DNA of 64,000 nt, taken from Roseivirga thermotolerans (GTDB taxonomy: Bacteria; Bacteroidota; Bacteroidia; Cytophagales; Cyclobacteriaceae). The position numbers were made by a program, and so were the translations under genes. The notes under the pieces were generated by a model. It made no database searches and was not told where the DNA came from. It saw only the letters and a program-made list of their open reading frames with translations. Each line of letters begins with the position of its first letter. Position 1 is the first letter of the stretch. The DNA is taken from the NCBI RefSeq assembly GCF_014653175.1, contig NZ_BNAG01000002.1, forward strand, positions 558,001 to 622,000, in the 5' to 3' direction. Shown one piece after another: positions 1-64,000 of this stretch.

Positions 1-2
1 TA

Positions 3-323
3 GTTGAGGAAGGTAAAAAGCTAATGGCTAAAATGACGGAAGTAGAAGAAGCCCTCTACCAAACCAAGAATGAGTCAGGGCAAGATCCGCTCAACTTCCC
101 AATACGTCTCAATAACAAGCTGGCTGCGCTTCTTGGAGTTGCCGGAGGAGGAGAGTGGAGACCTACTCGTCAGGCCGAAGAGGTAAGAGTGGAACTGACT
201 CAGCAAATAGATGCTGAGCTGACTAAACTCCGAAATATTATGAACAATGATTTACCGGCTTTCAACAATCTGGTGAAGCAAAAGTCAGTAGACTACATTG
301 TGATTAAGAAAAGAGATAACTAA
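3..323 (+). CDS. C-terminal fragment of a VPS10/sortilin-like BNR-repeat secreted protein
   Basis: The reading frame is open to the left edge of the window, so only the last ~107 residues are present. The segment around DPLNFPIRLNNKLA followed by RPTRQAEEV and a terminal helix is what I remember from the C-termini of large Bacteroidetes glycosyl-hydrolase-like proteins with VPS10/sortilin (Asp-box) propellers; these are exported and about 1000 residues long. The propeller itself lies outside the window, so the assignment rests on this tail alone. The ATG at 24 is internal, not the real start. A clear Rho-independent terminator follows 17 bases after the stop codon. No T9SS sorting domain is present at the end. 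Confidence 0.6.
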   Translation, partial: VEEGKKLMAKMTEVEEALYQTKNESGQDPLNFPIRLNNKLAALLGVAGGGEWRPTRQAEEVRVELTQQIDAELTKLRNIMNNDLPAFNNLVKQKSVDYIVIKKRDN

Positions 324-340
324 CCTTTGCTGTTAATAGA

Positions 341-371
341 AAAGAGGCCTTTCGAAAGAGAGGCCTTTTTA
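341..371 (+). terminator. Rho-independent terminator
   Basis: A self-complementary AGGCCT core with flanking A-T and G-T pairs forms a ~10-bp stem around a 10-base loop, followed by a run of T. It lies just downstream of the partial gene ending at 323 and separates it from the kinase gene. Confidence 0.75.
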
Positions 372-421
372 ATTTCTACTCTCGACACCCTGTAATTTCA
401 GACAGTTTCAGATAGCAACCT

Positions 422-449
422 TTGCAAAAAGAAGGTATGTTTATAGTTG
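422..449 (+). promoter_or_regulatory. Putative Bacteroidetes-type promoter for the sensor kinase
   Basis: TTTG at 421-424, a 17-base spacer and TATAGTTG at 442-449 match the TTG-N17-23-TAnnTTTG consensus with one mismatch in the -7 element. It would give a leader of roughly 25 bases before the ATG at 482. Confidence 0.4.
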
Positions 450-481
450 ATTAAAGAAGACCCAACTCAGAATTACCTTAA

Positions 482-2593
482 ATGAAACGAATCAAATACT
501 GTAGAGGATTATCTCTCGTATTGATGGTGTTACTATCTTCCACCTCTCTTTTTGCACAGTCCAAAGTAGATTCCTTGTTGTCCGTTTGGCAAACCGCCAC
601 ACACGATTCAATCCGGGTAGAAGCAGACATTGCCCTTATGAACCACTATAGGGTTCCTAATTCAGACTCTGCCATTTACTATGGAGAGCGGGCCCTCAAA
701 ACGGCCAATAACTCCTCTTTGATTGGCCTGCCGGAATATAAAAACAGGGTGCTGACCTATTTGGGCCTGGCCTATGGCTATTCATCCGATGGAAAACGAA
801 AAGGGATTGAATACCTCAAACGAGCCATTCCTTACTTTCAAGCACAGAACAACCTAAACCAATTAGCCTATAACTATTTCTGTATTGGGTATTTCTTCGA
901 CAGTCATTTATATGAATACGATAGTGCTGTGGTCTATTTTACCAAAGCCACACAACTCAGCGATACACTAAATACAGCCTATGTGAGCGGAAGCTATAAC
1001 AACGGTGGTCTATCTCTCTATCGACTTGGCCGCTACGACAAATCGCTGGAATACTACCTTACGGCCTTAGAAATGAGAAAAGAGAAGGGGAGTGTGTACG
1101 ATGTAGCCTGCACTATTCTTAACATGGGCATGGCCTATGATAAGCTCAACCAGCCGCAAAAAGCCAAAAGTCATTATACCGAAGCACTGGCCGGTTTTAT
1201 TGAAGCAGGCCATGTGCCCAACCAGGCCGTGAGCTATAAGAATATTGCCGATGTACTCACCGCTCAAGACAGTCTTAGTAAGGCCCTGGAATATTACGAC
1301 AAGGCCGGTGAGCTTTTTAAGAAGGTCAACAGTACCTATCTTCTTTCAGACTGCTTTTTAAATATGGGTACCATTTACGTGAAACTAGGAGAGTACAAAA
1401 AGGCAGAAGATTTTTTGCTCAATGCAGAATCAACAGTACCCAAAGGGGCAAGCGATCGATTTAAAAGTCAGATATACACTCACCTGGCCCGTACCAAGAA
1501 AGCGCAGGCCGATTCGCTCTATGCCAACAACCGGTACTTAAAAAATACGGCCCTGCAATCAGGCGCAGTCTATGGAGAAAAAGCCTGGAGCCATGCCAAT
1601 ACCAGCAATTCGCTGGAGGTAAAAGTAATGGCGGCTCAAAGCCTGGTAGATATATATGATGAGCTGGGCGATTATGAGAGAGGTTTTCGCTATGCCAAAC
1701 TGCTAAACGAAGCCAATCTGGAAACAGGTGAAAAAACTCAGTCAGATGCAATGGCGCGAATGGCAACCGAATATGAAACGGAAAAAGTAGAAGCGGAAAA
1801 CGCGCTTTTACAGCAAACGCAAAGAACTCAAGAGGCTCGCCTAAAGCAGCAAAACCTCATAATTTATGGAGGTATAGTGGTGTTAGTGCTCATACTGGCC
1901 ATTGCTGTAATAGTTTACAAGAGTAGACAAAAGCTTCAAAAGGCCAACGCAGCCATAGAAAAGTCACTTTCAGAGAAAGAGGTATTGCTCAAGGAAATTC
2001 ATCACAGGGTAAAGAACAACCTGCAAGTGGTTTCCAGTTTGCTCGACTTACAGTCCAGAGGTATAGACGATGAAAAGGCACTTTCTACTTTTATGGAAGG
2101 GCAAAACAGGGTGAAGGCTATGGCGCTTATTCACCAGAAGCTATACCAGAACGAAAATTTGGCCACCATAGATTTTGCAGAATATGCAGATCAGCTTATG
2201 AACGAACTGGCCACCATTTATCCCTCAGCCGGGGGCGTAAAAACCAAAATAAGTGCCAATGGCGATGCCCGTTTCGATATTGATACGGCCGTGCCATTAG
2301 GCCTGATACTCAACGAGCTTATTTCCAATGCCTATAAGTATGCCTTCAAAGAAAACAAGGGTGAACTAAGCGTGTCTGTGACCTCTCTTGGGGAAGGCAA
2401 GCATCAGCTTACTGTGGCCGATTCGGGTGAGGGATTGCCGGCCGATTTCGATCTCACCAAAGCCAGAAGTTTGGGGCTTAGGCTGGTAAGAAGACTATCC
2501 AAACAGCTCTATGGTTCGGCCGAATATTATTATGAGCAAGGCAGTAAATTTATCATTACTTTCACCGATACTTTGGAAAGAAAAGCCATCTGA
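482..2593 (+). CDS. TPR-containing membrane sensor histidine kinase (HisKA_2 family)
   Basis: This 703-residue protein has an N-terminal signal peptide ending near FAQ, then a long array of tetratricopeptide repeats (about residues 40-420) that should lie in the periplasm. A coiled coil and one transmembrane helix follow at about 459-480. The cytoplasmic part starts with a HisKA_2 dimerisation domain, EIHHRVKNNLQ, with the phospho-accepting His at 507/508. It ends with a HATPase domain: N-box NELISNAYKYAF near 610 and G-box DSGEGLP near 647. The stop codon overlaps the start of the LytTR regulator (TGATG), so the two are translationally coupled and form a cognate pair. The signal sensed is unknown; TPR sensors usually read protein or peptide ligands. 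The class is certain, the physiological role is not. Confidence 0.93.
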   Translation: MKRIKYCRGLSLVLMVLLSSTSLFAQSKVDSLLSVWQTATHDSIRVEADIALMNHYRVPNSDSAIYYGERALKTANNSSLIGLPEYKNRVLTYLGLAYGYSSDGKRKGIEYLKRAIPYFQAQNNLNQLAYNYFCIGYFFDSHLYEYDSAVVYFTKATQLSDTLNTAYVSGSYNNGGLSLYRLGRYDKSLEYYLTALEMRKEKGSVYDVACTILNMGMAYDKLNQPQKAKSHYTEALAGFIEAGHVPNQAVSYKNIADVLTAQDSLSKALEYYDKAGELFKKVNSTYLLSDCFLNMGTIYVKLGEYKKAEDFLLNAESTVPKGASDRFKSQIYTHLARTKKAQADSLYANNRYLKNTALQSGAVYGEKAWSHANTSNSLEVKVMAAQSLVDIYDELGDYERGFRYAKLLNEANLETGEKTQSDAMARMATEYETEKVEAENALLQQTQRTQEARLKQQNLIIYGGIVVLVLILAIAVIVYKSRQKLQKANAAIEKSLSEKEVLLKEIHHRVKNNLQVVSSLLDLQSRGIDDEKALSTFMEGQNRVKAMALIHQKLYQNENLATIDFAEYADQLMNELATIYPSAGGVKTKISANGDARFDIDTAVPLGLILNELISNAYKYAFKENKGELSVSVTSLGEGKHQLTVADSGEGLPADFDLTKARSLGLRLVRRLSKQLYGSAEYYYEQGSKFIITFTDTLERKAI

Positions 2594-3318
2594 TGAGCCG
2601 GGTTAAAATTTTAGTTGTTGAAGACGAAATTGTAATAGCCGATAATATTTGCCTCATTCTGGAAGACCTGGGGTACGAAGTACTTGAGCCGGCTATTAAT
2701 TACGAAGAAGCACTGCAAACCATAGAAGCCGAAAAACCCGACCTGGCCATTTTAGACATTCAGTTGGGAGGGAAGAAGGATGGCGTAGACCTGGCCTGGA
2801 CCATTAAGGAGCAGTTCGACTTTCCTTTTATTTTTTTAACCTCCAATGCCGATGCGGGCACCATTGAGCGTGTAAAGAAAGTGGCCCCTCCGGCCTATCT
2901 GGTAAAGCCTTTCAAAAAAGACGATCTATATACCTCCATCGAATTGGCTTTGCATAATTATACCGAGCAAAAAAACAACACCAAGGTAGAGGAGGAGCTC
3001 CTCATTAAAGATGCCATTTTCATTAAAGAAAAGAATCTCTTCCATAAGGTTAAGCTTAGCGATATTCGGTTTTTACGAAGCGACCATGTCTATGTAGAAG
3101 TGCATACCGTTAGCGGGCAAAAGCACCTCATCAGAGGTAGTTTAACAGACCTTTCGGAAAGGCTTCCTCAAAACTTCTACAGAACCCATCGGAGTTTTAC
3201 TATCAATGTAGATCACATGGAGGCTATTAACTCTGCCTATGTGCTTATGAACAACGAGCAGATACCCATCGGAAAAAACTACCGGGACGATTTACTAAGG
3301 AAGATTCGTGTGGAATAA
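2593..3318 (+). CDS. LytTR-family response regulator
   Basis: A 241-residue two-domain regulator. The receiver domain (about 1-122) has the acidic pocket VVEDE near residue 10, phospho-acceptor Asp55 (AILDIQ), Thr83 (FLTS) and Lys105 (LVKPF). The C-terminal LytTR DNA-binding domain (about 140-241) has the typical RSDHVYVEV and FYRTHRSFTIN segments. It overlaps the kinase stop codon by one base. LytTR proteins bind direct repeats ahead of target genes, often for surface or exopolysaccharide functions. The giant surface-protein gene lies downstream on the same strand and is a reasonable but unproven target. Confidence 0.93.
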   Translation: MSRVKILVVEDEIVIADNICLILEDLGYEVLEPAINYEEALQTIEAEKPDLAILDIQLGGKKDGVDLAWTIKEQFDFPFIFLTSNADAGTIERVKKVAPPAYLVKPFKKDDLYTSIELALHNYTEQKNNTKVEEELLIKDAIFIKEKNLFHKVKLSDIRFLRSDHVYVEVHTVSGQKHLIRGSLTDLSERLPQNFYRTHRSFTINVDHMEAINSAYVLMNNEQIPIGKNYRDDLLRKIRVE

Positions 3319-3357
3319 AACCCTTAGAGCCCTTCAACTTGAACTGTGCGTCACCTA

Positions 3358-3872
3358 AGTAATATCCCACCCTCTATGGCATGCCTACCTCAGTAGCTAC
3401 CTTCGGCTGCACCTCACCCTAAATAGCACGTGACCGCGAAAAGCAAGTCACCCTAAAAAGTACGTCACCCTGAACTTGTTTCAGGGTCTACTCAAAAAGA
3501 ACACCGCCCTTAGTAATACGCCACCTCGAATAGCACGTCAGCCTGAGTAGCACATCAACTCGAATAGCGCATCACTCTAAATAGCACGTCACCCTGAACT
3601 TGTTTCAGGGTCTACTCAAAAAAAAACATCGCCCTTAGTAATACGCCACCTCCAATAGCACGTCAGCCTGAGTAGCACATTAACTCGAATAGCGCATCAC
3701 TCTAAATAGCACGTCACCCTGAACTTGTTTCAGGGTCTACTCAAAAAAACATCGCCCTTAGTAATACGCCACCTCGAATAGCACGTCAGCCTGAGCAGCA
3801 CATCAATTTGAATAGCCCATCACCCTAAATAGCACGTCACCCTGAACTTGTTTCAGGGTCTATTCAAAAAAG
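3358..3872 (+). repeat. Nested non-coding satellite: 17-bp monomers in a ~124-bp higher-order repeat
   Basis: Monomers of exactly 17 bases with consensus ARTAGCRCRTCANYYYR run head to tail (for example at 3529, 3546, 3563 and 3580). Five monomers (85 bases) plus a 39-base hairpin and A-tract segment make a unit of 124 bases. Successive units begin at about 3473, 3597, 3722 and 3845; the last is truncated. Degenerate 17-base monomers extend upstream to about 3358, where the array seems to decay. Each unit carries the hairpin CCCTGAACTTGTTTCAGGG (7-bp stem, 5-base loop). Length changes between units come mainly from the A-tract after the hairpin. A 17-base period is not a multiple of three and the frames are broken, so this is not protein-coding. 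Confidence 0.9.
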
Positions 3873-4308
3873 AACACCGAAAGCCCGCCAATCAGAAGAC
3901 AGTACACAAAGCGGTCCCTTGCGTTACAATGGCCTTTCCAGGTCTCTAAAGCTAGTTTTTCAGCCTTTGCTCCGGGCAAAAACTAAACCCGAAAAGGAGG
4001 AGGCTCAGAACAAAAATCACTACTTTCAGAACAATTGCTCAGGTTGCCAGCTATACATTATTATCTTTGTGCGCTTACTGCGTAAGCCTCAACGTCAATT
4101 TTTGCATTTCTTCCCTTTCACTCTGAGAGGGAGTTTCTGCCCTACCATGGTAGAGTGTCAAAAGCCAAATCGAGGCCCGAACCAAATAGAAATTATCAAT
4201 CAATTCACATTCAGAACAAGCCAGCCCTAGTTCAGAACAAAATTTTTCATGCTGTATAAACCATTGGTTTATTCGCTACTAACTATTGAATACCGAAACA
4301 TCAACTTT
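3873..4308 (+). other. Leader region of the giant surface-protein gene
   Basis: This stretch of about 430 bases holds no convincing gene; an open frame at 3919-4230 starts with TTG and shows no protein-like pattern. It contains TATCTTTG at 4062-4069, a match to the Bacteroidetes -7 element TAnnTTTG, which would give a leader of roughly 230 bases, although no well-spaced TTG lies upstream. A perfect 12-base palindrome CTACCATGGTAG at 4142-4153 lies in that leader and could be an operator or RNA hairpin. Confidence 0.35.
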
Positions 4309-7300
4309 ATGAATTTTAATCCTTTCATCAGACTCGTTGTCTTTGTTGGTCTTTTATGCTTTGGGAGCAACTCGCTTTTAGGGCAGGCAAGCAGAGATCC
4401 TTACACTACGTTACCTACGCCCATAGAGGTCACCTCCTTTCCTTACCTAGAAGAGGGCTTTGACTCAGATGCTACAGCCAACGGAACACCCATAGGTATG
4501 ATGGGCCAATGTTCAGATGTACCTTGTTGTTCGGGAGTGTGGTATAAAGTGACTGTTCCTTCTAACGGATCATTGTTTGCAGCTTTTGATAGGATGAATC
4601 CTTTAGGTACAGGCTTAAAGCTCTATAAAGCTGATAGCGAGAATATCACTGAAACATCGGAGCTTACTTATGTTTCATCTCCAATGAACTTCTGTGGCTT
4701 TAAAAGTACCATGGGGTCTGATACGGGTTATAAATGGTCAGAAAAGTATTTCTCCGAAGAAGCAAAGAATAGTGATGACTATGATGAAGACTGGGAGTCT
4801 TACTATCTAAGAGCTGATGCGATAGAATTTCCTGTTGACCTAAGTAGCTACCCAAGTAATGGTTGGAGGACTGATCGAACACTTTTAGTCAATGAACACT
4901 ACATTGAATCTGGTACCTATTGGATTTATGCTTTTAATACAAATCAACAAGCAAACCTTCAAGGCGAACCTTCACGCTTGGTGATTGATTTTGTTGAATT
5001 ATGTCCTGATGGTTTTACCTGTAATAATGTAAGCGAGACCATTTGTAGCTCAGAGAGTTTCACTACAACCGGAGGGCAGGTGATTACAGAAACCACCTCT
5101 GTTAAGGAAACCATCGGAACCACCATTACTACTTATAATATCACAGTCGATGAATCCATTACCTGTTGCCCTGATGGATTTACCTGTAACGAGGTGAATG
5201 TAACAGAGTGTGCGAATCTTTCCTATACCACTCCACTCGGTAATGTAATTACAGAAACAGGCTCGGTTCTGGACGAAGACACCAACGCCCAAACCAGAAC
5301 AGTATATAATGTCACTTTCGATAGGGCAGAAGTTGATTTAGATGTTTTTGTAGATGCCACCATTGCCGAATCAGGTAACGTAACCTATCAGGCCAACACC
5401 AACGCTACAGGTGTACTTTCCTTCGATAAATCACAGCAATTCTGGGTAGACCTAAATGCATTGCAAGATGATTTAGATGGAAAAAGCCGCTCTGTCTTTA
5501 TGTGGGTAAAGACAGAAAACAGTGTGAGTAGCAATCAGGTACTGTTTGCGGTAAATGCAGCTAACGGAGATAACCTGTCTTTCCTTTGGGTTGATGATGA
5601 TGGCAATAATCTGGAAGTAAACAGAGGGGGCACCACCAATGAGTCTTCATCGTACAACATGGGCGGTAACATCTGGCACTATGTAGGCTGGACCTACGAT
5701 CATACCACAGGTGAAACGGTAACTTATGTTGATGGTATAGAAAATGACCGATTTACTACCGGAACCTCCGTTCCAAATGCATCTGCACAATATTCATTGG
5801 GTCAGGAGTTTGATGGAGGTAGTACCAGTGATTTTTACAATGGCGACATGGCAGAAATCTCTGTATGGGACGAAGTGCTTACCGGGGCCGATATTAGAGA
5901 AGCCATGAAGGCCAAAATCAATAATGGCCATCCTAAATATGCCAATCTTGTGGGCTATTACTCCGTATTTGGAGATTGCAATGACGATACTGCCGTACTC
6001 AAAGACCATTCAGGCAAAGGGAATGATGGAGTAATGAAAAACAATTTTGTCATTGACTTCAGAAATGTTCAGTCGGTTGCTGGTTTCAATGCCGTAGACT
6101 GGTATGAGAATATTTCATGGAAAAAAGACGGAACAGAAGTTTCTACAGCTAATACCTTTACCACCAACGTGGAAGCAGGTAACTATACATTTACTGCGGC
6201 TCGCAGCTTTATTCAAAGCACCGACACATGGTCTATGACGGTAAATGACAATACCACTACGGTAGACCAAATTACTGACGAAACCCTGTGCTCAAACGAT
6301 CCCGTAACCCGGACGGTAACAACCAGTCAGGTGAATTATCTGGACTTTGAAGAAACCGAGAGCAATTACATTGAAGTGAACACTGTGGCCAATGCTTTGG
6401 TTGGAAAAAACCGTTCCGTCTTTATGTGGATCAACAAAGAAAGTAATATAGGCAGCGGTGATTTCAACAATGTATTTGTGCTTCAGAACACTGACATAGA
6501 CCAGGAGAGCCGCTTTTACTTAAGAGAAACCGAGAAGCTGGCTGTGTTTGATGGTTCCAGCCGAATTAACTCCTCTACCGCGCTTAGCAATGGCACCTGG
6601 TACCATGTAGGCTATACTTACGATCATAGCACCGGTGAAACCAAGATTTATGTAAATGGTACAGAAGAAGACAGTGGTACGCTCAATATGCCTGTTTCAG
6701 ACGGTTGGCTTGCCCTACTGGGTGCACGCCATAACGATAACAAACCGGAAGGGTTCTTAGACGGCAAGCTTGCGGAAATTACCATTTGGGACAAAGTGCT
6801 GAGCAACGAAGAAGTTTCTGCAATTATGACTGCTGCCCCGGCCCATGATGCCACTAATTTGGTAGCAGCTTATGGTACACATAAGAATATTGCAGACAAC
6901 CAAATGCGCGACCTTACCGACAACGGCAACAATGGCCTGGCCTCTCACAGCACCATATTTGTAACAAACCAGGAAGCTGAAATCACTAATTATGATGCCT
7001 CTGCTAATTATTCATTCTCTTGGAAAAAGGATGGTGCTGAATTTGATACCGATGCCACCGGCAACATAACGGTAGAAGAAGGTACCTCACAATATTCCGT
7101 AACCTATGGTACACCGCTATTCCAAAAATCAGATGACTTTAGCTTGAGCTATACTAATTTGATTCCTACCCAGCCTGTTTCGAAAACAGCGGGTGTATTA
7201 GGCAGTGTTACTTTCGAAGTGGAAGAAATAGCTGGAGCCACTTATCAGTGGTATGAAAAGAAGGACCAAAAAGAGTATACCAACCTAAATGAGATAAATG

Positions 7301-10300
7301 CATTTGGCACGGGAATAAACGGTAGGGGTCAAGATATTTTTATTCATGAGAATAATCTGCTGGTTGCTACAGGACGTGGTCTATACCTGAGCAAAAACCT
7401 GGGACAAACCTGGAGTTATTATAACGCTTTAACCAACGGGTTTTCAACATCAGATTATGTAACAAAAGTTTTTGCAACCGATGAAAAACTCTTTGCAGGA
7501 ACACTGGAAGGCCTCTCTATATCAGATGATATGGGCGAAACCTGGTCTACCGTATTTGCTAATGAAAGAGTCTACAACGTTTTTGAGTATGAAGGAGACC
7601 TTTATGTTGTGGCAGGAAAGGTTTACAAATCCGAGGATGGAGGAGATAGCTGGAGTACTTTTCTTTCTAATATGACTTACGGACATAATACCAGGCTAAT
7701 TAGCAACATCTTCTTTCATGGCAATACCATTTATGTTTCGAATAGTGGTGGATTATTTAAATCAGAAAATGGCGGTAGTACTTGGGCAGACATCTCTTTA
7801 AACTCAAGTGACTCCTATCTAAGGCATACTATTGCAGCAGATGATAATTACATCTTTTACTCCTTCAATTCTGCTCAGGACCTGGCGAGGTCTTCCGATG
7901 GGGGAGCAACCTGGGAGATAGTTTTTGAACGATCTAACAATGAGTCGGGTGCAGACTACATTGAAAACATAAAGCTTATTGATGGAGAACTTTATATTTC
8001 ACATTTAACAGCCCTCTATAAGTCTAGTGACTATGGCGATAACTGGGAGTTGGTCTTCGATATGGAAGCAGGTGATTATAGCTTCGGAGGTTTCGAATTT
8101 GTCAATGATGATATTTATGTAGTCCCCGCCCATCGAAACAATGTGGTTATCTATAGTGATAAGGTTCGTTTGTCTAATACAAATACTGGAACCAATCAAA
8201 TACAAGGAGCAACGTCCCACCAGCTTACCGTTTCGAACCTTAGCTTAGACGTTTCCGGATTTAAGTATTCTGTAGTAGTTACTAAAGATGGTTGTACGCA
8301 AACATCAGATAATGCCTCCCTCACAGTACTAGATGTGCCGGTCGCATTGTCCTATACTCCTTCTAAGGCAAGCACCGATATTGCTATCGATACCGAACTG
8401 AGCATTGAGTTTAGCAGGCCTGTCTCCAAAGGTACAGGAGAGTTGAAAATCTATGATTATGCTACCGATGCCCTAGTGCAAACACTTACGGCAGATGATC
8501 TGACTATTGATGGAACAACGGTTTCTATTACTTCCGGTGTTTCGCTGGATTATGCCACCCAATACTACGTTACTTTGAGTGCCAATTTGGTAAAGGATGA
8601 AAGCGATGTCGGAAACCTGGCTATAACCAATAAAGACACCTGGACTTTCCACACAGCGTGTGAGCCTTTGATACTTACACAACCAACAAATACTGTCGGG
8701 TATGTGGTAGGGAGTGCTACTTTCTCAGTGCCGGAGGTTTCAGGGGCAAGCTATCAGTGGTTCGAAAAATCAATAGGGGGAGGCACCTTTGAGGAAGCTA
8801 CAGAAATTACCAATATACCCGTACATCAGTCGGCATTTGCAGGGAACTACATTTCTTCCGTAGCGGCTACCTCAACTAAGTTTTTTGCTATTAACCGAGC
8901 CATTGTGCCGGGCGTTAGTGTGTTTGTTTATACCACAGATATGGGACAGAACTGGACCACGGTTCCCCTAGGGCAAAACGGGTTCCCCAATGCCTCATTG
9001 ATAACACAAGTTCGTACTTCGGGAGACAATGTTTATGTAGGTTCAGATTCAGGAATAAGTATTTCTGAAGACAACGGAGAAACCTGGACCACCATATCGG
9101 CCAATGAACGTGGCTTCCCGGATGTTCCTTATGTGGCTTCCCTTGCTGTAGATGCCTCTGCTCTTGTGGTAGGTACAAATCGAGGAGTGGGTATTTCAAA
9201 AGATGGAGGTGAAAGCTGGACCTTTGTAAGCACTCAAGAAACGGGTTTCTTAAGTCAGGAAGCGGTTGTAACGGTATCTAAATCGGGTGAGACAATATAT
9301 GCAGGTACAGGAAACGAAATCTCTATATCTAAAGATGGTGGTGAAAGTTGGAATCTTGTACTTACCTCCGATAATGGATTTAGCATCAACAACATTGTCA
9401 GACATATAACTTCTAGAGGCAGCAATGTTTTTGTTTCTACCAATGAGGGATTACTTATTTCAACAGACCGGGGAGACACCTGGACAAGTATATCCAGTAA
9501 TGAGCAAGGAATCTCAGAGTTTAGTTCGTCAGTAAGTCCAGCTGTCTATGACGGAACCAAACTATATGTTTCACCCAATGGAGTTGGACTGTTCGAGTCT
9601 GACGACTTAGGGCAAAGCTGGACCTCGATAAGCAATAGTTTAATAAGTGCTACGAATAAGATCAACAGGGTCGACTTGTCTAACAATGTAGTCTTTATTG
9701 TCAATGACGACACCAAGAAAGTATTACAGCTTAATTCAGACAAGTCTTTGGAAAACAACCCAGATAGTTCTGCCGATAACCAAATTCAAGGAGCTACTAC
9801 GGCTACACTCACCATTAATAACTTGACCGAAGATCTTGATCAATCGCAATACTTTGTAGTAGTCACCAAAGCTAACTGCGAAGAAGTGTCAAATACAGCT
9901 GTGCTAACTGTTTCAGCTTCGGTGGATTCTCCTGTATTGAATGACCTTACCCCGGCAGATGATGCCGTGGATGTAGCCACCAACACAGACTTCGAGTTTG
10001 TCTTCGATCAGGCCGTTGCTGCTCGCTCGGGAGACATACTCATTAAGCGCACTTTAGACGATGCTACTGTAGCTACCATTGCAGTAAATTCAGACCAGGT
10101 AACAGTCAATGGCACCACTGTACAGCTTTCGCTGGGAGATGTTACACTCGACAATGGAACAGAGTATTACATCTTAATTCCCGAAACCGCGTTTTCCGTA
10201 GCCAATACAGAGGTGTTCTTTTCAGGAATTGTCAATAAAGCCTCCTGGAGTTTTACCACCGAAGAAGCCGTGGAGGCACTGCCAATTACTTCTACCAACC

Positions 10301-13300
10301 CCAGTGCAACTAAAAATGCACTTATGGACAGTGATAAGTTGTCTTTCACCTTTGGTGAGTCTATCCAAAAAGGTTCGGGAACACTAACAGTTTACAGAAC
10401 CAGCGATGATAGCGTGTTAGAAACCATCGATGCTTCTGCTGTAACCATAACTAATCAGCCGCAGTTTTCGCGAGCCTATGCCACCATCAGGTTCTCACAA
10501 ACCTGGGAAAGAGGAGTGTCTTACTATGTGCAGTACGACCAGGGCTTTATACTAAACCTTGACGGAACTAAAGCGCTTGCGGAAGTAAACGATAAGACAA
10601 CCTTTACCTTTACTACCGAAGATTTTGAAGAGGACATTATTACCCGCTTCTTCCCGGCCACAGGAAGCTCTTCCTATGAAGCCGATTCGGAAGATGACTT
10701 TAAGCTCTTTACCAGCCAAAACGTAGGCCTGGAAAGAGACCCGCTAGGAGCTTTTAAAATATACAAAGCCTCTACCAATGAATTGGTGAAGACCATTGCA
10801 TACGATGGAGAAAATAGCAGAGACCTTTCGTATGGAAGTGATGAACCTATTATCCGCTTCGAATTCGATGATGATGAACTGGAGCCGGGAACCGAATACT
10901 ATGTATTGATAGACGATGGCTTTATTGTTTCCTATGAAGAAGCCAGATATCACGTGGGTATTTCCGACCCAACCGTTTGGCGATTCACTACTTTGGCCTT
11001 GCCAAGCACCCCAATGCTCACTGCCACAAGTCCGGCAGACGATGCCACAGATGTGGCCATTTCGGCCAACATAACACTGACCTATAGCGAAAACATTCAG
11101 GCTTATGTATACGGAGAAGGAGGAACCACAGCCAACAATGTGGTGCTATATGATGCCAATGATAATGTGGTTGAAACTTTCCCTGCCAACACCTTGACCT
11201 ACAGTGGTTCTAAAGTAACCATCAATCCGTCTAGCGATTTAGCGTACAATACGGCTTACTACCTTCTGATAGAGAACGAAGCCTTCATTAGCAATAATGA
11301 AGTGAAAACTGCAGCCATTACCGATCCAACGGTGATTAGCTTTACCACGGCAAGCCAGCCTAACACGGCACCGGTAGCTAGTAGTGTAAGCATTGCTGGT
11401 AGCTTAGAAGCCAATCTGCAGCTTACAGGTTCTTATAACTATAGCGATGCAGATACCGATGCAGAATCGGGTTCAACTCTTCAATGGTATGTAGCCGATG
11501 ATGCGAGCGGGGCCAATAGAACTGCAATAAGTGGAGCAACCTCAGGCACATATACCCTCACTTCTTCTGAAGTGGGTAAGTATATCACGTTTGCGGTAAC
11601 ACCAAACGATGGAACGGATGCAGGAACACAAACATTCGCCACCTATACAGGGCCGGTAGTGGCTGCTGTGGTACCTACGGTAATCAGCACTATACCAGCC
11701 GATGGCTCGGTAGATGTGGCCAAAGATGCCAACCTGAGTTTCACCATGAGCGAAACGGTGACCAAAGGAACAGGTAATATCACTCTGACACCTGCAACAG
11801 GAACTGCAACTGTTATTGATGTAACTTCTAATGAGGTGGCTATTTCAGGAGCAGATGTAACTATTAACCCAGACAGTGATTTACTGGAAGGGCAATTCTA
11901 CACGGTTACTTTCGATGCCTCAGCCTTTGTTGATGCCGATGGCAATAATTCAGCAGGACTGACCAGCCAAACCACCTGGAACTTTACAGTAAAAGAAGCC
12001 AATGTGGCTCCAGTGGCGCAGGCAGTGGCCATTAAAAAATCATTGGTTGTTGATGGGGTACTGGAAGGTTCGTACGCATATTCAGATGCGAATGACGACC
12101 CTGAATCGGGTACGACCTTCCAATGGTACCGAGCCGATAATTCTGCAGGTGCTAATAGAGTGGCTATTGCAGGAGCAACCACCAAAAGCTACACCGTTGT
12201 GAATGATGACAATGGTAAGTATTTGAGCTTTGAAGTAACGCCTGGCGATGGTGTATTGACCGGAACAGCAGAAGAAAGCACATTCTTTGGGCCAATAGTG
12301 ATTAACGATGGCTTTACCAATATTGCTCCGGCCTTTACCTCCGATGCCGTCACCACTGTGATGGACAACGAGACATACACCTACACAGTCACCTATGAAG
12401 ACCTGAACAACGATGTGCCTACACTGGTAAAACTGGTGGGCCCTACATGGCTTTCAGTAAACGGATTTGTACTGAGTGGTAACCCTTCTTCATCAGATGT
12501 GGGAGAACATTTAGTACAACTCGAGCTGGCAGATCAGTTCGATGATAAGGCCTATCAGCAATTCACTATTACTGTTGAGGCAAGCAACACAGCACCGTCA
12601 GTAAATGCAGTAAGTACCGATGTAGTGTTCAGTCTGCAAGTAGATGCCCCATTGCGCGGTGTTTATAACTTTATAGATGCCGAATTGGATGCCGATAATT
12701 CCACATTTAAATGGTACCGTTCTGACGACAACTCAGGAACCGGCAAAACAGAAATAGCAGGAGCCACCACCACTACTTATGTATTAACGGCTGCCGATGC
12801 CGGTAAATACATCAGCTTTGAGGTAACACCGAACGATGGTAAGGTTAGTGGTACCGATGTTGAAAGCCTAGCGGTAGGCCCTATTGCCAAGAAAACGCCA
12901 AGCCTTTCACTAAGTGATATAGCCAAAACTTATGGTGATGCCGACTTTGACTTAAGTGCTTCGACCAATTCATCGGGGGCAATTACTTACACCTTCGATA
13001 ATGACCAAACCGGAGCGGCTATCAATGGTTCTACTGTGACCTTGGGTAATGCGGGTGAGATTACCGTTAATGTAAGCCTTGCCGAAGATGCCGAGTATAC
13101 AGCTCGTCAGGTACAAGGCACCATAACAGTGGCTAAAAAGGCCATAGCATTGAAAGCAACCGATGCCGGTAAGGTAGTTGACGATACCGATCCGACCTTA
13201 GAATTTACCGTAACCAGCGGTTCTATAGTTGGTGACGATGAAGTGGTGACCGTAAGCAGAGATGCTGGTGAAGCACCGGGTACTTATGCCATTAACCTGA

Positions 13301-16300
13301 CTGACGGTACCGATGCCGCTAACTATGAAATAACGGCTGTTCCGGGAGTATTCACTATTTCACAAAGAAGCCTGACCATAACAGCCCAGGCCGCAACCAA
13401 AACCTATGGCGACAATGACCCTGACTTTGCTTATTCAATCACCAGTGGTTCATTGAATACCGGTGATGAACTGAGTGGTGCAATTACCAGGGTTGCAGGT
13501 GAAGATGTAGGTACTTATGCCTTGCAGAGTAGCCTGTTCAACCCTAACTACGACATAAGTTTCGTGAGTGCTGACCTGACCATCGAAAAGGCCGATTTGA
13601 CTGCCGCGGCAGACGATCAGACCAAATACTTGGGAGAGGCTAACCCTGAGCTTACCATAAGCTATTCAGGTTTTGTAAATGGAGACTCTAAAGCCAATAT
13701 TACAGAACCGACCATAGCCACCACGGCAACCGAGTCGAGCCCCGTTGGAACGTATGATATCACCCTTACTGGTGGTGCTGCAACTAACTATAACCTCAAT
13801 TTAGTTAATGGTCAACTGACTGTAGAGCAGAGACCATTCATTACCACCTGGGAGATAACCAGCAGAGATGTGAATCGTTCCAGAACATTCTTCAACACTT
13901 TGGGGAGTCACACCTATCTCTACGACATTGATTGGGGTGATGGCACTGTTGAAACAAACCAGACGGGCGCAGCCTCACATACTTATGTGGCTGAGGGCAC
14001 TTACACTGTTAAGGTAAGTGGGCAGTTTCCACAGTTTGAATTGTCTTTCTCCAGACTTCGATCTGTTGAGCAGTGGGGCGATATTGAGTGGAAGAGTATG
14101 GAAGGTGCATTCATCGCTGCTGATTTCGATATCAATGCTACTGATGCTCCAAACCTTACCCAGGTAACCTCAATGAAACGCATGTTCGAGAGAACCTTCA
14201 TTGGTAACCCAGACCTAACATCTTGGGACGTTTCTAACATCACCGATATGTCTGAGATGTTCAAAGAGAGCGATTTTAATGGAGACATAAGTGGCTGGAA
14301 TGTCAGTGCAGTAACCGATATGTCCTACATGTTTGCTCAGGCTGAAAACTTCAATTCATCCATCTCCAACTGGAATACATCCGCTGTTCAAGATATGTCT
14401 TACATGTTCAGCTATGCTCAGAGTTTTGATCAACCAGTTGATGCTTGGGATGTAAGCTCGGTAACATCGATGTCGTCCATGTTTGCTGATGCAGCGGTGT
14501 TCAATCAAGATCTCAATTCATGGGATGTGAGCAGTGTGACTAAAATGGATAAGATGTTCGATAATGCATTGCTATTCAATGGTGATATCACAGGCTGGAA
14601 TGTGAGTAGTGTAACCGATATCTCGAACATGTTTGACGATGCCAAAGCATTCAATCAGGACATCGATGGCTGGAATGTGAGCAACGTAACCAGAATGAAT
14701 GCGATGTTCAATGATGCTGACGCCTTTAACCAAGACCTTAACTCCTGGGATGTGAGCAAGGTGGAAACCTTCCAGGCCATGTTCCAGAATAACGATGCGT
14801 TTAATGGCGACATCAGCAACTGGGATATTTCCAATGCCACTAAATTGGAGCGTATGTTCGAAGATGCCCATGCCTTTAACCAAGACATAGGCAACTGGCA
14901 GCCGACCAATGCCGAAAACCTTACGGCCATGTTCAGAGATGCCAGATCATTTAACCAGAATATTAGCTCATGGAGATTCCCTAATGCCGACAGGCTAAAC
15001 CAAATGTTCTATGAGGCAGCGGCCTTCAATCAGGACATTTCATCGTGGGAGACTGGCAATATTGTAGACATGAGTTCCATGTTCGAAAATGCCGAGTCCT
15101 TTAATCAGAATATTGGAAACTGGGATGTAAGCTCAGTAACCAATTTTGGCAGCATGTTCAGAGGAGCCTCGGTGTTCAATCAGGACATCAGTGAGTGGGA
15201 TATGAGTGCCGCCACAAGCATGAATAGCATGTTCAAAAATGCCTCAGCCTTCAACCAAAATATTAGCGGTTGGAATTTGACTACTGGCGATAATGGCATT
15301 ACCAGCATGAACAACCTGTTTGAAAATGCGACAGCATTCGATCAGGACCTCAGCGCCTGGGACATTTCAGGAGTTCGTAGTCTAAACAGTATTTTTAGCC
15401 ATTCAGGTATGTCGGTGGCTAACTACGATGCTACCCTTATTGGTTGGGCCGCTCAACAATTACAAAGTGATGTCAATTTTGGAGTTGAAGGCCTTCAATA
15501 CTGCGCAGGTGCAGCCGCCAGACAATCTTTGATTGACAACTTCAACTGGACAATAGAGAACGATTCGCAGGCTTGTTCAGCCACGGTGACCATTGCCGAT
15601 GTATCGGCCAATGAAGATGATGGTGCTATTACGGTGACCCTAACTTCCGATGCCTTTGTAGTCGATGGCTTCACGGTAGATGTAAGTACAAGCAATGGAA
15701 CTGCCGAAGCAGGTACGGATTACACCGCTGTGACTGCTGAAACAATCACTTTTGCCGGAACAGTAGGAGAGACCCAAAGCTTTACCATCACCCCAACGGC
15801 CGACTCGAGTGTGGAGAGCGATGAGACACTGATGGTAAGCATGAGCAACTTGGTGACAGATGCTGCGAACACAGTAACCATTACGGATGAGGCGATAATA
15901 ACCATCCTAAACGATGATGTGCCAGTAGTTTCATTCAACACAACGGCTGAGAGCAGTGCAGAATCAGTGACCAGCAGTAGCATTGTGGTGAACCTGGATC
16001 AGGCTGGTCTTTCTGCCGCCACGGTTGACTATACAATAACAGGTACAGCCACAGGAGGTGGAGTAGATTACACCCTTGCTAATGGTTCGCTCAGCTTTGC
16101 AGCAGGAGAGTTAAGTAAAACGATAGACCTGACAATTGTTGACGATGCACTTATTGAGGAAAATGAGACGGTAGTGATAACCCTATCCAATGCCTCTGGT
16201 GCCAGCTTGGGTACCAATACGGTGTTCACTTATACCATAGTGAACAACGATGCACAGGTGACCATTGAAGATGTGAGCCAGTTTGAAGATGGAGAGTCTT

Positions 16301-17859
16301 TCCTAATCACAGCTACACTTGAAGGGACTATAGAAGGCGGATTTACAGTTGATTTATCGACTGCCGATGGCACGGCTACAGTGGCCGATGGAGACTACAC
16401 TGCTGTAAGTGGAGCTACATTAACATTTAGCGGAACCGATGGCGAAACTCAACAACTCGACATTGCACCGGGCGTTGATAGTAAACTCGAAGCCGATGAG
16501 ACCTTTACCGTTTCCTTGAGCAACCTGGCCGGAACCACAGCCAATGTAGTAATCACAGATCAGGCCGTATTGACAATCAAGAATGACGATGTTGCGGCTG
16601 TAACCCTTGCCGATGCCAGCGGAAATGAAGGAGACGGAGCCATTACAGTTACCGCTACCATAGACAATGCCGTTCAGGGCGGGTTCACGGTAGAAGTAAA
16701 TACAGCAGATGGAACAGCAACACTAACCGATAGCGACTACACAGCCGTTGCGGGACAGGTGTTGACCTTTGCCGGAACAGCCGGAGAAACACAAACCTTT
16801 ACCGTAACTCCAACCAACGATCTGGTTATTGAGGCCAATGAAACACTGACCGTTTCAATGAGTAAGTTAAGCACTGCCTTGGGGGTTGATATTACGGATG
16901 GAGCCACGGTAACCATTGTCAATGATGACTTCAATAACTTCCCAACCGACATCACTATAAGTGCCACTTCAATAGCGGAGAACAATGCGTTGGATGCAGC
17001 TATTGGAACACTGACTACGGCCGATGCCGATGCCGGTAACACCCACACTTATGCATTAGTAAGTGGGGCAGGAGATACCGACAATGCCAGCTTCACGGTT
17101 GACGGTTCAACCTTAAAAACGAACAATATTTCGTTCAACTTTGAGGATAAAGCCAGCTACTCTGTTCGTATTGAAACCAACGATGGAGAAGGCGGAACCT
17201 TTGCCAAGGCCTTTGAAATTACGGTGACCAATGTAAACGAAGCACCATTTACGCTGAGCCTTACCAATGCCACCATTGAAGAAGCCGATGAAGCCCAAGA
17301 GGTAGGTCAGCTTATGTCGCTCGACCCGGACAATGGAGACAGCTTTACCTATAGCCTGGTGGCCGGTGATGGCGATGCCGATAATGCGCAGTTTGCCATT
17401 AGTGGCAACACCTTGAGCACAGCCGGAGCCATAGATTTTGAAGATGGAGCAAGCCGAAGCATCCGTGTGCAGGTAGCCGATGCAGGAGGGCTTACTTTCG
17501 AGCAAACCTTCAGCATAACCATTGAAGATGTGGTGGCCGAGCCGGTGAGGGAATACACCCAGAACCAACCAGGTGCCGATGTAAAGAACGTGTTCTCGCC
17601 AAACGGTGATGGAATCAACGAAACCTGGGTGATTGAAGACCTGCTGGACAACCCGTTCAACCAAGTAAAAATCTTTGCACAAGGTGGAAAACTCATCTAC
17701 AGTAAAGTGAATTACACCAACGATTGGGGCGGAACATTCAAAGACAATCCGGTACCGGATGGTACCTACTATTACGAGATACTCATCTTTGAAAACGAGC
17801 AGTCCACAAGCCCAGCCAGAACCATTAAAGGCTTCTTAACCATCATTAGAAACAGATAA
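4309..17859 (+). CDS. Giant mosaic surface protein with T9SS type B sorting domain (4516 residues)
   Basis: Signal peptide (1-26, cut after LLGQ). Cys-rich repeats containing CPDGFTCN lie near 231-340. Two LamG/concanavalin-like domains (about 365-585 and 675-885) are followed by two Ig-like domains, each interrupted by a sortilin-type Asp-box propeller (about 950-1340 and 1453-1872). Next come several SbsA-type Big_5 Ig domains, AIR9-like Ig domains (SDADTDAESG...LQWY pattern), a cadherin-like domain, MBG-type domains with KTYGD motifs (about 2863-3180) and a PKD-like unit (DWGDGTVE). Then about 16 DUF285/PARCEL repeats of 25 residues (about 3300-3700), four Calx-beta domains and two cadherin repeats. 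The C-terminus has NVFSPNGDGINETW and ends in a CHU_C/gliding-associated type B domain. Such proteins are exported by T9SS and held on the surface with a PorP/SprF partner, which is the next gene. I start at 4309 because the ATG at 4249 would bury the signal peptide. Probable adhesin or matrix protein. Confidence 0.9.
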   Translation: MNFNPFIRLVVFVGLLCFGSNSLLGQASRDPYTTLPTPIEVTSFPYLEEGFDSDATANGTPIGMMGQCSDVPCCSGVWYKVTVPSNGSLFAAFDRMNPLGTGLKLYKADSENITETSELTYVSSPMNFCGFKSTMGSDTGYKWSEKYFSEEAKNSDDYDEDWESYYLRADAIEFPVDLSSYPSNGWRTDRTLLVNEHYIESGTYWIYAFNTNQQANLQGEPSRLVIDFVELCPDGFTCNNVSETICSSESFTTTGGQVITETTSVKETIGTTITTYNITVDESITCCPDGFTCNEVNVTECANLSYTTPLGNVITETGSVLDEDTNAQTRTVYNVTFDRAEVDLDVFVDATIAESGNVTYQANTNATGVLSFDKSQQFWVDLNALQDDLDGKSRSVFMWVKTENSVSSNQVLFAVNAANGDNLSFLWVDDDGNNLEVNRGGTTNESSSYNMGGNIWHYVGWTYDHTTGETVTYVDGIENDRFTTGTSVPNASAQYSLGQEFDGGSTSDFYNGDMAEISVWDEVLTGADIREAMKAKINNGHPKYANLVGYYSVFGDCNDDTAVLKDHSGKGNDGVMKNNFVIDFRNVQSVAGFNAVDWYENISWKKDGTEVSTANTFTTNVEAGNYTFTAARSFIQSTDTWSMTVNDNTTTVDQITDETLCSNDPVTRTVTTSQVNYLDFEETESNYIEVNTVANALVGKNRSVFMWINKESNIGSGDFNNVFVLQNTDIDQESRFYLRETEKLAVFDGSSRINSSTALSNGTWYHVGYTYDHSTGETKIYVNGTEEDSGTLNMPVSDGWLALLGARHNDNKPEGFLDGKLAEITIWDKVLSNEEVSAIMTAAPAHDATNLVAAYGTHKNIADNQMRDLTDNGNNGLASHSTIFVTNQEAEITNYDASANYSFSWKKDGAEFDTDATGNITVEEGTSQYSVTYGTPLFQKSDDFSLSYTNLIPTQPVSKTAGVLGSVTFEVEEIAGATYQWYEKKDQKEYTNLNEINAFGTGINGRGQDIFIHENNLLVATGRGLYLSKNLGQTWSYYNALTNGFSTSDYVTKVFATDEKLFAGTLEGLSISDDMGETWSTVFANERVYNVFEYEGDLYVVAGKVYKSEDGGDSWSTFLSNMTYGHNTRLISNIFFHGNTIYVSNSGGLFKSENGGSTWADISLNSSDSYLRHTIAADDNYIFYSFNSAQDLARSSDGGATWEIVFERSNNESGADYIENIKLIDGELYISHLTALYKSSDYGDNWELVFDMEAGDYSFGGFEFVNDDIYVVPAHRNNVVIYSDKVRLSNTNTGTNQIQGATSHQLTVSNLSLDVSGFKYSVVVTKDGCTQTSDNASLTVLDVPVALSYTPSKASTDIAIDTELSIEFSRPVSKGTGELKIYDYATDALVQTLTADDLTIDGTTVSITSGVSLDYATQYYVTLSANLVKDESDVGNLAITNKDTWTFHTACEPLILTQPTNTVGYVVGSATFSVPEVSGASYQWFEKSIGGGTFEEATEITNIPVHQSAFAGNYISSVAATSTKFFAINRAIVPGVSVFVYTTDMGQNWTTVPLGQNGFPNASLITQVRTSGDNVYVGSDSGISISEDNGETWTTISANERGFPDVPYVASLAVDASALVVGTNRGVGISKDGGESWTFVSTQETGFLSQEAVVTVSKSGETIYAGTGNEISISKDGGESWNLVLTSDNGFSINNIVRHITSRGSNVFVSTNEGLLISTDRGDTWTSISSNEQGISEFSSSVSPAVYDGTKLYVSPNGVGLFESDDLGQSWTSISNSLISATNKINRVDLSNNVVFIVNDDTKKVLQLNSDKSLENNPDSSADNQIQGATTATLTINNLTEDLDQSQYFVVVTKANCEEVSNTAVLTVSASVDSPVLNDLTPADDAVDVATNTDFEFVFDQAVAARSGDILIKRTLDDATVATIAVNSDQVTVNGTTVQLSLGDVTLDNGTEYYILIPETAFSVANTEVFFSGIVNKASWSFTTEEAVEALPITSTNPSATKNALMDSDKLSFTFGESIQKGSGTLTVYRTSDDSVLETIDASAVTITNQPQFSRAYATIRFSQTWERGVSYYVQYDQGFILNLDGTKALAEVNDKTTFTFTTEDFEEDIITRFFPATGSSSYEADSEDDFKLFTSQNVGLERDPLGAFKIYKASTNELVKTIAYDGENSRDLSYGSDEPIIRFEFDDDELEPGTEYYVLIDDGFIVSYEEARYHVGISDPTVWRFTTLALPSTPMLTATSPADDATDVAISANITLTYSENIQAYVYGEGGTTANNVVLYDANDNVVETFPANTLTYSGSKVTINPSSDLAYNTAYYLLIENEAFISNNEVKTAAITDPTVISFTTASQPNTAPVASSVSIAGSLEANLQLTGSYNYSDADTDAESGSTLQWYVADDASGANRTAISGATSGTYTLTSSEVGKYITFAVTPNDGTDAGTQTFATYTGPVVAAVVPTVISTIPADGSVDVAKDANLSFTMSETVTKGTGNITLTPATGTATVIDVTSNEVAISGADVTINPDSDLLEGQFYTVTFDASAFVDADGNNSAGLTSQTTWNFTVKEANVAPVAQAVAIKKSLVVDGVLEGSYAYSDANDDPESGTTFQWYRADNSAGANRVAIAGATTKSYTVVNDDNGKYLSFEVTPGDGVLTGTAEESTFFGPIVINDGFTNIAPAFTSDAVTTVMDNETYTYTVTYEDLNNDVPTLVKLVGPTWLSVNGFVLSGNPSSSDVGEHLVQLELADQFDDKAYQQFTITVEASNTAPSVNAVSTDVVFSLQVDAPLRGVYNFIDAELDADNSTFKWYRSDDNSGTGKTEIAGATTTTYVLTAADAGKYISFEVTPNDGKVSGTDVESLAVGPIAKKTPSLSLSDIAKTYGDADFDLSASTNSSGAITYTFDNDQTGAAINGSTVTLGNAGEITVNVSLAEDAEYTARQVQGTITVAKKAIALKATDAGKVVDDTDPTLEFTVTSGSIVGDDEVVTVSRDAGEAPGTYAINLTDGTDAANYEITAVPGVFTISQRSLTITAQAATKTYGDNDPDFAYSITSGSLNTGDELSGAITRVAGEDVGTYALQSSLFNPNYDISFVSADLTIEKADLTAAADDQTKYLGEANPELTISYSGFVNGDSKANITEPTIATTATESSPVGTYDITLTGGAATNYNLNLVNGQLTVEQRPFITTWEITSRDVNRSRTFFNTLGSHTYLYDIDWGDGTVETNQTGAASHTYVAEGTYTVKVSGQFPQFELSFSRLRSVEQWGDIEWKSMEGAFIAADFDINATDAPNLTQVTSMKRMFERTFIGNPDLTSWDVSNITDMSEMFKESDFNGDISGWNVSAVTDMSYMFAQAENFNSSISNWNTSAVQDMSYMFSYAQSFDQPVDAWDVSSVTSMSSMFADAAVFNQDLNSWDVSSVTKMDKMFDNALLFNGDITGWNVSSVTDISNMFDDAKAFNQDIDGWNVSNVTRMNAMFNDADAFNQDLNSWDVSKVETFQAMFQNNDAFNGDISNWDISNATKLERMFEDAHAFNQDIGNWQPTNAENLTAMFRDARSFNQNISSWRFPNADRLNQMFYEAAAFNQDISSWETGNIVDMSSMFENAESFNQNIGNWDVSSVTNFGSMFRGASVFNQDISEWDMSAATSMNSMFKNASAFNQNISGWNLTTGDNGITSMNNLFENATAFDQDLSAWDISGVRSLNSIFSHSGMSVANYDATLIGWAAQQLQSDVNFGVEGLQYCAGAAARQSLIDNFNWTIENDSQACSATVTIADVSANEDDGAITVTLTSDAFVVDGFTVDVSTSNGTAEAGTDYTAVTAETITFAGTVGETQSFTITPTADSSVESDETLMVSMSNLVTDAANTVTITDEAIITILNDDVPVVSFNTTAESSAESVTSSSIVVNLDQAGLSAATVDYTITGTATGGGVDYTLANGSLSFAAGELSKTIDLTIVDDALIEENETVVITLSNASGASLGTNTVFTYTIVNNDAQVTIEDVSQFEDGESFLITATLEGTIEGGFTVDLSTADGTATVADGDYTAVSGATLTFSGTDGETQQLDIAPGVDSKLEADETFTVSLSNLAGTTANVVITDQAVLTIKNDDVAAVTLADASGNEGDGAITVTATIDNAVQGGFTVEVNTADGTATLTDSDYTAVAGQVLTFAGTAGETQTFTVTPTNDLVIEANETLTVSMSKLSTALGVDITDGATVTIVNDDFNNFPTDITISATSIAENNALDAAIGTLTTADADAGNTHTYALVSGAGDTDNASFTVDGSTLKTNNISFNFEDKASYSVRIETNDGEGGTFAKAFEITVTNVNEAPFTLSLTNATIEEADEAQEVGQLMSLDPDNGDSFTYSLVAGDGDADNAQFAISGNTLSTAGAIDFEDGASRSIRVQVADAGGLTFEQTFSITIEDVVAEPVREYTQNQPGADVKNVFSPNGDGINETWVIEDLLDNPFNQVKIFAQGGKLIYSKVNYTNDWGGTFKDNPVPDGTYYYEILIFENEQSTSPARTIKGFLTIIRNR
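14170..15420 (+). repeat. About 16 tandem 75-bp coding repeats (DUF285/PARCEL type)
   Basis: Within the giant gene, units of 25 codons with the pattern AFNQDISxWDVSxVTxMxxMF repeat about sixteen times. The family was described as palindromic amphipathic repeat coding elements, spread by horizontal transfer among bacteria and protists and shared with Mycoplasma lipoproteins and BspA-like proteins. The last units degrade (one contains an insertion before SMNNLFENA), and the array ends with a Cys-containing cap. Confidence 0.85.
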
Positions 17860-17870
17860 ACATCAAAGTC

Positions 17871-19511
17871 ATGCATAAGCAAATGAAAAACATCAGAAAC
17901 AAATTCATCCTTGCCTTCACTATGGCTTTGATTGCAGTAGGGGCCAAGGCACAGCAAGTACCTTTGTACAACCAGTATTACAATGCCGCAACCTTGGCTT
18001 ACCCTTCCGGGGCAGTCTTTCAGGAGCACCGTTACATAAGTTTAGTGTACCGCGACCAGTTTGGGGGGCTGGTCGGTGCTCCAAAAAACTTCGCCCTGGC
18101 CTATAACTCCACCTTTAGAAATAAACTGGCCTTTACCGGTAACCTGACCACAGCCGATATAGGCTTCACCAGCCAGGTAAAACTTTCAGGAGGAGTAGGT
18201 TATAAGCTGTTTGGCGAAGGAAACGATGGACTGAGCATAGGTAGCCAGGTTGGTCTTTCCTTCTTCAGTCTGAACGAAGAAAGAGTGAACCCGGAAAACC
18301 CATCGGACAATGTGCTGGTAGACCTACTGGGCAATAACGGAAGCTCCTTGAGTGTAGACTTATCGGCCAGCTACAGACGTGGCAGATTAGGCGTAGACGT
18401 GGCCGTTCCAACCGTAATCAACCAAAGCCTGTCAGACGATGCCTATATCCGCATTAACGATGACAACGTGCCTGACTTTATAGGAGGCGTGCGTTACAGC
18501 TTTACCATTAATCCGGATCTGAGCCTGACACCCTATTTGGGCATGAGGATGAGAGAAACCATAGGTGCCGAACTAGACCTGATGGCTCAGGCCAATTTCA
18601 AGGAAAAATTCAGTGCCTCATTAGGCTATCGTGATAACTATGGCCCATCCATAGGCTTTGGTGCCCAGGTGTTGCCCAAGCTGTTGTTTAACTACAACTA
18701 TGATTTTGGGCAGAAAGACGCCCCGTTCCTGGCCGATGGCTTCAATGAATTTGGTGTTCACTATCAACTCAATACCCCGGAAGAAAAGGCCAATGTGTGT
18801 GAAGAAGAAGGGCTTGCCGTAGTGAACAGAATCATAGACCAGCGCATTTTCGATGAGAACCTGGTGAATCCGGAAGACAAGGAAAAGGCCCTGTGCTACT
18901 TGAAGAGCCTGGAAGAAGGCAAAAAGAAAGAGAAGAACCAAAGAGCCGAAGAAGCCTACAAAGCACTGTTTGAGAAGATAGAGCAAGAAGAGCTGGCCAA
19001 GGTAGAAGCCGCACGACTAGAAGCCCTGAGAGCTGAAAAAGCAAGACAAGACTCTATCAAGAATGCAGAAGCTGAAAGAGAGAGAAAGCGTATTGAGGCT
19101 ATAGAACTGGCAAGAATGAAAGAGTTGGAGAGACTGGCATTAGAAAGGGAGCAAGAAATAAAAAGAGCCCTGAGCCTGGCTACAGAATCAGTTGCCTTTA
19201 ACTCCGGTAGTGCCAACCTGAAAGAAGAGTCGCACGATGCGCTCAATCAGGTGGCCGAGTTAATGACTGCCAACCCAGAGTTGAGACTCAAGCTATCGGG
19301 CTATACAGACAATAGCGGTAATGCCCAGTCTAATCTGGAACTGTCCAAACGCAGGGCAGAGGCAGTTAAGGCCTACCTGATGAGCAAGGGAATTGAGGCC
19401 GACAGGTTAGAGGCCGAAGGCTATGGCATAGCCAATCCAAGGGCTGATAACAATACTGCAGAAGGCCGGGCCCTTAACAGAAGGGTAGAAATGGAAATCA
19501 TTAAAAAATAA
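17871..19511 (+). CDS. PorP/SprF-family T9SS outer-membrane protein fused to an OmpA domain
   Basis: A 546-residue fusion. A signal peptide (ending AKAQ) is followed by a PorP/SprF-type beta-barrel of about 280 residues that opens with VPLYNQYYNAATLAYPSG. A Lys/Glu-rich coiled coil (about 310-430) links it to an OmpA-like peptidoglycan-binding domain (436-546) with GYTDNSGN and LSKRRAEAV. PorP/SprF proteins act in type IX secretion, and stand-alone relatives next to type B substrates are thought to attach that substrate to the cell. The gene begins 12 bases after the giant protein ends, so the two form one operon, and the OmpA domain would tie the anchor to peptidoglycan. An ATG at 17883 is an equally good start. 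A strong terminator follows. Confidence 0.92.
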   Translation: MHKQMKNIRNKFILAFTMALIAVGAKAQQVPLYNQYYNAATLAYPSGAVFQEHRYISLVYRDQFGGLVGAPKNFALAYNSTFRNKLAFTGNLTTADIGFTSQVKLSGGVGYKLFGEGNDGLSIGSQVGLSFFSLNEERVNPENPSDNVLVDLLGNNGSSLSVDLSASYRRGRLGVDVAVPTVINQSLSDDAYIRINDDNVPDFIGGVRYSFTINPDLSLTPYLGMRMRETIGAELDLMAQANFKEKFSASLGYRDNYGPSIGFGAQVLPKLLFNYNYDFGQKDAPFLADGFNEFGVHYQLNTPEEKANVCEEEGLAVVNRIIDQRIFDENLVNPEDKEKALCYLKSLEEGKKKEKNQRAEEAYKALFEKIEQEELAKVEAARLEALRAEKARQDSIKNAEAERERKRIEAIELARMKELERLALEREQEIKRALSLATESVAFNSGSANLKEESHDALNQVAELMTANPELRLKLSGYTDNSGNAQSNLELSKRRAEAVKAYLMSKGIEADRLEAEGYGIANPRADNNTAEGRALNRRVEMEIIKK

Positions 19512-19550
19512 GTTGATGGGCTATTGAAGGTTGAGGTTAATAGCCAAAAT

Positions 19551-19577
19551 AAAAAGCCACCGTACGGGTGGCTTTTT
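19551..19577 (+). terminator. Rho-independent terminator
   Basis: The hairpin AAAAAGCCACC / GGTGGCTTTTT, with a short GTACG loop, ends in a T run 40 bases after the PorP/SprF-OmpA stop codon. It closes the giant surface-protein operon. Confidence 0.9.
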
Positions 19578-19637
19578 ATGGTTAGGTCAAAACGGATAAT
19601 CTTAGTATTTTCACTGAATAATTAAAAACCCTATACA

Positions 19638-19976
19638 ATGAAAAGAATATTCGCCTCTCTGTTTACGGTTTTTTTGTTGAGCTTTTTTGCAGGCCAGGTT
19701 ATGGCACAAGACAAAGTAGATGACAAAAAAAACTACCTTATTGTGGTTGCCAATTCGGCCGATAAAGCGGCCAATGAGCAAGTATTGGAGCAAATGAAGA
19801 AGAAATTCAAAGATGCCGGTTTGCACTACGATGCCAAGGAGAAGAAGTATTATGTATACATCGAAAAGTATTACAGTAAGTCTGGTGCCGATTATGCCGT
19901 TTGGTGGCATAAAAAAGAAAATCCAGACCTACCCAAAGTGTGGGCCAAGGCAGTGCCGGTAGAAACCAGTAACTAA
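19638..19976 (+). CDS. Small exported SPOR-like protein
   Basis: A 112-residue protein with a clear signal peptide (MKRIFASLFTVFLL... cut after VMAQ). The mature ~85 residues follow the pattern of a SPOR fold: strand YLIVVANS, a helix with EQVLEQMKKKFKDAG, strand KKYYVYIEKYY, a helix, and a last strand with VWAKAV. SPOR domains bind peptidoglycan stripped of side chains. Here the match is by pattern only, and the domain fills the whole protein. It has its own transcription unit just after the T9SS anchor operon, which suggests a related envelope role. Confidence 0.6.
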   Translation: MKRIFASLFTVFLLSFFAGQVMAQDKVDDKKNYLIVVANSADKAANEQVLEQMKKKFKDAGLHYDAKEKKYYVYIEKYYSKSGADYAVWWHKKENPDLPKVWAKAVPVETSN

Positions 19977-19979
19977 CCT

Positions 19980-20065
19980 TAGAGACTGTCTGAAAATTCA
20001 GTCTAGCGTCATCGAGAACCTGTCGCTGTCTACAGCCGGTCTTGTTTCAGGAGCTTTAGGAATTT
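19980..20065 (+). repeat. Decayed copy of the composite hairpin element
   Basis: AGACTGTCTGAAAA followed by a GTCAT...GAAC segment and then CTTGTTTCAGGA resembles the left arm and core of the elements at 21355 and 62384 and the hairpin of the satellite at 3466. The right arm is barely recognisable. It lies directly after the SPOR-like gene. Confidence 0.45.
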
Positions 20066-20185
20066 AATTTCAGTACTAAGGATTCTGACCCTGAGGCTTG
20101 GGAGTAGAAGGACGGGTTTTGTGGCTTTTGAGGCACCCTTCTTTACACCTAAAAACTATTTAGTACCTTTTCTTCCTAAGAGATA

Positions 20186-20224
20186 CTAACTTCGCCTAAC
20201 TTCGCCTAACTTCGCCTAACTTCG
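20186..20224 (+). repeat. Three perfect 10-bp tandem repeats plus flanking partial units
   Basis: TTCGCCTAAC occurs three times without a mismatch (20191-20220), preceded by CTAAC and followed by TTCG. The array sits 16-20 bases ahead of the probable TTG start of the next small gene, within its presumptive promoter or leader. Ten bases is close to one helical turn. Confidence 0.9.
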
Positions 20225-20239
20225 TGTATTTATATCATT

Positions 20240-20617
20240 TTGTTGAGATTGTATCGTAAGTCAGTTATTCTTGTAAGTCTCTTTCTGGCCGTAGGGCTTA
20301 CGGTTGGGCAGGGTTTGTTTGCCTCTAAAACGGCTCATCTGCATGGCTTGGTTACTGACGGACAAGGTGAGACCATTCAATCGATTCATTCTCCTCTTTT
20401 TATCCCCGGATCCTTAGTAAAGTCTGTAGCAACCGGTTTTACTCAGTACTCCGGTGACCCAACGCCTTCCGACCTGCAGAAAGAGAATGCCAAAGCTTTG
20501 AAGGCTCTTGATACAGCTCATAGGCTGGCATTTTTTACGGAGAAACGGGTTTTCTACGAGGCTCTTATTTTGGAAAAACTTGTAGCCAGGCTCTATCCAA
20601 AACATTTCTTTTTATAG
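20240..20617 (+). CDS. Small secreted or membrane-anchored protein, unknown
   Basis: A 125-residue frame whose best start is TTG at 20240 (or TTG at 20243); no ATG is available near the N-terminus. The N-terminal pattern RLYRKSVILVSLFLAVGLTVGQGLFA is a plausible signal peptide or membrane anchor. The rest is mixed, with a helical segment (PSDLQKENAKALKALDTAH) and no known motif. I cannot assign a function. The absence of an ATG and of any neighbour in operon distance leaves open that this is a remnant or a chance frame. It lies directly after an array of 10-bp repeats. Confidence 0.4.
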   Translation: MLRLYRKSVILVSLFLAVGLTVGQGLFASKTAHLHGLVTDGQGETIQSIHSPLFIPGSLVKSVATGFTQYSGDPTPSDLQKENAKALKALDTAHRLAFFTEKRVFYEALILEKLVARLYPKHFFL

Positions 20618-20841
20618 CCCTTTTTTACGGGATAGCTTACTTAAGCCGTTAACATCAGACTTCTGTGGTTTGTCTCCATTGATGTCTTGGGAAAGGAGTG
20701 TTTCAGATGCTGTGAAAACACCACCTGAGACGGCCCTGCTTTACGGTTTAGTGGCTAGTCTATTTTGAAGGTATTCCCTTCGTATCGTTCCAAACAGTTT
20801 AAGACAGAAGTCATTTCTGTTATCAATTAATTATTAATCAA

Positions 20842-21345
20842 ATGGAGTTTAGAACAACACTATTTGGGCTGGCAATTTTAGCCCTATGCATATACATATT
20901 TGTGCTTTTAAAAAGAAGTAGAAAGAACAAAGAGAAAATACTAATCAATCAGTTACAGGTGCTTGCCACAGGACAGGCTACCCAAGTTGAGGCGCATGAG
21001 TTGGGACTTGATTTTGGGTTGGGTATCGATGAAACAAACCGATACCTCTTTTATACAAGAGATCAAAAGATTGGCTTTACGAATAAGGTCATAGATTTGG
21101 TTGCGGTGAAGAATTGTACGGTAGCAATCCAAAAAAGGCAAGTAGGAAAAGAAGCTTACATGGATAAGGTTTCACTGATTTTTCATCCAGAACCCGGTAA
21201 GGCACAAGAGAGGATAATTCTTTTCGATTCGGAGTCAACAGCCCTACCAAATGGAGAACCACTAATGGCCAAAAGGTGGGCCGAAAGAGTCAATGAGCTT
21301 TTGAAAGATGCAAAGTCCGGTTCTATTTTTCGGGTAGCAGGTTGA
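20842..21345 (+). CDS. Membrane-anchored protein, unknown
   Basis: A 167-residue protein with one N-terminal transmembrane helix (about 5-24) followed by a basic KRSRKNKEK stretch, so the remaining ~140 residues should face the cytoplasm. That part alternates beta strands (NRYLFYTRD, VSLIFHPEP, RIILFDSES) and ends in a helix (AKRWAERVNELL), which recalls a PH-like or similar small beta-barrel, though I recognise no family. An inverted repeat ACAGAA/TTCTGT at 20804-20820 lies upstream of the start. The gene converges on the GHL10 gene, with a long hairpin terminator between them. Confidence 0.7.
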   Translation: MEFRTTLFGLAILALCIYIFVLLKRSRKNKEKILINQLQVLATGQATQVEAHELGLDFGLGIDETNRYLFYTRDQKIGFTNKVIDLVAVKNCTVAIQKRQVGKEAYMDKVSLIFHPEPGKAQERIILFDSESTALPNGEPLMAKRWAERVNELLKDAKSGSIFRVAG

Positions 21346-21354
21346 TTATAATAA

Positions 21355-21438
21355 GAAGGCGATCTCAAAAGTCAACTATAATGGTCATGCTCAACTTTAT
21401 TGGGAATGACATTCAACTTTTGAGACCGCCTCTTTTTC
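21355..21438. terminator. Composite hairpin element acting as bidirectional terminator
   Basis: Arms AGGCGATCTCAAAAGT and ACTTTTGAGACCGCCT pair over about 15 bases with one A-C mismatch around a loop of ~40 bases. The loop holds an inner pair GTCAT/ATGAC and a core related to CTGAACTTGTTTCAG. A T run follows. It lies between two convergent genes. The arms are nearly identical to those at 62384-62489. Confidence 0.75.
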
Positions 21439-21452
21439 TTTTGGAGAAGCAC

Positions 21453-22538
21453 TTATTGTTTCAAGGCTTCTGTAATGGTCTTTTGGAAGGACTCGTTAAG
21501 TAGTCCGTAATCATAGAAGGCCATACCATTGGCTTTGGTGTCTTTTACAAGCTTTACGGCTTCTGCCACTTCCTTATCATTCTTGTCGGCCAGGTAGAAG
21601 GCTGTGTACAACGGTTTGCTTCCATTTAAATCGTTCAGACCTTCTTCGGTTGCTCTTTTCATAAAGCCTATATCTTCGGCATAAAACTTATAGTAGACCA
21701 TGGGGAACACAAAGTCGAGGTTCCATTTGTCCCAGTCTTGTCTTACCATTTTACGGGCGAGCGATGGGGTGGCAAATACGGAGGCTGATATTTGCCTTTT
21801 TCTTTGATGAACACCTTCGGCAATTTTATTTACCAAATGAGTGATGGAATCATATCTGAATTGTCTCCATTGGCTGTCAGTGCTTGGGTCATCCAGGTCG
21901 AGCGGATCGTATCCTTGTTCAGCTTTGAACTTGTTTCGGCAATCTTCGCAATAACAAAAGTCGAACTCGGGCATTTCATGGTCTTGCACAAGATCATACT
22001 TTTCCCATAGTCCTCGGGGAAGAATTACATCGCAGTACCGTACATAGTCGAGCTGAATACCATCTAATCCTTCTATTTCACACACCTCCATCATGCCATT
22101 AAAGACAAACTCCTGAACCTCAGGTTTGGTAGGGCAAAGCCACTGGTAATAGTCTACATAAGGCCGTACATCAAAGCTGGAGTTGCCTTCTCGGCTTACT
22201 GCATACCATTCGGGGTGTTGCTGGGCGGTTGGGTCGCCCGGCCTGTTCATGGTCCATAGCCAGGCATGTATTTGCAGTCCGTGTTTTTTTGCGGCAGGAA
22301 TAGCTTTTTCCAGTACGGGTTTTCCACCGCCTACTAAAACACCATAGAAACCCAGGTTCTTAAGACCTTCCAGCTCTTTATCCCAATCGGCTTCTGTTTT
22401 ATTGCCTCCACCTGTCCAAATCCAGAGTTTAAAGTCGCTGATGGTGTCTTTAGGTTGGCATGAATGAAATAGCAGGGGGCTTCCCACTATGGCCGCTGTT
22501 CCAAGGCCTAGTTGTTTAATAAACTGTCTTTTATCCAT
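21453..22538 (-). CDS. GHL10-like (DUF187) glycosyl hydrolase-like lipoprotein
   Basis: A 361-residue protein with an N-terminal MDKRQFIKQLGLG signal resembling a Tat leader (KR in place of RR) and a lipobox ending in Cys27 (LLFHSC). The rest is a TIM-barrel-like domain with features of the GHL10/DUF187 group: KKHGLQIHAWLWTMN, WLCPTKPEV, then GLDGIQLDYVRY near 165 with likely catalytic Asp. Two Cys pairs (CYCEDC) sit in an insertion that could bind metal. The group is thought to act on polysaccharides but few members have known substrates. It overlaps the preceding CBM9-like gene by one base (TAATG), so the two are co-translated and probably act on the same glycan. Confidence 0.8.
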   Translation of the reverse strand: MDKRQFIKQLGLGTAAIVGSPLLFHSCQPKDTISDFKLWIWTGGGNKTEADWDKELEGLKNLGFYGVLVGGGKPVLEKAIPAAKKHGLQIHAWLWTMNRPGDPTAQQHPEWYAVSREGNSSFDVRPYVDYYQWLCPTKPEVQEFVFNGMMEVCEIEGLDGIQLDYVRYCDVILPRGLWEKYDLVQDHEMPEFDFCYCEDCRNKFKAEQGYDPLDLDDPSTDSQWRQFRYDSITHLVNKIAEGVHQRKRQISASVFATPSLARKMVRQDWDKWNLDFVFPMVYYKFYAEDIGFMKRATEEGLNDLNGSKPLYTAFYLADKNDKEVAEAVKLVKDTKANGMAFYDYGLLNESFQKTITEALKQ

Positions 22539-23623
22539 TACTTAAATTCTTTCCAGAGTCTTCCTGTTTCGTCTATATGCCACACAATGCCTGCATTGAA
22601 TGGGTGTTGCATAATGGCATGGTAGCGGTATTTATCGGCCTGTAACTGCCATACAATAGGTTTGCCTACATGAAACGTTTTGGCTTCCAGCAATTGATCT
22701 TTTGCCGCAGTGTATGAGCCGGTTTTTTTCTTGCTCTGCTGTTGGTTTCGGTGTATATGAGCCAGCAGTTGTCTCACTTCTTCAGAGCCAAAATCAGATA
22801 CATACTGGTCAGGTTGATCCACCGTTTTGGCCGAAAAGACTACCTGCCCCCAATACTCGGGTTCGTGCATGGCTATAATGCGCTGAGGAGACCACACCCA
22901 GTTATGTTCAACCGGTCGTTTGGCTTTGGGGTCAACCATCTTTTCATATCCACCATTTACAATTTTGGTATCCCACTGAACCCGGGAAAAGTTAACGCGC
23001 CATACGTCTCGGGCTTTAGGTTTTTTCCCTTTAAAAGCCGCTTCTTCCAAAGCATTCCAGGGCATGGCTACTTCAACCGACCAGTATTTATCCGTGTCGG
23101 AGGGGTTGTTGAGGCTCCCTTCAATGTGAACAGCCGAACGAATTCCGTTAATATTCCAGTGATCGATGGCCTGGCCATTGTCTCTATAGGCTCTTGTAAG
23201 CATAAGATCCCAGATGGTGTTGAAGGCATTCACTTCATATTCATAATAATGGTGAGTGTCACCGTCAGGGTCTATGAATATTTCGAAGTCGTTGTCGTAA
23301 AAAATCACCGTATCGCGCTGTTTTAGTTTGGCCCATATGTGGGGTTCTTCCAATTCAGCATAGAAGTAAAAGTAGTTTTCGTCCCAGAGCATTTTTACCC
23401 TGGTACGCAAATGGGGCTTAGGTTTTTTATGCCCTTCAATATCTACAAAATCGTCTGTCCACTGAGCATTTTTCCATGATTGTTCGTCAGCTTTTCCGTC
23501 AATCATCAGTGGGTCTATGGGCTGCTTGCATATATAGGCCCGGGTTTCAATGAGGGGGTATTGTGCATAGGCTGATAGGCCTGTGAGTAACCCCAGAAGT
23601 AAAGTCAGTTTTAGTTTGAGCAT
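22538..23623 (-). CDS. Exported CBM9/DOMON-like carbohydrate-binding protein
   Basis: A 361-residue secreted protein with signal peptide ending AYAQ. Residues ~35-240 look like a CBM9-type beta sandwich: IDGKADEQSWKNA at the start, ENYFYFYAELEEPHIWA, DNDFEIFIDPDGD and EVAMPWNAL, all typical of this group in Bacteroidetes. The last ~100 residues form a separate module without clear identity. It likely binds sugar. It is the middle gene of the symporter-CBM9-GHL10 run. Its start codon directly abuts a hairpin that also looks like the symporter terminator, so expression may be partly uncoupled from the symporter or controlled at that hairpin. Confidence 0.8.
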   Translation of the reverse strand: MLKLKLTLLLGLLTGLSAYAQYPLIETRAYICKQPIDPLMIDGKADEQSWKNAQWTDDFVDIEGHKKPKPHLRTRVKMLWDENYFYFYAELEEPHIWAKLKQRDTVIFYDNDFEIFIDPDGDTHHYYEYEVNAFNTIWDLMLTRAYRDNGQAIDHWNINGIRSAVHIEGSLNNPSDTDKYWSVEVAMPWNALEEAAFKGKKPKARDVWRVNFSRVQWDTKIVNGGYEKMVDPKAKRPVEHNWVWSPQRIIAMHEPEYWGQVVFSAKTVDQPDQYVSDFGSEEVRQLLAHIHRNQQQSKKKTGSYTAAKDQLLEAKTFHVGKPIVWQLQADKYRYHAIMQHPFNAGIVWHIDETGRLWKEFK

Positions 23624-23652
23624 AAAAAAATCCTCTCTTTTCAGGGAGGATT
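23624..23652 (-). terminator. Hairpin at gene junction: terminator and ribosome-site overlap
   Basis: On the minus strand, AATCCTC and GAGGATT pair around a ~9-base loop and are followed by a run of seven to eight T that ends at the ATG of the CBM9-like gene (23623). The purine-rich GAGAGGA in the 3' arm, about eight bases from that ATG, looks like its Shine-Dalgarno site, so stem formation would both end transcription from the symporter gene and hide the ribosome site. Confidence 0.7.
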
Positions 23653-23676
23653 CAATATCTGAAATTCGTGTAAGCT

Positions 23677-25068
23677 TTAAAAAAGGTTTACGCCAAAGTA
23701 TGTTTTTAACACTGTAATTATAAAGATAAATGCCAGAATGGTTGGTGCTAAATAGCTAATGGCAAAGTGTAAGTATTTCTGAACAAATGAGCCTTTATAG
23801 TTCGGAGATCCGTTGGCAAGTTCTTCGTCCAAATTGTGCTTCTTCCAAACATGAGCGGCAAAGAATACAATTAAACAGCCACCCAGCGGAAGGAAGGAAT
23901 CATTGGCCACATTGGCAATAAAGCTCAGGAAGTCAGTGGCACTTTCTGCACCGGGGTAGGTAATGAAATTAGAGAAGAAGTCTGAGTAGCCATTGCCAAG
24001 TAGTGATGGTATACCAATGAGGTAAATAAGCCCCGCCACCAGCCAAACAGCTCTTTTTCTTTTAACCTTTTTCTCGTCTACCACATAGGCTACCGGTACT
24101 TCTAGCAGAGATACGGTAGAGGTGAGGGCCGCAAAACACAGAAGTACAAAAAACACGGTGCCGGCTATGGCTCCTAAGGTACCGCCAATGGTACCAAAAA
24201 TTTGAGGTAAGGTAACGAATATTAGGGCCGGGCCACTACCTACGCCTTCCATGGTACCGCCACTCATAAAGCCTATTAATGGGAAGATCATCATACCGGC
24301 AATCACGGCTATACCCACATCGGCCAGCGTAATGAAGGCCGCAGCAGAGACAATGTTTTCCTTTTTATTTACATAAGAGCCGTAAGTAATTAGTGCGCCC
24401 ATTCCCAAAGAAAGAGAGAAGAAGGCCTGGCCAAGAGCGTTGGTTACTACTTCGGCATTTATTTCAGAAAAATCAGGTATAAGGTAGAATTTCAATCCTT
24501 CTACGGCATTTGGCAGGGTTAAGGAATATACCACAAGGGCTAGAATCATTACAATGAGTGTAGGCATCAGAAACTTAGCTGCCTTCTCTATTCCTCCTGA
24601 AACTCCTTTGGAAACCACATAGGCTGTAGTAGCCATAAAGAGCAGGCCATAGGCTCCAACTTTAAAAATGTCTTTAACAAACTCTCCAAACTGCTCGGCT
24701 ATACCAAAGTTGCCCGAAGCCATTTCGAAAATATAGCCAAAGGCCCAACCGGCAATTACATTGTAAAATGAAAGAATAAGAAAGCCACTGAGAATGCCGA
24801 GTTTTCCAACAAAACTCCATTTTTTAAAGCCCAGTGCATTGAAAGCACCTACCGGGTTTTTCTCCGTTTTACGACCTATGGCAATTTCGGTAACCATTAC
24901 CGGATAGCAGAGTATAAAGCAGAAAATCAGGTACATTACCACAAAGGCTGCACCACCTCCTTGTCCAACTTCATAGGGAAAACCCCATATGTTTCCTAAT
25001 CCAACTGCCGATCCTGCTGCGGCAGCAATAAATCCAAGTCTGCTTGAAAATCCTCCTCTATTAGCCAT
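23677..25068 (-). CDS. Sodium-dependent transporter of the neurotransmitter:sodium symporter family
   Basis: A 463-residue polytopic membrane protein with the family's N-terminal signature: RLGFIAAAAGSAVGLGNIWG followed by FPYEVGQGGGAAF. In LeuT-type proteins the GSAVGLGN(I/V)W(R/G)FP unwound helix 1 binds Na+ and substrate. About eleven hydrophobic segments follow. Bacterial members import amino acids or amines with Na+, which fits an organism that also makes a Na+ pump (nqr operon in this window). It is first in the run with the CBM9-like and GHL10 genes, but the hairpin after its stop may separate them. Substrate unknown. Confidence 0.93.
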   Translation of the reverse strand: MANRGGFSSRLGFIAAAAGSAVGLGNIWGFPYEVGQGGGAAFVVMYLIFCFILCYPVMVTEIAIGRKTEKNPVGAFNALGFKKWSFVGKLGILSGFLILSFYNVIAGWAFGYIFEMASGNFGIAEQFGEFVKDIFKVGAYGLLFMATTAYVVSKGVSGGIEKAAKFLMPTLIVMILALVVYSLTLPNAVEGLKFYLIPDFSEINAEVVTNALGQAFFSLSLGMGALITYGSYVNKKENIVSAAAFITLADVGIAVIAGMMIFPLIGFMSGGTMEGVGSGPALIFVTLPQIFGTIGGTLGAIAGTVFFVLLCFAALTSTVSLLEVPVAYVVDEKKVKRKRAVWLVAGLIYLIGIPSLLGNGYSDFFSNFITYPGAESATDFLSFIANVANDSFLPLGGCLIVFFAAHVWKKHNLDEELANGSPNYKGSFVQKYLHFAISYLAPTILAFIFIITVLKTYFGVNLF

Positions 25069-25250
25069 TGATAAAAATTTAAAATCCGAATATATGGGAT
25101 TCTAAAGAGTATTTGGGTGCGAACCTTATAAAAATCTTAAATGAAGGATGAACGGTGCTTCAGAACAGGAGCTTTGAGGTTTTGACCATAAAAACAGCGG
25201 TTCAACTAATGAAAAATTCCTATACTTGAAGCCTAACCAAAAAAACAGCC
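25069..25250. promoter_or_regulatory. Divergent promoter region
   Basis: These 182 A/T-rich bases separate the minus-strand symporter gene from the plus-strand DUF819 gene and must hold both promoters. TATACTTG near 25222 is a one-mismatch version of the -7 element for the plus-strand gene; no clear minus-strand site was found. Confidence 0.35.
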
Positions 25251-26504
25251 ATGCCGGTGTTTACCAATGATGCCATTGTTCTTGGACTACTCATAATGGT
25301 GGTAGCCTGTGTATTCTATACTTCAAGTTCTGGAAAACCCTTTTGGAAGAAATTCTACACCATAGTGCCCAGTATTTTGCTCTGTTATTTTTTGCCCGCA
25401 CTACTCAACTGGCCGCTGGGGCTTATAGACGGAGAACAGTCTAACTTATACTATGTGGCTTCGCGCTATTTATTGCCGGCTTCGTTGGTTTTGCTTTGTT
25501 TGAGCATAGACCTCAAAGGGATAATGAACCTTGGACCTAAGGCTATTATAATGTTTTTAGCTGCAACAGTAGGTATTGTCTTGGGCGGGCCCTTGGCTAT
25601 ATTGCTTATTTCTTCTATTGCGCCCAGTGTGCTGGATGTAGGTGAGGGTCAGGAGGTTTGGCGCGGACTTTCTACAGTGGCCGGTAGCTGGATTGGTGGA
25701 GGTGCTAACCAAGCCTCTATGAAGGAAATTTTTAAAGTTGGCGAAGACCTTTTCGCTACCATGATTGTGGTTGATGTGATTTGTGCTAACATCTGGACCG
25801 GTTTTCTTCTTTATGGAGCCAATATTAGTAAAAAGGTAGACGCTTGGCTTAAGTCTGATACCAGTGCTATAGACGATTTAAAGAGAAGGGTGGAAGAATA
25901 TCAGGCCGGTATAGCTAAGATTCCCACCCTGGCCGATACTTATATGATTCTGGCAATTGCATTTGGAGGAACTGCTCTTGCTCATTGGGGATCTGACTTG
26001 ATTTCGCCAATGCTGGCTGCTCGTATGGAATGGCTCAAGCGTTTTTCGTTAGAGTCACTAGCTTCAGGTTTCTTCTGGATTGTGGTAATTGCTACCACAG
26101 TAGGTGTTGGGTTATCATTTACTCGCTTGCGGAAATACGAGGGAGCGGGTGCCTCGCGGTTGGGTAGCGTATTTATTTTCATTTTGGTAGCCACCATTGG
26201 TATGAAAATGAACATCCGTGAGGTGTTTGATAACTTGGGGCTATTCTCCATAGGTATTACCTGGATGCTCTTTCACGTACTCATTATGGTGGTGGTAGCC
26301 AAGTTGATTAAAGCGCCATTCTTCTTTGTGGCTGTGGGAAGCCAGGCCAATGTGGGAGGAGCGGCTTCTGCACCAGTTGTAGCTTCTGCTTTTAGCCCTG
26401 CATTAGCACCAGTGGGGGTTTTATTGGCTGTTTTAGGTTATGCCCTGGGCACTTATGGAGCACTGATTTGTGCTTTCCTGATGGAAAGAGCCTCAGCTTT
26501 TTGA
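25251..26504 (+). CDS. DUF819 family membrane protein (putative permease)
   Basis: A 417-residue protein with about ten transmembrane helices. The segment VAGSWIGGGANQASMKEI in the first half and GSQANVGGAASAPVVASAF in the second are the paired, pseudo-symmetric signatures of DUF819 (YjcL-like) proteins. The internal repeat suggests an inverted-repeat transporter fold; the substrate is not known. A hydrophilic loop with DDLKRRVEEYQAG (about 205-220) faces one side. Its 3' end overlaps the convergent small membrane gene by 12 bases. It is divergent from the symporter and probably a single-gene unit. Confidence 0.88.
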   Translation: MPVFTNDAIVLGLLIMVVACVFYTSSSGKPFWKKFYTIVPSILLCYFLPALLNWPLGLIDGEQSNLYYVASRYLLPASLVLLCLSIDLKGIMNLGPKAIIMFLAATVGIVLGGPLAILLISSIAPSVLDVGEGQEVWRGLSTVAGSWIGGGANQASMKEIFKVGEDLFATMIVVDVICANIWTGFLLYGANISKKVDAWLKSDTSAIDDLKRRVEEYQAGIAKIPTLADTYMILAIAFGGTALAHWGSDLISPMLAARMEWLKRFSLESLASGFFWIVVIATTVGVGLSFTRLRKYEGAGASRLGSVFIFILVATIGMKMNIREVFDNLGLFSIGITWMLFHVLIMVVVAKLIKAPFFFVAVGSQANVGGAASAPVVASAFSPALAPVGVLLAVLGYALGTYGALICAFLMERASAF

Positions 26505-26759
26505 GCGGTTCTCCAGTTCAAGTTGAATCTTGGTTTTGATACCTCCAAATGCCAGGTAAGGGTAACCTATTCCTACAATGAGAAAAATAGGAGCCATTTT
26601 GTATCCTTGTGGAGCATTCCTTAAATAAGAAACTATGACTATTACCACTGCTGCTAAAATTGCAGCAATGGTAATAGCTTTCTGAAGCCTTTTGAACTTG
26701 TTCAATTTAGCGTTAAGCTCCTCTTTGCTGTATTCGGAATATTCGTTGGTGCCATTCAT
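26493..26759 (-). CDS. Small two-helix membrane protein, unknown
   Basis: An 88-residue protein: a polar N-terminus with a short helix (SKEELNAKLNKFKRLQKA), transmembrane helices at about 30-46 and 55-70, and a charged tail. No family recognised. The last 12 bases overlap the 3' end of the convergent DUF819 gene. It lies 31 bases downstream of the OmpA lipoprotein gene stop only in the reversed sense: transcription of the lipoprotein runs toward it, so the two are probably co-transcribed. Confidence 0.65.
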   Translation of the reverse strand: MNGTNEYSEYSKEELNAKLNKFKRLQKAITIAAILAAVVIVIVSYLRNAPQGYKMAPIFLIVGIGYPYLAFGGIKTKIQLELENRSKS

Positions 26760-26790
26760 GGAGATACAATCGTTATTTCAGACCAATTGT

Positions 26791-27747
26791 TTAATAGGTC
26801 TCTAAAATTTGAAACAGGGCATCTAGCTTTGGAGTGAGTATTATCTCAGTGCGTCTGTTCAAAGCTTTGTTTTCTGGAGTGTTATTAATGGCAATAGGGG
26901 AGTATTCGCCCCGGCCAGAGGCTGTAATTGTCTCAGGGTTTACTCCATTGTTTACAAGGATTCTGACAATGGATGTAGCACGCATCACACTCAGGTCCCA
27001 GTTGTCATTCATGTACTGAGATGTACGTGAGATAGGTACATTATCGGTGTGGCCTTCCACCATAATGTTGATCTCGTTATTTCCTTTGAGCGCATTGGCC
27101 AATTGTTTAAGTGCTTCAATCCCTTTGGCATCAACCTTGGTGCTTCCAGAACCAAAAAGCAGCTTTTCAGCCAAGGAAACATACACTTTGCCATTTTTTA
27201 CCTCAACTGTTAGTTCGCCCTCATCAAAGTTCAATAGTGCATCTGTAACTCGCTTTTTCAGTTGCTCAACGGCCTTTTCTTTATCGGCAATTAGTTTTTC
27301 CAATTCGGCCACACGCGCTTCTCTTTTGGCCAGGTCCTCGGCCAGTTCCTGATTTTTCTTTCGTTCAATTTCGAGGTCATCTTCAATGGCCAGAAGCCGT
27401 TGTTGCTGTTGGGCCAGATCTGAATTTAATTGACTACTGTTGCTTAGCAGGTTGTCATAAAGTTGTTTTACTCTGTCGTAATCGGCTTTTACGGTATTGT
27501 ATTCTTTGGTAAGTAGTTCAAGGTCGCTTTGCAAGGCGGCAGTTTTGCCTTTGTACTCTTCCACCTGAACTTCCAGCCTGCTTATCTTTTCTTCAGCAAT
27601 TTCCAACTGCTCTTTCAGGTTGGCATTTTCATTTTCTAGGCCTGTTTTTTCATTAAAGAGGGCATCGAATTCTTTTTTGGCCACGCAAGAACTTAAAACT
27701 GTGGTGGCTGCAACAAGGAAAATAAGGTGAGTTTTTAGACGGCTCAT
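26791..27747 (-). CDS. OmpA-family lipoprotein with long coiled coil
   Basis: A 318-residue protein with a lipoprotein signal (lipobox LSSC, Cys21). A long coiled coil at about 30-170 (ENENANLKEQLEIAEEKIS and similar heptads) is followed by an OmpA/MotB peptidoglycan-binding domain (about 190-305) with FGSGSTKVDAKG, EGHTDNVPI, NWDLSVMRA and NRRTEI. It should link the outer membrane to the cell wall, with the coiled coil acting as a spacer. The build resembles YiaD/Pal-like and MotB-like periplasmic domains, but with no transmembrane helix it is not a motor protein. It is followed closely by the small membrane protein gene. Confidence 0.93.
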   Translation of the reverse strand: MSRLKTHLIFLVAATTVLSSCVAKKEFDALFNEKTGLENENANLKEQLEIAEEKISRLEVQVEEYKGKTAALQSDLELLTKEYNTVKADYDRVKQLYDNLLSNSSQLNSDLAQQQQRLLAIEDDLEIERKKNQELAEDLAKREARVAELEKLIADKEKAVEQLKKRVTDALLNFDEGELTVEVKNGKVYVSLAEKLLFGSGSTKVDAKGIEALKQLANALKGNNEINIMVEGHTDNVPISRTSQYMNDNWDLSVMRATSIVRILVNNGVNPETITASGRGEYSPIAINNTPENKALNRRTEIILTPKLDALFQILETY

Positions 27748-27901
27748 AGGTTTTTTGACTTATAGGCAAATATGCTCATTTCGTTCGAGATTTAATGAAA
27801 TGACAGCCAATTTGAAATTTAGTTTTGGGTGTTCAAAATGTTATGCATGCAGAGAATTATTCGATAACTTAACAACAAACCTAAAAACGTAAGAGTTACT
27901 C

Positions 27902-28771
27902 ATGAGAACAGATGGAATGTTAAAAGACGATGCACTAAAAGGTAAAACCATAATTGTAACCGGTGGAGGCACAGGCCTTGGGAGGTCTATGGGTAAGTAC
28001 TTTTTAGAGCTTGGGGCAAACCTTGTAATTACCAGCCGTAAGATGGAAGTGCTCGAAAAAACAGCCGCAGCACTTGAGGAAGAAACAGGTGGCAAGGTAC
28101 TACCTATTGCTTGCGATGTAAGGGAATATGACCAGGTAGAAGCTGTTCTTAAACAAACTGAGGATCATTTTGGGGCTATTCACGGACTCTTAAACAATGC
28201 GGCAGGTAATTTTGTGAGCCCTACGGAGCGCTTGTCGCACCGGGCATTTAATACCATTATAGACATTGTTTTAAAAGGTACGACCAACTTTACCCTTGCC
28301 CTTGGGAAACGATGGATTGATAAGAAACAAGCAGGAACAGTACTAAATATTGTAACCACTTATGCCTGGACGGGATCGGGCTATGTGGTGCCATCGGCTT
28401 GTGCCAAAGCGGGCGTTTTGGCTATGACACGTTCACTGGCCGTGGAATGGGCTAAATACAATATTCGTATGAATGCCATTGCACCAGGGCCATTTCCTAC
28501 AGAAGGGGCCTGGAGTCGATTACTTCCAGGAGATTTGGTGAAGAAATTCGATCCAGCCAAGCTTGTGCCCGTAGGCAGAGTGGGGGAACACCAGGAACTT
28601 GCCAACCTTGCAGCATACCTCATGTCTGATTTTTCTTCATTTGTCAATGGAGAGGTAGTTACTATTGATGGAGGTGAATGGTTAATGGGAGCCGGAGAGT
28701 TTAGTCATCTGGAAAAAATACCTCAGGAAATGTGGGATATGCTTGAAGCTTCTCGCGGAAAAAAGGCATAA
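27902..28771 (+). CDS. SDR oxidoreductase of the 2,4-dienoyl-CoA reductase type
   Basis: A 289-residue short-chain dehydrogenase with Rossmann motif TGGGTGLGRSMG, NNAAGNF, and a C-terminal IDGGEWL. The usual YxxxK motif is replaced by SACAK, which would look inactive in most SDRs. However, the segment TTYAWTGSGYVVPSACAKAG matches the mitochondrial dienoyl-CoA reductase (DECR1) arrangement, where the catalytic Tyr lies earlier. Tyr154, Ser165 and Lys169 here have the same spacing as Tyr199, Ser210 and Lys214 of human DECR1. It likely reduces 2,4-dienoyl-CoA with NADPH during beta-oxidation of unsaturated fatty acids. The start may instead be ATG at 27917. TAGTTTTG at 27820-27827 is a -7-like element upstream. 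Two hairpins follow the stop codon. Confidence 0.9.
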   Translation: MRTDGMLKDDALKGKTIIVTGGGTGLGRSMGKYFLELGANLVITSRKMEVLEKTAAALEEETGGKVLPIACDVREYDQVEAVLKQTEDHFGAIHGLLNNAAGNFVSPTERLSHRAFNTIIDIVLKGTTNFTLALGKRWIDKKQAGTVLNIVTTYAWTGSGYVVPSACAKAGVLAMTRSLAVEWAKYNIRMNAIAPGPFPTEGAWSRLLPGDLVKKFDPAKLVPVGRVGEHQELANLAAYLMSDFSSFVNGEVVTIDGGEWLMGAGEFSHLEKIPQEMWDMLEASRGKKA

Positions 28772-29097
28772 GCCCCAAATTACTTTGGGGCTACTGGAAG
28801 GCGAAGCGTAAGCTTAGGAATATTGATCTTTAACCCAAGGTTTCAACCTTGGGTGATTCTCATGAATCAATAAGGCTTCTGGTTGAGGTTGTACAATAAG
28901 GAGTAAGTTTTTGTGATTGTGAAATATGGCTAATAACTGGCGTATCATCGTCTTTGTGTAATTTGACACCCTTTGATAGTACTTCAAGGAAGCTTCGGTT
29001 TTCAGTACTAGCACATTTTATTTTCTCACCCCAAAACTTCACACAAACTTTAAATTGCCTAACCCTTAAGCTAACATTCGGGCTGTAGCTTACCTGA
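28772..29097. other. Intergenic stretch with two perfect hairpins
   Basis: GCCCCAAATTACTTTGGGGC (28772-28791) is an 8-bp perfect stem immediately after the SDR stop, and ACCCAAGGT/ACCTTGGGT (28833-28854) is a 9-bp perfect stem with a 4-base loop. Neither has a T run, so they may be transcript-end stabilisers or weak terminators. The remaining ~240 bases to the next start show no gene and no clear promoter. Confidence 0.6.
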
Positions 29098-30798
29098 GTG
29101 TTTCGGAAGGCTGTACTAGGATTAATTATTCTTGGGCAATCTGCGTTGATTTGGGCGCAGATAAGGAGCAATAATGTACTTATTTCTACCTCCTCCAATT
29201 CGGCCAATACACTCTCCGTGCAGCTTAGGTCATTGAATGGTCTGGGCAATTTTTATACCTCTACCGATCCGGATTCTGCCTTTTACTATGCCAAACGTGC
29301 GTTGGATGAAGCGCTTGAATCCGGCAACCTTCACCAGCAGGCGCAAGCGCAACGCACCATAGGGCAGGTCTTCTATCTACAAGGGGCTTATGACAATGCT
29401 ATTGCTTACCTCACCGATGCACTAGCCAAGTTTAGTCAGCTAGAAATGAAAGCCGAGACAGCCCAAACCCTGCTTTCTCTAGGCGCGGCTTATCAGTTTC
29501 ATAACTTATGGGCCGAAGCGATTAAAGAGTATAAGAGGGCTCGTAGCATTTTTGAACAGCTGGCCGATTCTACAGGAATGGCCGAAACCTATGGCGTTAT
29601 TGGGCATTATTTTGAAAAAACTGCCCAGGCCGATTCTGCTTTTTACTATCAATACAAAGCATTGCAGCTCTACGAGGCTTTAGACGACCCCAGAGGAAAA
29701 GCCACTATTTATGATAATATAGGTAGTGTTTATGAAGACCTGGGGCAGTTCGATAAGGCATTCGAATACTTCTTACTATCGGCTCATTACGACTCCCTGT
29801 GTAATAACTTGCCCGCTTTGGTGAATACACTCAATAATCTGGGAGATACCTTTAGAAAGCGAGGCAAAGTGGCCGAAGCTGTTGCCTATACCAACCTAGC
29901 GCTGCACTTGGCCGATTCGCTGCAACTCAACTACGAAGTTCTCAGTGCCTATCACGACATGGCCAAAGTTTACCGGTCGAACGGGCAGTTGAGTCTGGCA
30001 CTTAGTTATTACGACAGTGCCTATGAGTTTTCGCAAGAACTCTTTAACTCACAGATTGCCGGCCAAATAGCCAATTTTCAAACCCTCTATGAAACACAAG
30101 AAAAAGAGCAAGCCATAGCCCGCCTGGAGGCTGGGAAGAGAATTGATCGGCAGGCGAAAAATTCACTCGTAATAGGTGGTTTAGGACTGGTGTTTTTTAC
30201 AGCACTCGTGGCCGTACAAGAAAGAAAACGGAGAAACAAGGCTACTGAGGCTCTAAAGGCTCAAAAAGCATTGAGCGATGAGCGAATACGCAATATTGAG
30301 CTGGAGCAGCAGGCCCTTCAGGCACAACTGGAAAATAAACGACTCAAAGAGGAACAATTCTATTTGGAATTGGAAGCCCGAAGCCAGGATCTTACGGCTA
30401 AGACATTGCACATTATTCAAAAAAACAGGTTACTCAAAGATATCCGGGAGCAAATCGATCAGCTGGAAAAAGAGTCTAAAATGAAAGCCGAAGTGCTGGA
30501 AGGGCTAAGTAACAGCATCGATAAGGGCTTTCGGTTCGATACGGAGTGGGAACACTTTCAAGACACCTTCAATCAGGTACACGATGATTTTACCCTCCGT
30601 ATTAGAAGCCGGTACCCAGAACTCACCGATTCTGATATTAGGCTGTGCTCACTAATCCGCATGGGTATAAGCTCAAAAGATATTTCAACCCTGCTGGGAA
30701 TAAATACCGATAGTCTCAGAGTAGCTCGATATAGGCTAAAGAAGAAGCTTCATCTGAGGCATGGTCTCAAACTCAAAGAATTTCTAGCCGAGTATTAA
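29098..30798 (+). CDS. Membrane-anchored TPR protein with C-terminal LuxR-like HTH
   Basis: A 566-residue regulator. It starts at GTG with a signal peptide (MFRKAVLGLIILGQSALIWAQ in outline). TPR units fill about 45-320 and should be periplasmic. One transmembrane helix is at about 356-374, then a cytoplasmic coiled coil (about 380-480), then a helix-turn-helix of the two-component effector type at about 505-560 (LTDSDIRLCSLIRMGISSKD and DSLRVARYRLKKKL). Such one-protein TPR-HTH sensors are common in Bacteroidetes and skip phosphotransfer. It stands just ahead of a TonB receptor, phytase and glycoside hydrolase on the same strand and probably controls them. Confidence 0.88.
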   Translation: MFRKAVLGLIILGQSALIWAQIRSNNVLISTSSNSANTLSVQLRSLNGLGNFYTSTDPDSAFYYAKRALDEALESGNLHQQAQAQRTIGQVFYLQGAYDNAIAYLTDALAKFSQLEMKAETAQTLLSLGAAYQFHNLWAEAIKEYKRARSIFEQLADSTGMAETYGVIGHYFEKTAQADSAFYYQYKALQLYEALDDPRGKATIYDNIGSVYEDLGQFDKAFEYFLLSAHYDSLCNNLPALVNTLNNLGDTFRKRGKVAEAVAYTNLALHLADSLQLNYEVLSAYHDMAKVYRSNGQLSLALSYYDSAYEFSQELFNSQIAGQIANFQTLYETQEKEQAIARLEAGKRIDRQAKNSLVIGGLGLVFFTALVAVQERKRRNKATEALKAQKALSDERIRNIELEQQALQAQLENKRLKEEQFYLELEARSQDLTAKTLHIIQKNRLLKDIREQIDQLEKESKMKAEVLEGLSNSIDKGFRFDTEWEHFQDTFNQVHDDFTLRIRSRYPELTDSDIRLCSLIRMGISSKDISTLLGINTDSLRVARYRLKKKLHLRHGLKLKEFLAEY

Positions 30799-30980
30799 GT
30801 AAAGCTTGTTAACATTTTCTGTGTTTATAGGTTTTTGATTTTCAGTAGGTAATGGTTCTCTGTATATGTTTTGTTAACGTTTTTGAGTAGCAATTTATCA
30901 CTTGCTTAACCTCCGGTTCATCAAGCCTTATCAGGTCATTTTCATATTTGACCCATTCAATTTCACGAACAAAAACAACT

Positions 30981-33746
30981 ATGAAAAGACTATTACTAAC
31001 CATTGCAATCATTGGCCTTATAGCCACCCCTGCGTTTACCCAAGGGGTAGTTAAAGGCAGGGTGTTGGATGAGCTAGGCCTGCCTTTGCCGGGGGCAACT
31101 GTGCTGTTGCCGGGTTTAGAGAAAGGAATGCCAACCGATGCCAACGGCTACTATACTATAGTTGAAGTGCCGGCCGGTGAGCACAACATCACCGTTACTT
31201 TTGTAGGCTACAAAAAGATAGAGCAGCAAATAACCGTTTTAGACAACACCACTACCACACAAAACTTTTCTATGGAGCCCGGATACACCACAGGGGGCGA
31301 AGTGATAATAGTGGGCGATCGTTTGAAAGGGCAGGCCAAAGCGCTCAACCAACAACGAACCAACGCTAACATTACCAATGTGGTAGCTGCCGACCAGATA
31401 GGTAGGTTCCCCGATGCTAACATTGGCGATGCCCTAAAACGAATTCCGGGTATTACCATCCAGAACGACCAGGGAGAAGCCAGAAACATTATTGTGAGAG
31501 GCTTGGCTCCGCAGCTCAATTCAGTAACGCTCAATGGTGAACGAATCCCCTCGGCAGAAGGAGATAATAGGAATATTCAACTAGATCTTATTCCGGCCGA
31601 TCTGATTCAAACCATTCAGGTAAATAAAGCCGTTTTGCCCGATATGGATGCCGATGCCATTGGTGGTTCTGTGAATCTTGTAACCCGCTCGGCCCCTGCA
31701 GGAAGAAGGCTGTCCGGCACCCTTGCCTCAGGGTATAACTTCCTGTCCGAAAAGCCCATATGGACCGGTACACTCATTGCTTCCGATCGTTTTGCCAACG
31801 GCAAACTTGGAGCGGTCTTTTCGGCCAGCTACAATAATCATGACTTTGGCTCAGACAATGTGGAGGCCGTGTGGTATGAAGGAGACAATGGCGAAGCACT
31901 TATCGAAGAATTCGACATTAGAGAATACCAGGTGCAGCGGGTACGAAGAAGCTTTAACCTCGCTCTCGACTACGAAATCAATGCCAATCACAAACTCTAT
32001 CTATCCGGAGTATATAACTGGCGAGACGATTGGGAAAATAGGTTTAGAATGCGCGTGTCACAGATTGATGACGCTTTTGATGATGGCGATGCCATTTCTA
32101 CAGGCATGCGCACCTGGAATTTGCCGGCTAGGGTAGAATACCAAACCAAAGGCGGCCTTGACAGCGATAGAGTTAGAAAGAGAAGGTTGGAGGATCAGCG
32201 CAACAGAAATATTACCCTAAAGGGAGAACACTTGTTTAACAGCCTGAAAATGACCTGGTCTGCTACCTATGCCAAAGCATCTGAAGATCGCCCCAACGAG
32301 CGATATATCTCGTATCGCCAGAGTAACCAGAATGTGTTTGTAGACCTGCGCGACCCGGGTTTCCCTTTGGCCAACCTCATTAACCCTGCCGACAACCTGA
32401 ACATTGGCTTAAATGAGATTTCTGAAAACCATGACTACACAGAAGATGAGGATTTCAATGCAAGAGTAGACTTTCAGAAGCCATTGACCAGCAAGGCACT
32501 CCTTAAATTTGGAGGAAGAGTAAGAACCAAAAACAAACTAAGAGACAACTCTTTCTTCTCATACGAACCTGTCGATGAAGATGCCTTTGGCGCAAGGTTG
32601 GGCAATGTACCCAACAGCAGCTACACCAACCCTAACTATCTGGCCGGTAGCAAGTACAAAGTAGGTCGCTTTGCTACTCCGGCATTCTTAGGAGGATTAG
32701 ACCTTAAGAATCCTGCCCTTTTTGACGAAACCGATGAGTTAGGCGAGTATGCGGCCAGCAACTATAGTGCAACGGAGAACATTTATGCCACATACGCCAT
32801 GGCCGATATACAATTCAATGAAAAACTCTCAGGCATAGTAGGTCTGCGCTATGAAGCCACATCCATTGATTATACCGGTAATATTTTCGATGTAGATAAC
32901 GATGTGGTCACCGGAACTTCAGACGATCAGAACTATGGCAATTTTATGCCCGGACTACACCTCAATTATAACTTTAGCGATTATTCTATTTTACGCTTTG
33001 CCTGGACAAACACTATTGCCCGACCCAATTATTTCGATTTGGTGCCCTATGCAGAGTTTAGCCCGGACGATCAGGAGCTGGTACGTGGTAACCCTGTCCT
33101 GGAAGCCACAACCTCTATGAACTTCGATCTGATGTTCGAAAACTACTTTGAAAACATTGGTATCATTTCGGGCGGTGTGTTTTACAAAGATGTAGACCAC
33201 TTTATTTATGAGCGGGTTATTGAAGGCTACAACGACCCTGAGTTTGGCAATGATTTGGAATATACCACCTTCGAAAACGGAGGTACGGCTGAAATATATG
33301 GAGTGGAAGTGGCTGTGCAGCGACAACTATGGAAAGGCCTTGGGCTTTACCTCAATTACACTTATACGCAATCTTCAACCACCGGTATTCAGGGCCGAGA
33401 AGAAGAAGATATTGAGTTGCCGGGAACAGCCAACAATATGTTCAATGCATCATTGAGCTACGAAACGCCCAAACTGGTGCTCAGAGCCTCGCTCAATTAT
33501 GCCAGCGATTATATAGATGAATTGGGAGGCGATGCCTTTGAAGATCGTTTTTACGACAAACAGACCTTTATAGACCTGAATGGTTCTTACGCCTTTACAC
33601 CACAATGGAGGTTTTTCTTTGAGGTGAATAACCTCACCAATCAGCCATTGCGCTATTATCAGGGAGTGAGCAGTCGCACCATGCAGGTAGAATACTACAA
33701 CGTTAGGTTCAATGCCGGCTTAAAATTCGATTTGTTCAACGACTAG
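30981..33746 (+). CDS. TonB-dependent receptor with N-terminal carboxypeptidase-like domain
   Basis: A 921-residue outer-membrane receptor. Signal peptide MKRLLLTIAIIGLIATPAFTQ (in outline), then a CarbopepD_reg-like beta sandwich (about 22-105: VVKGRVLDELGLPLPGATV), a plug domain with IGRFPDANIGDALKRIPGI and IIVRGLAPQLNSVTLNGERI, and a beta-barrel that ends in a phenylalanine-rich strand. It belongs to the group of TonB receptors named for large substrates, not the SusC group: no SusD partner follows. The frame could be read from a TTG at 30948, but the ATG at 30981 fits the signal peptide. The phytase gene starts 58 bases after its stop, so its ligand may be inositol phosphate or a product of it. 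Confidence 0.93.
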   Translation: MKRLLLTIAIIGLIATPAFTQGVVKGRVLDELGLPLPGATVLLPGLEKGMPTDANGYYTIVEVPAGEHNITVTFVGYKKIEQQITVLDNTTTTQNFSMEPGYTTGGEVIIVGDRLKGQAKALNQQRTNANITNVVAADQIGRFPDANIGDALKRIPGITIQNDQGEARNIIVRGLAPQLNSVTLNGERIPSAEGDNRNIQLDLIPADLIQTIQVNKAVLPDMDADAIGGSVNLVTRSAPAGRRLSGTLASGYNFLSEKPIWTGTLIASDRFANGKLGAVFSASYNNHDFGSDNVEAVWYEGDNGEALIEEFDIREYQVQRVRRSFNLALDYEINANHKLYLSGVYNWRDDWENRFRMRVSQIDDAFDDGDAISTGMRTWNLPARVEYQTKGGLDSDRVRKRRLEDQRNRNITLKGEHLFNSLKMTWSATYAKASEDRPNERYISYRQSNQNVFVDLRDPGFPLANLINPADNLNIGLNEISENHDYTEDEDFNARVDFQKPLTSKALLKFGGRVRTKNKLRDNSFFSYEPVDEDAFGARLGNVPNSSYTNPNYLAGSKYKVGRFATPAFLGGLDLKNPALFDETDELGEYAASNYSATENIYATYAMADIQFNEKLSGIVGLRYEATSIDYTGNIFDVDNDVVTGTSDDQNYGNFMPGLHLNYNFSDYSILRFAWTNTIARPNYFDLVPYAEFSPDDQELVRGNPVLEATTSMNFDLMFENYFENIGIISGGVFYKDVDHFIYERVIEGYNDPEFGNDLEYTTFENGGTAEIYGVEVAVQRQLWKGLGLYLNYTYTQSSTTGIQGREEEDIELPGTANNMFNASLSYETPKLVLRASLNYASDYIDELGGDAFEDRFYDKQTFIDLNGSYAFTPQWRFFFEVNNLTNQPLRYYQGVSSRTMQVEYYNVRFNAGLKFDLFND

Positions 33747-33804
33747 TTAGTTTACTATTAACAGATTTAAAGAAGGTGGCCTTAAGGCTACCTTCATTTT
33801 TGCT

Positions 33805-34854
33805 ATGATAAAGAAAATTAATCTACTAATCCCTTTGGTTTGGCTTATGGCCATGGCTTGCAACAACCAACAGTCAACTATAAAACCTATACTGGTTACC
33901 GAAGCAGTAAAGCATGACTCTGACGATCCGGCCATTTGGATTAACCGCCAGGATCCTTCCAAAAGCCTTGTTATTGGCACGGATAAACACGAAGATGGGG
34001 CCTTGTATGTCTTCGATTTGCAGGGAAGAATTTTTCCGGAAAAAGTGGTGAGAGGACTAAAGCGCCCGAACAATGTAGACGTTGGTTATGATTTGGTACT
34101 AGGCAAAGACACAGTAGACTTTGCCGTAACCGGTGAAAGACTCACTTCCATGCTTCGGGTATACTCTGTCCCGGACATGAAGCCAATTGATGGAGGAGGT
34201 TTTCCTATGTTTGAGGGAGAAACGGCTCCGGAACATCGAGACCTTATGGGCATTGCCCTGTATCAACGCCCTGCCGATAAGAAGACCTTTGTAATTATGG
34301 GGCGAAAAACCGGGCCAAGCCAAGGCTATTTGTGGCAATACGCGTTAGAGGCAGACTCGCTGGGCCAACTGCAGGCCCGGTTGGTAAGAAAGTTTGGCAA
34401 GTTTAGCGGGGTAAAGGAAATTGAAGCTATTGCAGTAGACCATGAACTGGGGTATGTCTATTATTCCGATGAAAATGTGGGCATTCGAAAGTATTATGCC
34501 GATCCTGAGAAAGGTAATGAAGAGCTTGCTCTTTTTGGTACTGAAGGCTTTGCAGATGACCACGAGGGAATTTCAATCTATACTACAGAAAATGGACGGG
34601 GCTTTATTCTGGTTTCCGATCAGCAAGCTAATAGCTTCAGAATTTTTCCCAGAGAAGGAGAAGCACAAGACCCTCATTCACACCAGTTGTTAAAGGTGGT
34701 CAGGCTATCGACCAAAGAGAGTGATGGTTCTGAAATAACCAGCTTGCCATTGAACGATATGTTTAAAAAAGGACTCTTTGTAGCCATGTCAGACGATCGC
34801 ACCTTTCAATACTACCGCCCGGAAGACCTGCTCGATAGCCTTTTAAAGAAGTAG
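33805..34854 (+). CDS. Beta-propeller phytase lipoprotein (3-phytase)
   Basis: A 349-residue lipoprotein (signal with lipobox ending Cys19). The mature part is a six-bladed beta-propeller phytase: SDDPAIWIN at 39-47, a calcium-binding TGERLTSMLRVY region, REVEA-like segment IEAIAVDHELGYVYYSDEN, and FADDHEGISIY with the Glu of the active site. BPPs split phosphate from myo-inositol hexakisphosphate at neutral pH and need Ca2+. Length matches the single-domain family members. Linked TonB receptors next to BPPs are known in marine bacteria such as Shewanella. The lipoprotein signal places it on a membrane, probably the cell surface. Co-transcription with the receptor is likely; a strong hairpin follows. 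Confidence 0.93.
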   Translation: MIKKINLLIPLVWLMAMACNNQQSTIKPILVTEAVKHDSDDPAIWINRQDPSKSLVIGTDKHEDGALYVFDLQGRIFPEKVVRGLKRPNNVDVGYDLVLGKDTVDFAVTGERLTSMLRVYSVPDMKPIDGGGFPMFEGETAPEHRDLMGIALYQRPADKKTFVIMGRKTGPSQGYLWQYALEADSLGQLQARLVRKFGKFSGVKEIEAIAVDHELGYVYYSDENVGIRKYYADPEKGNEELALFGTEGFADDHEGISIYTTENGRGFILVSDQQANSFRIFPREGEAQDPHSHQLLKVVRLSTKESDGSEITSLPLNDMFKKGLFVAMSDDRTFQYYRPEDLLDSLLKK

Positions 34855-34906
34855 CAGCTTACCTTTTGGGCAAGTACTGTAAACTAGAAAACCATAGTTC
34901 TTTTCT

Positions 34907-34944
34907 AGGCAGGCCTGAGGGAAACAAATTCCTCAGGCCTGTCT
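34907..34944 (+). terminator. Strong hairpin after the phytase gene
   Basis: GGCAGGCCTGAGG pairs with CCTCAGGCCTGTC over about 13 bases with a 10-base A/T-rich loop. The T run after it is short, so termination may be partial. It separates the phytase and glycoside hydrolase genes. Confidence 0.7.
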
Positions 34945-35024
34945 TCCATAAACAGCTCTGCCAATTTTGTTCTTTGCATGGTTCGTGGCTTTCTCTTAGT
35001 TTAGGAGTTCTTCATTCCGATTGT

Positions 35025-37421
35025 ATGAAAAAGACCTCTCTATTCGCGCTGGGAGTTTTGGTCGCTATGGGCTGTAGCCCTACTTCTCAGAACTCGATTT
35101 TCGATGAACTCCTTTCTTCCACAGAATACATTGATGGCACTACTGAATACCTGGCCTCGCCTTATGTAACGGCAGGAGACCGGTTATACATGGTGGGGCA
35201 TCAGGACGGAACTTTTCCGGACCTTGGCTGGCATGTGACTGGTGAAATGGGGGGTATTTGGGATCACCCCATAAAGCTAATGGATGGCTTTAGCATCTCA
35301 CTCAATAGTAATGGGCAGAGCGTTTGCCTGGAAGAGGCCGAAAAGTTCAGAAATTACCCTTTTGCCAATAAGCACTTCTATAAACTCAACCAGTTGGGCC
35401 TGGAGGCCGAGCGAACTCAGTTTGTGCCTGACGGTGAAGAGGCTGTATATGTCGAGCTCAAGTTGAAAAACCTGGGTGGTGAAACAAAAACTGTCGACCT
35501 AACCTTCTCTGGTATGATCGATTTGAGGCCCGTTTGGCTGGGCGAACGAACCCAGATGAATGATGGACAGGACAAAGCCCAATATGAAAAAGCAATAGAT
35601 GGAATAGTGGGCAAAGATGCCGATAACGAATGGTATGTGGCTTTTGCCTCCAATACGCCTTCAGCCGGCAACTCTGTGGGTATGGTGCCTTGCGATTATG
35701 AGCGAAAAGGAAAAGGAGTAAATGCTTCGCTGACGTATGCGTTGAAGGTGAAACCCGGAAAAACGGAGACCATTTCTTTCGTAATTGCGGGCTCCCATCA
35801 ATCCAAAGAAAAAGCTTTGAACACACTCAGTCGGGTGAGGGAAGAGGCCGGAGATATGCTACAAACTAAGGCCAAAAGGTATCAAACCATTGCCCAAACG
35901 GCCGAGTTGCATATTCCTGACCAACGCCTTGAGCAAGCCTTTCGCTGGGTAAAATATAATACAGACTGGCTGGTGCGCGATGTAGAAGGCCTTGGAAGAG
36001 GCATTACTGCCGGAATTCCTGACTATCCGTGGTACTTTGGGGCCGATAGTGAATATGCGCTGCAAGGGGCGGTAGCCATAGGCATGCACGATGTCTCTGA
36101 AAAGACCATTGCTCTTATCGACAGTGTGTCAAACGCTATTAATAAGGGTAGTGGTAAAATTATCCATGAAATGTCTACCAACGGTGCAGTCTTTAATCCC
36201 GGCAATCTCAACGAAACTCCTCAATATACCAGCCTTATATGGGAGGTGTTCAAGTGGACAGGCGATATGGATTTTCTTAAAAAGCATTATGCTACGGCTA
36301 TAGCCGGTTTAGATTGGCTCTTAAAAGAGCATGATGAAAATGGTAATTTGTTGGCCGATGGTTATGGCATGATGGAAATTCATGGACTGGAGTCTGAGAT
36401 GATCGATGTGGCAGCGTATACCTATAAAGCCTTTATTGATGCTGCTCAGATGGCCCGGGTATTGGGTGAAGAAGAGCGGGCTGCCGACTTTAGTGCTAAG
36501 GCCGAGCAACTGGCAAATACAATTAATACCGATTTCTGGGTTGAAGAGTTTGACTCCTATGCCGATTTTATTGGCACGGCTAAAGAGGCCTTGCATTTAA
36601 TTGATGGAGCCATCGTAAGGGCCGATACTCTGAATAAGCCCTGGGCTGTTTTGGAACTTAAGAATACTCAAAAGAAAATAAGGAGCTATGCTCCAAATAA
36701 AAAACAAGGCTTTGTGCTATACCACAACTGGGTGGTAAACACACCCATGGAGGTGGGGGTGGCCAAAGAGCAGTATGCCCTCAGGGCCCTGAAAACAGGT
36801 AGTAAATATGTGAATCCGTTTGGTGTATTCGTAACAGGCATCGACAGGGACGAATCGGCCGGAACAGATGATGGTGGCTTTGCCAAGAAGATGAAGATTT
36901 TTAGCTATACCGGTGCTGTTATGACTTTACCGACCGGAGTTCAGGCTATTGCAGAAAATAATTATGGCAGACCGGATGAAGCATTGGATTACTTGCAGCG
37001 AATGACCAACTCATTTAGCTATGCCCTGCCGGGGTCTATGTATGAAGTGAGTCCCGATTTTGGGATGATTGTTCAGGCCTGGAATATTTATTCCTACGCT
37101 TTCCCTATTGTACGTCAGTTTTTTGGAATAAACCCTATGGCCCATCGCTCGGAAGTAATGATTAGCCCTTTAATGCCTTCGGCCTGGAATGAGGCTGCTA
37201 TAAACAACCTAAAGGTAGGGGAGCATTTGCTTTCGGTGGCGTACAAGCGTTTGGATAATGGAGAAGAGCTAACTATAAGCCAGCCTAAGGATGCCCTGAG
37301 TATGGTGTTCGATGAAGAGCGTTATGAAGTAACTGTGGTTAGGGGTGAGCAGCTAAGAAACAACGGCCCCCAAATAAGACTAGAAGGAAAAGAAATTGTA
37401 GTGATCCTCCGACCAAGATAG
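35025..37421 (+). CDS. Lipoprotein glycoside hydrolase with (alpha/alpha)6 barrel, debranching-enzyme/GH63-like
   Basis: A 798-residue protein starting at ATG 35025 with a lipobox ending Cys17 (VLVAMGC). An N-terminal beta-sandwich domain (about 30-280) is followed by an alpha/alpha toroid (about 310-690) with WVKYNTDWLVRD, GIPDYPWYFGADSEY, DADGYGMMEIHG-like acidic segments and GTDDGGFAKK. The order and motifs resemble bacterial glycogen-debranching/GH63-like inverting alpha-glucosidases; the exact family needs a profile search. The frame is open upstream to 34866, but those 53 residues carry a terminator stem and no signal peptide. It is separated from the phytase by a hairpin and may have its own promoter. 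Surface or periplasmic sugar release is the likely role. Confidence 0.8.
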   Translation: MKKTSLFALGVLVAMGCSPTSQNSIFDELLSSTEYIDGTTEYLASPYVTAGDRLYMVGHQDGTFPDLGWHVTGEMGGIWDHPIKLMDGFSISLNSNGQSVCLEEAEKFRNYPFANKHFYKLNQLGLEAERTQFVPDGEEAVYVELKLKNLGGETKTVDLTFSGMIDLRPVWLGERTQMNDGQDKAQYEKAIDGIVGKDADNEWYVAFASNTPSAGNSVGMVPCDYERKGKGVNASLTYALKVKPGKTETISFVIAGSHQSKEKALNTLSRVREEAGDMLQTKAKRYQTIAQTAELHIPDQRLEQAFRWVKYNTDWLVRDVEGLGRGITAGIPDYPWYFGADSEYALQGAVAIGMHDVSEKTIALIDSVSNAINKGSGKIIHEMSTNGAVFNPGNLNETPQYTSLIWEVFKWTGDMDFLKKHYATAIAGLDWLLKEHDENGNLLADGYGMMEIHGLESEMIDVAAYTYKAFIDAAQMARVLGEEERAADFSAKAEQLANTINTDFWVEEFDSYADFIGTAKEALHLIDGAIVRADTLNKPWAVLELKNTQKKIRSYAPNKKQGFVLYHNWVVNTPMEVGVAKEQYALRALKTGSKYVNPFGVFVTGIDRDESAGTDDGGFAKKMKIFSYTGAVMTLPTGVQAIAENNYGRPDEALDYLQRMTNSFSYALPGSMYEVSPDFGMIVQAWNIYSYAFPIVRQFFGINPMAHRSEVMISPLMPSAWNEAAINNLKVGEHLLSVAYKRLDNGEELTISQPKDALSMVFDEERYEVTVVRGEQLRNNGPQIRLEGKEIVVILRPR

Positions 37422-37434
37422 TTTGAATGGCTTT

Positions 37435-37530
37435 GGAGAAAGTTTCTTTCTCCTGGTCGCATAAGAAAAAAGGAGAAGTTCTGTCAAAGAAACCGGTTTG
37501 GTCTTTGATAGTGCTCAAAACTTCTCCTTT
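37435..37530. terminator. Bidirectional terminator with two hairpins
   Basis: GGAGAAAGTTTCTTTCTCC (37435-37453) is a small perfect stem after the plus-strand hydrolase. AAAGGAGAAGTT and AACTTCTCCTTT (37469-37530) pair over 12 bases, with a second inner stem TCAAAGA/TCTTTGA inside the loop. A and T runs flank it on both sides, so it can serve both convergent genes. Confidence 0.75.
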
Positions 37531-37535
37531 AGGTT

Positions 37536-37814
37536 CTATACTTCAGTGGCACCTGGGCCTTTTCTAAACATTTTCTTTACGGCCTGTTCCAGTTCTTCAG
37601 CCGCTTTTCTTAAGTGGAATTTAGCCTCTTCGAACTTAGGCTCATTTTTGGTTTTAAAGTCCTGTAGCTTGTCTTCCAGCTTATCGCGTTGTTTCTTCAG
37701 GTCTTCTATCACATCTTCCATTTCTTCGCGAGCCTCGGCTCCGGCCTCTTTGGCCTTTTCTACCAGCTCATCTATTTTCTCTCTGATTTCTTTCAGTAAC
37801 TTCTCTGTGTCCAT
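37536..37814 (-). CDS. Small highly charged coiled-coil protein
   Basis: A 92-residue protein, almost all predicted helix, rich in Lys and Glu in an amphipathic heptad pattern (KLLKEIREKIDELVEKAKEAG, then DLKKQRDKLEDKLQDF). It has no signal peptide and no Cys. The composition resembles phasins, apolipoprotein-like or YtxH-like helical proteins but I cannot name a family. Its start overlaps the stop of the upstream TPR protein by one base (TAATG), so it is co-translated with it. A cytoplasmic structural or chaperone-like role is possible. Confidence 0.75.
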   Translation of the reverse strand: MDTEKLLKEIREKIDELVEKAKEAGAEAREEMEDVIEDLKKQRDKLEDKLQDFKTKNEPKFEEAKFHLRKAAEELEQAVKKMFRKGPGATEV

Positions 37815-39133
37815 TAGTTTGTAGGTCTTGTTTTAATGGTGGTTGAAACATTAATCCAGCAGCCCACTTTAATAGGGTCTCCCTCATTTTTGTTGGCTGT
37901 GAATACATCAGAAACTGTGGGAAACTGTGCTCTGGCCTGGGCCATTCCTTCCTTATTACCCGCTTTCTGGTATAAATCGTATGCTGCCATATAAATGGCT
38001 CTATCATCGATTTGGCTTTGTTGTTTAGCACATTCGTTGAAGCTATTCATGTACATATTAGCTACCAAAGTAAGTGCCTGCGCTTCATAAGACTTGTGTG
38101 TTTCTGCGGCTTGGAAGGCTATTTTTCGGGCCTCTTGCTTGTTGCCCTGGGCTATGTATACCGAAGTGAGCCCCAGTAAAAGATCTGCCTTTTTCTCAGG
38201 GTCTTTAGACAAGCTCACAGCTTGTTGATAGAATTTTACTGCCTTATCATATTCTTTAGTGGAATAGGCTCTTTGAGCAATTACTTTGGCCATTCCTTCA
38301 GTAGGTTCCAGTTTCTGAATAATCTCGGCCGATTTCAGGAAGTATGTACTTTCGGTACAGCCCTGATTGAGTAGCAATCCGAAAATCTTTTTGGCCAGCT
38401 TTAGGTCGTTGGTATTGTTATTCAGGGGAGGGGCCAGGTTGGTATTAATGAAGTCACAATTGAGGTCATCACCAATAATCTGTGTGAGCAAACCATTTAC
38501 AGCCGCACGGTACCGGTCTAGTTTGTCAGAATCTTCACCTTGTTGTTCTTTGCGGTCAATAACATCCAGCACTTTGCCATAAACATCCAAAACCTGATCG
38601 TTCGAAATGGAGTTGCCATAGGCCTTGTAGCGTCTCACCACATCCATGTAAGAAACAATGTTGTTGTTAATAACCTCTTCTGGTTTTTTGTAGGCTTCGT
38701 GGTATGCCTCTAGTGCTTCACCTATTTTTTCACGATTCGATTTCCAGTATTTATAGTAGCGATAGGCCTTATTGTTTACTTCCAGGTCGCTTAGACCAAA
38801 GTATTTCTCTTTTAAGTTGAAGGCAATAAACATCGAGTCGAGCAACACATTCTGTTTGGTCTCGTCCGTTTCGGCTTCTGCCAGGTTTTCGTAAGCTTTA
38901 TATGCGTTTATGTACAGACCATCGTACAAATCAGGGGCATTTTTCATGAGCCAGCTAAGCGAATTGGCCGCTTGTCTATACCTATCGATAGACATGGCAT
39001 CAACCGATAGAGCAAATCTTCTTTTTGCTTCTTCGGCAAGTACCGGATCATCAGGCAATTTTAGCTGACTTTCCTGGCTCATTCCCACTTGAGCAATACA
39101 TAAGGTAAGTAGTACAAAGAATATCCTTTTCAT
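37814..39133 (-). CDS. Exported TPR protein, paralogue A
   Basis: From ATG 39133 this is a 439-residue protein (an upstream ATG at 39154 adds 7 residues) with a signal peptide cut after GMSQ. The body is helical repeats, clearest as TPR at about 285-350 (YSTKEYDKAVKFYQQAVSL, then ADLLLGLTSVYIAQGNKQEA). Near the end is FNECAKQQSQIDDRAIYMAAY and the terminal motif GDPIKVGCWINVSTTIKTR. Both features, including the Cys residues, recur in the paralogue next door. No sorting domain is visible, so it is probably periplasmic. The last base overlaps the small coiled-coil gene. Function unknown; the conserved C-terminal Cys residues could form a disulfide. Confidence 0.85.
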   Translation of the reverse strand: MKRIFFVLLTLCIAQVGMSQESQLKLPDDPVLAEEAKRRFALSVDAMSIDRYRQAANSLSWLMKNAPDLYDGLYINAYKAYENLAEAETDETKQNVLLDSMFIAFNLKEKYFGLSDLEVNNKAYRYYKYWKSNREKIGEALEAYHEAYKKPEEVINNNIVSYMDVVRRYKAYGNSISNDQVLDVYGKVLDVIDRKEQQGEDSDKLDRYRAAVNGLLTQIIGDDLNCDFINTNLAPPLNNNTNDLKLAKKIFGLLLNQGCTESTYFLKSAEIIQKLEPTEGMAKVIAQRAYSTKEYDKAVKFYQQAVSLSKDPEKKADLLLGLTSVYIAQGNKQEARKIAFQAAETHKSYEAQALTLVANMYMNSFNECAKQQSQIDDRAIYMAAYDLYQKAGNKEGMAQARAQFPTVSDVFTANKNEGDPIKVGCWINVSTTIKTRPTN

Positions 39134-39269
39134 AACAATGAGTTTTCTAACCAATCATTTAATCAAACATTTAGCCAAAAAGCTAAGGCCACGCGAAACT
39201 AACAGGTCTTAGAAAGTATGAATAAATGCATGGATTATCAAATTGTTGTTTTTAGCTCAAATATAACGG

Positions 39270-40556
39270 TCAATTGCTTACTCTTGTTCTCAATTTAGTG
39301 CTTAGCTGTATCCAGCAGTCTACGTCAATTTGGTCTCCATCGAACAAGTTATTTTCGAAAGCTTCTTCCCGCGTTGGGAATCTTTTAGCAGCTTCTTCCA
39401 TACCCTTCTTGTCGCCTGCTTTTTCGAAAGCGTCATAGGCTACCAGGTAAACGGCCTTGTCCTGAACCCGATCATGGCGTTCGGCACAATCGTTATAGCT
39501 GGAAAGATAAAGATTGCCAATGAACGAGTAGGCCACAGAGGTTTGGCCGGGGTCTGCTGCCACAGCCTCCAAGGCACTGGCTCTTGCCTTGGTTTTATCA
39601 TTGTTTAAAAAATATATTTCGGCCAGACTCAGATATATCGCTGCGCGCTTATCGGCTACAGGTTCCAGCTCAATGGCTTTCACATAGTGGGTTGTGGCTA
39701 GGGCGTAATTCCCTTCTGCTGCAGCGTATTGAGCCAGTATTTTATGAAGTCCCGGACTTGGCTCGCTTCTGGAAAGTATATTGAGGGCTTTTAGGTAATG
39801 TTCCGATTTTCCACATTTAGAGTCGAGGGTGAGCGATACAATTTTCTTGGCTAAATACACGCTGTCCGGGGCAGTCATGTGGGTAGCTATTTGCTTAATT
39901 GCCTGACAATGTTCATTGACGTTCAGTGTTTTAAAAACCTGATCATCGGCATATTTGCTGTAGGTTTCGTACAGCTTGAGATTTTTTGAGAAGTACCTTG
40001 AGGCAATTTGCCTGCTGGCCAGTTCATAGTTGGCCAATATTTCTGCCGTTGGCAAAGGCTTCACCAGCTCATGGTATTTGTTGGTTATGTACATAAAAGC
40101 TACCAGGTTGTTGTTTATTACCTCATCGGGGCTTTCAAAGAGTTCATGGAAAAGAGGGTAGGCTTCTGCTACTTTCTCCTTGTTGTTCAGAAAATAATCG
40201 AAGTACCGAAAGGCCAGTTTGTTCTTTTCAATATCTGTCAGGCCAAAGTGCTTTTCTTTTAGGCGGAAGGCAATAATTAGCGAATCGAGAAGTACATTTT
40301 TTTTGGTTGTGTCTTCCACTTTACCGGCTGTTTCTTCCAGCGCTTTGAATGCCATGCTGTAGACACTAGAAGATGCCTTGGGAGCATTCTGAAGCAGCCA
40401 GTGAATAGATGGCAGAGCCTTCTCATAATAACCAAAGTGCATGTTGTCTCCGGCCATCACTAATTTTTCATTAATCGCATGCTCAGAAGGAGTGTCTTGA
40501 GCATAGGTTAAACCCACCGTGAACACGGTGAGAAGCAGGAAAGTAAGTACTCTCAT
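39270..40556 (-). CDS. Exported TPR protein, paralogue B
   Basis: A 428-residue protein with signal peptide ending TYAQ. It aligns by eye along its full length with the gene that follows: NVLLDSLIIAFRLKEKHFGL versus NVLLDSMFIAFNLKEKYFGL, PDEVINNNLVAFM versus PEEVINNNIVSYM, and the end GDQIDVDCWIQLSTKLRTR versus GDPIKVGCWINVSTTIKTR. The pair is therefore a tandem duplication that has diverged strongly. TPR-like helices lie at about 270-340. The gap to paralogue A is 136 bases, so they may share a transcript or have separate promoters. Probably periplasmic; function unknown. Confidence 0.85.
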   Translation of the reverse strand: MRVLTFLLLTVFTVGLTYAQDTPSEHAINEKLVMAGDNMHFGYYEKALPSIHWLLQNAPKASSSVYSMAFKALEETAGKVEDTTKKNVLLDSLIIAFRLKEKHFGLTDIEKNKLAFRYFDYFLNNKEKVAEAYPLFHELFESPDEVINNNLVAFMYITNKYHELVKPLPTAEILANYELASRQIASRYFSKNLKLYETYSKYADDQVFKTLNVNEHCQAIKQIATHMTAPDSVYLAKKIVSLTLDSKCGKSEHYLKALNILSRSEPSPGLHKILAQYAAAEGNYALATTHYVKAIELEPVADKRAAIYLSLAEIYFLNNDKTKARASALEAVAADPGQTSVAYSFIGNLYLSSYNDCAERHDRVQDKAVYLVAYDAFEKAGDKKGMEEAAKRFPTREEAFENNLFDGDQIDVDCWIQLSTKLRTRVSN

Positions 40557-40623
40557 TTTGTTTAAGGTTTATTGAACCTAGAAGGTAGTGGAATAAACCC
40601 TTAAATCAAACTAATTTATTAGT

Positions 40624-42249
40624 TCAATTTCTAAACAGGTTGGTAAACGAGAAGCTTTCCCCATCGAACAGACCTTTGTCGCTAAGTTTAAGTTTGGGAA
40701 TCACAAGTAAGGCCATAAAGGAGAGGGTCATGAACGGAGAATTGAGTCTGCTACCGAGCTTCTTGGCCATGGCATCAATAGCCGTATATTTTTGAGCGAC
40801 CACATACCCGTCTTCGGCCGACATGATTCCTGCTACAGGCAATGGTAAAACCATTTCGTTGTCAGAACCCACGGCACTTACTCCACCTTGCGATTCAATA
40901 ATGAGGTTGATTGCTCTTGCCAAATCCTCATCGTTGGTGCCAACAGCTATAATGTTGTGGGAATCGTGCCCCACACAAGAGGCAATGGCACCTTCTTTTA
41001 GCTGAAAGTTTTTAATAAAGGCTATTGCCGGCCGGGCCTTATGATACCGATTTACCACCACCATTTTAAGAATGTCTTTCCGGGGATCCGAAACAGCCAT
41101 TCCCTCAGCATTGATTGGGCAGGGAAGCCATAGACTGTTTGTAATGAGCTGCCCATCCATGGCCTCAATTACCTGTACTTCCCGGCCGGTAGCTTTAACA
41201 GCTATTTGCTTCGCTGATACAGGCTCACAATCGAAGCGATTAATTATTTCGTTGTCAACTCTCGGAATAAGGGTTTTGCCTCTTTCGGCAACAGCTTTGC
41301 CATTAATATAAGTGGCCAATACATTAAACTCCTGTAAGTTGTTAACTACAATAAAGTCAGCCAAATCGCCTGTTTGCAGGGTGCCCACGTCTAAGGAGTA
41401 GTGGTCTACAGGGGTAATACAGGCTGCAGTTAATACATCGAACAAATTGAAGCCTTTGGCGAGTGTACGTTTTACGAGTTGATCAATGTGCCCTTCCACA
41501 AGGTTGTCAGGGTGTTTATCGTCAGAGCAGAACATGAGCATATCTGGAGCTTCACCAAACAGCTCCACAAGGGCATCAAAGTTTTTGGCCGCAGAGCCTT
41601 CGCGAATGGCTATTTTCATACCATGCTTTAATTTGTCTCGGGCTTCATCGGCAGTAAAACACTCGTGGTCAGTACTCATTCCCGCCTTCACATACTTTTC
41701 AGCTTGTTCTCCTCTAAGGCCCGGTGCATGGCCATCTATAGGTTTTCCGGCTTTTTGAGCACTTTCTATTTTCTGCCGTACCGTCTCATCGCCATACAAT
41801 ACACCCGGCCAGTTCATCATTTCTGCCAGATACTTTACCTCAGGCTTTTGCAACAAATAGTCAACTTCTGCAGCACTAATTTCGGCCCCGGCTGTTTCAA
41901 AAGTAGTTGCTGGTACGCATGATGGTGCCCCAAAGTAAAACTTGAAATTTACCTTACGTCCGTTTTCAATCATGTATTCCACTCCCTTAACTCCGAGCAC
42001 GTTGCCTATTTCGTGCGGGTCGGAAACCGTGGCTACTGTGCCATGTACCACTGCCAACCGTGCAAATTCAGAGGGTACAAGCATGGAGCTCTCCACGTGC
42101 ACATGAGCATCGACAAATCCGGGTAGTATGTATTGGTCGGCAACCTGGTTGGTTTCTTGTATTGAAACTATTTTGTTGCCCTCCGTACGGATTTCACCAT
42201 CAAATATCCTCCGGTTTCTGACATCGACAATATGGCCTGAAATTTTCAT
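40624..42249 (-). CDS. ade: Adenine deaminase
   Basis: A 541-residue amidohydrolase-superfamily protein. The metal-binding HxH motif is in GFVDAHVHVESSM; further signatures are VVHGTVATVSDPHEIGNV, DGHAPGL and MFCSDDKHPDNL, which together separate adenine deaminase from other amidohydrolases. The C-terminal half has GHDSHNIIAVGTNDED and GIMSAEDGYVVA. It converts adenine to hypoxanthine and ammonia in purine salvage, using Mn or Fe. Length is slightly below the B. subtilis and E. coli enzymes. It is transcribed alone, divergent from cmk, and has no signal peptide, so it is cytoplasmic. Confidence 0.95.
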   Translation of the reverse strand: MKISGHIVDVRNRRIFDGEIRTEGNKIVSIQETNQVADQYILPGFVDAHVHVESSMLVPSEFARLAVVHGTVATVSDPHEIGNVLGVKGVEYMIENGRKVNFKFYFGAPSCVPATTFETAGAEISAAEVDYLLQKPEVKYLAEMMNWPGVLYGDETVRQKIESAQKAGKPIDGHAPGLRGEQAEKYVKAGMSTDHECFTADEARDKLKHGMKIAIREGSAAKNFDALVELFGEAPDMLMFCSDDKHPDNLVEGHIDQLVKRTLAKGFNLFDVLTAACITPVDHYSLDVGTLQTGDLADFIVVNNLQEFNVLATYINGKAVAERGKTLIPRVDNEIINRFDCEPVSAKQIAVKATGREVQVIEAMDGQLITNSLWLPCPINAEGMAVSDPRKDILKMVVVNRYHKARPAIAFIKNFQLKEGAIASCVGHDSHNIIAVGTNDEDLARAINLIIESQGGVSAVGSDNEMVLPLPVAGIMSAEDGYVVAQKYTAIDAMAKKLGSRLNSPFMTLSFMALLVIPKLKLSDKGLFDGESFSFTNLFRN

Positions 42250-42397
42250 GCTACAATGTTAAAGAATTGCCCCATGGAATTCCAGCCGGTGGAGAGCTTA
42301 GAGCGAAAAGTAGCTATAGTTTAGGCTAAGTATAGGAGGCTTAGAGCCTGGCTTGTGGGTTTCTTTATTAAAAAATGGAAGATAAGCCTTTGAATCC

Positions 42398-42405
42398 TAC
42401 CTTTG
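42398..42405 (+). promoter_or_regulatory. -7 promoter-like element for cmk-ispH
   Basis: TACCTTTG matches TAnnTTTG exactly and lies 15 bases ahead of ATG 42420. If used, it places transcription start after the ATG at 42375, which supports the later start for cmk. No well-spaced TTG was found upstream. Confidence 0.4.
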
Positions 42406-42419
42406 CGCAAACTTCTGAA

Positions 42420-43103
42420 ATGACCAAGATTAATATTGCCATAGACGGACTCTCGGGCTGTGGAAAGAGCAGCACGGCCAAAGCCGTAGCCAAGGCACTG
42501 GGCTATAAATTCATAGACACCGGAGCTATGTACAGGGCTGTAACCTTATATATGTTAGACAAACAAGTGGATATTAATAACCCTGATGCGGTTGAAGAGG
42601 CATTGGCCAATATTCGGATAGATTTTCGTTTTGATTCTGAAACACAGAAAAACGAAACCTTTTTGAATGAACAGAATGTTGAAACAGCGATACGTTCAAT
42701 GAGGGTGGCAGGCCAGGTAAGTCAGGTGGCTGCCATTAAGGCCGTAAGAAAAGCAATGGTTGCTCAACAGCAGGCCATGGGTAAAGACAAAGGAGTGGTA
42801 ATGGACGGGCGCGATATTGGTTCTGTCGTTTTTCCTGACGCGGAACTAAAGGTTTATATGACCGCCACTACCAAAGTGAGAGCCAGGAGAAGGCAAATGG
42901 AGCTGGCTGAAAAAGGGGAGAAGGCAGACCTCGCTGAGATTATGGAAAACCTGGAAAAAAGAGACCGGATAGATTCTACCCGGAGCGAGAGTCCTTTAAT
43001 AAAGGTAAAAGACGCTGTAGAGATAGATACTTCTCATTTGAAATTTGAGGAGCAAGTTCAAAAAGTGTTAGATTTGGCCAAGCAACGCATTGAGGCAGAA
43101 TAG
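42420..43103 (+). CDS. cmk: Cytidylate kinase
   Basis: From ATG 42420 the protein is 227 residues, the same length as E. coli Cmk. It opens with the P-loop IAIDGLSGCGKSSTAK, then FIDTGAMYRAVTLYM (nucleoside-binding), the NMP-binding insertion with DFRF, VVMDGRDIGSVVFPDAELKV and RDRIDSTRSESPL near the end, all family signatures. It phosphorylates CMP and dCMP with ATP. The frame opens 15 codons earlier (42375), but those residues do not resemble the family and a promoter element lies inside them. ispH begins 9 bases after the stop, so the two are co-transcribed. Confidence 0.96.
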   Translation: MTKINIAIDGLSGCGKSSTAKAVAKALGYKFIDTGAMYRAVTLYMLDKQVDINNPDAVEEALANIRIDFRFDSETQKNETFLNEQNVETAIRSMRVAGQVSQVAAIKAVRKAMVAQQQAMGKDKGVVMDGRDIGSVVFPDAELKVYMTATTKVRARRRQMELAEKGEKADLAEIMENLEKRDRIDSTRSESPLIKVKDAVEIDTSHLKFEEQVQKVLDLAKQRIEAE

Positions 43104-43112
43104 AATAAGTGT

Positions 43113-44006
43113 ATGCAAGTTACCATAGATCAGAATTCAGGGTATTGTTTTGGAGTGGAGTTTGCCATTCAGATGGCCGAAGACGAAATGAAAGAAGGTT
43201 CGCTCTATTGTCTTGGCGACATTGTACACAACAGTATGGAGGTAAAACGCCTCAATGAAAAAGGGCTCAAGATTATCGATCGGGAAGACCTGAAAGACAT
43301 TAAAGACTCCAAAGTGCTCATTCGGGCGCATGGAGAGCCGCCAGAAACCTACCAATTGGCGCTAAAAAACAATATAGAACTGGTGGATGCCTCTTGCCCT
43401 GTGGTGCTAAAGCTTCAAAACAGAGTAAAACTGGCCTATGACAAAATGAAAAGAGTAAACGGCCAGATTGTAATATATGGCAAGCTGGGTCATGCAGAGG
43501 TCATTGGCCTGTCGGGTCAAACCAACAACGAAGCCATAATAATCATGGAAGAGGCTGACTTGGAAAAGATTGACTTTAACCGTCCGGTTACCCTTTTTTC
43601 CCAAACTACCAAAAGCACAAAAGGCTTTTATCACATTCGCGAACTGATTGAGGAGCGCATAAAAGCGGCCAAAGGTGAGTTGGAAGAAATTGACTTTTCG
43701 GCCAACGACAGTATTTGCCGCCAGGTGTCTAACCGAGAGCCTCAACTACAAAAGTTTGCAGAAGAAGTAGATGTTATAGTGTTTGTGAGTGGCAAAAAGA
43801 GCTCCAATGGCAAAGCCCTTTACACGGTATGTAAACAGCAGAATGAAAGAAGCTACTTTGTAGAAAATGAGGACGAAGTGGATTTTAGCTGGATTCGCCC
43901 TTCAGACCATGTGGGTATTTGCGGAGCCACCTCAACTCCTATGTGGCTCATGCAAAATGTGGCACAACACATTGAAAATCATTTCACTGAAACCGTAGAA
44001 ATATAA
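43113..44006 (+). CDS. ispH: 4-hydroxy-3-methylbut-2-enyl diphosphate reductase
   Basis: A 297-residue protein with the three Cys ligands of the IspH Fe-S cluster: Cys12 (GYCFGV), Cys95 (ASCPVV) and Cys202 (SICRQV). Further signatures are IRAHGEPP, GKLGHAEVIGL, LFSQTTKSTKGF and GICGATSTPMWL. It makes isopentenyl and dimethylallyl diphosphate in the last step of the MEP pathway, so the organism makes isoprenoids (menaquinone, carotenoids) by that route. It is the second gene of the cmk-ispH operon; no obvious terminator follows in the 142 bases before nqrA. Confidence 0.97.
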   Translation: MQVTIDQNSGYCFGVEFAIQMAEDEMKEGSLYCLGDIVHNSMEVKRLNEKGLKIIDREDLKDIKDSKVLIRAHGEPPETYQLALKNNIELVDASCPVVLKLQNRVKLAYDKMKRVNGQIVIYGKLGHAEVIGLSGQTNNEAIIIMEEADLEKIDFNRPVTLFSQTTKSTKGFYHIRELIEERIKAAKGELEEIDFSANDSICRQVSNREPQLQKFAEEVDVIVFVSGKKSSNGKALYTVCKQQNERSYFVENEDEVDFSWIRPSDHVGICGATSTPMWLMQNVAQHIENHFTETVEI

Positions 44007-44098
44007 TATTTCACCTAGCATTTCAATAGCAAGTTTTTTGAACTTAACTTGCGCACCGAAAAGGAAGGCCTAGCCTTTCATTTGAGAGCAAAAGTGTT

Positions 44099-44106
44099 AT
44101 TTTTGC
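44099..44106 (+). promoter_or_regulatory. -7 promoter-like element for the nqr operon
   Basis: TATTTTTG matches TAnnTTTG and lies 43 bases ahead of the nqrA ATG. TTTG at 44082-44085 is present upstream, but with only 13 bases between, short of the usual 17-23. Confidence 0.4.
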
Positions 44107-44148
44107 CTCGATTTTGATCAACCTTAGTGATTCGCAACTCAATACAGT

Positions 44149-45516
44149 ATGTCTAAAATTGTAAAGCTTAAAAAAGGCTTTGACATCAACCTTGCCGGGA
44201 AGGCGCAAAAGAAAATCGCGAATACTCCCCCTTCGGAAACGTTTGCTATCAAACCCACTGACTTTGTAGGAATGAAGAGACCCAAGCTTTTAGTAGCTGA
44301 GGGTGACAACGTGAAGGCCGGAACTCCTGTTTTGTATGACAAAATGCAGGAAAACGTGATGATTTGCTCTCCCGTAAGTGGTGAAGTAGTCGAAGTGAAG
44401 AGGGGAGCCAAGAGAAAACTACTTGAGATTAAGATTTTGGCCGACAAGGAAGTTGAATATGAGCAATTCAAAACCTACAATGTTTCTGAGCTCAAGAGTC
44501 TCTCCAGAGAAGAGGCTACCGCTCAGATGACTAAAGGAGGAGTTTGGGCCAACATCATTCAAAGACCTTATGGCATTATCGCCAAAGAAGAAGATACCCC
44601 TAAGTCCATCTTTATTTCTGCCTTCGATACCCACCCATTGGCAGCCGACATTGCATTTACCCTAAAGGGTGATGAAGAGGCTTTCAAAACCGGTATTGAA
44701 GTGTTGAAGAAATTTACGGAAGGTCCTATTCATCTCAATCACGATCTAAATGGCGAGGTGTCTTCGGTATTTGCCAACGTAGAAGGTATTCAACACAACA
44801 AATTTAGCGGGCCTCACCCTGCGGGCAATGTGGGTGTTCAGATTCATCACATAGACCCAATAGCTAAGGGAGATATTGTTTGGACCATTTCACCTTATGG
44901 TGTGGCTCAAATAGGAAAGCTTTTCAGCAAAGGAATATACGATGCTTCTCGTTTGGTGGCAATTGCCGGTTCAGAAGTTAAAGACCCGCAATACTACAAA
45001 ACCTATACGGGAGCCTGTGTAAATAAAATGGTTGAGGGCAACCTCAAACAAGACCATGTACGCTTCATTAGCGGCAACGTACTAACCGGTGAGCGAGTAG
45101 AAAAAGACGGTTATCTGGGCTTTTACAGCAACTTGCTTTCTGTATTGCCAGAAGGAGACCATTCAGAGTTCCTCGGTTGGCTAAAGCCTAAGAAAGAAGT
45201 ACTGAGTTTCCACAGAGCATGGGGCTTGTTCTCATTCCTGAATGGAAAAAATAAAGAATATGTACTGGATACCAACACCAATGGTGAGGTAAGAGCATTT
45301 GTTGAGACCGGGGTGTTCGAGAAAGTGACCCCAATGGATATTTACCCAGTGTATCTACTGAAGGCTATTTTAGCTGAAGATTACGATAACATGGAGGCCC
45401 TTGGAATCTATGAAGTGATTGAAGAAGATTTGGCCTTGTGTGAATATGTGGATGTCTCTAAACATGATGTTCAACAAATTGTTAGAGATGGGCTTGAATT
45501 GATGCAAAACGGTTAA
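44149..45516 (+). CDS. nqrA: Na+-translocating NADH:quinone reductase subunit A
   Basis: A 455-residue soluble subunit with a biotinyl/lipoyl-like hammerhead start (KLKKGFDINLAGKAQ), FVGMKRPKLLVAEGDNVKAG and FSGPHPAGNVGVQIHHIDPI, all conserved in NqrA. It sits on the cytoplasmic face of the Na+-NQR complex and takes part in quinone binding. First gene of an nqrABCDE operon with gaps of 5 to 13 bases or overlaps. The complex oxidises NADH, reduces quinone and pumps Na+ out, giving the sodium gradient that symporters such as the one at 23677-25068 can use. Confidence 0.97.
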   Translation: MSKIVKLKKGFDINLAGKAQKKIANTPPSETFAIKPTDFVGMKRPKLLVAEGDNVKAGTPVLYDKMQENVMICSPVSGEVVEVKRGAKRKLLEIKILADKEVEYEQFKTYNVSELKSLSREEATAQMTKGGVWANIIQRPYGIIAKEEDTPKSIFISAFDTHPLAADIAFTLKGDEEAFKTGIEVLKKFTEGPIHLNHDLNGEVSSVFANVEGIQHNKFSGPHPAGNVGVQIHHIDPIAKGDIVWTISPYGVAQIGKLFSKGIYDASRLVAIAGSEVKDPQYYKTYTGACVNKMVEGNLKQDHVRFISGNVLTGERVEKDGYLGFYSNLLSVLPEGDHSEFLGWLKPKKEVLSFHRAWGLFSFLNGKNKEYVLDTNTNGEVRAFVETGVFEKVTPMDIYPVYLLKAILAEDYDNMEALGIYEVIEEDLALCEYVDVSKHDVQQIVRDGLELMQNG

Positions 45517-45521
45517 TAGGA

Positions 45522-46739
45522 ATGAAGTTTTTACACAAAATATTAGAAAAGCAGAAACCTATGTTCGAGAAGGGTGGTAAGTTGGAGAAATTCTACTACC
45601 TGTTCGAAGCTGGTGAAACGTTCCTGTTTTCTCCACCCATTACAGCCGGTAAGAAAGGCGTTCAGGTGAGAGATGCAGTAGATTTGAAGAGAATGATGAT
45701 GACAGTGGTTATCGCCATGATACCCTGTCTGATCTGGGGAATATTCAATGTGGGCTATCAGCATCACATTGCAGTGGGAGAGACCACTTCATTCTTCTCG
45801 GTAGACAACCTGTTGTTTGGTGCCCGCTGGGTACTGCCAATCGTTTTGGTTTCCTATGCCGCAGGTGGTATAGTTGAAGCCATTTTTGCCGTAGTAAGAA
45901 AACACCCCATCAACGAAGGATTCCTTGTAACAGGAATGCTCATTCCTTTAATAGTTCCTCCGACCATTCCTTTGTGGCAAGTAGCCTTGGCGACAGTTTT
46001 TGGAGTTTTGGTAGGTAAGGAAATTTTTGGAGGAACGGGTATGAACATACTCAACGTGGCTATGACAGCCAGAGCCTTCTTGTACTTTGCCTATCCGTCT
46101 CAAATTTCCGGTGAAGTGTGGACTCAATTGGCCGATAAAACGCCCGTAAACGGCTATTCTGGCGCAACAGCACTAGCAGTTGCTTATGAGTCTTCTACCA
46201 CTGATACCAGTGTAATCTCTGGTTTAGCCGATACCAATAGTGTACTGGCTGCGCCTTTCGGAGGCGACTTCTTTAGCTTCCAAAACATGCTTATTGGCGG
46301 AATTCCCGGATCGATTGGTGAAACTTCTACACTAATGGCCCTGTTGGGAGCATTGATACTCATTGCTACCGGTGTGGGTAGCTGGAAAATTATTGTAAGT
46401 GTGTTTGCCGGAGCTTTTGCTATGGGTACCATCTTCAATTTGGTAGGAGCAAATACATTTATGGAATTACCAGCAGAATATCACCTTGTTATGGGTGGTT
46501 TAGCTTTCGGTGCTGTTTTCATGGCTACAGACCCGGTGTCTGCTTCTCAAACGGAAACAGGAAAATGGATTTATGGAGTGCTCATTGGAGTGCTTACTGT
46601 AATAATTAGAGTGGTGAACCCGGCCTATCCGGAAGGTATTATGCTTGCCGTACTGTTTATGAACGTGTTCGCCCCACTCATCGATTTCTATGTAGTACAA
46701 GCAAACAAGAAAAGGAGGTTGGCCCGTGCGACAGTCTAA
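45522..46739 (+). CDS. nqrB: Na+-translocating NADH:quinone reductase subunit B
   Basis: A 405-residue membrane subunit with about ten helices. Thr216 in NGYSGATALA is the site of covalent FMN attachment known from Vibrio NqrB. Other conserved parts are KHPINEGFLVTGMLIPLIVP, NILNVAMTARAFLYFAYP and MATDPVSASQTETGKWIYG. The first ~45 residues are cytoplasmic. Its last 14 bases overlap the start of nqrC. Confidence 0.97.
   Translation: MKFLHKILEKQKPMFEKGGKLEKFYYLFEAGETFLFSPPITAGKKGVQVRDAVDLKRMMMTVVIAMIPCLIWGIFNVGYQHHIAVGETTSFFSVDNLLFGARWVLPIVLVSYAAGGIVEAIFAVVRKHPINEGFLVTGMLIPLIVPPTIPLWQVALATVFGVLVGKEIFGGTGMNILNVAMTARAFLYFAYPSQISGEVWTQLADKTPVNGYSGATALAVAYESSTTDTSVISGLADTNSVLAAPFGGDFFSFQNMLIGGIPGSIGETSTLMALLGALILIATGVGSWKIIVSVFAGAFAMGTIFNLVGANTFMELPAEYHLVMGGLAFGAVFMATDPVSASQTETGKWIYGVLIGVLTVIIRVVNPAYPEGIMLAVLFMNVFAPLIDFYVVQANKKRRLARATV
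46713..46718 (+). promoter_or_regulatory. Strong Shine-Dalgarno site that fixes the nqrC start
   Basis: AGGAGG lies 7 bases ahead of GTG 46726, within the end of nqrB. Such a strong site is unusual in Bacteroidetes, where Shine-Dalgarno sites are rare, and it supports a GTG start for nqrC inside nqrB. Confidence 0.7.
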
Positions 46740-47499
46740 TGCTTACGTAATTATATTCTCTCTCATTCTCACAATAGTGTTGGGAGGATTGCTTTCAGGG
46801 GTTTCTCAGGTGTTAGGCCCCATTCAAAAAGAAGCCGTTGATTTAGATACCAAAAAACAAATTTTGGGAGCTATTCCTGCGGAGAAAGCGGCCTTGGCCG
46901 AAATGACCAAAGAACAGATTCTGACTAGATACAGCGAAGTAATTTCTTCCGAAGTGGCCGACTATCAGGGCAATGTGGTAACTACCAATGCCAAAGGAGA
47001 GCCCGTTGTTGCCGAAAATGTAGACATTGAGAAAAACTACAAAAAGCCAGTAGAAGAAAGACTCTTCCCGGTATTTAAGTACAGTGCCGAAGGTAAGGAA
47101 GCCTACATTATTCCAACGTATGGAGCCGGACTTTGGGATGCTATCTGGGGATTTGTCGCCTTGGCGCCAGATCTGGAAACTATTCAGGGTGTAAGTTTCG
47201 ACCACCGTGGTGAAACCCCCGGCTTAGGAGCCAGAATTACTTCAGACGATGTGCAGCAGCGCTATCAGGGCAAACAACTCTATAATGATCAGGGAGAGTT
47301 TGTTTCTGTAGAAATGGTGAAAGGTGAAAAAACACCTGAGTCTGCTCTTGGACCAAATAGGGTAGACGGTATGGCCGGTGCTACCCTCACTGCCAATGGT
47401 GTGAACGCCATGCTGGAGAACTACCTGGGCTACTATCAGAACTATTTCGATAAGAATGTTCGGAACCAGGCAATGACCATGAATATTGACAATAACTAA
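46726..47499 (+). CDS. nqrC: Na+-translocating NADH:quinone reductase subunit C
   Basis: A 257-residue subunit starting at GTG. One N-terminal transmembrane helix (about 5-28) is followed by a periplasmic FMN-binding domain. Thr220 in GMAGATLTANGV is the expected covalent FMN site. GAGLWDAIWGFVAL and HRGETPGLGARI are family signatures. It overlaps nqrB by 14 bases and has its own strong Shine-Dalgarno site. Confidence 0.97.
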   Translation: MRQSNAYVIIFSLILTIVLGGLLSGVSQVLGPIQKEAVDLDTKKQILGAIPAEKAALAEMTKEQILTRYSEVISSEVADYQGNVVTTNAKGEPVVAENVDIEKNYKKPVEERLFPVFKYSAEGKEAYIIPTYGAGLWDAIWGFVALAPDLETIQGVSFDHRGETPGLGARITSDDVQQRYQGKQLYNDQGEFVSVEMVKGEKTPESALGPNRVDGMAGATLTANGVNAMLENYLGYYQNYFDKNVRNQAMTMNIDNN

Positions 47500-47512
47500 A
47501 CAGTAATTATAA

Positions 47513-48178
47513 ATGAGTACTGAAACGTTAGAAGCCCCGGTAGTAAAAGAAAAAGAAGCCTTACTATCGAAGAGAAGAAAGAAATTCGTTACCGATCCAT
47601 TGAGTGACGATAACCCAATTACCGTACAGGTATTGGGTATTTGTTCGGCCCTTGCGGTTACCACTCAAATGAAGCCTACGCTGGTAATGGCTCTCTCGGT
47701 AATATTTGTATTGATATTTTCTAACCTCATTATCTCTTTAATGAGGAATGCAATCCCCGGCAGGGTACGTATTATTGTGCAGTTGGCAGTAGTAGCCACC
47801 CTCGTTACTTTGGTAAATGAGGTACTCAAAGCCTATGCATTCGATATGTACAAAACCCTTTCCGTTTTCATTGGTCTAATCATTACCAACTGTATTGTAA
47901 TGGGTAGGCTGGAAGCCTTTGCACTTGGAAACAAGCCATACGATTCTGTGTTGGACGGTCTTGGTTCGGGTTTAGGCTACTCATGGATTATTCTTACCGT
48001 GGCTTTCTTTAGAGAAATCTGGGGTTCCGGTAAAGTATTCGGATATCCTGTTTTTGAAGCCATTGGTATGGAAAACTTTGCGACCAACGGACTTATGGTT
48101 TCTCCTGTAGGAGCCTTTATTGTGCTTGGTTTCATCATATGGATACAGCGATCTAAAACAGGTTACGTAGAACACTAA
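47513..48178 (+). CDS. nqrD: Na+-translocating NADH:quinone reductase subunit D
   Basis: A 221-residue membrane subunit with six helices and a basic N-terminal extension (SKRRKKFVTDPL). Family motifs are NPITVQVLGICSALAVTTQM, FIGLIITNCIVMGRLEAFA and DGLGSGLGYSWIL-like. NqrD and NqrE are homologous and pack in opposite orientation around a Fe-S centre in the membrane. The single Cys in each of the two conserved motifs here (GICSA and TNCIV) fits that role. Confidence 0.97.
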   Translation: MSTETLEAPVVKEKEALLSKRRKKFVTDPLSDDNPITVQVLGICSALAVTTQMKPTLVMALSVIFVLIFSNLIISLMRNAIPGRVRIIVQLAVVATLVTLVNEVLKAYAFDMYKTLSVFIGLIITNCIVMGRLEAFALGNKPYDSVLDGLGSGLGYSWIILTVAFFREIWGSGKVFGYPVFEAIGMENFATNGLMVSPVGAFIVLGFIIWIQRSKTGYVEH

Positions 48179-48191
48179 AAAGTAAGCAATC

Positions 48192-48803
48192 ATGGATTTA
48201 TTGAATTTAGGTATTAAGTCGATCTTCATTGAGAACATGGTATTTGCCTACTTCTTAGGTATGTGTTCTTTCCTGGCAGTGTCTAAAAAGGTATCGACAG
48301 CCTTTGGTTTAGGACTTGCCGTAGTATTCGTTTTGGGTATGACAGTACCCATGAACTGGCTGCTCAATGAGTTTGTATTGAAAGAAGGAGCGTTAGCCTG
48401 GTTAGGGGCTGATTTCGCTACTATCGACCTGTCTTTCCTTCGTTTCATAATGTTCATTGCCATTATTGCGGCAATGGTGCAGTTGGTTGAAATGACTATT
48501 GAGAAATTTTCTCCATCGCTATATGGTTCGTTAGGTATCTTCTTGCCACTTATTGCTGTGAACTGTGCTATTCTGGGTTCTTCGCTCTTTATGGCACAAA
48601 GAGATTATTCTATTGGTGAGGCTACCGTATTTGGCTTTGGTTCAGGTATTGGTTTCTTCCTGGCCATTGTAGCTTTGGCGGCTATCAGAGAAAAACTAAA
48701 ATATTCTAATGTACCCGATGGCCTTAAAGGATTGGGCGTAACAATGTTCATTACCGGTCTAATGGGTATTGCATTCATGAGCTTTATGGGTATTTCCATC
48801 TAA
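48192..48803 (+). CDS. nqrE: Na+-translocating NADH:quinone reductase subunit E
   Basis: A 203-residue membrane subunit with six helices: [20 protein letters not shown] at the start, the Cys motif [11 protein letters not shown] in the middle and [20 protein letters not shown]. The two Cys motifs (GMCSF, VNCAI) match those thought to bind the membrane Fe-S centre with NqrD. It is the last gene of the operon here. In most nqr operons the nqrF gene, encoding the NADH-oxidising FAD and 2Fe-2S subunit, comes next; here a strong terminator follows instead. Confidence 0.97.
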
Positions 48804-48824
48804 GGCTCTAAAAACTCTTAGAGA

Positions 48825-48881
48825 AGACTGTCTTCAAAGGAGCTTTCGTAAAGCAGGCTCGTTTTGAAGACAGTTTTTTTT
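48825..48881 (+). terminator. Rho-independent terminator closing nqrABCDE
   Basis: ACTGTCTTCAAA (48827-48838) pairs perfectly with TTTGAAGACAGT (48863-48874), followed by a run of seven T. A smaller stem CTCTAA/TTAGAG precedes it at 48806-48823. Confidence 0.9.
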
Positions 48882-48953
48882 ATGCCTGTCTATTGTTGCG
48901 AATTACATTAACCACTGGTGTTCGCAAGCACAATCCCTTAGGTTTGAATCTCT

Positions 48954-50312
48954 ATGCACAGGCTTTACCTTTTTATTTTTAGTGTGTTTGCCCCCGTTGT
49001 GGGACAAGCGCAAGACCTTAGTCAAAAACAGGCTACCGAAGATCTGCTTTATCTAAAGAAAGAGCTGGAAGCCTATCACCCCGGAATGTTTCGATATACC
49101 GGTAAAGACTCCATCGATTGGTACTTTCAAACTGCGCTGGATCAAATTCAGGAGACAGACCAAATCGGTTTTTTTGCCTCCGTAAGCTTTTTGGTAAATA
49201 AACTTCGCTGCGGGCATACCCAGGTGCTGTTGCCCGAAAAGGATCAGCGCACATTTTTGGAGAACCAACTTTTTATTCCATTAGAAATAAGGGCAGTAAA
49301 CGGTAAGTGGTTTGTTTTTAATGCCTCACTCACGGGTGACCAACTGAAATCCGGTGATGAGTTGGTGTCTGTTAATGGGCTTAAGATGGATGAAATAGTA
49401 AGGCGCATATTTGAGCACCAATCGGCCGATGGCTACATCACAACAGGTCGATTGAGGCTTAATGAGCAGTTCTTTCCTTATTTCTACCAATTGTTTGTGG
49501 CTAGGGGTACAACTTCCTTTCAGGTAGAGGTCAGCTCCAATACAGGTCTCAAAACTATTGTATTGCCCGGTGTTAGCTACACTAAAATACGTTCCATGCG
49601 AAGGCCCTTTCAGCAGCCGCCTCAGTTGGTGCTTAGGCATGAGGCTTCCTACAGCTACATGAAGATCAACACGTTTTCCAGTAGGGCCTTAGGCGATGCT
49701 GGTTTAAATTATGAACGATTCCTGGCTGAGAGCTTCAGGGAGTTAAAGCAAAAAGAAGCACAGACCTTGGTTATAGACCTTCGTGGTAATGGAGGTGGAG
49801 ACGATAATTACGGAGCCGCCTTAGTGGCTTATTTGGCCCGGAACCCTTTTCGGTATTTCGAAAGAATTGAAGTAACAGAATCTTATAGTGGCTATGGAAA
49901 CATTGTTCGGGAAAAGGGGCGAAGGCTAATGACTTCCCATAAAGGATTGGACGAGTGGAAGCCTGAAGCCCAAAGGTTTAGAGGAAAAGTATATATGCTC
50001 ATTGATGGTTGGAGTTTCTCCACCTGTGCCGATGTAGCCGCAGTTCTGCATCATAACGAGTGGGCCACCCTGGTAGGAGAAGAGTCAGGAGGAGGGTACG
50101 ATGGCAATACGAGCGGTTCTACCCGAACTTTGATACTACCTCATAGTGGCCTCCGGGTAAACCTCCCCATGTGGATGTACACCACTGCCAATTCCGGTCA
50201 TCCATATCATGGCAGGGGAGTTATACCTCATCATAGAGTATCTTACACCCTCCAGCAGCTAATGCGAGAAGAAGATGCGGTTATGGAGAAAGTAAAAAGC
50301 TTAATCAAATAG
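48954..50312 (+). CDS. Exported S41-family (C-terminal processing-like) peptidase
   Basis: A 452-residue protein with a signal peptide cut near VGQAQ. The N-terminal helical domain (about 22-110) is followed by a PDZ-like segment (LKSGDELVSVNGLKM near 130-150) and the S41 catalytic core (about 225-440): VIDLRGNGGGDDNYGAALV, then LIDGWSFSTCADVAAVLHH, where Ser354 or Ser356 is the likely nucleophile, then GEESGGGYDGNTSG. No Lys follows the Ser at the CtpA spacing, so it may belong to a tricorn-like branch. Bacteroidetes have many such enzymes of unknown substrate. Its 3' end overlaps the convergent PNPOx-like gene by 12 bases. Confidence 0.88.
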   Translation: MHRLYLFIFSVFAPVVGQAQDLSQKQATEDLLYLKKELEAYHPGMFRYTGKDSIDWYFQTALDQIQETDQIGFFASVSFLVNKLRCGHTQVLLPEKDQRTFLENQLFIPLEIRAVNGKWFVFNASLTGDQLKSGDELVSVNGLKMDEIVRRIFEHQSADGYITTGRLRLNEQFFPYFYQLFVARGTTSFQVEVSSNTGLKTIVLPGVSYTKIRSMRRPFQQPPQLVLRHEASYSYMKINTFSSRALGDAGLNYERFLAESFRELKQKEAQTLVIDLRGNGGGDDNYGAALVAYLARNPFRYFERIEVTESYSGYGNIVREKGRRLMTSHKGLDEWKPEAQRFRGKVYMLIDGWSFSTCADVAAVLHHNEWATLVGEESGGGYDGNTSGSTRTLILPHSGLRVNLPMWMYTTANSGHPYHGRGVIPHHRVSYTLQQLMREEDAVMEKVKSLIK

Positions 50313-50843
50313 TCCCGTAGGAAAACCATCAATACTTACTTGATTTTTCTCTTTCCAGTAGTCCTTAATTCCCTCTTCTCCCTTGCGTTCGGCCCAGTCG
50401 GTTAAAACCTTTCGGTCATCTTTATATTCCATAAGAGGAACCCCAAAGCCGCATGAGGTTTGTACGGAGTCGAGCGCAACCACAAAGATATTGCGTGCTC
50501 CAAAGGGCTCAGGAAACAGTTCAAGATATTCTGCCCATTCATCATTTTGTGGGTGAATGGTTTTTGCACTCCCAAAAAGCCTTAAAATCAATGGTTTGCC
50601 TTCAAAAGCGCAAAACATAATGGTAATTCGATTGAGCTGTTTTAGGTGAGCAGCCGTTTCGTTACCACTACCGGTTAGGTTAAGCCAAGCCACTTTATTT
50701 GGGCCTAAAACCCTGAAAGAGTCCATGCCTTTGGGTGATACATTGACCCTGCCATTTGGGGCTGCTGTACCGGTAAAAAAGACCTTCTGGTTTTTAATAA
50801 ATTCAATAAGTTCGGGCGATAGCACATCGTAAAACTTAGCCAT
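50301..50843 (-). CDS. PNPOx-like flavin-binding protein
   Basis: A 180-residue protein of the pyridoxamine 5'-phosphate oxidase-like split-barrel fold: FFTGTAAPNGRVNVSPKGMDSFRV at the start, VAWLNLTGSGNETAAHLKQ and ITIMFCAFEGKPLILRLFG, as in the FMN-dependent members often annotated only as PPOX-class. No signal peptide, so cytoplasmic. It is a single-gene unit that overlaps the S41 peptidase gene at its 3' end. The reaction is not known. Confidence 0.9.
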   Translation of the reverse strand: MAKFYDVLSPELIEFIKNQKVFFTGTAAPNGRVNVSPKGMDSFRVLGPNKVAWLNLTGSGNETAAHLKQLNRITIMFCAFEGKPLILRLFGSAKTIHPQNDEWAEYLELFPEPFGARNIFVVALDSVQTSCGFGVPLMEYKDDRKVLTDWAERKGEEGIKDYWKEKNQVSIDGFPTGLFD

Positions 50844-51159
50844 AATGATTCTTACTTTTTGGTGCCAATTCTAAAGGGTAGAGACTAATGGCCTGGACAC
50901 GCGGCCAATCGCCTTAGTATGTAAAGAAAAGACCACTGATGAAAAGTTCCTAGCAAGTAGGCTTTGCAGTCAAATATTTTTTAACAGTTGTTCTTTAGGG
51001 GCTGATGATCAATTAAATACCCTTCTAATAGCTTTTTAAAGCGAGACAATCGATCAACATAAGGCAGGTGGCACGGTATAACTTTGTGTTAAAAGATTGA
51101 AGTAAATTATTTTCAAAGATTCATCTTTCTTTAGTTTTGTGCCCGCTAAAATTAAATCT
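50844..51159. other. Intergenic region upstream of tex
   Basis: About 316 bases with no gene. It holds a weak inverted repeat TGGCC/GGCCA (50889-50907) and, at 51132-51139, TAGTTTTG, an exact TAnnTTTG -7 element 20 bases before the tex ATG at 51160. The promoter of the minus-strand PNPOx-like gene must lie in its left part; I see no clear match. Confidence 0.4.
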
Positions 51160-53397
51160 ATGGCTTACGCTCCACTCATTGCTCAAGAATTAAACATAAC
51201 GTCCAGACAGGTTGAAGCTACCATAAAGCTTTTGGAAGAAGGTGGTACGGTGCCCTTCATAGCCCGATATAGAAAAGAGGTTACCGGCAGTTTAGATGAA
51301 GTGCAGATTTCAGCAGTTAGGGATCGGTTGCAGCAGTTAAAAGATCTTGATAAAAGAAGGGAGGCCATCCTGAAATCGGTGGAAGAGCAGGGTAAGCTTA
51401 CACCTGAGTTAGAGGAGAAGATCAGGGCTGCCCAAACCATGGCAGCGCTGGAAGATATTTATTTACCCTATAAGCCTAAGCGTAAGACCAGAGCCTCTAT
51501 AGCCCGCGAAAAAGGTCTGGAGCCATTGGCTAACTTGTTGCTCAAGCAGCAGCCCATAGATGTGGAAACTGAAGCAGCAGCCTATGTCAATGAAGAGAAA
51601 GGCGTAAAAGATATTGATGAAGCCCTGCAGGGAGCCAGAGACATTATTGCCGAGACCATCAATGAAAATGCTGAGGCTCGCGAAAAGATGAGAAAGTATT
51701 TTCAACAAAATGCCATTATCAGATCCAGAGTGTATACCGGAAAAGAGGAAGAAGGTCAAAAGTATAAAGATTACTTTGAGTGGGAAGAGCCTCTTAAAGA
51801 TGCGCCATCTCACAGAGTTTTAGCCATGAGAAGGGGCGAGGCTGAACTCTTTTTAATGTTAGATATTTTACCGCCTGAAGAAGAGGCTATAACCATACTT
51901 GAAAAACAATTTATTGAGGCCAATAATAGCGCAGCAGAGCAAGTGAAGCTGGCTATAAAAGACTGCTACAAAAGACTGCTGAGCCCCTCTATGGAAACAG
52001 AAATGCGCATGCTTTCTAAGAAAAAGGCCGATGAGGAAGCCATTGAGGTATTTGCAAAAAACCTTCATAAGTTGTTGATGGCCGCCCCATTAGGAAGCAA
52101 AAGAGTTTTGGCTATAGATCCGGGATTCAGAACTGGCTGTAAAGTGGTTTGTCTGGATGCTCAAGGCAAGCTCTTACATTATGAAGCCATTTTCCCCAAT
52201 GAACCACAAAAAAGGGTGGCCGAATCGGGAGCGGTAATCAAGCAGCTTGTTGACCAGTTTGCCATTGAAGCCATTGCCATAGGCAATGGAACCGCCTCGC
52301 GCGAGACAGAAGACTTCGTGAAGTCGTTGGGACTACCAAAACACGTGTTGCAGGTTATGGTCAATGAAAGCGGTGCCTCCATTTACTCCGCGTCTGAAAT
52401 TGCCAGAAATGAGTTCCCCGATCATGATGTAACAGTGAGGGGGGCAGTGTCTATCGGACGAAGGCTAATGGATCCGTTGGCAGAATTGGTAAAGATTGAT
52501 CCTAAATCAATAGGTGTAGGTCAATACCAGCACGATGTAGACCAGACTGCCTTGAAGAAATCGCTCGATGATGTGGTGATGAGCTGTGTAAATGCTGTTG
52601 GAGTAGAGGTAAACACCGCCTCAGAACAACTGCTAATCTATGTGGCCGGTCTAGGGCCTCAACTGGCCAGGAATATTGTGGAGTATAGAAACCAGAATGG
52701 ACCATTTAAGAATCGTGAAGCCATAAAAAATGTGCAGCGTCTTGGAGAAAAAGCCTTTGAACAAGCGGCAGGTTTCTTGCGCATAAAAGGAGCCACAAAC
52801 CCGCTGGACGATAGTGCAGTGCACCCCGAGGCTTACACCATAGTGAGCCAAATGGCCCGTGATTTAAATTGTGAGGTAACAGACCTTATTAAAGAGGCAT
52901 CGCTTAGGCAGAAGGTAGACCTCAAAAAGTATGTATCTGATACCGTGGGGCTACCTACTTTAAAAGACATTATGGCTGAGCTCGCCAAACCGGGCCGGGA
53001 CCCGAGAGAGCAGTTCGAGGTATTCAGTTTTGCCGATGGCGTAAACCATATCGAAGACCTAAAGATAGGGATGAGAATTCCCGGAATAGTAACCAACGTA
53101 ACCAACTTTGGAGCCTTTGTAGATGTTGGTGTCCATCAGGATGGTCTGGTGCATATCAGCCAATTGGCCGACCAATATGTGAGCAATCCGGCCGATGTGG
53201 TAGCTGTACAGCAAAAAGTAATGGTTACTGTAACAGAGGTAGATGTAGCCAGAAAACGAATATCCCTCTCGATGAAAGGCGATGGCGCGGCAAAAGGCGG
53301 TGGGGCAAAGAAAAGATCATCGGGGAAGAAGCAGAACGTTCCGGAAACAGATATGGCTGCTAAATTGGCCGCATTGAAAGGCAAGTTTGGAAAGTAG
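51160..53397 (+). CDS. tex: Tex-family RNA-binding protein
   Basis: From ATG 51160 the protein is 745 residues. The N-terminal helical region has TSRQVEATIKLLEEGGTVPF and ARYRKEVTGSLDEVQI, then YLPYKPKRKTRASIAREKGL. A YqgF/RNase H-like domain (about 320-450) starts at RVLAIDPGFRTGCK. Helix-hairpin-helix segments (about 490-560, GLGPQLARNIVEYRNQNGPF) precede a C-terminal S1 domain (about 631-707). Tex binds nucleic acid and affects transcription; its precise role is debated. A GTG start at 51139 would begin inside the promoter -7 element, so I reject it. The C-terminus has a Lys/Ser-rich linker (KKRSSGKKQ) and a short helix. Confidence 0.95.
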   Translation: MAYAPLIAQELNITSRQVEATIKLLEEGGTVPFIARYRKEVTGSLDEVQISAVRDRLQQLKDLDKRREAILKSVEEQGKLTPELEEKIRAAQTMAALEDIYLPYKPKRKTRASIAREKGLEPLANLLLKQQPIDVETEAAAYVNEEKGVKDIDEALQGARDIIAETINENAEAREKMRKYFQQNAIIRSRVYTGKEEEGQKYKDYFEWEEPLKDAPSHRVLAMRRGEAELFLMLDILPPEEEAITILEKQFIEANNSAAEQVKLAIKDCYKRLLSPSMETEMRMLSKKKADEEAIEVFAKNLHKLLMAAPLGSKRVLAIDPGFRTGCKVVCLDAQGKLLHYEAIFPNEPQKRVAESGAVIKQLVDQFAIEAIAIGNGTASRETEDFVKSLGLPKHVLQVMVNESGASIYSASEIARNEFPDHDVTVRGAVSIGRRLMDPLAELVKIDPKSIGVGQYQHDVDQTALKKSLDDVVMSCVNAVGVEVNTASEQLLIYVAGLGPQLARNIVEYRNQNGPFKNREAIKNVQRLGEKAFEQAAGFLRIKGATNPLDDSAVHPEAYTIVSQMARDLNCEVTDLIKEASLRQKVDLKKYVSDTVGLPTLKDIMAELAKPGRDPREQFEVFSFADGVNHIEDLKIGMRIPGIVTNVTNFGAFVDVGVHQDGLVHISQLADQYVSNPADVVAVQQKVMVTVTEVDVARKRISLSMKGDGAAKGGGAKKRSSGKKQNVPETDMAAKLAALKGKFGK

Positions 53398-53538
53398 TGC
53401 CCGGGGCTAACCTCATTTACCTAGTCTTGGCTTACAAGCCTAAACGGCTGTAGCACCTGAAACCATTGGTTGGAATAAAGCAGGCAAGGGTTTATATTAA
53501 ACCTTTTAAGCTCGGTTTTATACATTCCTAAAAATCCA

Positions 53539-54372
53539 ATGAAAGAAGTTAGCACGGCAAGCTGTCAATCTTGCGGGCAACCGCTGATGGGTAAATATTG
53601 CCATGTGTGCGGAGAAAAAGTACTTGTACAGAGCGACAAGGCCTTAGGGGTTTGGGTAAAGGATTTGCTTTCGAATGTTTGGCAGTTAGAAGGAAGGCTC
53701 ATTAGGTCAATGAAGCTACTGTTGTTTAAACCCGGTAAATATGCCAGCGACTACGCCAGAGGGGCTCGGGTGAAGTATATCAAGCCACTTAATATTTTCC
53801 TGATAGTCAACCTAATGTATTTTTTGTTGCCCACCTATGACACATTTCAAACAACTCTGAACAACCAAGTTACGGCCATGCCTTACAGTGCGTGGGCTAG
53901 GACAGTTGTACATAATCATGCGGCAAACGAATCATTAAGCATTGAGGAGTTTGAAAAAGCCTATAACGCCAAAACTTCAGAAATAAGTAAGCTCATAATT
54001 ATTGCGCTGGCACTTATGCTAGGGGTTATAATTTTTTTGTGTTTAAAGCAACAAGGGCTTTATTTAACGGATGGATTCAATCTGGCTTTGCAGTTTTTGT
54101 CCTTTTATCTACTTATTATGTTGCTACTATTGCCCGGCATTAACAGGCAGTTGGAAATATGGACAGATCTCGATTTACTAAGGTCAGACCTCCAATATTC
54201 CTTACTTGCTTTGATCACTTCAGCGGTTTATCTGGCCTTTGAATTAAGGCCATGGAGAGGCGCCAAGACTTACCTTTTTCTGACTAAAGTTTTAATCATT
54301 ATGGTGTCTTTTTATCCGGTAGTTACCCTATATCGTCTTTTACTGTTTGGGGCTACCGTTATAGCTCTATAG
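53539..54372 (+). CDS. DUF3667 membrane protein with N-terminal zinc ribbon
   Basis: A 277-residue protein. Cys9, Cys12, Cys21 and Cys24 (CQSCG and CHVCG) form a treble of metal ligands typical of a small zinc ribbon. Then comes SNVWQLEGRLIRSMKLLLFKPGKYA followed by YIKPLNIFLIVNLMYF, the DUF3667 signature, and four or five further transmembrane helices. The family is frequent in Bacteroidetes and has no known function. A small inverted repeat (about 53486-53505) lies upstream. The gene ends one base from the convergent small unknown gene. Confidence 0.88.
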   Translation: MKEVSTASCQSCGQPLMGKYCHVCGEKVLVQSDKALGVWVKDLLSNVWQLEGRLIRSMKLLLFKPGKYASDYARGARVKYIKPLNIFLIVNLMYFLLPTYDTFQTTLNNQVTAMPYSAWARTVVHNHAANESLSIEEFEKAYNAKTSEISKLIIIALALMLGVIIFLCLKQQGLYLTDGFNLALQFLSFYLLIMLLLLPGINRQLEIWTDLDLLRSDLQYSLLALITSAVYLAFELRPWRGAKTYLFLTKVLIIMVSFYPVVTLYRLLLFGATVIAL

Positions 54373-54373
54373 G

Positions 54374-54877
54374 CTACAAAGTACTCTTACCATTCTCATA
54401 CCATTCAGTGCCGGGCAGGGGCATGGCATAGACAATTTTGTTTCTATAAACCCAGGCATGCAAGGGAGCAGAGGCTTTACCATAAAACTTCCACTCATTG
54501 CCTTTGTAGTTAGGTTTGCCCAGAAGGGAATTTGCGTCAATCTCCATGTCGGCAGCGTCTTTGTAGTTTACTATTATTTCATAAAGAGGCTCATTTGAAC
54601 TTTTACCAAAATAGAGAACTACTGTGCTGATCTTAGAGTTTTGAAGCTCCAGCCCGTAAACCCAACGGAAACTCTCTTCTTTTAAAAGCACGAGTTTCGG
54701 ATTAGCCGATAGAACATCGGTTCGCGATTTCTCAAACTCAAAATGCCTTACCTCTTTAGGCAATAACTTTTTGAGTTTAGGTGTGCCTTCGAACGAATAG
54801 TAATAGAGTGCACAAAAAATAATTACCTGGCTTGCCAGTACTATGTGTGTGAATTGTTTAACAGTCTGATTAAACAT
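54374..54877 (-). CDS. Exported or membrane-anchored protein, unknown
   Basis: A 167-residue protein with one N-terminal hydrophobic helix (about 11-28, HIVLASQVIIFCALYYY) and a beta-rich soluble part of ~135 residues (RWVYGLELQNSKISTVVLYF, EPLYEIIVNYKD, HAWVYRNKIVYAMPL). No family recognised. It lies back to back with the DUF3667 gene with a gap of one base at their 3' ends, and the amidohydrolase gene behind it on the same strand ends in a terminator, so it is probably its own unit. Confidence 0.7.
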   Translation of the reverse strand: MFNQTVKQFTHIVLASQVIIFCALYYYSFEGTPKLKKLLPKEVRHFEFEKSRTDVLSANPKLVLLKEESFRWVYGLELQNSKISTVVLYFGKSSNEPLYEIIVNYKDAADMEIDANSLLGKPNYKGNEWKFYGKASAPLHAWVYRNKIVYAMPLPGTEWYENGKSTL

Positions 54878-55075
54878 AATTCACAGGTTTTGAGGTAGTT
54901 AAATCTAACCAAAAAAAATAATAAGTAGAATACACCTTATTGACAGAGCCGATAGAGTGCTACCCTAAGGCAGAGGACAACAAGGACCAAAGCAACATTC
55001 CAAAGCCTCGCGGCTTGCTTATTCTATACTGTGATTAGTTCGATTGTGGTGTTGAAAGAAAGAGAGGATGTCTCT

Positions 55076-55125
55076 AAAAAAAATGTAATTGTCTTTTAAA
55101 GTACTGAATTAGAGACAATCACATT
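55076..55125 (-). terminator. Rho-independent terminator of the PD40-amidohydrolase gene
   Basis: On the minus strand AATGTGATTGTCT pairs with AGACAATTACATT (one mismatch) and is followed by eight T. It lies 49 bases after the stop codon at 55175. Confidence 0.85.
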
Positions 55126-55174
55126 CGTATTATTCTATAATCGGTATTTTGACCAAACTATTGGTCGAAATCTG

Positions 55175-58100
55175 TTATTTTCTGATTCCGGGAACTCCCG
55201 TAGGAGCAAAATCCTGCCACCAAAGTTTTGGAAGTGGCTTGTTTAGAGGGTAAACCTGGTTAAGCGTGTCATCTTCGTAGAGGCGCCCATTAATCATCAC
55301 ATAACCAATGTCTTTGGAGTTTCTGATATCATCCAATGGATTGCTGTTTAGAATCACAAGATCGGCCAGCTTGCCTACCTCAATACTACCCAAATCATTG
55401 TCCAAGCCTATGGCTTCAGCCCCAAGTATAGTTGCTGCTCTTAAAGCGTCTAACTCAGGCATGCCTCCTGACTGAACAGACCATAATTCCCAATGATAGC
55501 CCAAGCCCTGTAGCTGACCGTGAGAACCTATGCCCACGCGTCCGCCTTCCTGAACAATAGCATTGGCCACAGCCGATTGCTCTTCAAAAACATGCTCCTC
55601 TTCCATAAACCAACCTGCGTTCCTTCTTCTCGATCGGCTATCCAGGTTGTGGTGTGGCATAAAGCGGTTTAGCTTGAGGTCGTCATGCGGTCTCTCCAGA
55701 GCATAGAAGTAGTTTTCTGCCCAAGGGCCACCATAAGCAACCAATAAGGTAGGGGTATAGGCCGATTTGGTAAAGGCCACTAAACCAACTACATCCTTGT
55801 ACAACGGAAATACGGGCAGCGAATGCTCCTGTCCCGGATACCCGTCTATCATCTGGGTAAGATTATTCCTAAAATTAAGTCCACCTTCCGTGGTAGGCAT
55901 TATATTTTGTTCTCTGGCAGCCTGAATAATCCACTGACGTTGTTGTCGGTTACCGGTGCCATACATTTTGATGGTTTTAGTGTCGTAATAGGCACTGTAG
56001 CGTTTCATTACCTTTCTGGCATGCTCAAGACTGCTAACATTCTCGCTGCTGAAAATTCCCGGGCCCGTTGAATAGATTCTAGGCCCAATGAGCTTACCCG
56101 CAACCACTAAATCGCCATAAGTGAGAACATCGGTGGTGGCCGTTTGAGGGTCTCTGGTGGTGGTTACTCCAAATGATAAGTTGGCCAGATAGGGCCAGAA
56201 CTCACCTCTGTGAATGTTGACCGGGTGTCTGAAATGAGAATGAGTGTCTACAAAGCCCGGAACAATTGTTTTGCCGGACATGTCCATCACTTTTGTTTTT
56301 CGGTTGGCTTGAATGTTTTTACCGACTTGCTTAATGCGATTGTTCTCAATTAGAATATCAGTGTTTTCAAGAACTTGGTCACCATTCATGGTAATAACAC
56401 GGGCATTTCTGAGTAATAATGAGCCCTCAGGAATGTCTCTTTGGGCCTTGACTATTACCCGATGCTCCGTGGGTTCATACTCTTTGGCAGCTTCTTTCTT
56501 ATCTTCTTGCTCTTCTCCTTTGGTGCTGCTTGCCGATTCATTAAAAGCCGTTTCAGCCTCGAAATCCCAGGTTACATGCGCATTTCCAATAGCCCAATGT
56601 ACTTTTTGAGCATCCCACGACCAGGCCGGAAACTGACCTCCAATATCGGTCAACTGTTTTGCCGGGAAAGCAGCATTTTTGGGGTTAGCCACCGAAATAG
56701 TAGGAGCTTCGCTGCCAACTTGCGGTACAGTAACTACAAACAAGTCGTTTACCACAGCGGCCAGGGCCTGATCTCCTTCAGGAGCCATTTTAATCCACGA
56801 TGCTCTGGCTCCGCCACCGCCACCGGCAGGCGATTTTCCCGTTATGCGCACATGGAACTGTTCATCGGTACCATCCCAGCGAATGGACGATAGCCCTCTA
56901 AAGCCCGATAAATATATACGGTTGGAGTTTTTAACGAAGTGGGGATTTTCCCGACCATTGGTATAAGCAATAAAGTTATTGGCCGAACCGTTGGCATCTA
57001 CCCATATTAGGTCGCTCGTGCCTCTAAAGGCTGTGCGTTGCAAGGCATTTCTAAAATCTTCCGATTGTCCTTTTATAGCTACAATGCGGGTTCCGTCATT
57101 GTTCCAAACCGGGTTCTGAAACACTCCATCTTCTTTATTGAGTTGAGTGAGATTTCTACCATTGGGCCTCACTTTGTAGATTTTGCCCCCATCCGGTTGC
57201 CAGGTAACAAAAGCAATCCATTCACCATTGGGAGACCAGGCCGGCTCCGCTTGAGTTTCATTCAATTCAACGAGCTTTCTGGGAGTTCCATTTGGTAAAT
57301 CCATTAAATAAACCTCATTCAGTGCTGTGAAGGCCAACGTTTTGCCATCGGGTGATGGAGCTATGTCGCGTATTTGTGTTACCGTAAACTCCGGCTCATC
57401 AGAGATGGGGTAGTCGAATTCAACCAGCGGGCCAATGTCAATACTAGATTGAACTCTGAAAGGGATTTCACGGGCTGTTTTATTCAGTATGTTGATTTTC
57501 CAGATTTTTCCACCATACGAAATCACAATGTGTTGTTGGTCTGGCGTCCAGGAAAACCCCGGCAAGACATCGCCAGTGGCTCGCGATTCCTGATCATCGT
57601 GCTGAATGGGGTAGGCCAGCCATTCTTCTTCTCCTGTTGCAATTTTGCGAAGAATGAGGCCTGTCTGGTCATCATGTCTTGTGGCATAAACCAACCACTG
57701 GCCATCGGCACTGGGAGTTGGTCTAAAAGCCGATCCGTATCGAGAAGTTTCAGTAATCATCTCTCCGGTTTTCCGGTCATATCGTCCAATCTGATACTGC
57801 GGCATGGGAGCGTTGTAGGTCGAAGTGCCCTGGCGCTGCGAGAACCACACATAGCGAGGGTCAGCACTAAAAGCGCCTTCAATCATACGGAGGCTATTGG
57901 GTTCGTCTACCAAGGCAGTACCCGACCCTCCATCGACATGATATAGCCAAATTTTGTGTGCACCTCTCGATTGTTTTGAGGCAATCATGTATTTGCCGTC
58001 CGGTGTCCATTCAGGAGACTGATAGCTATTATGGTTGCCTTTGGTGATTTGTTGCTTATTTTTTGAATCGAGTTCAATGGTCCATACATTTTCTCCACCT

Positions 58101-58450
58101 GACTCATCTGAGATATAAATAATTTTCTTGCCATCGGGGCTGAAACGCGGCTGAGTGTCAAACTGCATGCCGCTGGTCAACTGGCTCGCTGTACCACCGG
58201 CTATGGGTAAGGTATATAAGTCTCCCAGAAAATCGAACACAATAGTTTGGCCATCAGGGCTCACGTCAAGGGCCATCCATGAGCCTTCATTCAGGTCAAA
58301 TTCAAAGCTTCTGCCGGGCTCGAGAGGCAGGTTCTTGTTTTTTTTCTTCTTTTCGGTTTGAGTAGTATCACCTTCGGTATCTTGGGCATAGACTGCGATG
58401 GATAGTCCCAAAACCAGTAGCGATAAGGTCAGGTTACGAAATATTCTCAT
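55175..58450 (-). CDS. Exported PD40 beta-propeller / amidohydrolase fusion protein
   Basis: A 1091-residue protein with a signal peptide (ending VYAQ), then a Lys-rich linker and a TolB-type PD40 propeller over about 50-640 (ALDVSPDGQTIVF, PRFSPDGKKIIYIS, PEWTPDGKYMIAS and others). The C-terminal amidohydrolase domain (about 670-1060) has GKTIVPGFVDTHSHF with metal ligands His737 and His739, and GQEHSLP. At the last strand, where the fold usually has Asp, it has GIGSHGQLQGLG. Proteins of this two-domain kind are known in Bacteroidetes and Proteobacteria and are often listed as imidazolonepropionase- or prolidase-like, without proven substrate. Peptide derivatives are a guess, based on the propeller's likeness to peptidases. 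Single-gene unit with its own terminator. Confidence 0.9.
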   Translation of the reverse strand: MRIFRNLTLSLLVLGLSIAVYAQDTEGDTTQTEKKKKNKNLPLEPGRSFEFDLNEGSWMALDVSPDGQTIVFDFLGDLYTLPIAGGTASQLTSGMQFDTQPRFSPDGKKIIYISDESGGENVWTIELDSKNKQQITKGNHNSYQSPEWTPDGKYMIASKQSRGAHKIWLYHVDGGSGTALVDEPNSLRMIEGAFSADPRYVWFSQRQGTSTYNAPMPQYQIGRYDRKTGEMITETSRYGSAFRPTPSADGQWLVYATRHDDQTGLILRKIATGEEEWLAYPIQHDDQESRATGDVLPGFSWTPDQQHIVISYGGKIWKINILNKTAREIPFRVQSSIDIGPLVEFDYPISDEPEFTVTQIRDIAPSPDGKTLAFTALNEVYLMDLPNGTPRKLVELNETQAEPAWSPNGEWIAFVTWQPDGGKIYKVRPNGRNLTQLNKEDGVFQNPVWNNDGTRIVAIKGQSEDFRNALQRTAFRGTSDLIWVDANGSANNFIAYTNGRENPHFVKNSNRIYLSGFRGLSSIRWDGTDEQFHVRITGKSPAGGGGGARASWIKMAPEGDQALAAVVNDLFVVTVPQVGSEAPTISVANPKNAAFPAKQLTDIGGQFPAWSWDAQKVHWAIGNAHVTWDFEAETAFNESASSTKGEEQEDKKEAAKEYEPTEHRVIVKAQRDIPEGSLLLRNARVITMNGDQVLENTDILIENNRIKQVGKNIQANRKTKVMDMSGKTIVPGFVDTHSHFRHPVNIHRGEFWPYLANLSFGVTTTRDPQTATTDVLTYGDLVVAGKLIGPRIYSTGPGIFSSENVSSLEHARKVMKRYSAYYDTKTIKMYGTGNRQQRQWIIQAAREQNIMPTTEGGLNFRNNLTQMIDGYPGQEHSLPVFPLYKDVVGLVAFTKSAYTPTLLVAYGGPWAENYFYALERPHDDLKLNRFMPHHNLDSRSRRRNAGWFMEEEHVFEEQSAVANAIVQEGGRVGIGSHGQLQGLGYHWELWSVQSGGMPELDALRAATILGAEAIGLDNDLGSIEVGKLADLVILNSNPLDDIRNSKDIGYVMINGRLYEDDTLNQVYPLNKPLPKLWWQDFAPTGVPGIRK

Positions 58451-58806
58451 AGTTAAAGACTTGTTGAATCAGGAAAGTACCGCTAATGCATTAAAGCCAC
58501 CAATTAGTTTTTATAAGAGGTAGAACAATAGCCAGAGAGTGCGGCACAACTTCTGAATAGTGGAGAGCCTCTTTTGCAAAGGGTTCTTTGGCTTAGGGCT
58601 ACTTACTTCAGTCGCTTGGTGTATGTGTCGATATTTTTCTACCATTTATGCTTTCACCAATAGAACTGATAAGGCGTTCTGAAGGCAAAGCCTGCGGCTC
58701 AAGTCGTCTGTCTACTTTCATGTGATCTGAATAAGTAAATCTGTTTTGCTTTTCATTTTCTCGGCTTTTGATCAAAAACAGATCAATATTCGATAATTTG
58801 ACCTCC
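58451..58806. other. Divergent intergenic region
   Basis: About 356 bases between the minus-strand PD40-amidohydrolase and the plus-strand nitrilase, which must contain both promoters. TAATTTG just ahead of the nitrilase ATG is a shortened -7-like element. No gene, repeat or strong hairpin is visible. Confidence 0.4.
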
Positions 58807-59742
58807 ATGAAGGCGTATAAGGTGGCTATAGTTCAGGCGTCTCCTGTCATTTTCGATTTGGAGGCCACATTACACAAGGTGGCAGAATGGGCGAATAACT
58901 GTGCCAGGCAAGGGGCACGTTTAATTTTGTTTCCTGAAGCATTTGTTTCGGCCTATCCAAGAGGTTTGAGTTTTGGCACTGTAGTGGGGAGTAGAACACC
59001 TGAAGGCCGAGAGCTTTGGCAAAGATACTGGAACTCCTCCGTTGCGGAAGGTGACCCGGCTTGTCAGCGATTGGCTAGAATTGCCAAAGAAGCTCAGGCT
59101 TATCTGGCAATTGGGGTAAATGAAAAAGACACTACTTCGGGAACTCTCTATTGTAGCATGTTCTATTTTTCGCCTGCCGGAAAATTCTTGGGTAAACACC
59201 GTAAAATTAAGCCTACCGGGCAGGAACGTGTAATATGGGGTGAGGACGATGGCTCTACACTGACGACCTTAGACACTCCGCTGGGCAAAATAGGTGGCTT
59301 AATATGTTGGGAAAACTATATGCCTTTGGCTCGAATGGCCATGTATCAAAAAGGAGTTCAGCTTTACTTGGCTCCTACGGCCGATGCTCGAGACAGTTGG
59401 CAACATACCATGCGGCACATTGCGTTGGAAGGCCGGTGTTATGTTTTAGCGGGCAATCAATATGTGATCAAAAGCAATTACCCTGAAGACTTACAGGCTA
59501 CTGATGAAATGAAAAAACAACCCGATAGTTTATGCCGGGGAGGTTCGGTGATTGTGGGGCCTTTAGGTGAATTGATAGCCGGGCCACTATGGGACAAAGA
59601 AGGAATACTAACCGCTGAAATTAATTTAGGCCGAGTTACAGAAGCAAAACTAGACTTTGACCCAATTGGCCATTATCATCGACCCGATTTGTTTAACTTA
59701 AGCGTCAGAAATCAACCCGAAACAATCAAAGTTGACGAGTGA
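58807..59742 (+). CDS. Nitrilase (carbon-nitrogen hydrolase superfamily)
   Basis: From ATG 58807 the protein is 311 residues. The catalytic triad is visible: Glu44 (LFPEAF), Lys133 (KHRKIKPT) and Cys167 in LICWENYMP. The CWENxMP form is typical of true nitrilases, which turn a nitrile into a carboxylic acid and ammonia, not of amidases or ureidopropionases. PEAFVSAYPRGLSFG also follows the nitrilase pattern. No signal peptide, so cytoplasmic. The substrate may be an aromatic or cyanide-type nitrile. An in-frame ATG at 58768 would add 13 residues that do not fit the family. The M14 peptidase frame begins at its stop but the real start is 57 bases on. Confidence 0.93.
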   Translation: MKAYKVAIVQASPVIFDLEATLHKVAEWANNCARQGARLILFPEAFVSAYPRGLSFGTVVGSRTPEGRELWQRYWNSSVAEGDPACQRLARIAKEAQAYLAIGVNEKDTTSGTLYCSMFYFSPAGKFLGKHRKIKPTGQERVIWGEDDGSTLTTLDTPLGKIGGLICWENYMPLARMAMYQKGVQLYLAPTADARDSWQHTMRHIALEGRCYVLAGNQYVIKSNYPEDLQATDEMKKQPDSLCRGGSVIVGPLGELIAGPLWDKEGILTAEINLGRVTEAKLDFDPIGHYHRPDLFNLSVRNQPETIKVDE

Positions 59743-59798
59743 TAAACGACTGTTTTCGGTTAGTTCTCACCATTCTTACCTATTCACAACCAAATGCT

Positions 59799-62357
59799 AT
59801 GAAATACAGAGGTTTCTTTATTGTTGTTTTACTTTTTGGTTTAGGCTTTTCGGCCAAGGCCCAAAGTGATTATTTCTTTCCCCCAAATGCCAGGTTCGAC
59901 AAGAGTATTCCGACTCCTGAAGAGTACCTTGGATATCCTATTGGTACTTTGCACACAAGGCACGATGCCATTGTAGGCTACCTGCGTGAACTGGCCAGAA
60001 GATCGCCCCGGGCTCGATTGGATACCATAGGTGAGACCTATGAGCATAGGCAGCTCGTGGTACTTACAGTGAGCAGTTCTGCCAACCTCAATAATTTAGA
60101 AAATATTAGAAGAAAGCACCTTGAACTGGTAGATCCTACCAAAACCATTACTGATTTTTCGGATCAGAAATCTATTGTAATGTTGGGTTACAACGTACAT
60201 GGCAATGAGCCGAGTAGCTCAGAGGCCGCCTTGCTTACGGCCTATTACTATGTGGCCGGATTGCATGCCGAGGTACGGCAAGCTCTGGACGAAGCTGTTC
60301 TCTTAATTGACCCGGCTTTTAACCCTGATGGCAGAGACAGGCATAGCACCTGGGCCAATGCCTATCAGGGCAACCCCCTGGTTTCTGATCCTGTAGATGC
60401 TGAACATAATGAAGCTTGGCCCGGAGGCCGCACCAACCACTACTGGTACGACTTAAATAGAGACTGGCTTCCTTTAGCTCATGTAGAGAGTCAGGCACGC
60501 ATAGATTTTTATCATAAATGGTACCCCAATGTGGTAACCGACTTTCATGAAATGGGCACCAACTCTACTTACTTCTTTGAGCCAACAAAACCTTTCGGTT
60601 CGGAAAACCCTGTAGTACCTAGAGATAATTATGACGGGCTGAACAACCTTTTTGCTGGGTATTTTCATGAGGCTCTTGACGAGATAGGCTCTTTGTATTT
60701 CACCAAAGAGCAGTACGATAATAGCTACCCTGGTTATGGGTCTACTTACCCCGATATACATGGCGCTCTCGGTTTGGTTTTTGAACAAGCCAGTTCTCGA
60801 GGGCACTTGCAAGACTCACGCATGGGTAAAGTGGCTTTTGCTTTTACTATTAAAAATCACCTTACCTCAAGTTTGGCTACGGTTCGTGCTTCCGTGGCAG
60901 AAAAAGCTACGCTTTTGGCTCATATGGAAAACTACTTTGACTCTGCTCAAAAAGAGGGAGAACAAGCCGGTGGAGGCTGGGTTTTTGGAGACCCTTATGA
61001 TGACGGACGAAACCAGGCTTTTGTAGATCTTTTGTTGAGGCATAAAATCAAAACCATTGCCTTGAACGAAGATATTTCGCTAGGTGATAAAACATTCAAG
61101 AAGGGGAAGGCATATTATGTACCCAATGCTCAAGGGCAGTATAGAATGGTAAGGACCATGTTTGAAAAGGTAACTACTTTTTACGATAGCATTTTTTACG
61201 ATGCTTCGGCTTGGACAGCCGCCTTGGCGTACAATATGCCTTATGAACAGTATAATGGAAGAAATGAACTGAGGGGAGCGGTTTTAAAACGAAGCGATTT
61301 GCAGGGAGAATATGCCAGTGTGCCCAGGGCGGAATATGCATACCTCATAGAGTGGAACGAATATTATGCTCCTAAGGCGCTAAACTACCTTTTAGACAAA
61401 GGACTATATGTGAACTCTGCCTTTAAACCGTTCAGCATTGAAACGCACGAAGGTGTGCGCGAGTTTGGATACGGTACACTCATGATTCCTGTAGCAAGAC
61501 AGGAAGCCAATAGCAATCTGGTGCACGCCTACATAGAGGAGGCCACTGAAATTGCGGGCGTTAAGGCCTATGCGGTATCTTCCGGTTACAGTGCATCCGG
61601 TATTGATTTAGGCAGTGGAAGTTTCGAAACTATTCAAAAGCCCCAGGTTCTTATGCTCATTGGGCCGGGAACAAGTAGTTATGAAGCCGGAGAGGTGTGG
61701 CATTTGTTGGACTCCAAGGTGGGCTTACCCATTACAAAGGTATGGACAGATAATGTTGGACGTATTGATTGGAGCCAATACAACACGTTGGTACTGGTTT
61801 CAGGCAACTACTCTTCGCTGGGTGAAAACACTATAAACCGGATAAAGCAATGGGTAAGAGAAGGGGGCACGCTCATTACGTTGAGAAGTGCCACCAGTTG
61901 GGCAGTGGCCTCCGGTTTGGTAAACGAAAAATTTGCAGAAGGCCCAAAGAGAGAAACACCCGAACGAATGGATTATGCCACTGCCAGAGATTTTAGAGGT
62001 TCAAATGCTATTGGCGGTTCAATGTATATGGCCGATGTAGATATTACCCATCCTTTAGCTTTCGGATACACCAGCAGAGAGCTCCCGGTATATAGAAACC
62101 ATAGTATTTTCATGGCTCCAAGTGCCAACCCCTTTAGCACCGTGGTGAGGTATACAGAAAACCCTCTCTTAAGTGGCTATGTGCATAAAACTAATCTTGA
62201 AAAACTAGGAGGAACAGCTTCTCTTCTGGTGAATGGTATAGGCAGAGGTAATGTTATTCTTTTTGTAGATAATCCCAATTTTAGGGGAATGTGGTATGGC
62301 ACAAATAAACTGTTCCTCAACGCCATATTTCTTGGCAATTTAGTAAGTAGGCCTTAG
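59799..62357 (+). CDS. Exported M14-family zinc carboxypeptidase with GATase-like C-terminal domain
   Basis: From ATG 59799 the protein is 852 residues with a signal peptide ending AKAQ. The M14 domain (about 45-375) has Zn ligands His134 and Glu137 (VHGNEPSSSE) and His250 (TDFHEMG), and the catalytic Glu329 in LVFEQASSRG. A middle domain follows. Near 610-770 lies a domain like class I glutamine amidotransferases or ThuA: VLMLIGPGTSSYEAGEVWHL and INRIKQWVREGGTLITLRS. M14 enzymes of this Bacteroidetes group are exported. No sorting domain is visible, so periplasm or outer membrane is more likely than cell-surface attachment. A frame from GTG 59739 exists but buries the signal peptide. Confidence 0.92.
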   Translation: MKYRGFFIVVLLFGLGFSAKAQSDYFFPPNARFDKSIPTPEEYLGYPIGTLHTRHDAIVGYLRELARRSPRARLDTIGETYEHRQLVVLTVSSSANLNNLENIRRKHLELVDPTKTITDFSDQKSIVMLGYNVHGNEPSSSEAALLTAYYYVAGLHAEVRQALDEAVLLIDPAFNPDGRDRHSTWANAYQGNPLVSDPVDAEHNEAWPGGRTNHYWYDLNRDWLPLAHVESQARIDFYHKWYPNVVTDFHEMGTNSTYFFEPTKPFGSENPVVPRDNYDGLNNLFAGYFHEALDEIGSLYFTKEQYDNSYPGYGSTYPDIHGALGLVFEQASSRGHLQDSRMGKVAFAFTIKNHLTSSLATVRASVAEKATLLAHMENYFDSAQKEGEQAGGGWVFGDPYDDGRNQAFVDLLLRHKIKTIALNEDISLGDKTFKKGKAYYVPNAQGQYRMVRTMFEKVTTFYDSIFYDASAWTAALAYNMPYEQYNGRNELRGAVLKRSDLQGEYASVPRAEYAYLIEWNEYYAPKALNYLLDKGLYVNSAFKPFSIETHEGVREFGYGTLMIPVARQEANSNLVHAYIEEATEIAGVKAYAVSSGYSASGIDLGSGSFETIQKPQVLMLIGPGTSSYEAGEVWHLLDSKVGLPITKVWTDNVGRIDWSQYNTLVLVSGNYSSLGENTINRIKQWVREGGTLITLRSATSWAVASGLVNEKFAEGPKRETPERMDYATARDFRGSNAIGGSMYMADVDITHPLAFGYTSRELPVYRNHSIFMAPSANPFSTVVRYTENPLLSGYVHKTNLEKLGGTASLLVNGIGRGNVILFVDNPNFRGMWYGTNKLFLNAIFLGNLVSRP

Positions 62358-62383
62358 CAAAACAGTTTATTACTGATAATGCA

Positions 62384-62489
62384 AAAAGAGGCTGTCTCAT
62401 AAGCTTGGCGAGCGTTACCCGAAACTTGCTGCCTTTCGGTAGACAAGTTCAGAATGACGAGTTTTAGAGCTTTTGAGACAGCCTCTTTA
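62384..62489. terminator. Composite hairpin element between convergent genes
   Basis: AAAGAGGCTGTCTCA with AAGCT pairs with AGCTT and TGAGACAGCCTCTTT, a ~21-bp stem with one mismatch. The ~60-base loop has its own stem (ACTTG/CAAGT around CTGCC/GGTAG). Read on the minus strand, the loop starts CGTCATTCTGAACTTG, close to the hairpin of the satellite. It terminates the M14 gene on one strand and trxA on the other. Arms match those at 21355-21438. Confidence 0.8.
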
Positions 62490-62534
62490 TATTTAGTTTA
62501 TTTAAACTCTGTATTAAATCCGGTATCGGTAAGT

Positions 62535-62870
62535 TTATACTTCAGTGCCTATTTGGGCTTCTAATTTACCGGTCAATACGCTTTTTGGAACGGCTCCAAT
62601 CACGTTGTCAACTACCTGGCCGTTTTTAAAGAATAAAAGAGCGGGAATAGATCTAATTCCGTATTTGATAGAAAGTTCCTGGTTAGCATCTACATCGAGT
62701 TTAGCTACAACAGCTTTATCGGCATACTCTCCTGCAATTTCCTCTACTACTGGTCCCACCATTCGGCATGGACCACACCATTCTGCCCAAAAATCAACTA
62801 AAACCGGCTTGTCCGATTTTAAAACTACTTCTTCGAAGTTCGACTCGTTAAGTTCTACTGCTTTTCCCAT
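62535..62870 (-). CDS. trxA: Thioredoxin
   Basis: A 111-residue classical thioredoxin: VDFWAEWCGPCRMVGPV with the redox pair Cys32 and Cys35, Asp26 region and cis-Pro76 (SIPALLFF). It reduces disulfides in cytoplasmic proteins. It lies 96 bases downstream of dnaE on the same strand, an arrangement I recall from other Bacteroidetes, and has its own well-formed promoter in that gap. Confidence 0.97.
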   Translation of the reverse strand: MGKAVELNESNFEEVVLKSDKPVLVDFWAEWCGPCRMVGPVVEEIAGEYADKAVVAKLDVDANQELSIKYGIRSIPALLFFKNGQVVDNVIGAVPKSVLTGKLEAQIGTEV

Positions 62871-62915
62871 TTATGATTCGTTTTATTATTTGCTGTTGAT
62901 ACACGGATTTTACAT

Positions 62916-62945
62916 CAAAAGTAAATAAAAAGTTCCTAACGCAAA
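62916..62945 (-). promoter_or_regulatory. Promoter of trxA, full consensus
   Basis: Read on the minus strand, TTTG (62942-62945), an 18-base spacer and TACTTTTG (62916-62923) match the Bacteroidetes consensus TTG-N17-23-TAnnTTTG in full. It gives a leader of about 40 bases before the trxA ATG at 62870. Confidence 0.65.
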
Positions 62946-62966
62946 CCCGAAAATAATTAACCGGCC

Positions 62967-64000
62967 TTATACTGTGATGAGGCTAGCTCCTTCGCAATGT
63001 GTTTTTAAGGCTTTTATGAGCGTTTGATTCGCATCGATTTTAACCTTTCTGGAGATTAGCTCAACGCTTATATTTTCCTCTTTGTCTATGAGCTCAACCT
63101 TAAGCATCCGATCGCCCTCATTTTGCCTGGTGAGTTCCATAATGGTTTCAATAAGCTCCTGATCAACCAGTCGGGCATTTAATTTCACATAAACACCCTT
63201 GGTGTTTTTTTCCCTCAACTCACTGAGTAGTGAGATACTCTGTGTTTGAAGCTCCCAATCGTCAGGAGTAGGGTTAATGGCCGGGTTTTCCTGAATTTCC
63301 TTTTTCTTGCGCCAATTGAGTTCAACCCTTCCGCGTATGTATAGAAACTCTCCGGGACGTAAATAGGGAGCATTGCTAATGTATTTTTCGCCCATAAGAA
63401 ACAGCTCCGTAGAACCATTATAGTCTTCTATACTCACCACTCCAAAGGGTTTCCCATTCTTGGTCTGGCCATTTCTCACAGAGTTTACAATGCCACCGAT
63501 GGCAATGTCCTGATTGGGGTATTTATTAATGTCAGAAATGGGTTTACAAAACGAATCGAGCTCAATTTCGAACTGATCTAGTGGGTGCCCTGATACATAG
63601 AAGCCTATTACTTCCTTCTCCAGTTTGAGTTTTTGCATTTGGGAGAAAGGCTCAATTTCCGGAACCCGGGGTAGAGGAGTGGCTACTGCACTTTCGCCTC
63701 CAAAGAGCGACACTTGGGCCGCGTTTTTTTCGGCCTGCATGGCGTTGGCGTAGCGTATTACCTTTTCTATTAGCGATTGCTCACCATCAGGAGCTTCCAG
63801 ATACTGTCGTCTGTGGTATTCTTCAAAACAGTCAAAGCCTCCGGCCTGGGCCAAGGCTTCAAAGTTCTTTTTATTAACAGCGCGCAGGTTTACTCGTTCG
63901 GCAAAGTCGAAAATGCTTTTGTAAGGGCCATTTTCTTTGCGCTCCTGAACAATCGACTCAATGGCGGCCTCACCAACTCCCTTAATGGCACCCATTCCAA
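62967..64000 (-). CDS. dnaE: DNA polymerase III alpha subunit, 3' part
   Basis: Only the last ~344 residues are inside the window; the frame runs past the right edge, so the ATG at 63995 is internal. GMGAIKGVGEAAIESIVQER and GPYKSIFDF are the helix-hairpin-helix region of DnaE; QVSLFGGES and KEVIGFYVSGHPLDQFE precede an OB-fold (about IAIGGIVNSVRNGQTKNGKP). The C-terminal tau-binding part follows. Catalytic palm residues lie outside. The sequence is intact to its stop, and trxA follows after 96 bases. Confidence 0.95.
   Translation of the reverse strand, partial: GMGAIKGVGEAAIESIVQERKENGPYKSIFDFAERVNLRAVNKKNFEALAQAGGFDCFEEYHRRQYLEAPDGEQSLIEKVIRYANAMQAEKNAAQVSLFGGESAVATPLPRVPEIEPFSQMQKLKLEKEVIGFYVSGHPLDQFEIELDSFCKPISDINKYPNQDIAIGGIVNSVRNGQTKNGKPFGVVSIEDYNGSTELFLMGEKYISNAPYLRPGEFLYIRGRVELNWRKKKEIQENPAINPTPDDWELQTQSISLLSELREKNTKGVYVKLNARLVDQELIETIMELTRQNEGDRMLKVELIDKEENISVELISRKVKIDANQTLIKALKTHCEGASLITV

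Follow-up and report, generated by a model that had tools for sequence, protein, structure and literature searches.

A conserved gene pair for a giant type B T9SS substrate and a PorP/SprF carrier fused to an OmpA domain in Roseivirga: a possible wall-tethered surface protein

We analysed a 64,000-nucleotide window of the Roseivirga thermotolerans genome (contig NZ_BNAG01000002.1, positions 558,001 to 622,000 of the forward strand); all positions given here are those of the window. The locus carries a gene for a giant T9SS type B substrate (P0001), followed by a gene for a PorP/SprF-family carrier (P0002) and a small downstream gene (P0003). The features are as follows:

482–3318, + strand: candidate regulators ahead of the giant gene, a TPR-histidine kinase and a LytTR response regulator
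4309–17859, + strand: P0001, giant T9SS type B substrate, probable surface adhesin (longest frame from 4249)
17578–17850, + strand: type B sorting domain at the C-terminus of P0001 (TIGR04131/PF13585), co-varying with the barrel of P0002
17871–19511, + strand: P0002, PorP/SprF carrier fused to an OmpA domain, 546 residues, starting 11 bases after the giant gene
17946–18764, + strand: PorP/SprF beta-barrel, residues 26–298 of P0002 (profile match, structure model)
18777–18908, + strand: helical hairpin linker, residues 303–346 of P0002, common to the OmpA and SPOR classes
18924–19190, + strand: predicted long charged helix, residues 352–440 of P0002, ~89 residues (structure model, alignment)
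19197–19481, + strand: OmpA peptidoglycan-binding domain, residues 443–537 of P0002 (profile, model, alignment)
19549–19579, no strand assigned: terminator-like 13-pair hairpin flanked on either side by A/T tracts, between the carrier gene and P0003
19638–19976, + strand: P0003, small exported-looking SPOR-like protein, 112 residues, a neighbour here and no member of the conserved unit

The longest open reading frame of the giant gene spans 4249–17859, and translation from the ATG at 4309, where a signal-peptide-like stretch begins as judged by eye, yields 4516 residues. P0001 contains two LamG-like, five Big_5, three MBG, five DUF285/PARCEL and four Calx-beta domains, in addition to BNR-like stretches with scores under the cut-off. 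Its C-terminal type B sorting domain passed the cut-offs of both TIGR04131 (54.9 bits; cut-off: 35) and PF13585 (69.4 bits; cut-off: 27). Judged by its domains, P0001 is a probable adhesin. Homologues of the candidate regulators are also found upstream in the loci of five relatives. An Rfam scan of the whole window yielded no matches.

P0002 matched PF11751 PorP_SprF (123.1 bits; cut-off: 22.3) and TIGR03519 (113.1 bits; cut-off: 90.55) in its barrel region, and PF00691 in its OmpA domain (80.8 bits; cut-off: 27.2). Together with the sorting domain of P0001, these matches confirm the original prediction of a 4516-residue type B substrate followed by a PorP/SprF barrel that carries an OmpA domain. 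The barrel region also models as such a barrel, with 14 predicted strands when the broken strand 203–214 is counted once, and would bind the C-terminal domain (CTD) of the substrate. A coiled coil within the carrier had likewise been foreseen: the model comprises the helical linker, which holds Cys310 and Cys342, and the ~89-residue helix, a coiled-coil-like spacer that would measure about 13 nm if straight. The relative placement of barrel, helix and OmpA domain is not fixed by this model (pTM 0.54).

Structure comparison of the model revealed resemblance to OmpA-family and PorE C-terminal structures. D480, N488 and R495 are conserved in all 12 aligned OmpA-class proteins, and their spacing is that of the PorE peptidoglycan contacts D576, N584 and R591 (PMC7463736). 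A link of P0002 to the cell wall, as proposed originally, is therefore the natural reading. P0002 itself is not a PorE, which combines TPR, propeller, CRD and OmpA domains: the PorE profile NF052230 gave 76.8 bits of the 600 needed, over the OmpA part only. No relative of the carrier was found on viral contigs, and a search of a viral fold library returned OmpA-like and generic barrel matches.

The gap between the giant gene and the carrier gene is 11 bases (17860–17870), so the close spacing described originally holds while its figure of 12 bases does not. A type B gene and a carrier gene were neighbours in 22/22 loci fetched from 10 genomes of the same genus, with gaps of 1–13 bases. Across these 22 loci, barrel distances and CTD distances correlated (r=0.87), a value reached by 4 of 13,824 within-genome partner swaps, the true pairing being one of the four. 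These results support the conclusion that the giant type B protein and the PorP/SprF-OmpA carrier form a conserved two-gene unit, beyond chance. Seven of nine loci from other genera had three genes in the order type B, PorP and OmpA-ended gene; the Roseivirga carrier gene thus looks like a fusion of the latter two partners.

PorP/SprF proteins are usually stand-alone barrels, as the original prediction stated, but the fusion is not unique to this locus. The carriers of the 22 same-genus loci had an OmpA domain in 12 cases and a SPOR-like domain in nine, and one was lost to a contig end. The nine sister carriers share the barrel and linker of P0002, with the SPOR-like C-terminal domain replacing OmpA. 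When the SPOR-like tails of the genus were scanned alone, five of eight matched SPOR (best E=0.0011) and the member displayed reached 19 of 21 bits; in full-length scans of the SPOR-class carriers, two of seven matched (15.1 and 13.2 bits; cut-off: 21) and five did not. PorP-OmpA and PorP-SPOR fusions were also present in other families. Outside the genus, SPOR exceeded the curated cut-off in the fused carriers L117, L118, L120 and L095, and of the four fused OmpA domains seen in other families, the one in L113 has a Cys at the position of the contact Asp. For the order sample, 14 long-frame candidates were first fetched, two of which (L110 and L123) were no fusions; among the 12 real extensions, L122 matched neither SPOR profile and L111 matched the custom tail profile alone. 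Replacement of OmpA by a SPOR-like domain with barrel and linker unchanged is what selection for wall binding in itself would be expected to produce, suggesting that selection acts on this property.

In Flavobacterium johnsoniae, the C-terminal Cys-X-Cys motif of SprF links this carrier to GldK (PMC12635249). P0002 has no Cys in its last 20 residues, and the SprF-type Cys-X-Cys tail is absent. A Cys in the last 20 residues was found in 46/78 stand-alone carriers, in 0/14 fused carriers and in 0/15 carriers with a downstream OmpA-type gene (hence in 0/29 whose wall-binding module is either fused or adjacent; the 91-residue PorP fragment L141 was excluded from this count and the next); this contrast shows clustering on the barrel tree, and an independent-pairs test yielded 1–4 informative pairs, none opposing, with a non-significant median p of 0.5. 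When any Cys up to 45 residues past the barrel was counted instead, 3/14 fused carriers were positive, P0002 among them. None of the 46 tail-Cys carriers had an SprF-like Cys-X-Cys and 43 had a single Cys, so we infer, and do not observe, their likeness to SprF.

These data bear on the possibility that the pair is a gliding adhesin with a track-coupled carrier like SprB–SprF, in which OmpA is accessory. The genome encodes a GldK that passes its family cut-off and carries cysteines 282 and 326 in addition to the lipobox, a GldJ-like protein, and two stand-alone carriers (L059 and L060) with a Cys near the C-terminus, and the linker pair Cys310/Cys342 could in principle act as disulphide donor. 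However, both linker cysteines are missing in one OmpA-class relative and in 7/7 aligned SPOR-class proteins, the GldJ match is under the cut-off (183.2 of 458.2 bits), the tail of P0002 lacks Cys, and a wall-binding domain would be expected to oppose movement. We consider this explanation improbable. Gliding, which the original prediction had listed along with cell-cell and substrate adhesion, is the least supported of these uses given the missing C-terminal Cys motif and the behaviour of F. johnsoniae, where SprB moves and Fjoh_3952, a substrate with a PorE-like gene downstream of the gene for its carrier, is static (PMC12618676). No usable statement on Roseivirga motility was found in the literature searched, including the accessible part of PMC8489838.

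Alternatively, OmpA may anchor the carrier to serve the envelope or the secretion machinery rather than to keep the giant protein in place under load. OmpA and SPOR domains often serve envelope functions. PorE–PorP has also been proposed to anchor the PorK/N rings to the wall (PMC9143113). In this genome, however, a separate PorP gene sits next to gldK and a PorE-like gene occurs by itself (365.5 bits; cut-off: 600), and each of the 22 carriers adjoins its own type B gene, which makes this explanation about as unlikely as the previous one.

The original prediction also took P0003 for a third member of the module with a second peptidoglycan contact. Its guess at the fold stands: a SPOR fold is likely for P0003, favoured by the L069 orthologue, by comparison of profiles and by the modelled fold. 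By eye, the N-terminus of P0003 resembles that of an exported protein. On its own, P0003 matched nothing in Pfam at E=0.05 and did not match SPOR at E=1, searches of Pfam, NCBIfam and PDB sequences gave chance-level matches only, and profiles built from the P0003 family and from the fused tails hit no SPOR structure when run against PDB sequences. Three of nine family members matched SPOR and seven matched Flagellin_D3 weakly (best E=0.00037); the SPOR scores of the orthologues L069, L068 and L070 were 23.8, 19.9 and 19.4 bits (cut-off: 21). Comparison of the P0003 family with the fused SPOR-like tails by hhalign gave 95%. The model, whose input alignment included the SPOR-like tails, predicts a beta-alpha-beta-beta-alpha-beta order with blocks 31–100 at a pLDDT of at least 90. 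The best match in the fold search was the CwlC peptidoglycan-binding domain (E=0.0056; none at E=0.001), with the SPOR domains of DamX, DedD and RlpA at ranks 5, 20 and 30 and unrelated small proteins at ranks 2–4.

P0003 orthologues occurred in 9/10 same-genus genomes with the carrier family and in 0/9 without (Fisher p=0.00012, uncorrected for kinship). However, none of the eight relatives with an orthologue had it adjoining the pair (none within 1.5 kb), so that the adjacency is confined to this genome; the orthologues adjoin a gene with Asp-box-like motifs in 6/8 relatives (labelled by eye) and a homologue of the window gene 21453–22538 in 3/8. The hairpin at 19549–19579 separates the carrier gene from P0003, and the surrounding region (19512–19600) folds with a z of −5.48, equalled by none of 200 shuffles. 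A promoter/terminator pattern scan did not list this hairpin, probably because its T tract sits inside the stem. Despite the SPOR-like model and the co-occurrence, we reject a three-gene module with P0003 as second wall contact as very unlikely on the grounds of synteny in relatives and of the hairpin ahead of P0003.

We favour the explanation, with a probability of roughly 0.74, that P0002 functions as a static, wall-tethered carrier, filling as a single chain the role proposed for PorP and the separate lipoprotein PorE in other Bacteroidota, and not as a gliding carrier. The T9SS would export the giant protein, and the type B sorting domain would be collected by the P0002 barrel and remain bound to it, as suggested by the SprB–SprF and PG1035–PorP pairs. 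In the periplasm, this chain would continue through the helical hairpin and the ~89-residue helix to the OmpA domain gripping peptidoglycan. The surface protein would thereby be tied across the outer membrane to the wall and kept static. More generally, the periplasmic tail of the carrier might be an address label, with a short tail ending in a Cys directing the surface protein to the moving track and an OmpA or SPOR domain, fused or supplied by a neighbouring PorE-like gene, to peptidoglycan; the labels would be mutually exclusive, and related barrels would have swapped their wall module on more than one occasion. We put this scheme forward tentatively, its chances being somewhat below even.

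The tethering of static type B proteins to the wall via a separate PorE has so far been a postulate or speculation (PMC9143113, PMC12618676). A fused wall-binding carrier would be natural evidence for this idea and offers a one-gene handle for testing it. It bears on how Bacteroidota sort moving and static T9SS surface proteins. We found no prior report of PorP/SprF fused to OmpA or SPOR in a search of mainly open-access literature, and domain databases may well show the architecture.

OmpA-type porins also combine a barrel with a C-terminal OmpA peptidoglycan-binding domain in one chain. P0002 differs from them in its PorP/SprF-family barrel, the long helix between the two domains and its pairing with a secreted substrate. 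The PorP–PorE–PG1035 system of Porphyromonas gingivalis likewise comprises a type B substrate, a PorP/SprF-family barrel and a periplasmic OmpA-type peptidoglycan-binding domain, the latter residing on a separate lipoprotein with TPR, beta-propeller, CRD and OmpA domains (PMC9143113). In P0002, by contrast, OmpA is the barrel protein's own C-terminus past a helical spacer, and the other PorE domains are absent. SprB–SprF of F. johnsoniae resembles our pair in that a very large type B substrate is encoded just upstream of a dedicated PorP/SprF carrier; the Cys-X-Cys tail of SprF is disulphide-bonded to GldK on the moving track, whereas P0002 ends in OmpA instead (PMC12635249). Fjoh_3952-3951-3950 of the same species also encodes a type B substrate, a carrier and a PorE-like partner, but as three genes compared with two in Roseivirga, and the accessible part of the source describes no fusion for its carrier (PMC12618676).

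The gene of the giant type B T9SS substrate P0001 is followed by that of P0002, a PorP/SprF barrel protein with an OmpA domain (here, a carrier), and by that of a small SPOR-like protein, P0003:

482-3318, plus strand: genes of a TPR-HisKA_2 histidine kinase and a LytTR response regulator, preceding that of P0001
4249-17859, plus strand: open frame of P0001; likely start ATG at 4309, giving 4516 residues
17871-19511, plus strand: carrier P0002, starting eleven bases past the P0001 stop
19549-19579: hairpin of 13 pairs between P0002 and P0003
19638-19976, plus strand: P0003, small and exported-looking, downstream of P0002

Both domains of P0002, PorP_SprF (residues 26-298) and OmpA (443-537), scored far above their cut-offs. 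A structure model built on 19 aligned sequences (mean pLDDT 82.0, pTM 0.54) starts with a signal helix and continues into a 14-stranded barrel (counting the broken strand 203-214 once), a helical hairpin (303-346), a single helix (352-440) and an OmpA fold. Its best Foldseek matches were OmpA periplasmic domains (5wtl, E 1.5e-12); further matches were T9SS complex chain 8gl6_F (E 3e-10, TM 0.38 of query), the porin OmpG (2f1c, E 1.9e-9) and the C-terminal domain of PorE (6top, E 1.3e-8). According to PMC7463736, PorE contacts peptidoglycan through D576, N584 and R591. P0002 has D480, N488 and R495 at the same spacing, and these residues are kept in 12/12 aligned OmpA-class proteins, i.e. carriers ending in OmpA. 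Cys310 and Cys342 in the linker hairpin (18798-18896) are both present in 11 of these 12 and both absent from the twelfth and from all seven aligned SPOR-class proteins. Such joint presence or absence in 19 aligned members is as expected of an internal disulphide, pointing to a Cys310-Cys342 bond.

P0001 ends in a type B sorting domain above both curated cut-offs (Pfam, NCBIfam). Pfam also detected LamG-like, Big_5, MBG, DUF285/PARCEL and Calx-beta stretches, and a BNR match below its cut-off. Across loci with the pair (giant type B gene plus carrier gene), the giant proteins vary in length and resemble each other in their last ~300 residues. P0001 is probably an adhesin. At five further loci (L038, L039, L042, L044 and L045) the OmpA-class pair is likewise preceded by homologues of the kinase, the regulator or both, and this arrangement, here and in relatives, suggests that expression of the giant gene is regulated. 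The stretch separating the giant gene from that of the response regulator contains a tandem array (3448-3876; ~125-base unit, 3.5 copies). The palindromic 23-mer CACCCTGAACTTGTTTCAGGGTC has 10 exact copies in the genome, four of them in this array, and its backwards-read control has 0.

We searched 59 genomes (19 same-genus, 40 others) for P0002. Among the matches listed, at least 22 reached the barrel at ≥283 bits, in 10/19 same-genus genomes and 0/40 others; the closest genome to the host among them was G013 (P0002 identity 86-87%). The regions around all 22 carrier matches, the window being one, were retrieved, and a type B gene was directly upstream in 22/22 with a gap of 1-13 bases; two loci, both from genome G003, resemble near-copies at contig ends. 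Pairwise distances of barrels and sorting domains correlated over the 22 loci (r 0.87), a value reached by 4 of 13,824 within-genome partner arrangements, true pairing included.

The last domain is OmpA in 12 of these carriers and SPOR-like in nine, one (L053) being truncated by the contig end before it. Both classes align across barrel, helical hairpin and helix, and the host carries one of each: the window carrier (OmpA) and the SPOR-like L037 (G000:C2:765976-767160). The SPOR label of the same-genus tails rests on weak but consistent matches. Scanned alone, 5/8 tails matched Pfam SPOR (best E 0.0011; the member listed reached 19 of 21 bits); full-length scans found SPOR in only 2/7 SPOR-class carriers (15.1 and 13.2 bits), and the tail profile found no SPOR structure among PDB sequences.

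Outside Roseivirga, 7/9 loci among the matches listed (six flavobacterial, one 'Bacteroidia bacterium') have a type B gene, then a stand-alone PorP of 302-312 aa, then an OmpA-ended gene of 626-773 aa, an order that corresponds to the P0002-type fusion split into parts. The other two are a PorP-SPOR fusion (L095; SPOR 33.7 of 21 bits) and L099, with neither arrangement. In 27 genomes of the host order we took the best of 204 PorP_SprF matches, retrieving 14 frames of ≥417 aa and 100 regions mostly by E-value order. Twelve of the 14 long frames have a genuine C-terminal extension: OmpA above the Pfam cut-off in four (L113, L115, L116 and L121; L115 and L116 are from two genomes of one genus), and SPOR above it in three (L117, L118, L120) and below it in three (L112, L114, L119). 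L111 matches solely a custom profile of Roseivirga tails, not Pfam SPOR, and L122 matched neither. A type B domain is directly upstream in 8/12. Asp-Asn-Arg at PorE spacing recurs in three of the four fused OmpA domains; in L113, Cys replaces Asp. In a phylum sample, two genomes from another order of the class continue from PorP into a very long Ala-rich coiled coil (L124:1846-6429, L125:2138-5050; hundreds to >1000 residues). Both barrel genes lie just behind a gene that matches type B weakly, and the L124 tail resembles SPOR by eye only, Pfam giving no match.

P0003 had been proposed as the third member of this module, which its neighbourhood in relatives does not support. Orthologues occur in 9/59 genomes, every one same-genus, and the pair lies within 1.5 kb flanks in 0/8 relatives; among the matches listed, the closest carrier by contig coordinates is ~24 kb away (G008). 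A gene with Asp-box-like motifs (labelled by eye) adjoins the orthologue in 6/8 relatives and a homologue of window gene 21453-22538 in 3/8; synteny therefore ties P0003 to neighbours other than the pair. Among the matches listed, orthologues are present in 9/10 genus genomes with the carrier family versus 0/9 without, which shared ancestry may explain. P0003 itself is probably SPOR-like. Its family aligned with the fused tails (hhalign, 95%, E 4e-8, 51 columns), orthologue L069 has SPOR above the cut-off, and its model, from an alignment that included SPOR-like tails, is beta-alpha-beta-beta-alpha-beta, with CwlC as first fold match and DamX, DedD and RlpA SPOR-type also found (weak, E 0.0056 to 0.26). 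Against this, the family matches Flagellin_D3 in 7/9 and SPOR in 3/9, the best Flagellin_D3 match being weaker. The stretch 19512-19600 before the gene folds better than 200/200 shuffles. Past the gene lies a perfect 10-base tandem repeat (CTAACTTCGC, 3.9 copies, 20186-20224). Further on, the minus strand has two genes whose products resemble, by eye, a glycoside hydrolase and a protein that binds carbohydrate (21453-23623), and it encodes a coiled-coil protein (26791-27747) whose C-terminus is OmpA-like and weakly matches the OmpA part of the PorE profile; no genome PorP_SprF match falls at 26791-27747.

In Flavobacterium johnsoniae, SprF is bonded through a Cys-X-Cys in its tail to GldK, which is part of the moving track (PMC12635249). 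We compared tails of 126 carriers (six from the host genome, 120 from the order sample), grouped by our own definitions: tail length, an OmpA-type gene ≤400 bases downstream, or a TPRxR-like end ('core' PorP). The last 20 residues contain Cys in 46/78 stand-alone carriers, 0/14 fused, 0/15 with the OmpA gene downstream and 0/19 core (fused plus PorE-paired versus stand-alone, Fisher p 3.5e-9, related proteins counted as independent). Against this contrast, any Cys within 45 residues past the barrel occurs in 3/14 fused carriers (the window, L113 and L121). With 138 barrels placed on a FastTree, as few as four changes, two of them forced, account for the fused state, and seven for the OmpA/SPOR/none states, with several long branches flagged; in an independent-pairs test of tail Cys against wall module (OmpA or SPOR), 1-4 pairs were informative and none ran the opposite way (median p 0.5). 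Cys-X-Cys occurs in 0/46 tail-Cys carriers, 43 of which have a single Cys, and this slightly lowers the odds that the tail, by Cys or wall module, decides between a mobile and a static type B protein. Since host GldK has two non-lipobox cysteines (282, 326) and another at 396, and two stand-alone carriers of the host have Cys in the tail, mobile-type and wall-type carriers may coexist in its cell.

The component families of P0002 are already known. For the one-chain PorP-OmpA/SPOR architecture, the OmpA/SPOR exchange and the cysteine contrast, we found no prior account in the literature compared, which was covered in part (PMC9143113, PMC12635249, PMC12618676, PMC10202324, PMC7463736, PMC5445135, PMC9127263, PMC9581022, PMC13211072, PMC10710014). 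According to three of these papers, PorP/SprF carriers collect type B substrates, which remain on them (PMC9143113, PMC12618676, PMC12635249). Gorasia et al. postulate that non-mobile type B substrates are also tied to the wall via PorP-PorE-like complexes (PMC9143113). Paillat et al. describe Fjoh_3952 as static and SprB as mobile; a PorE-like gene comes after the carrier gene of Fjoh_3952 (PMC12618676). Because of this postulate, the static Fjoh_3952 and the wall-binding domain fused in P0002, we read P0002 as a putative static anchor for the giant surface protein, with predicted export, binding and wall contact. P0002 would hold P0001 static by its own wall-binding domain, which, in contrast to PorP-PorE-like complexes, lies within the same chain.
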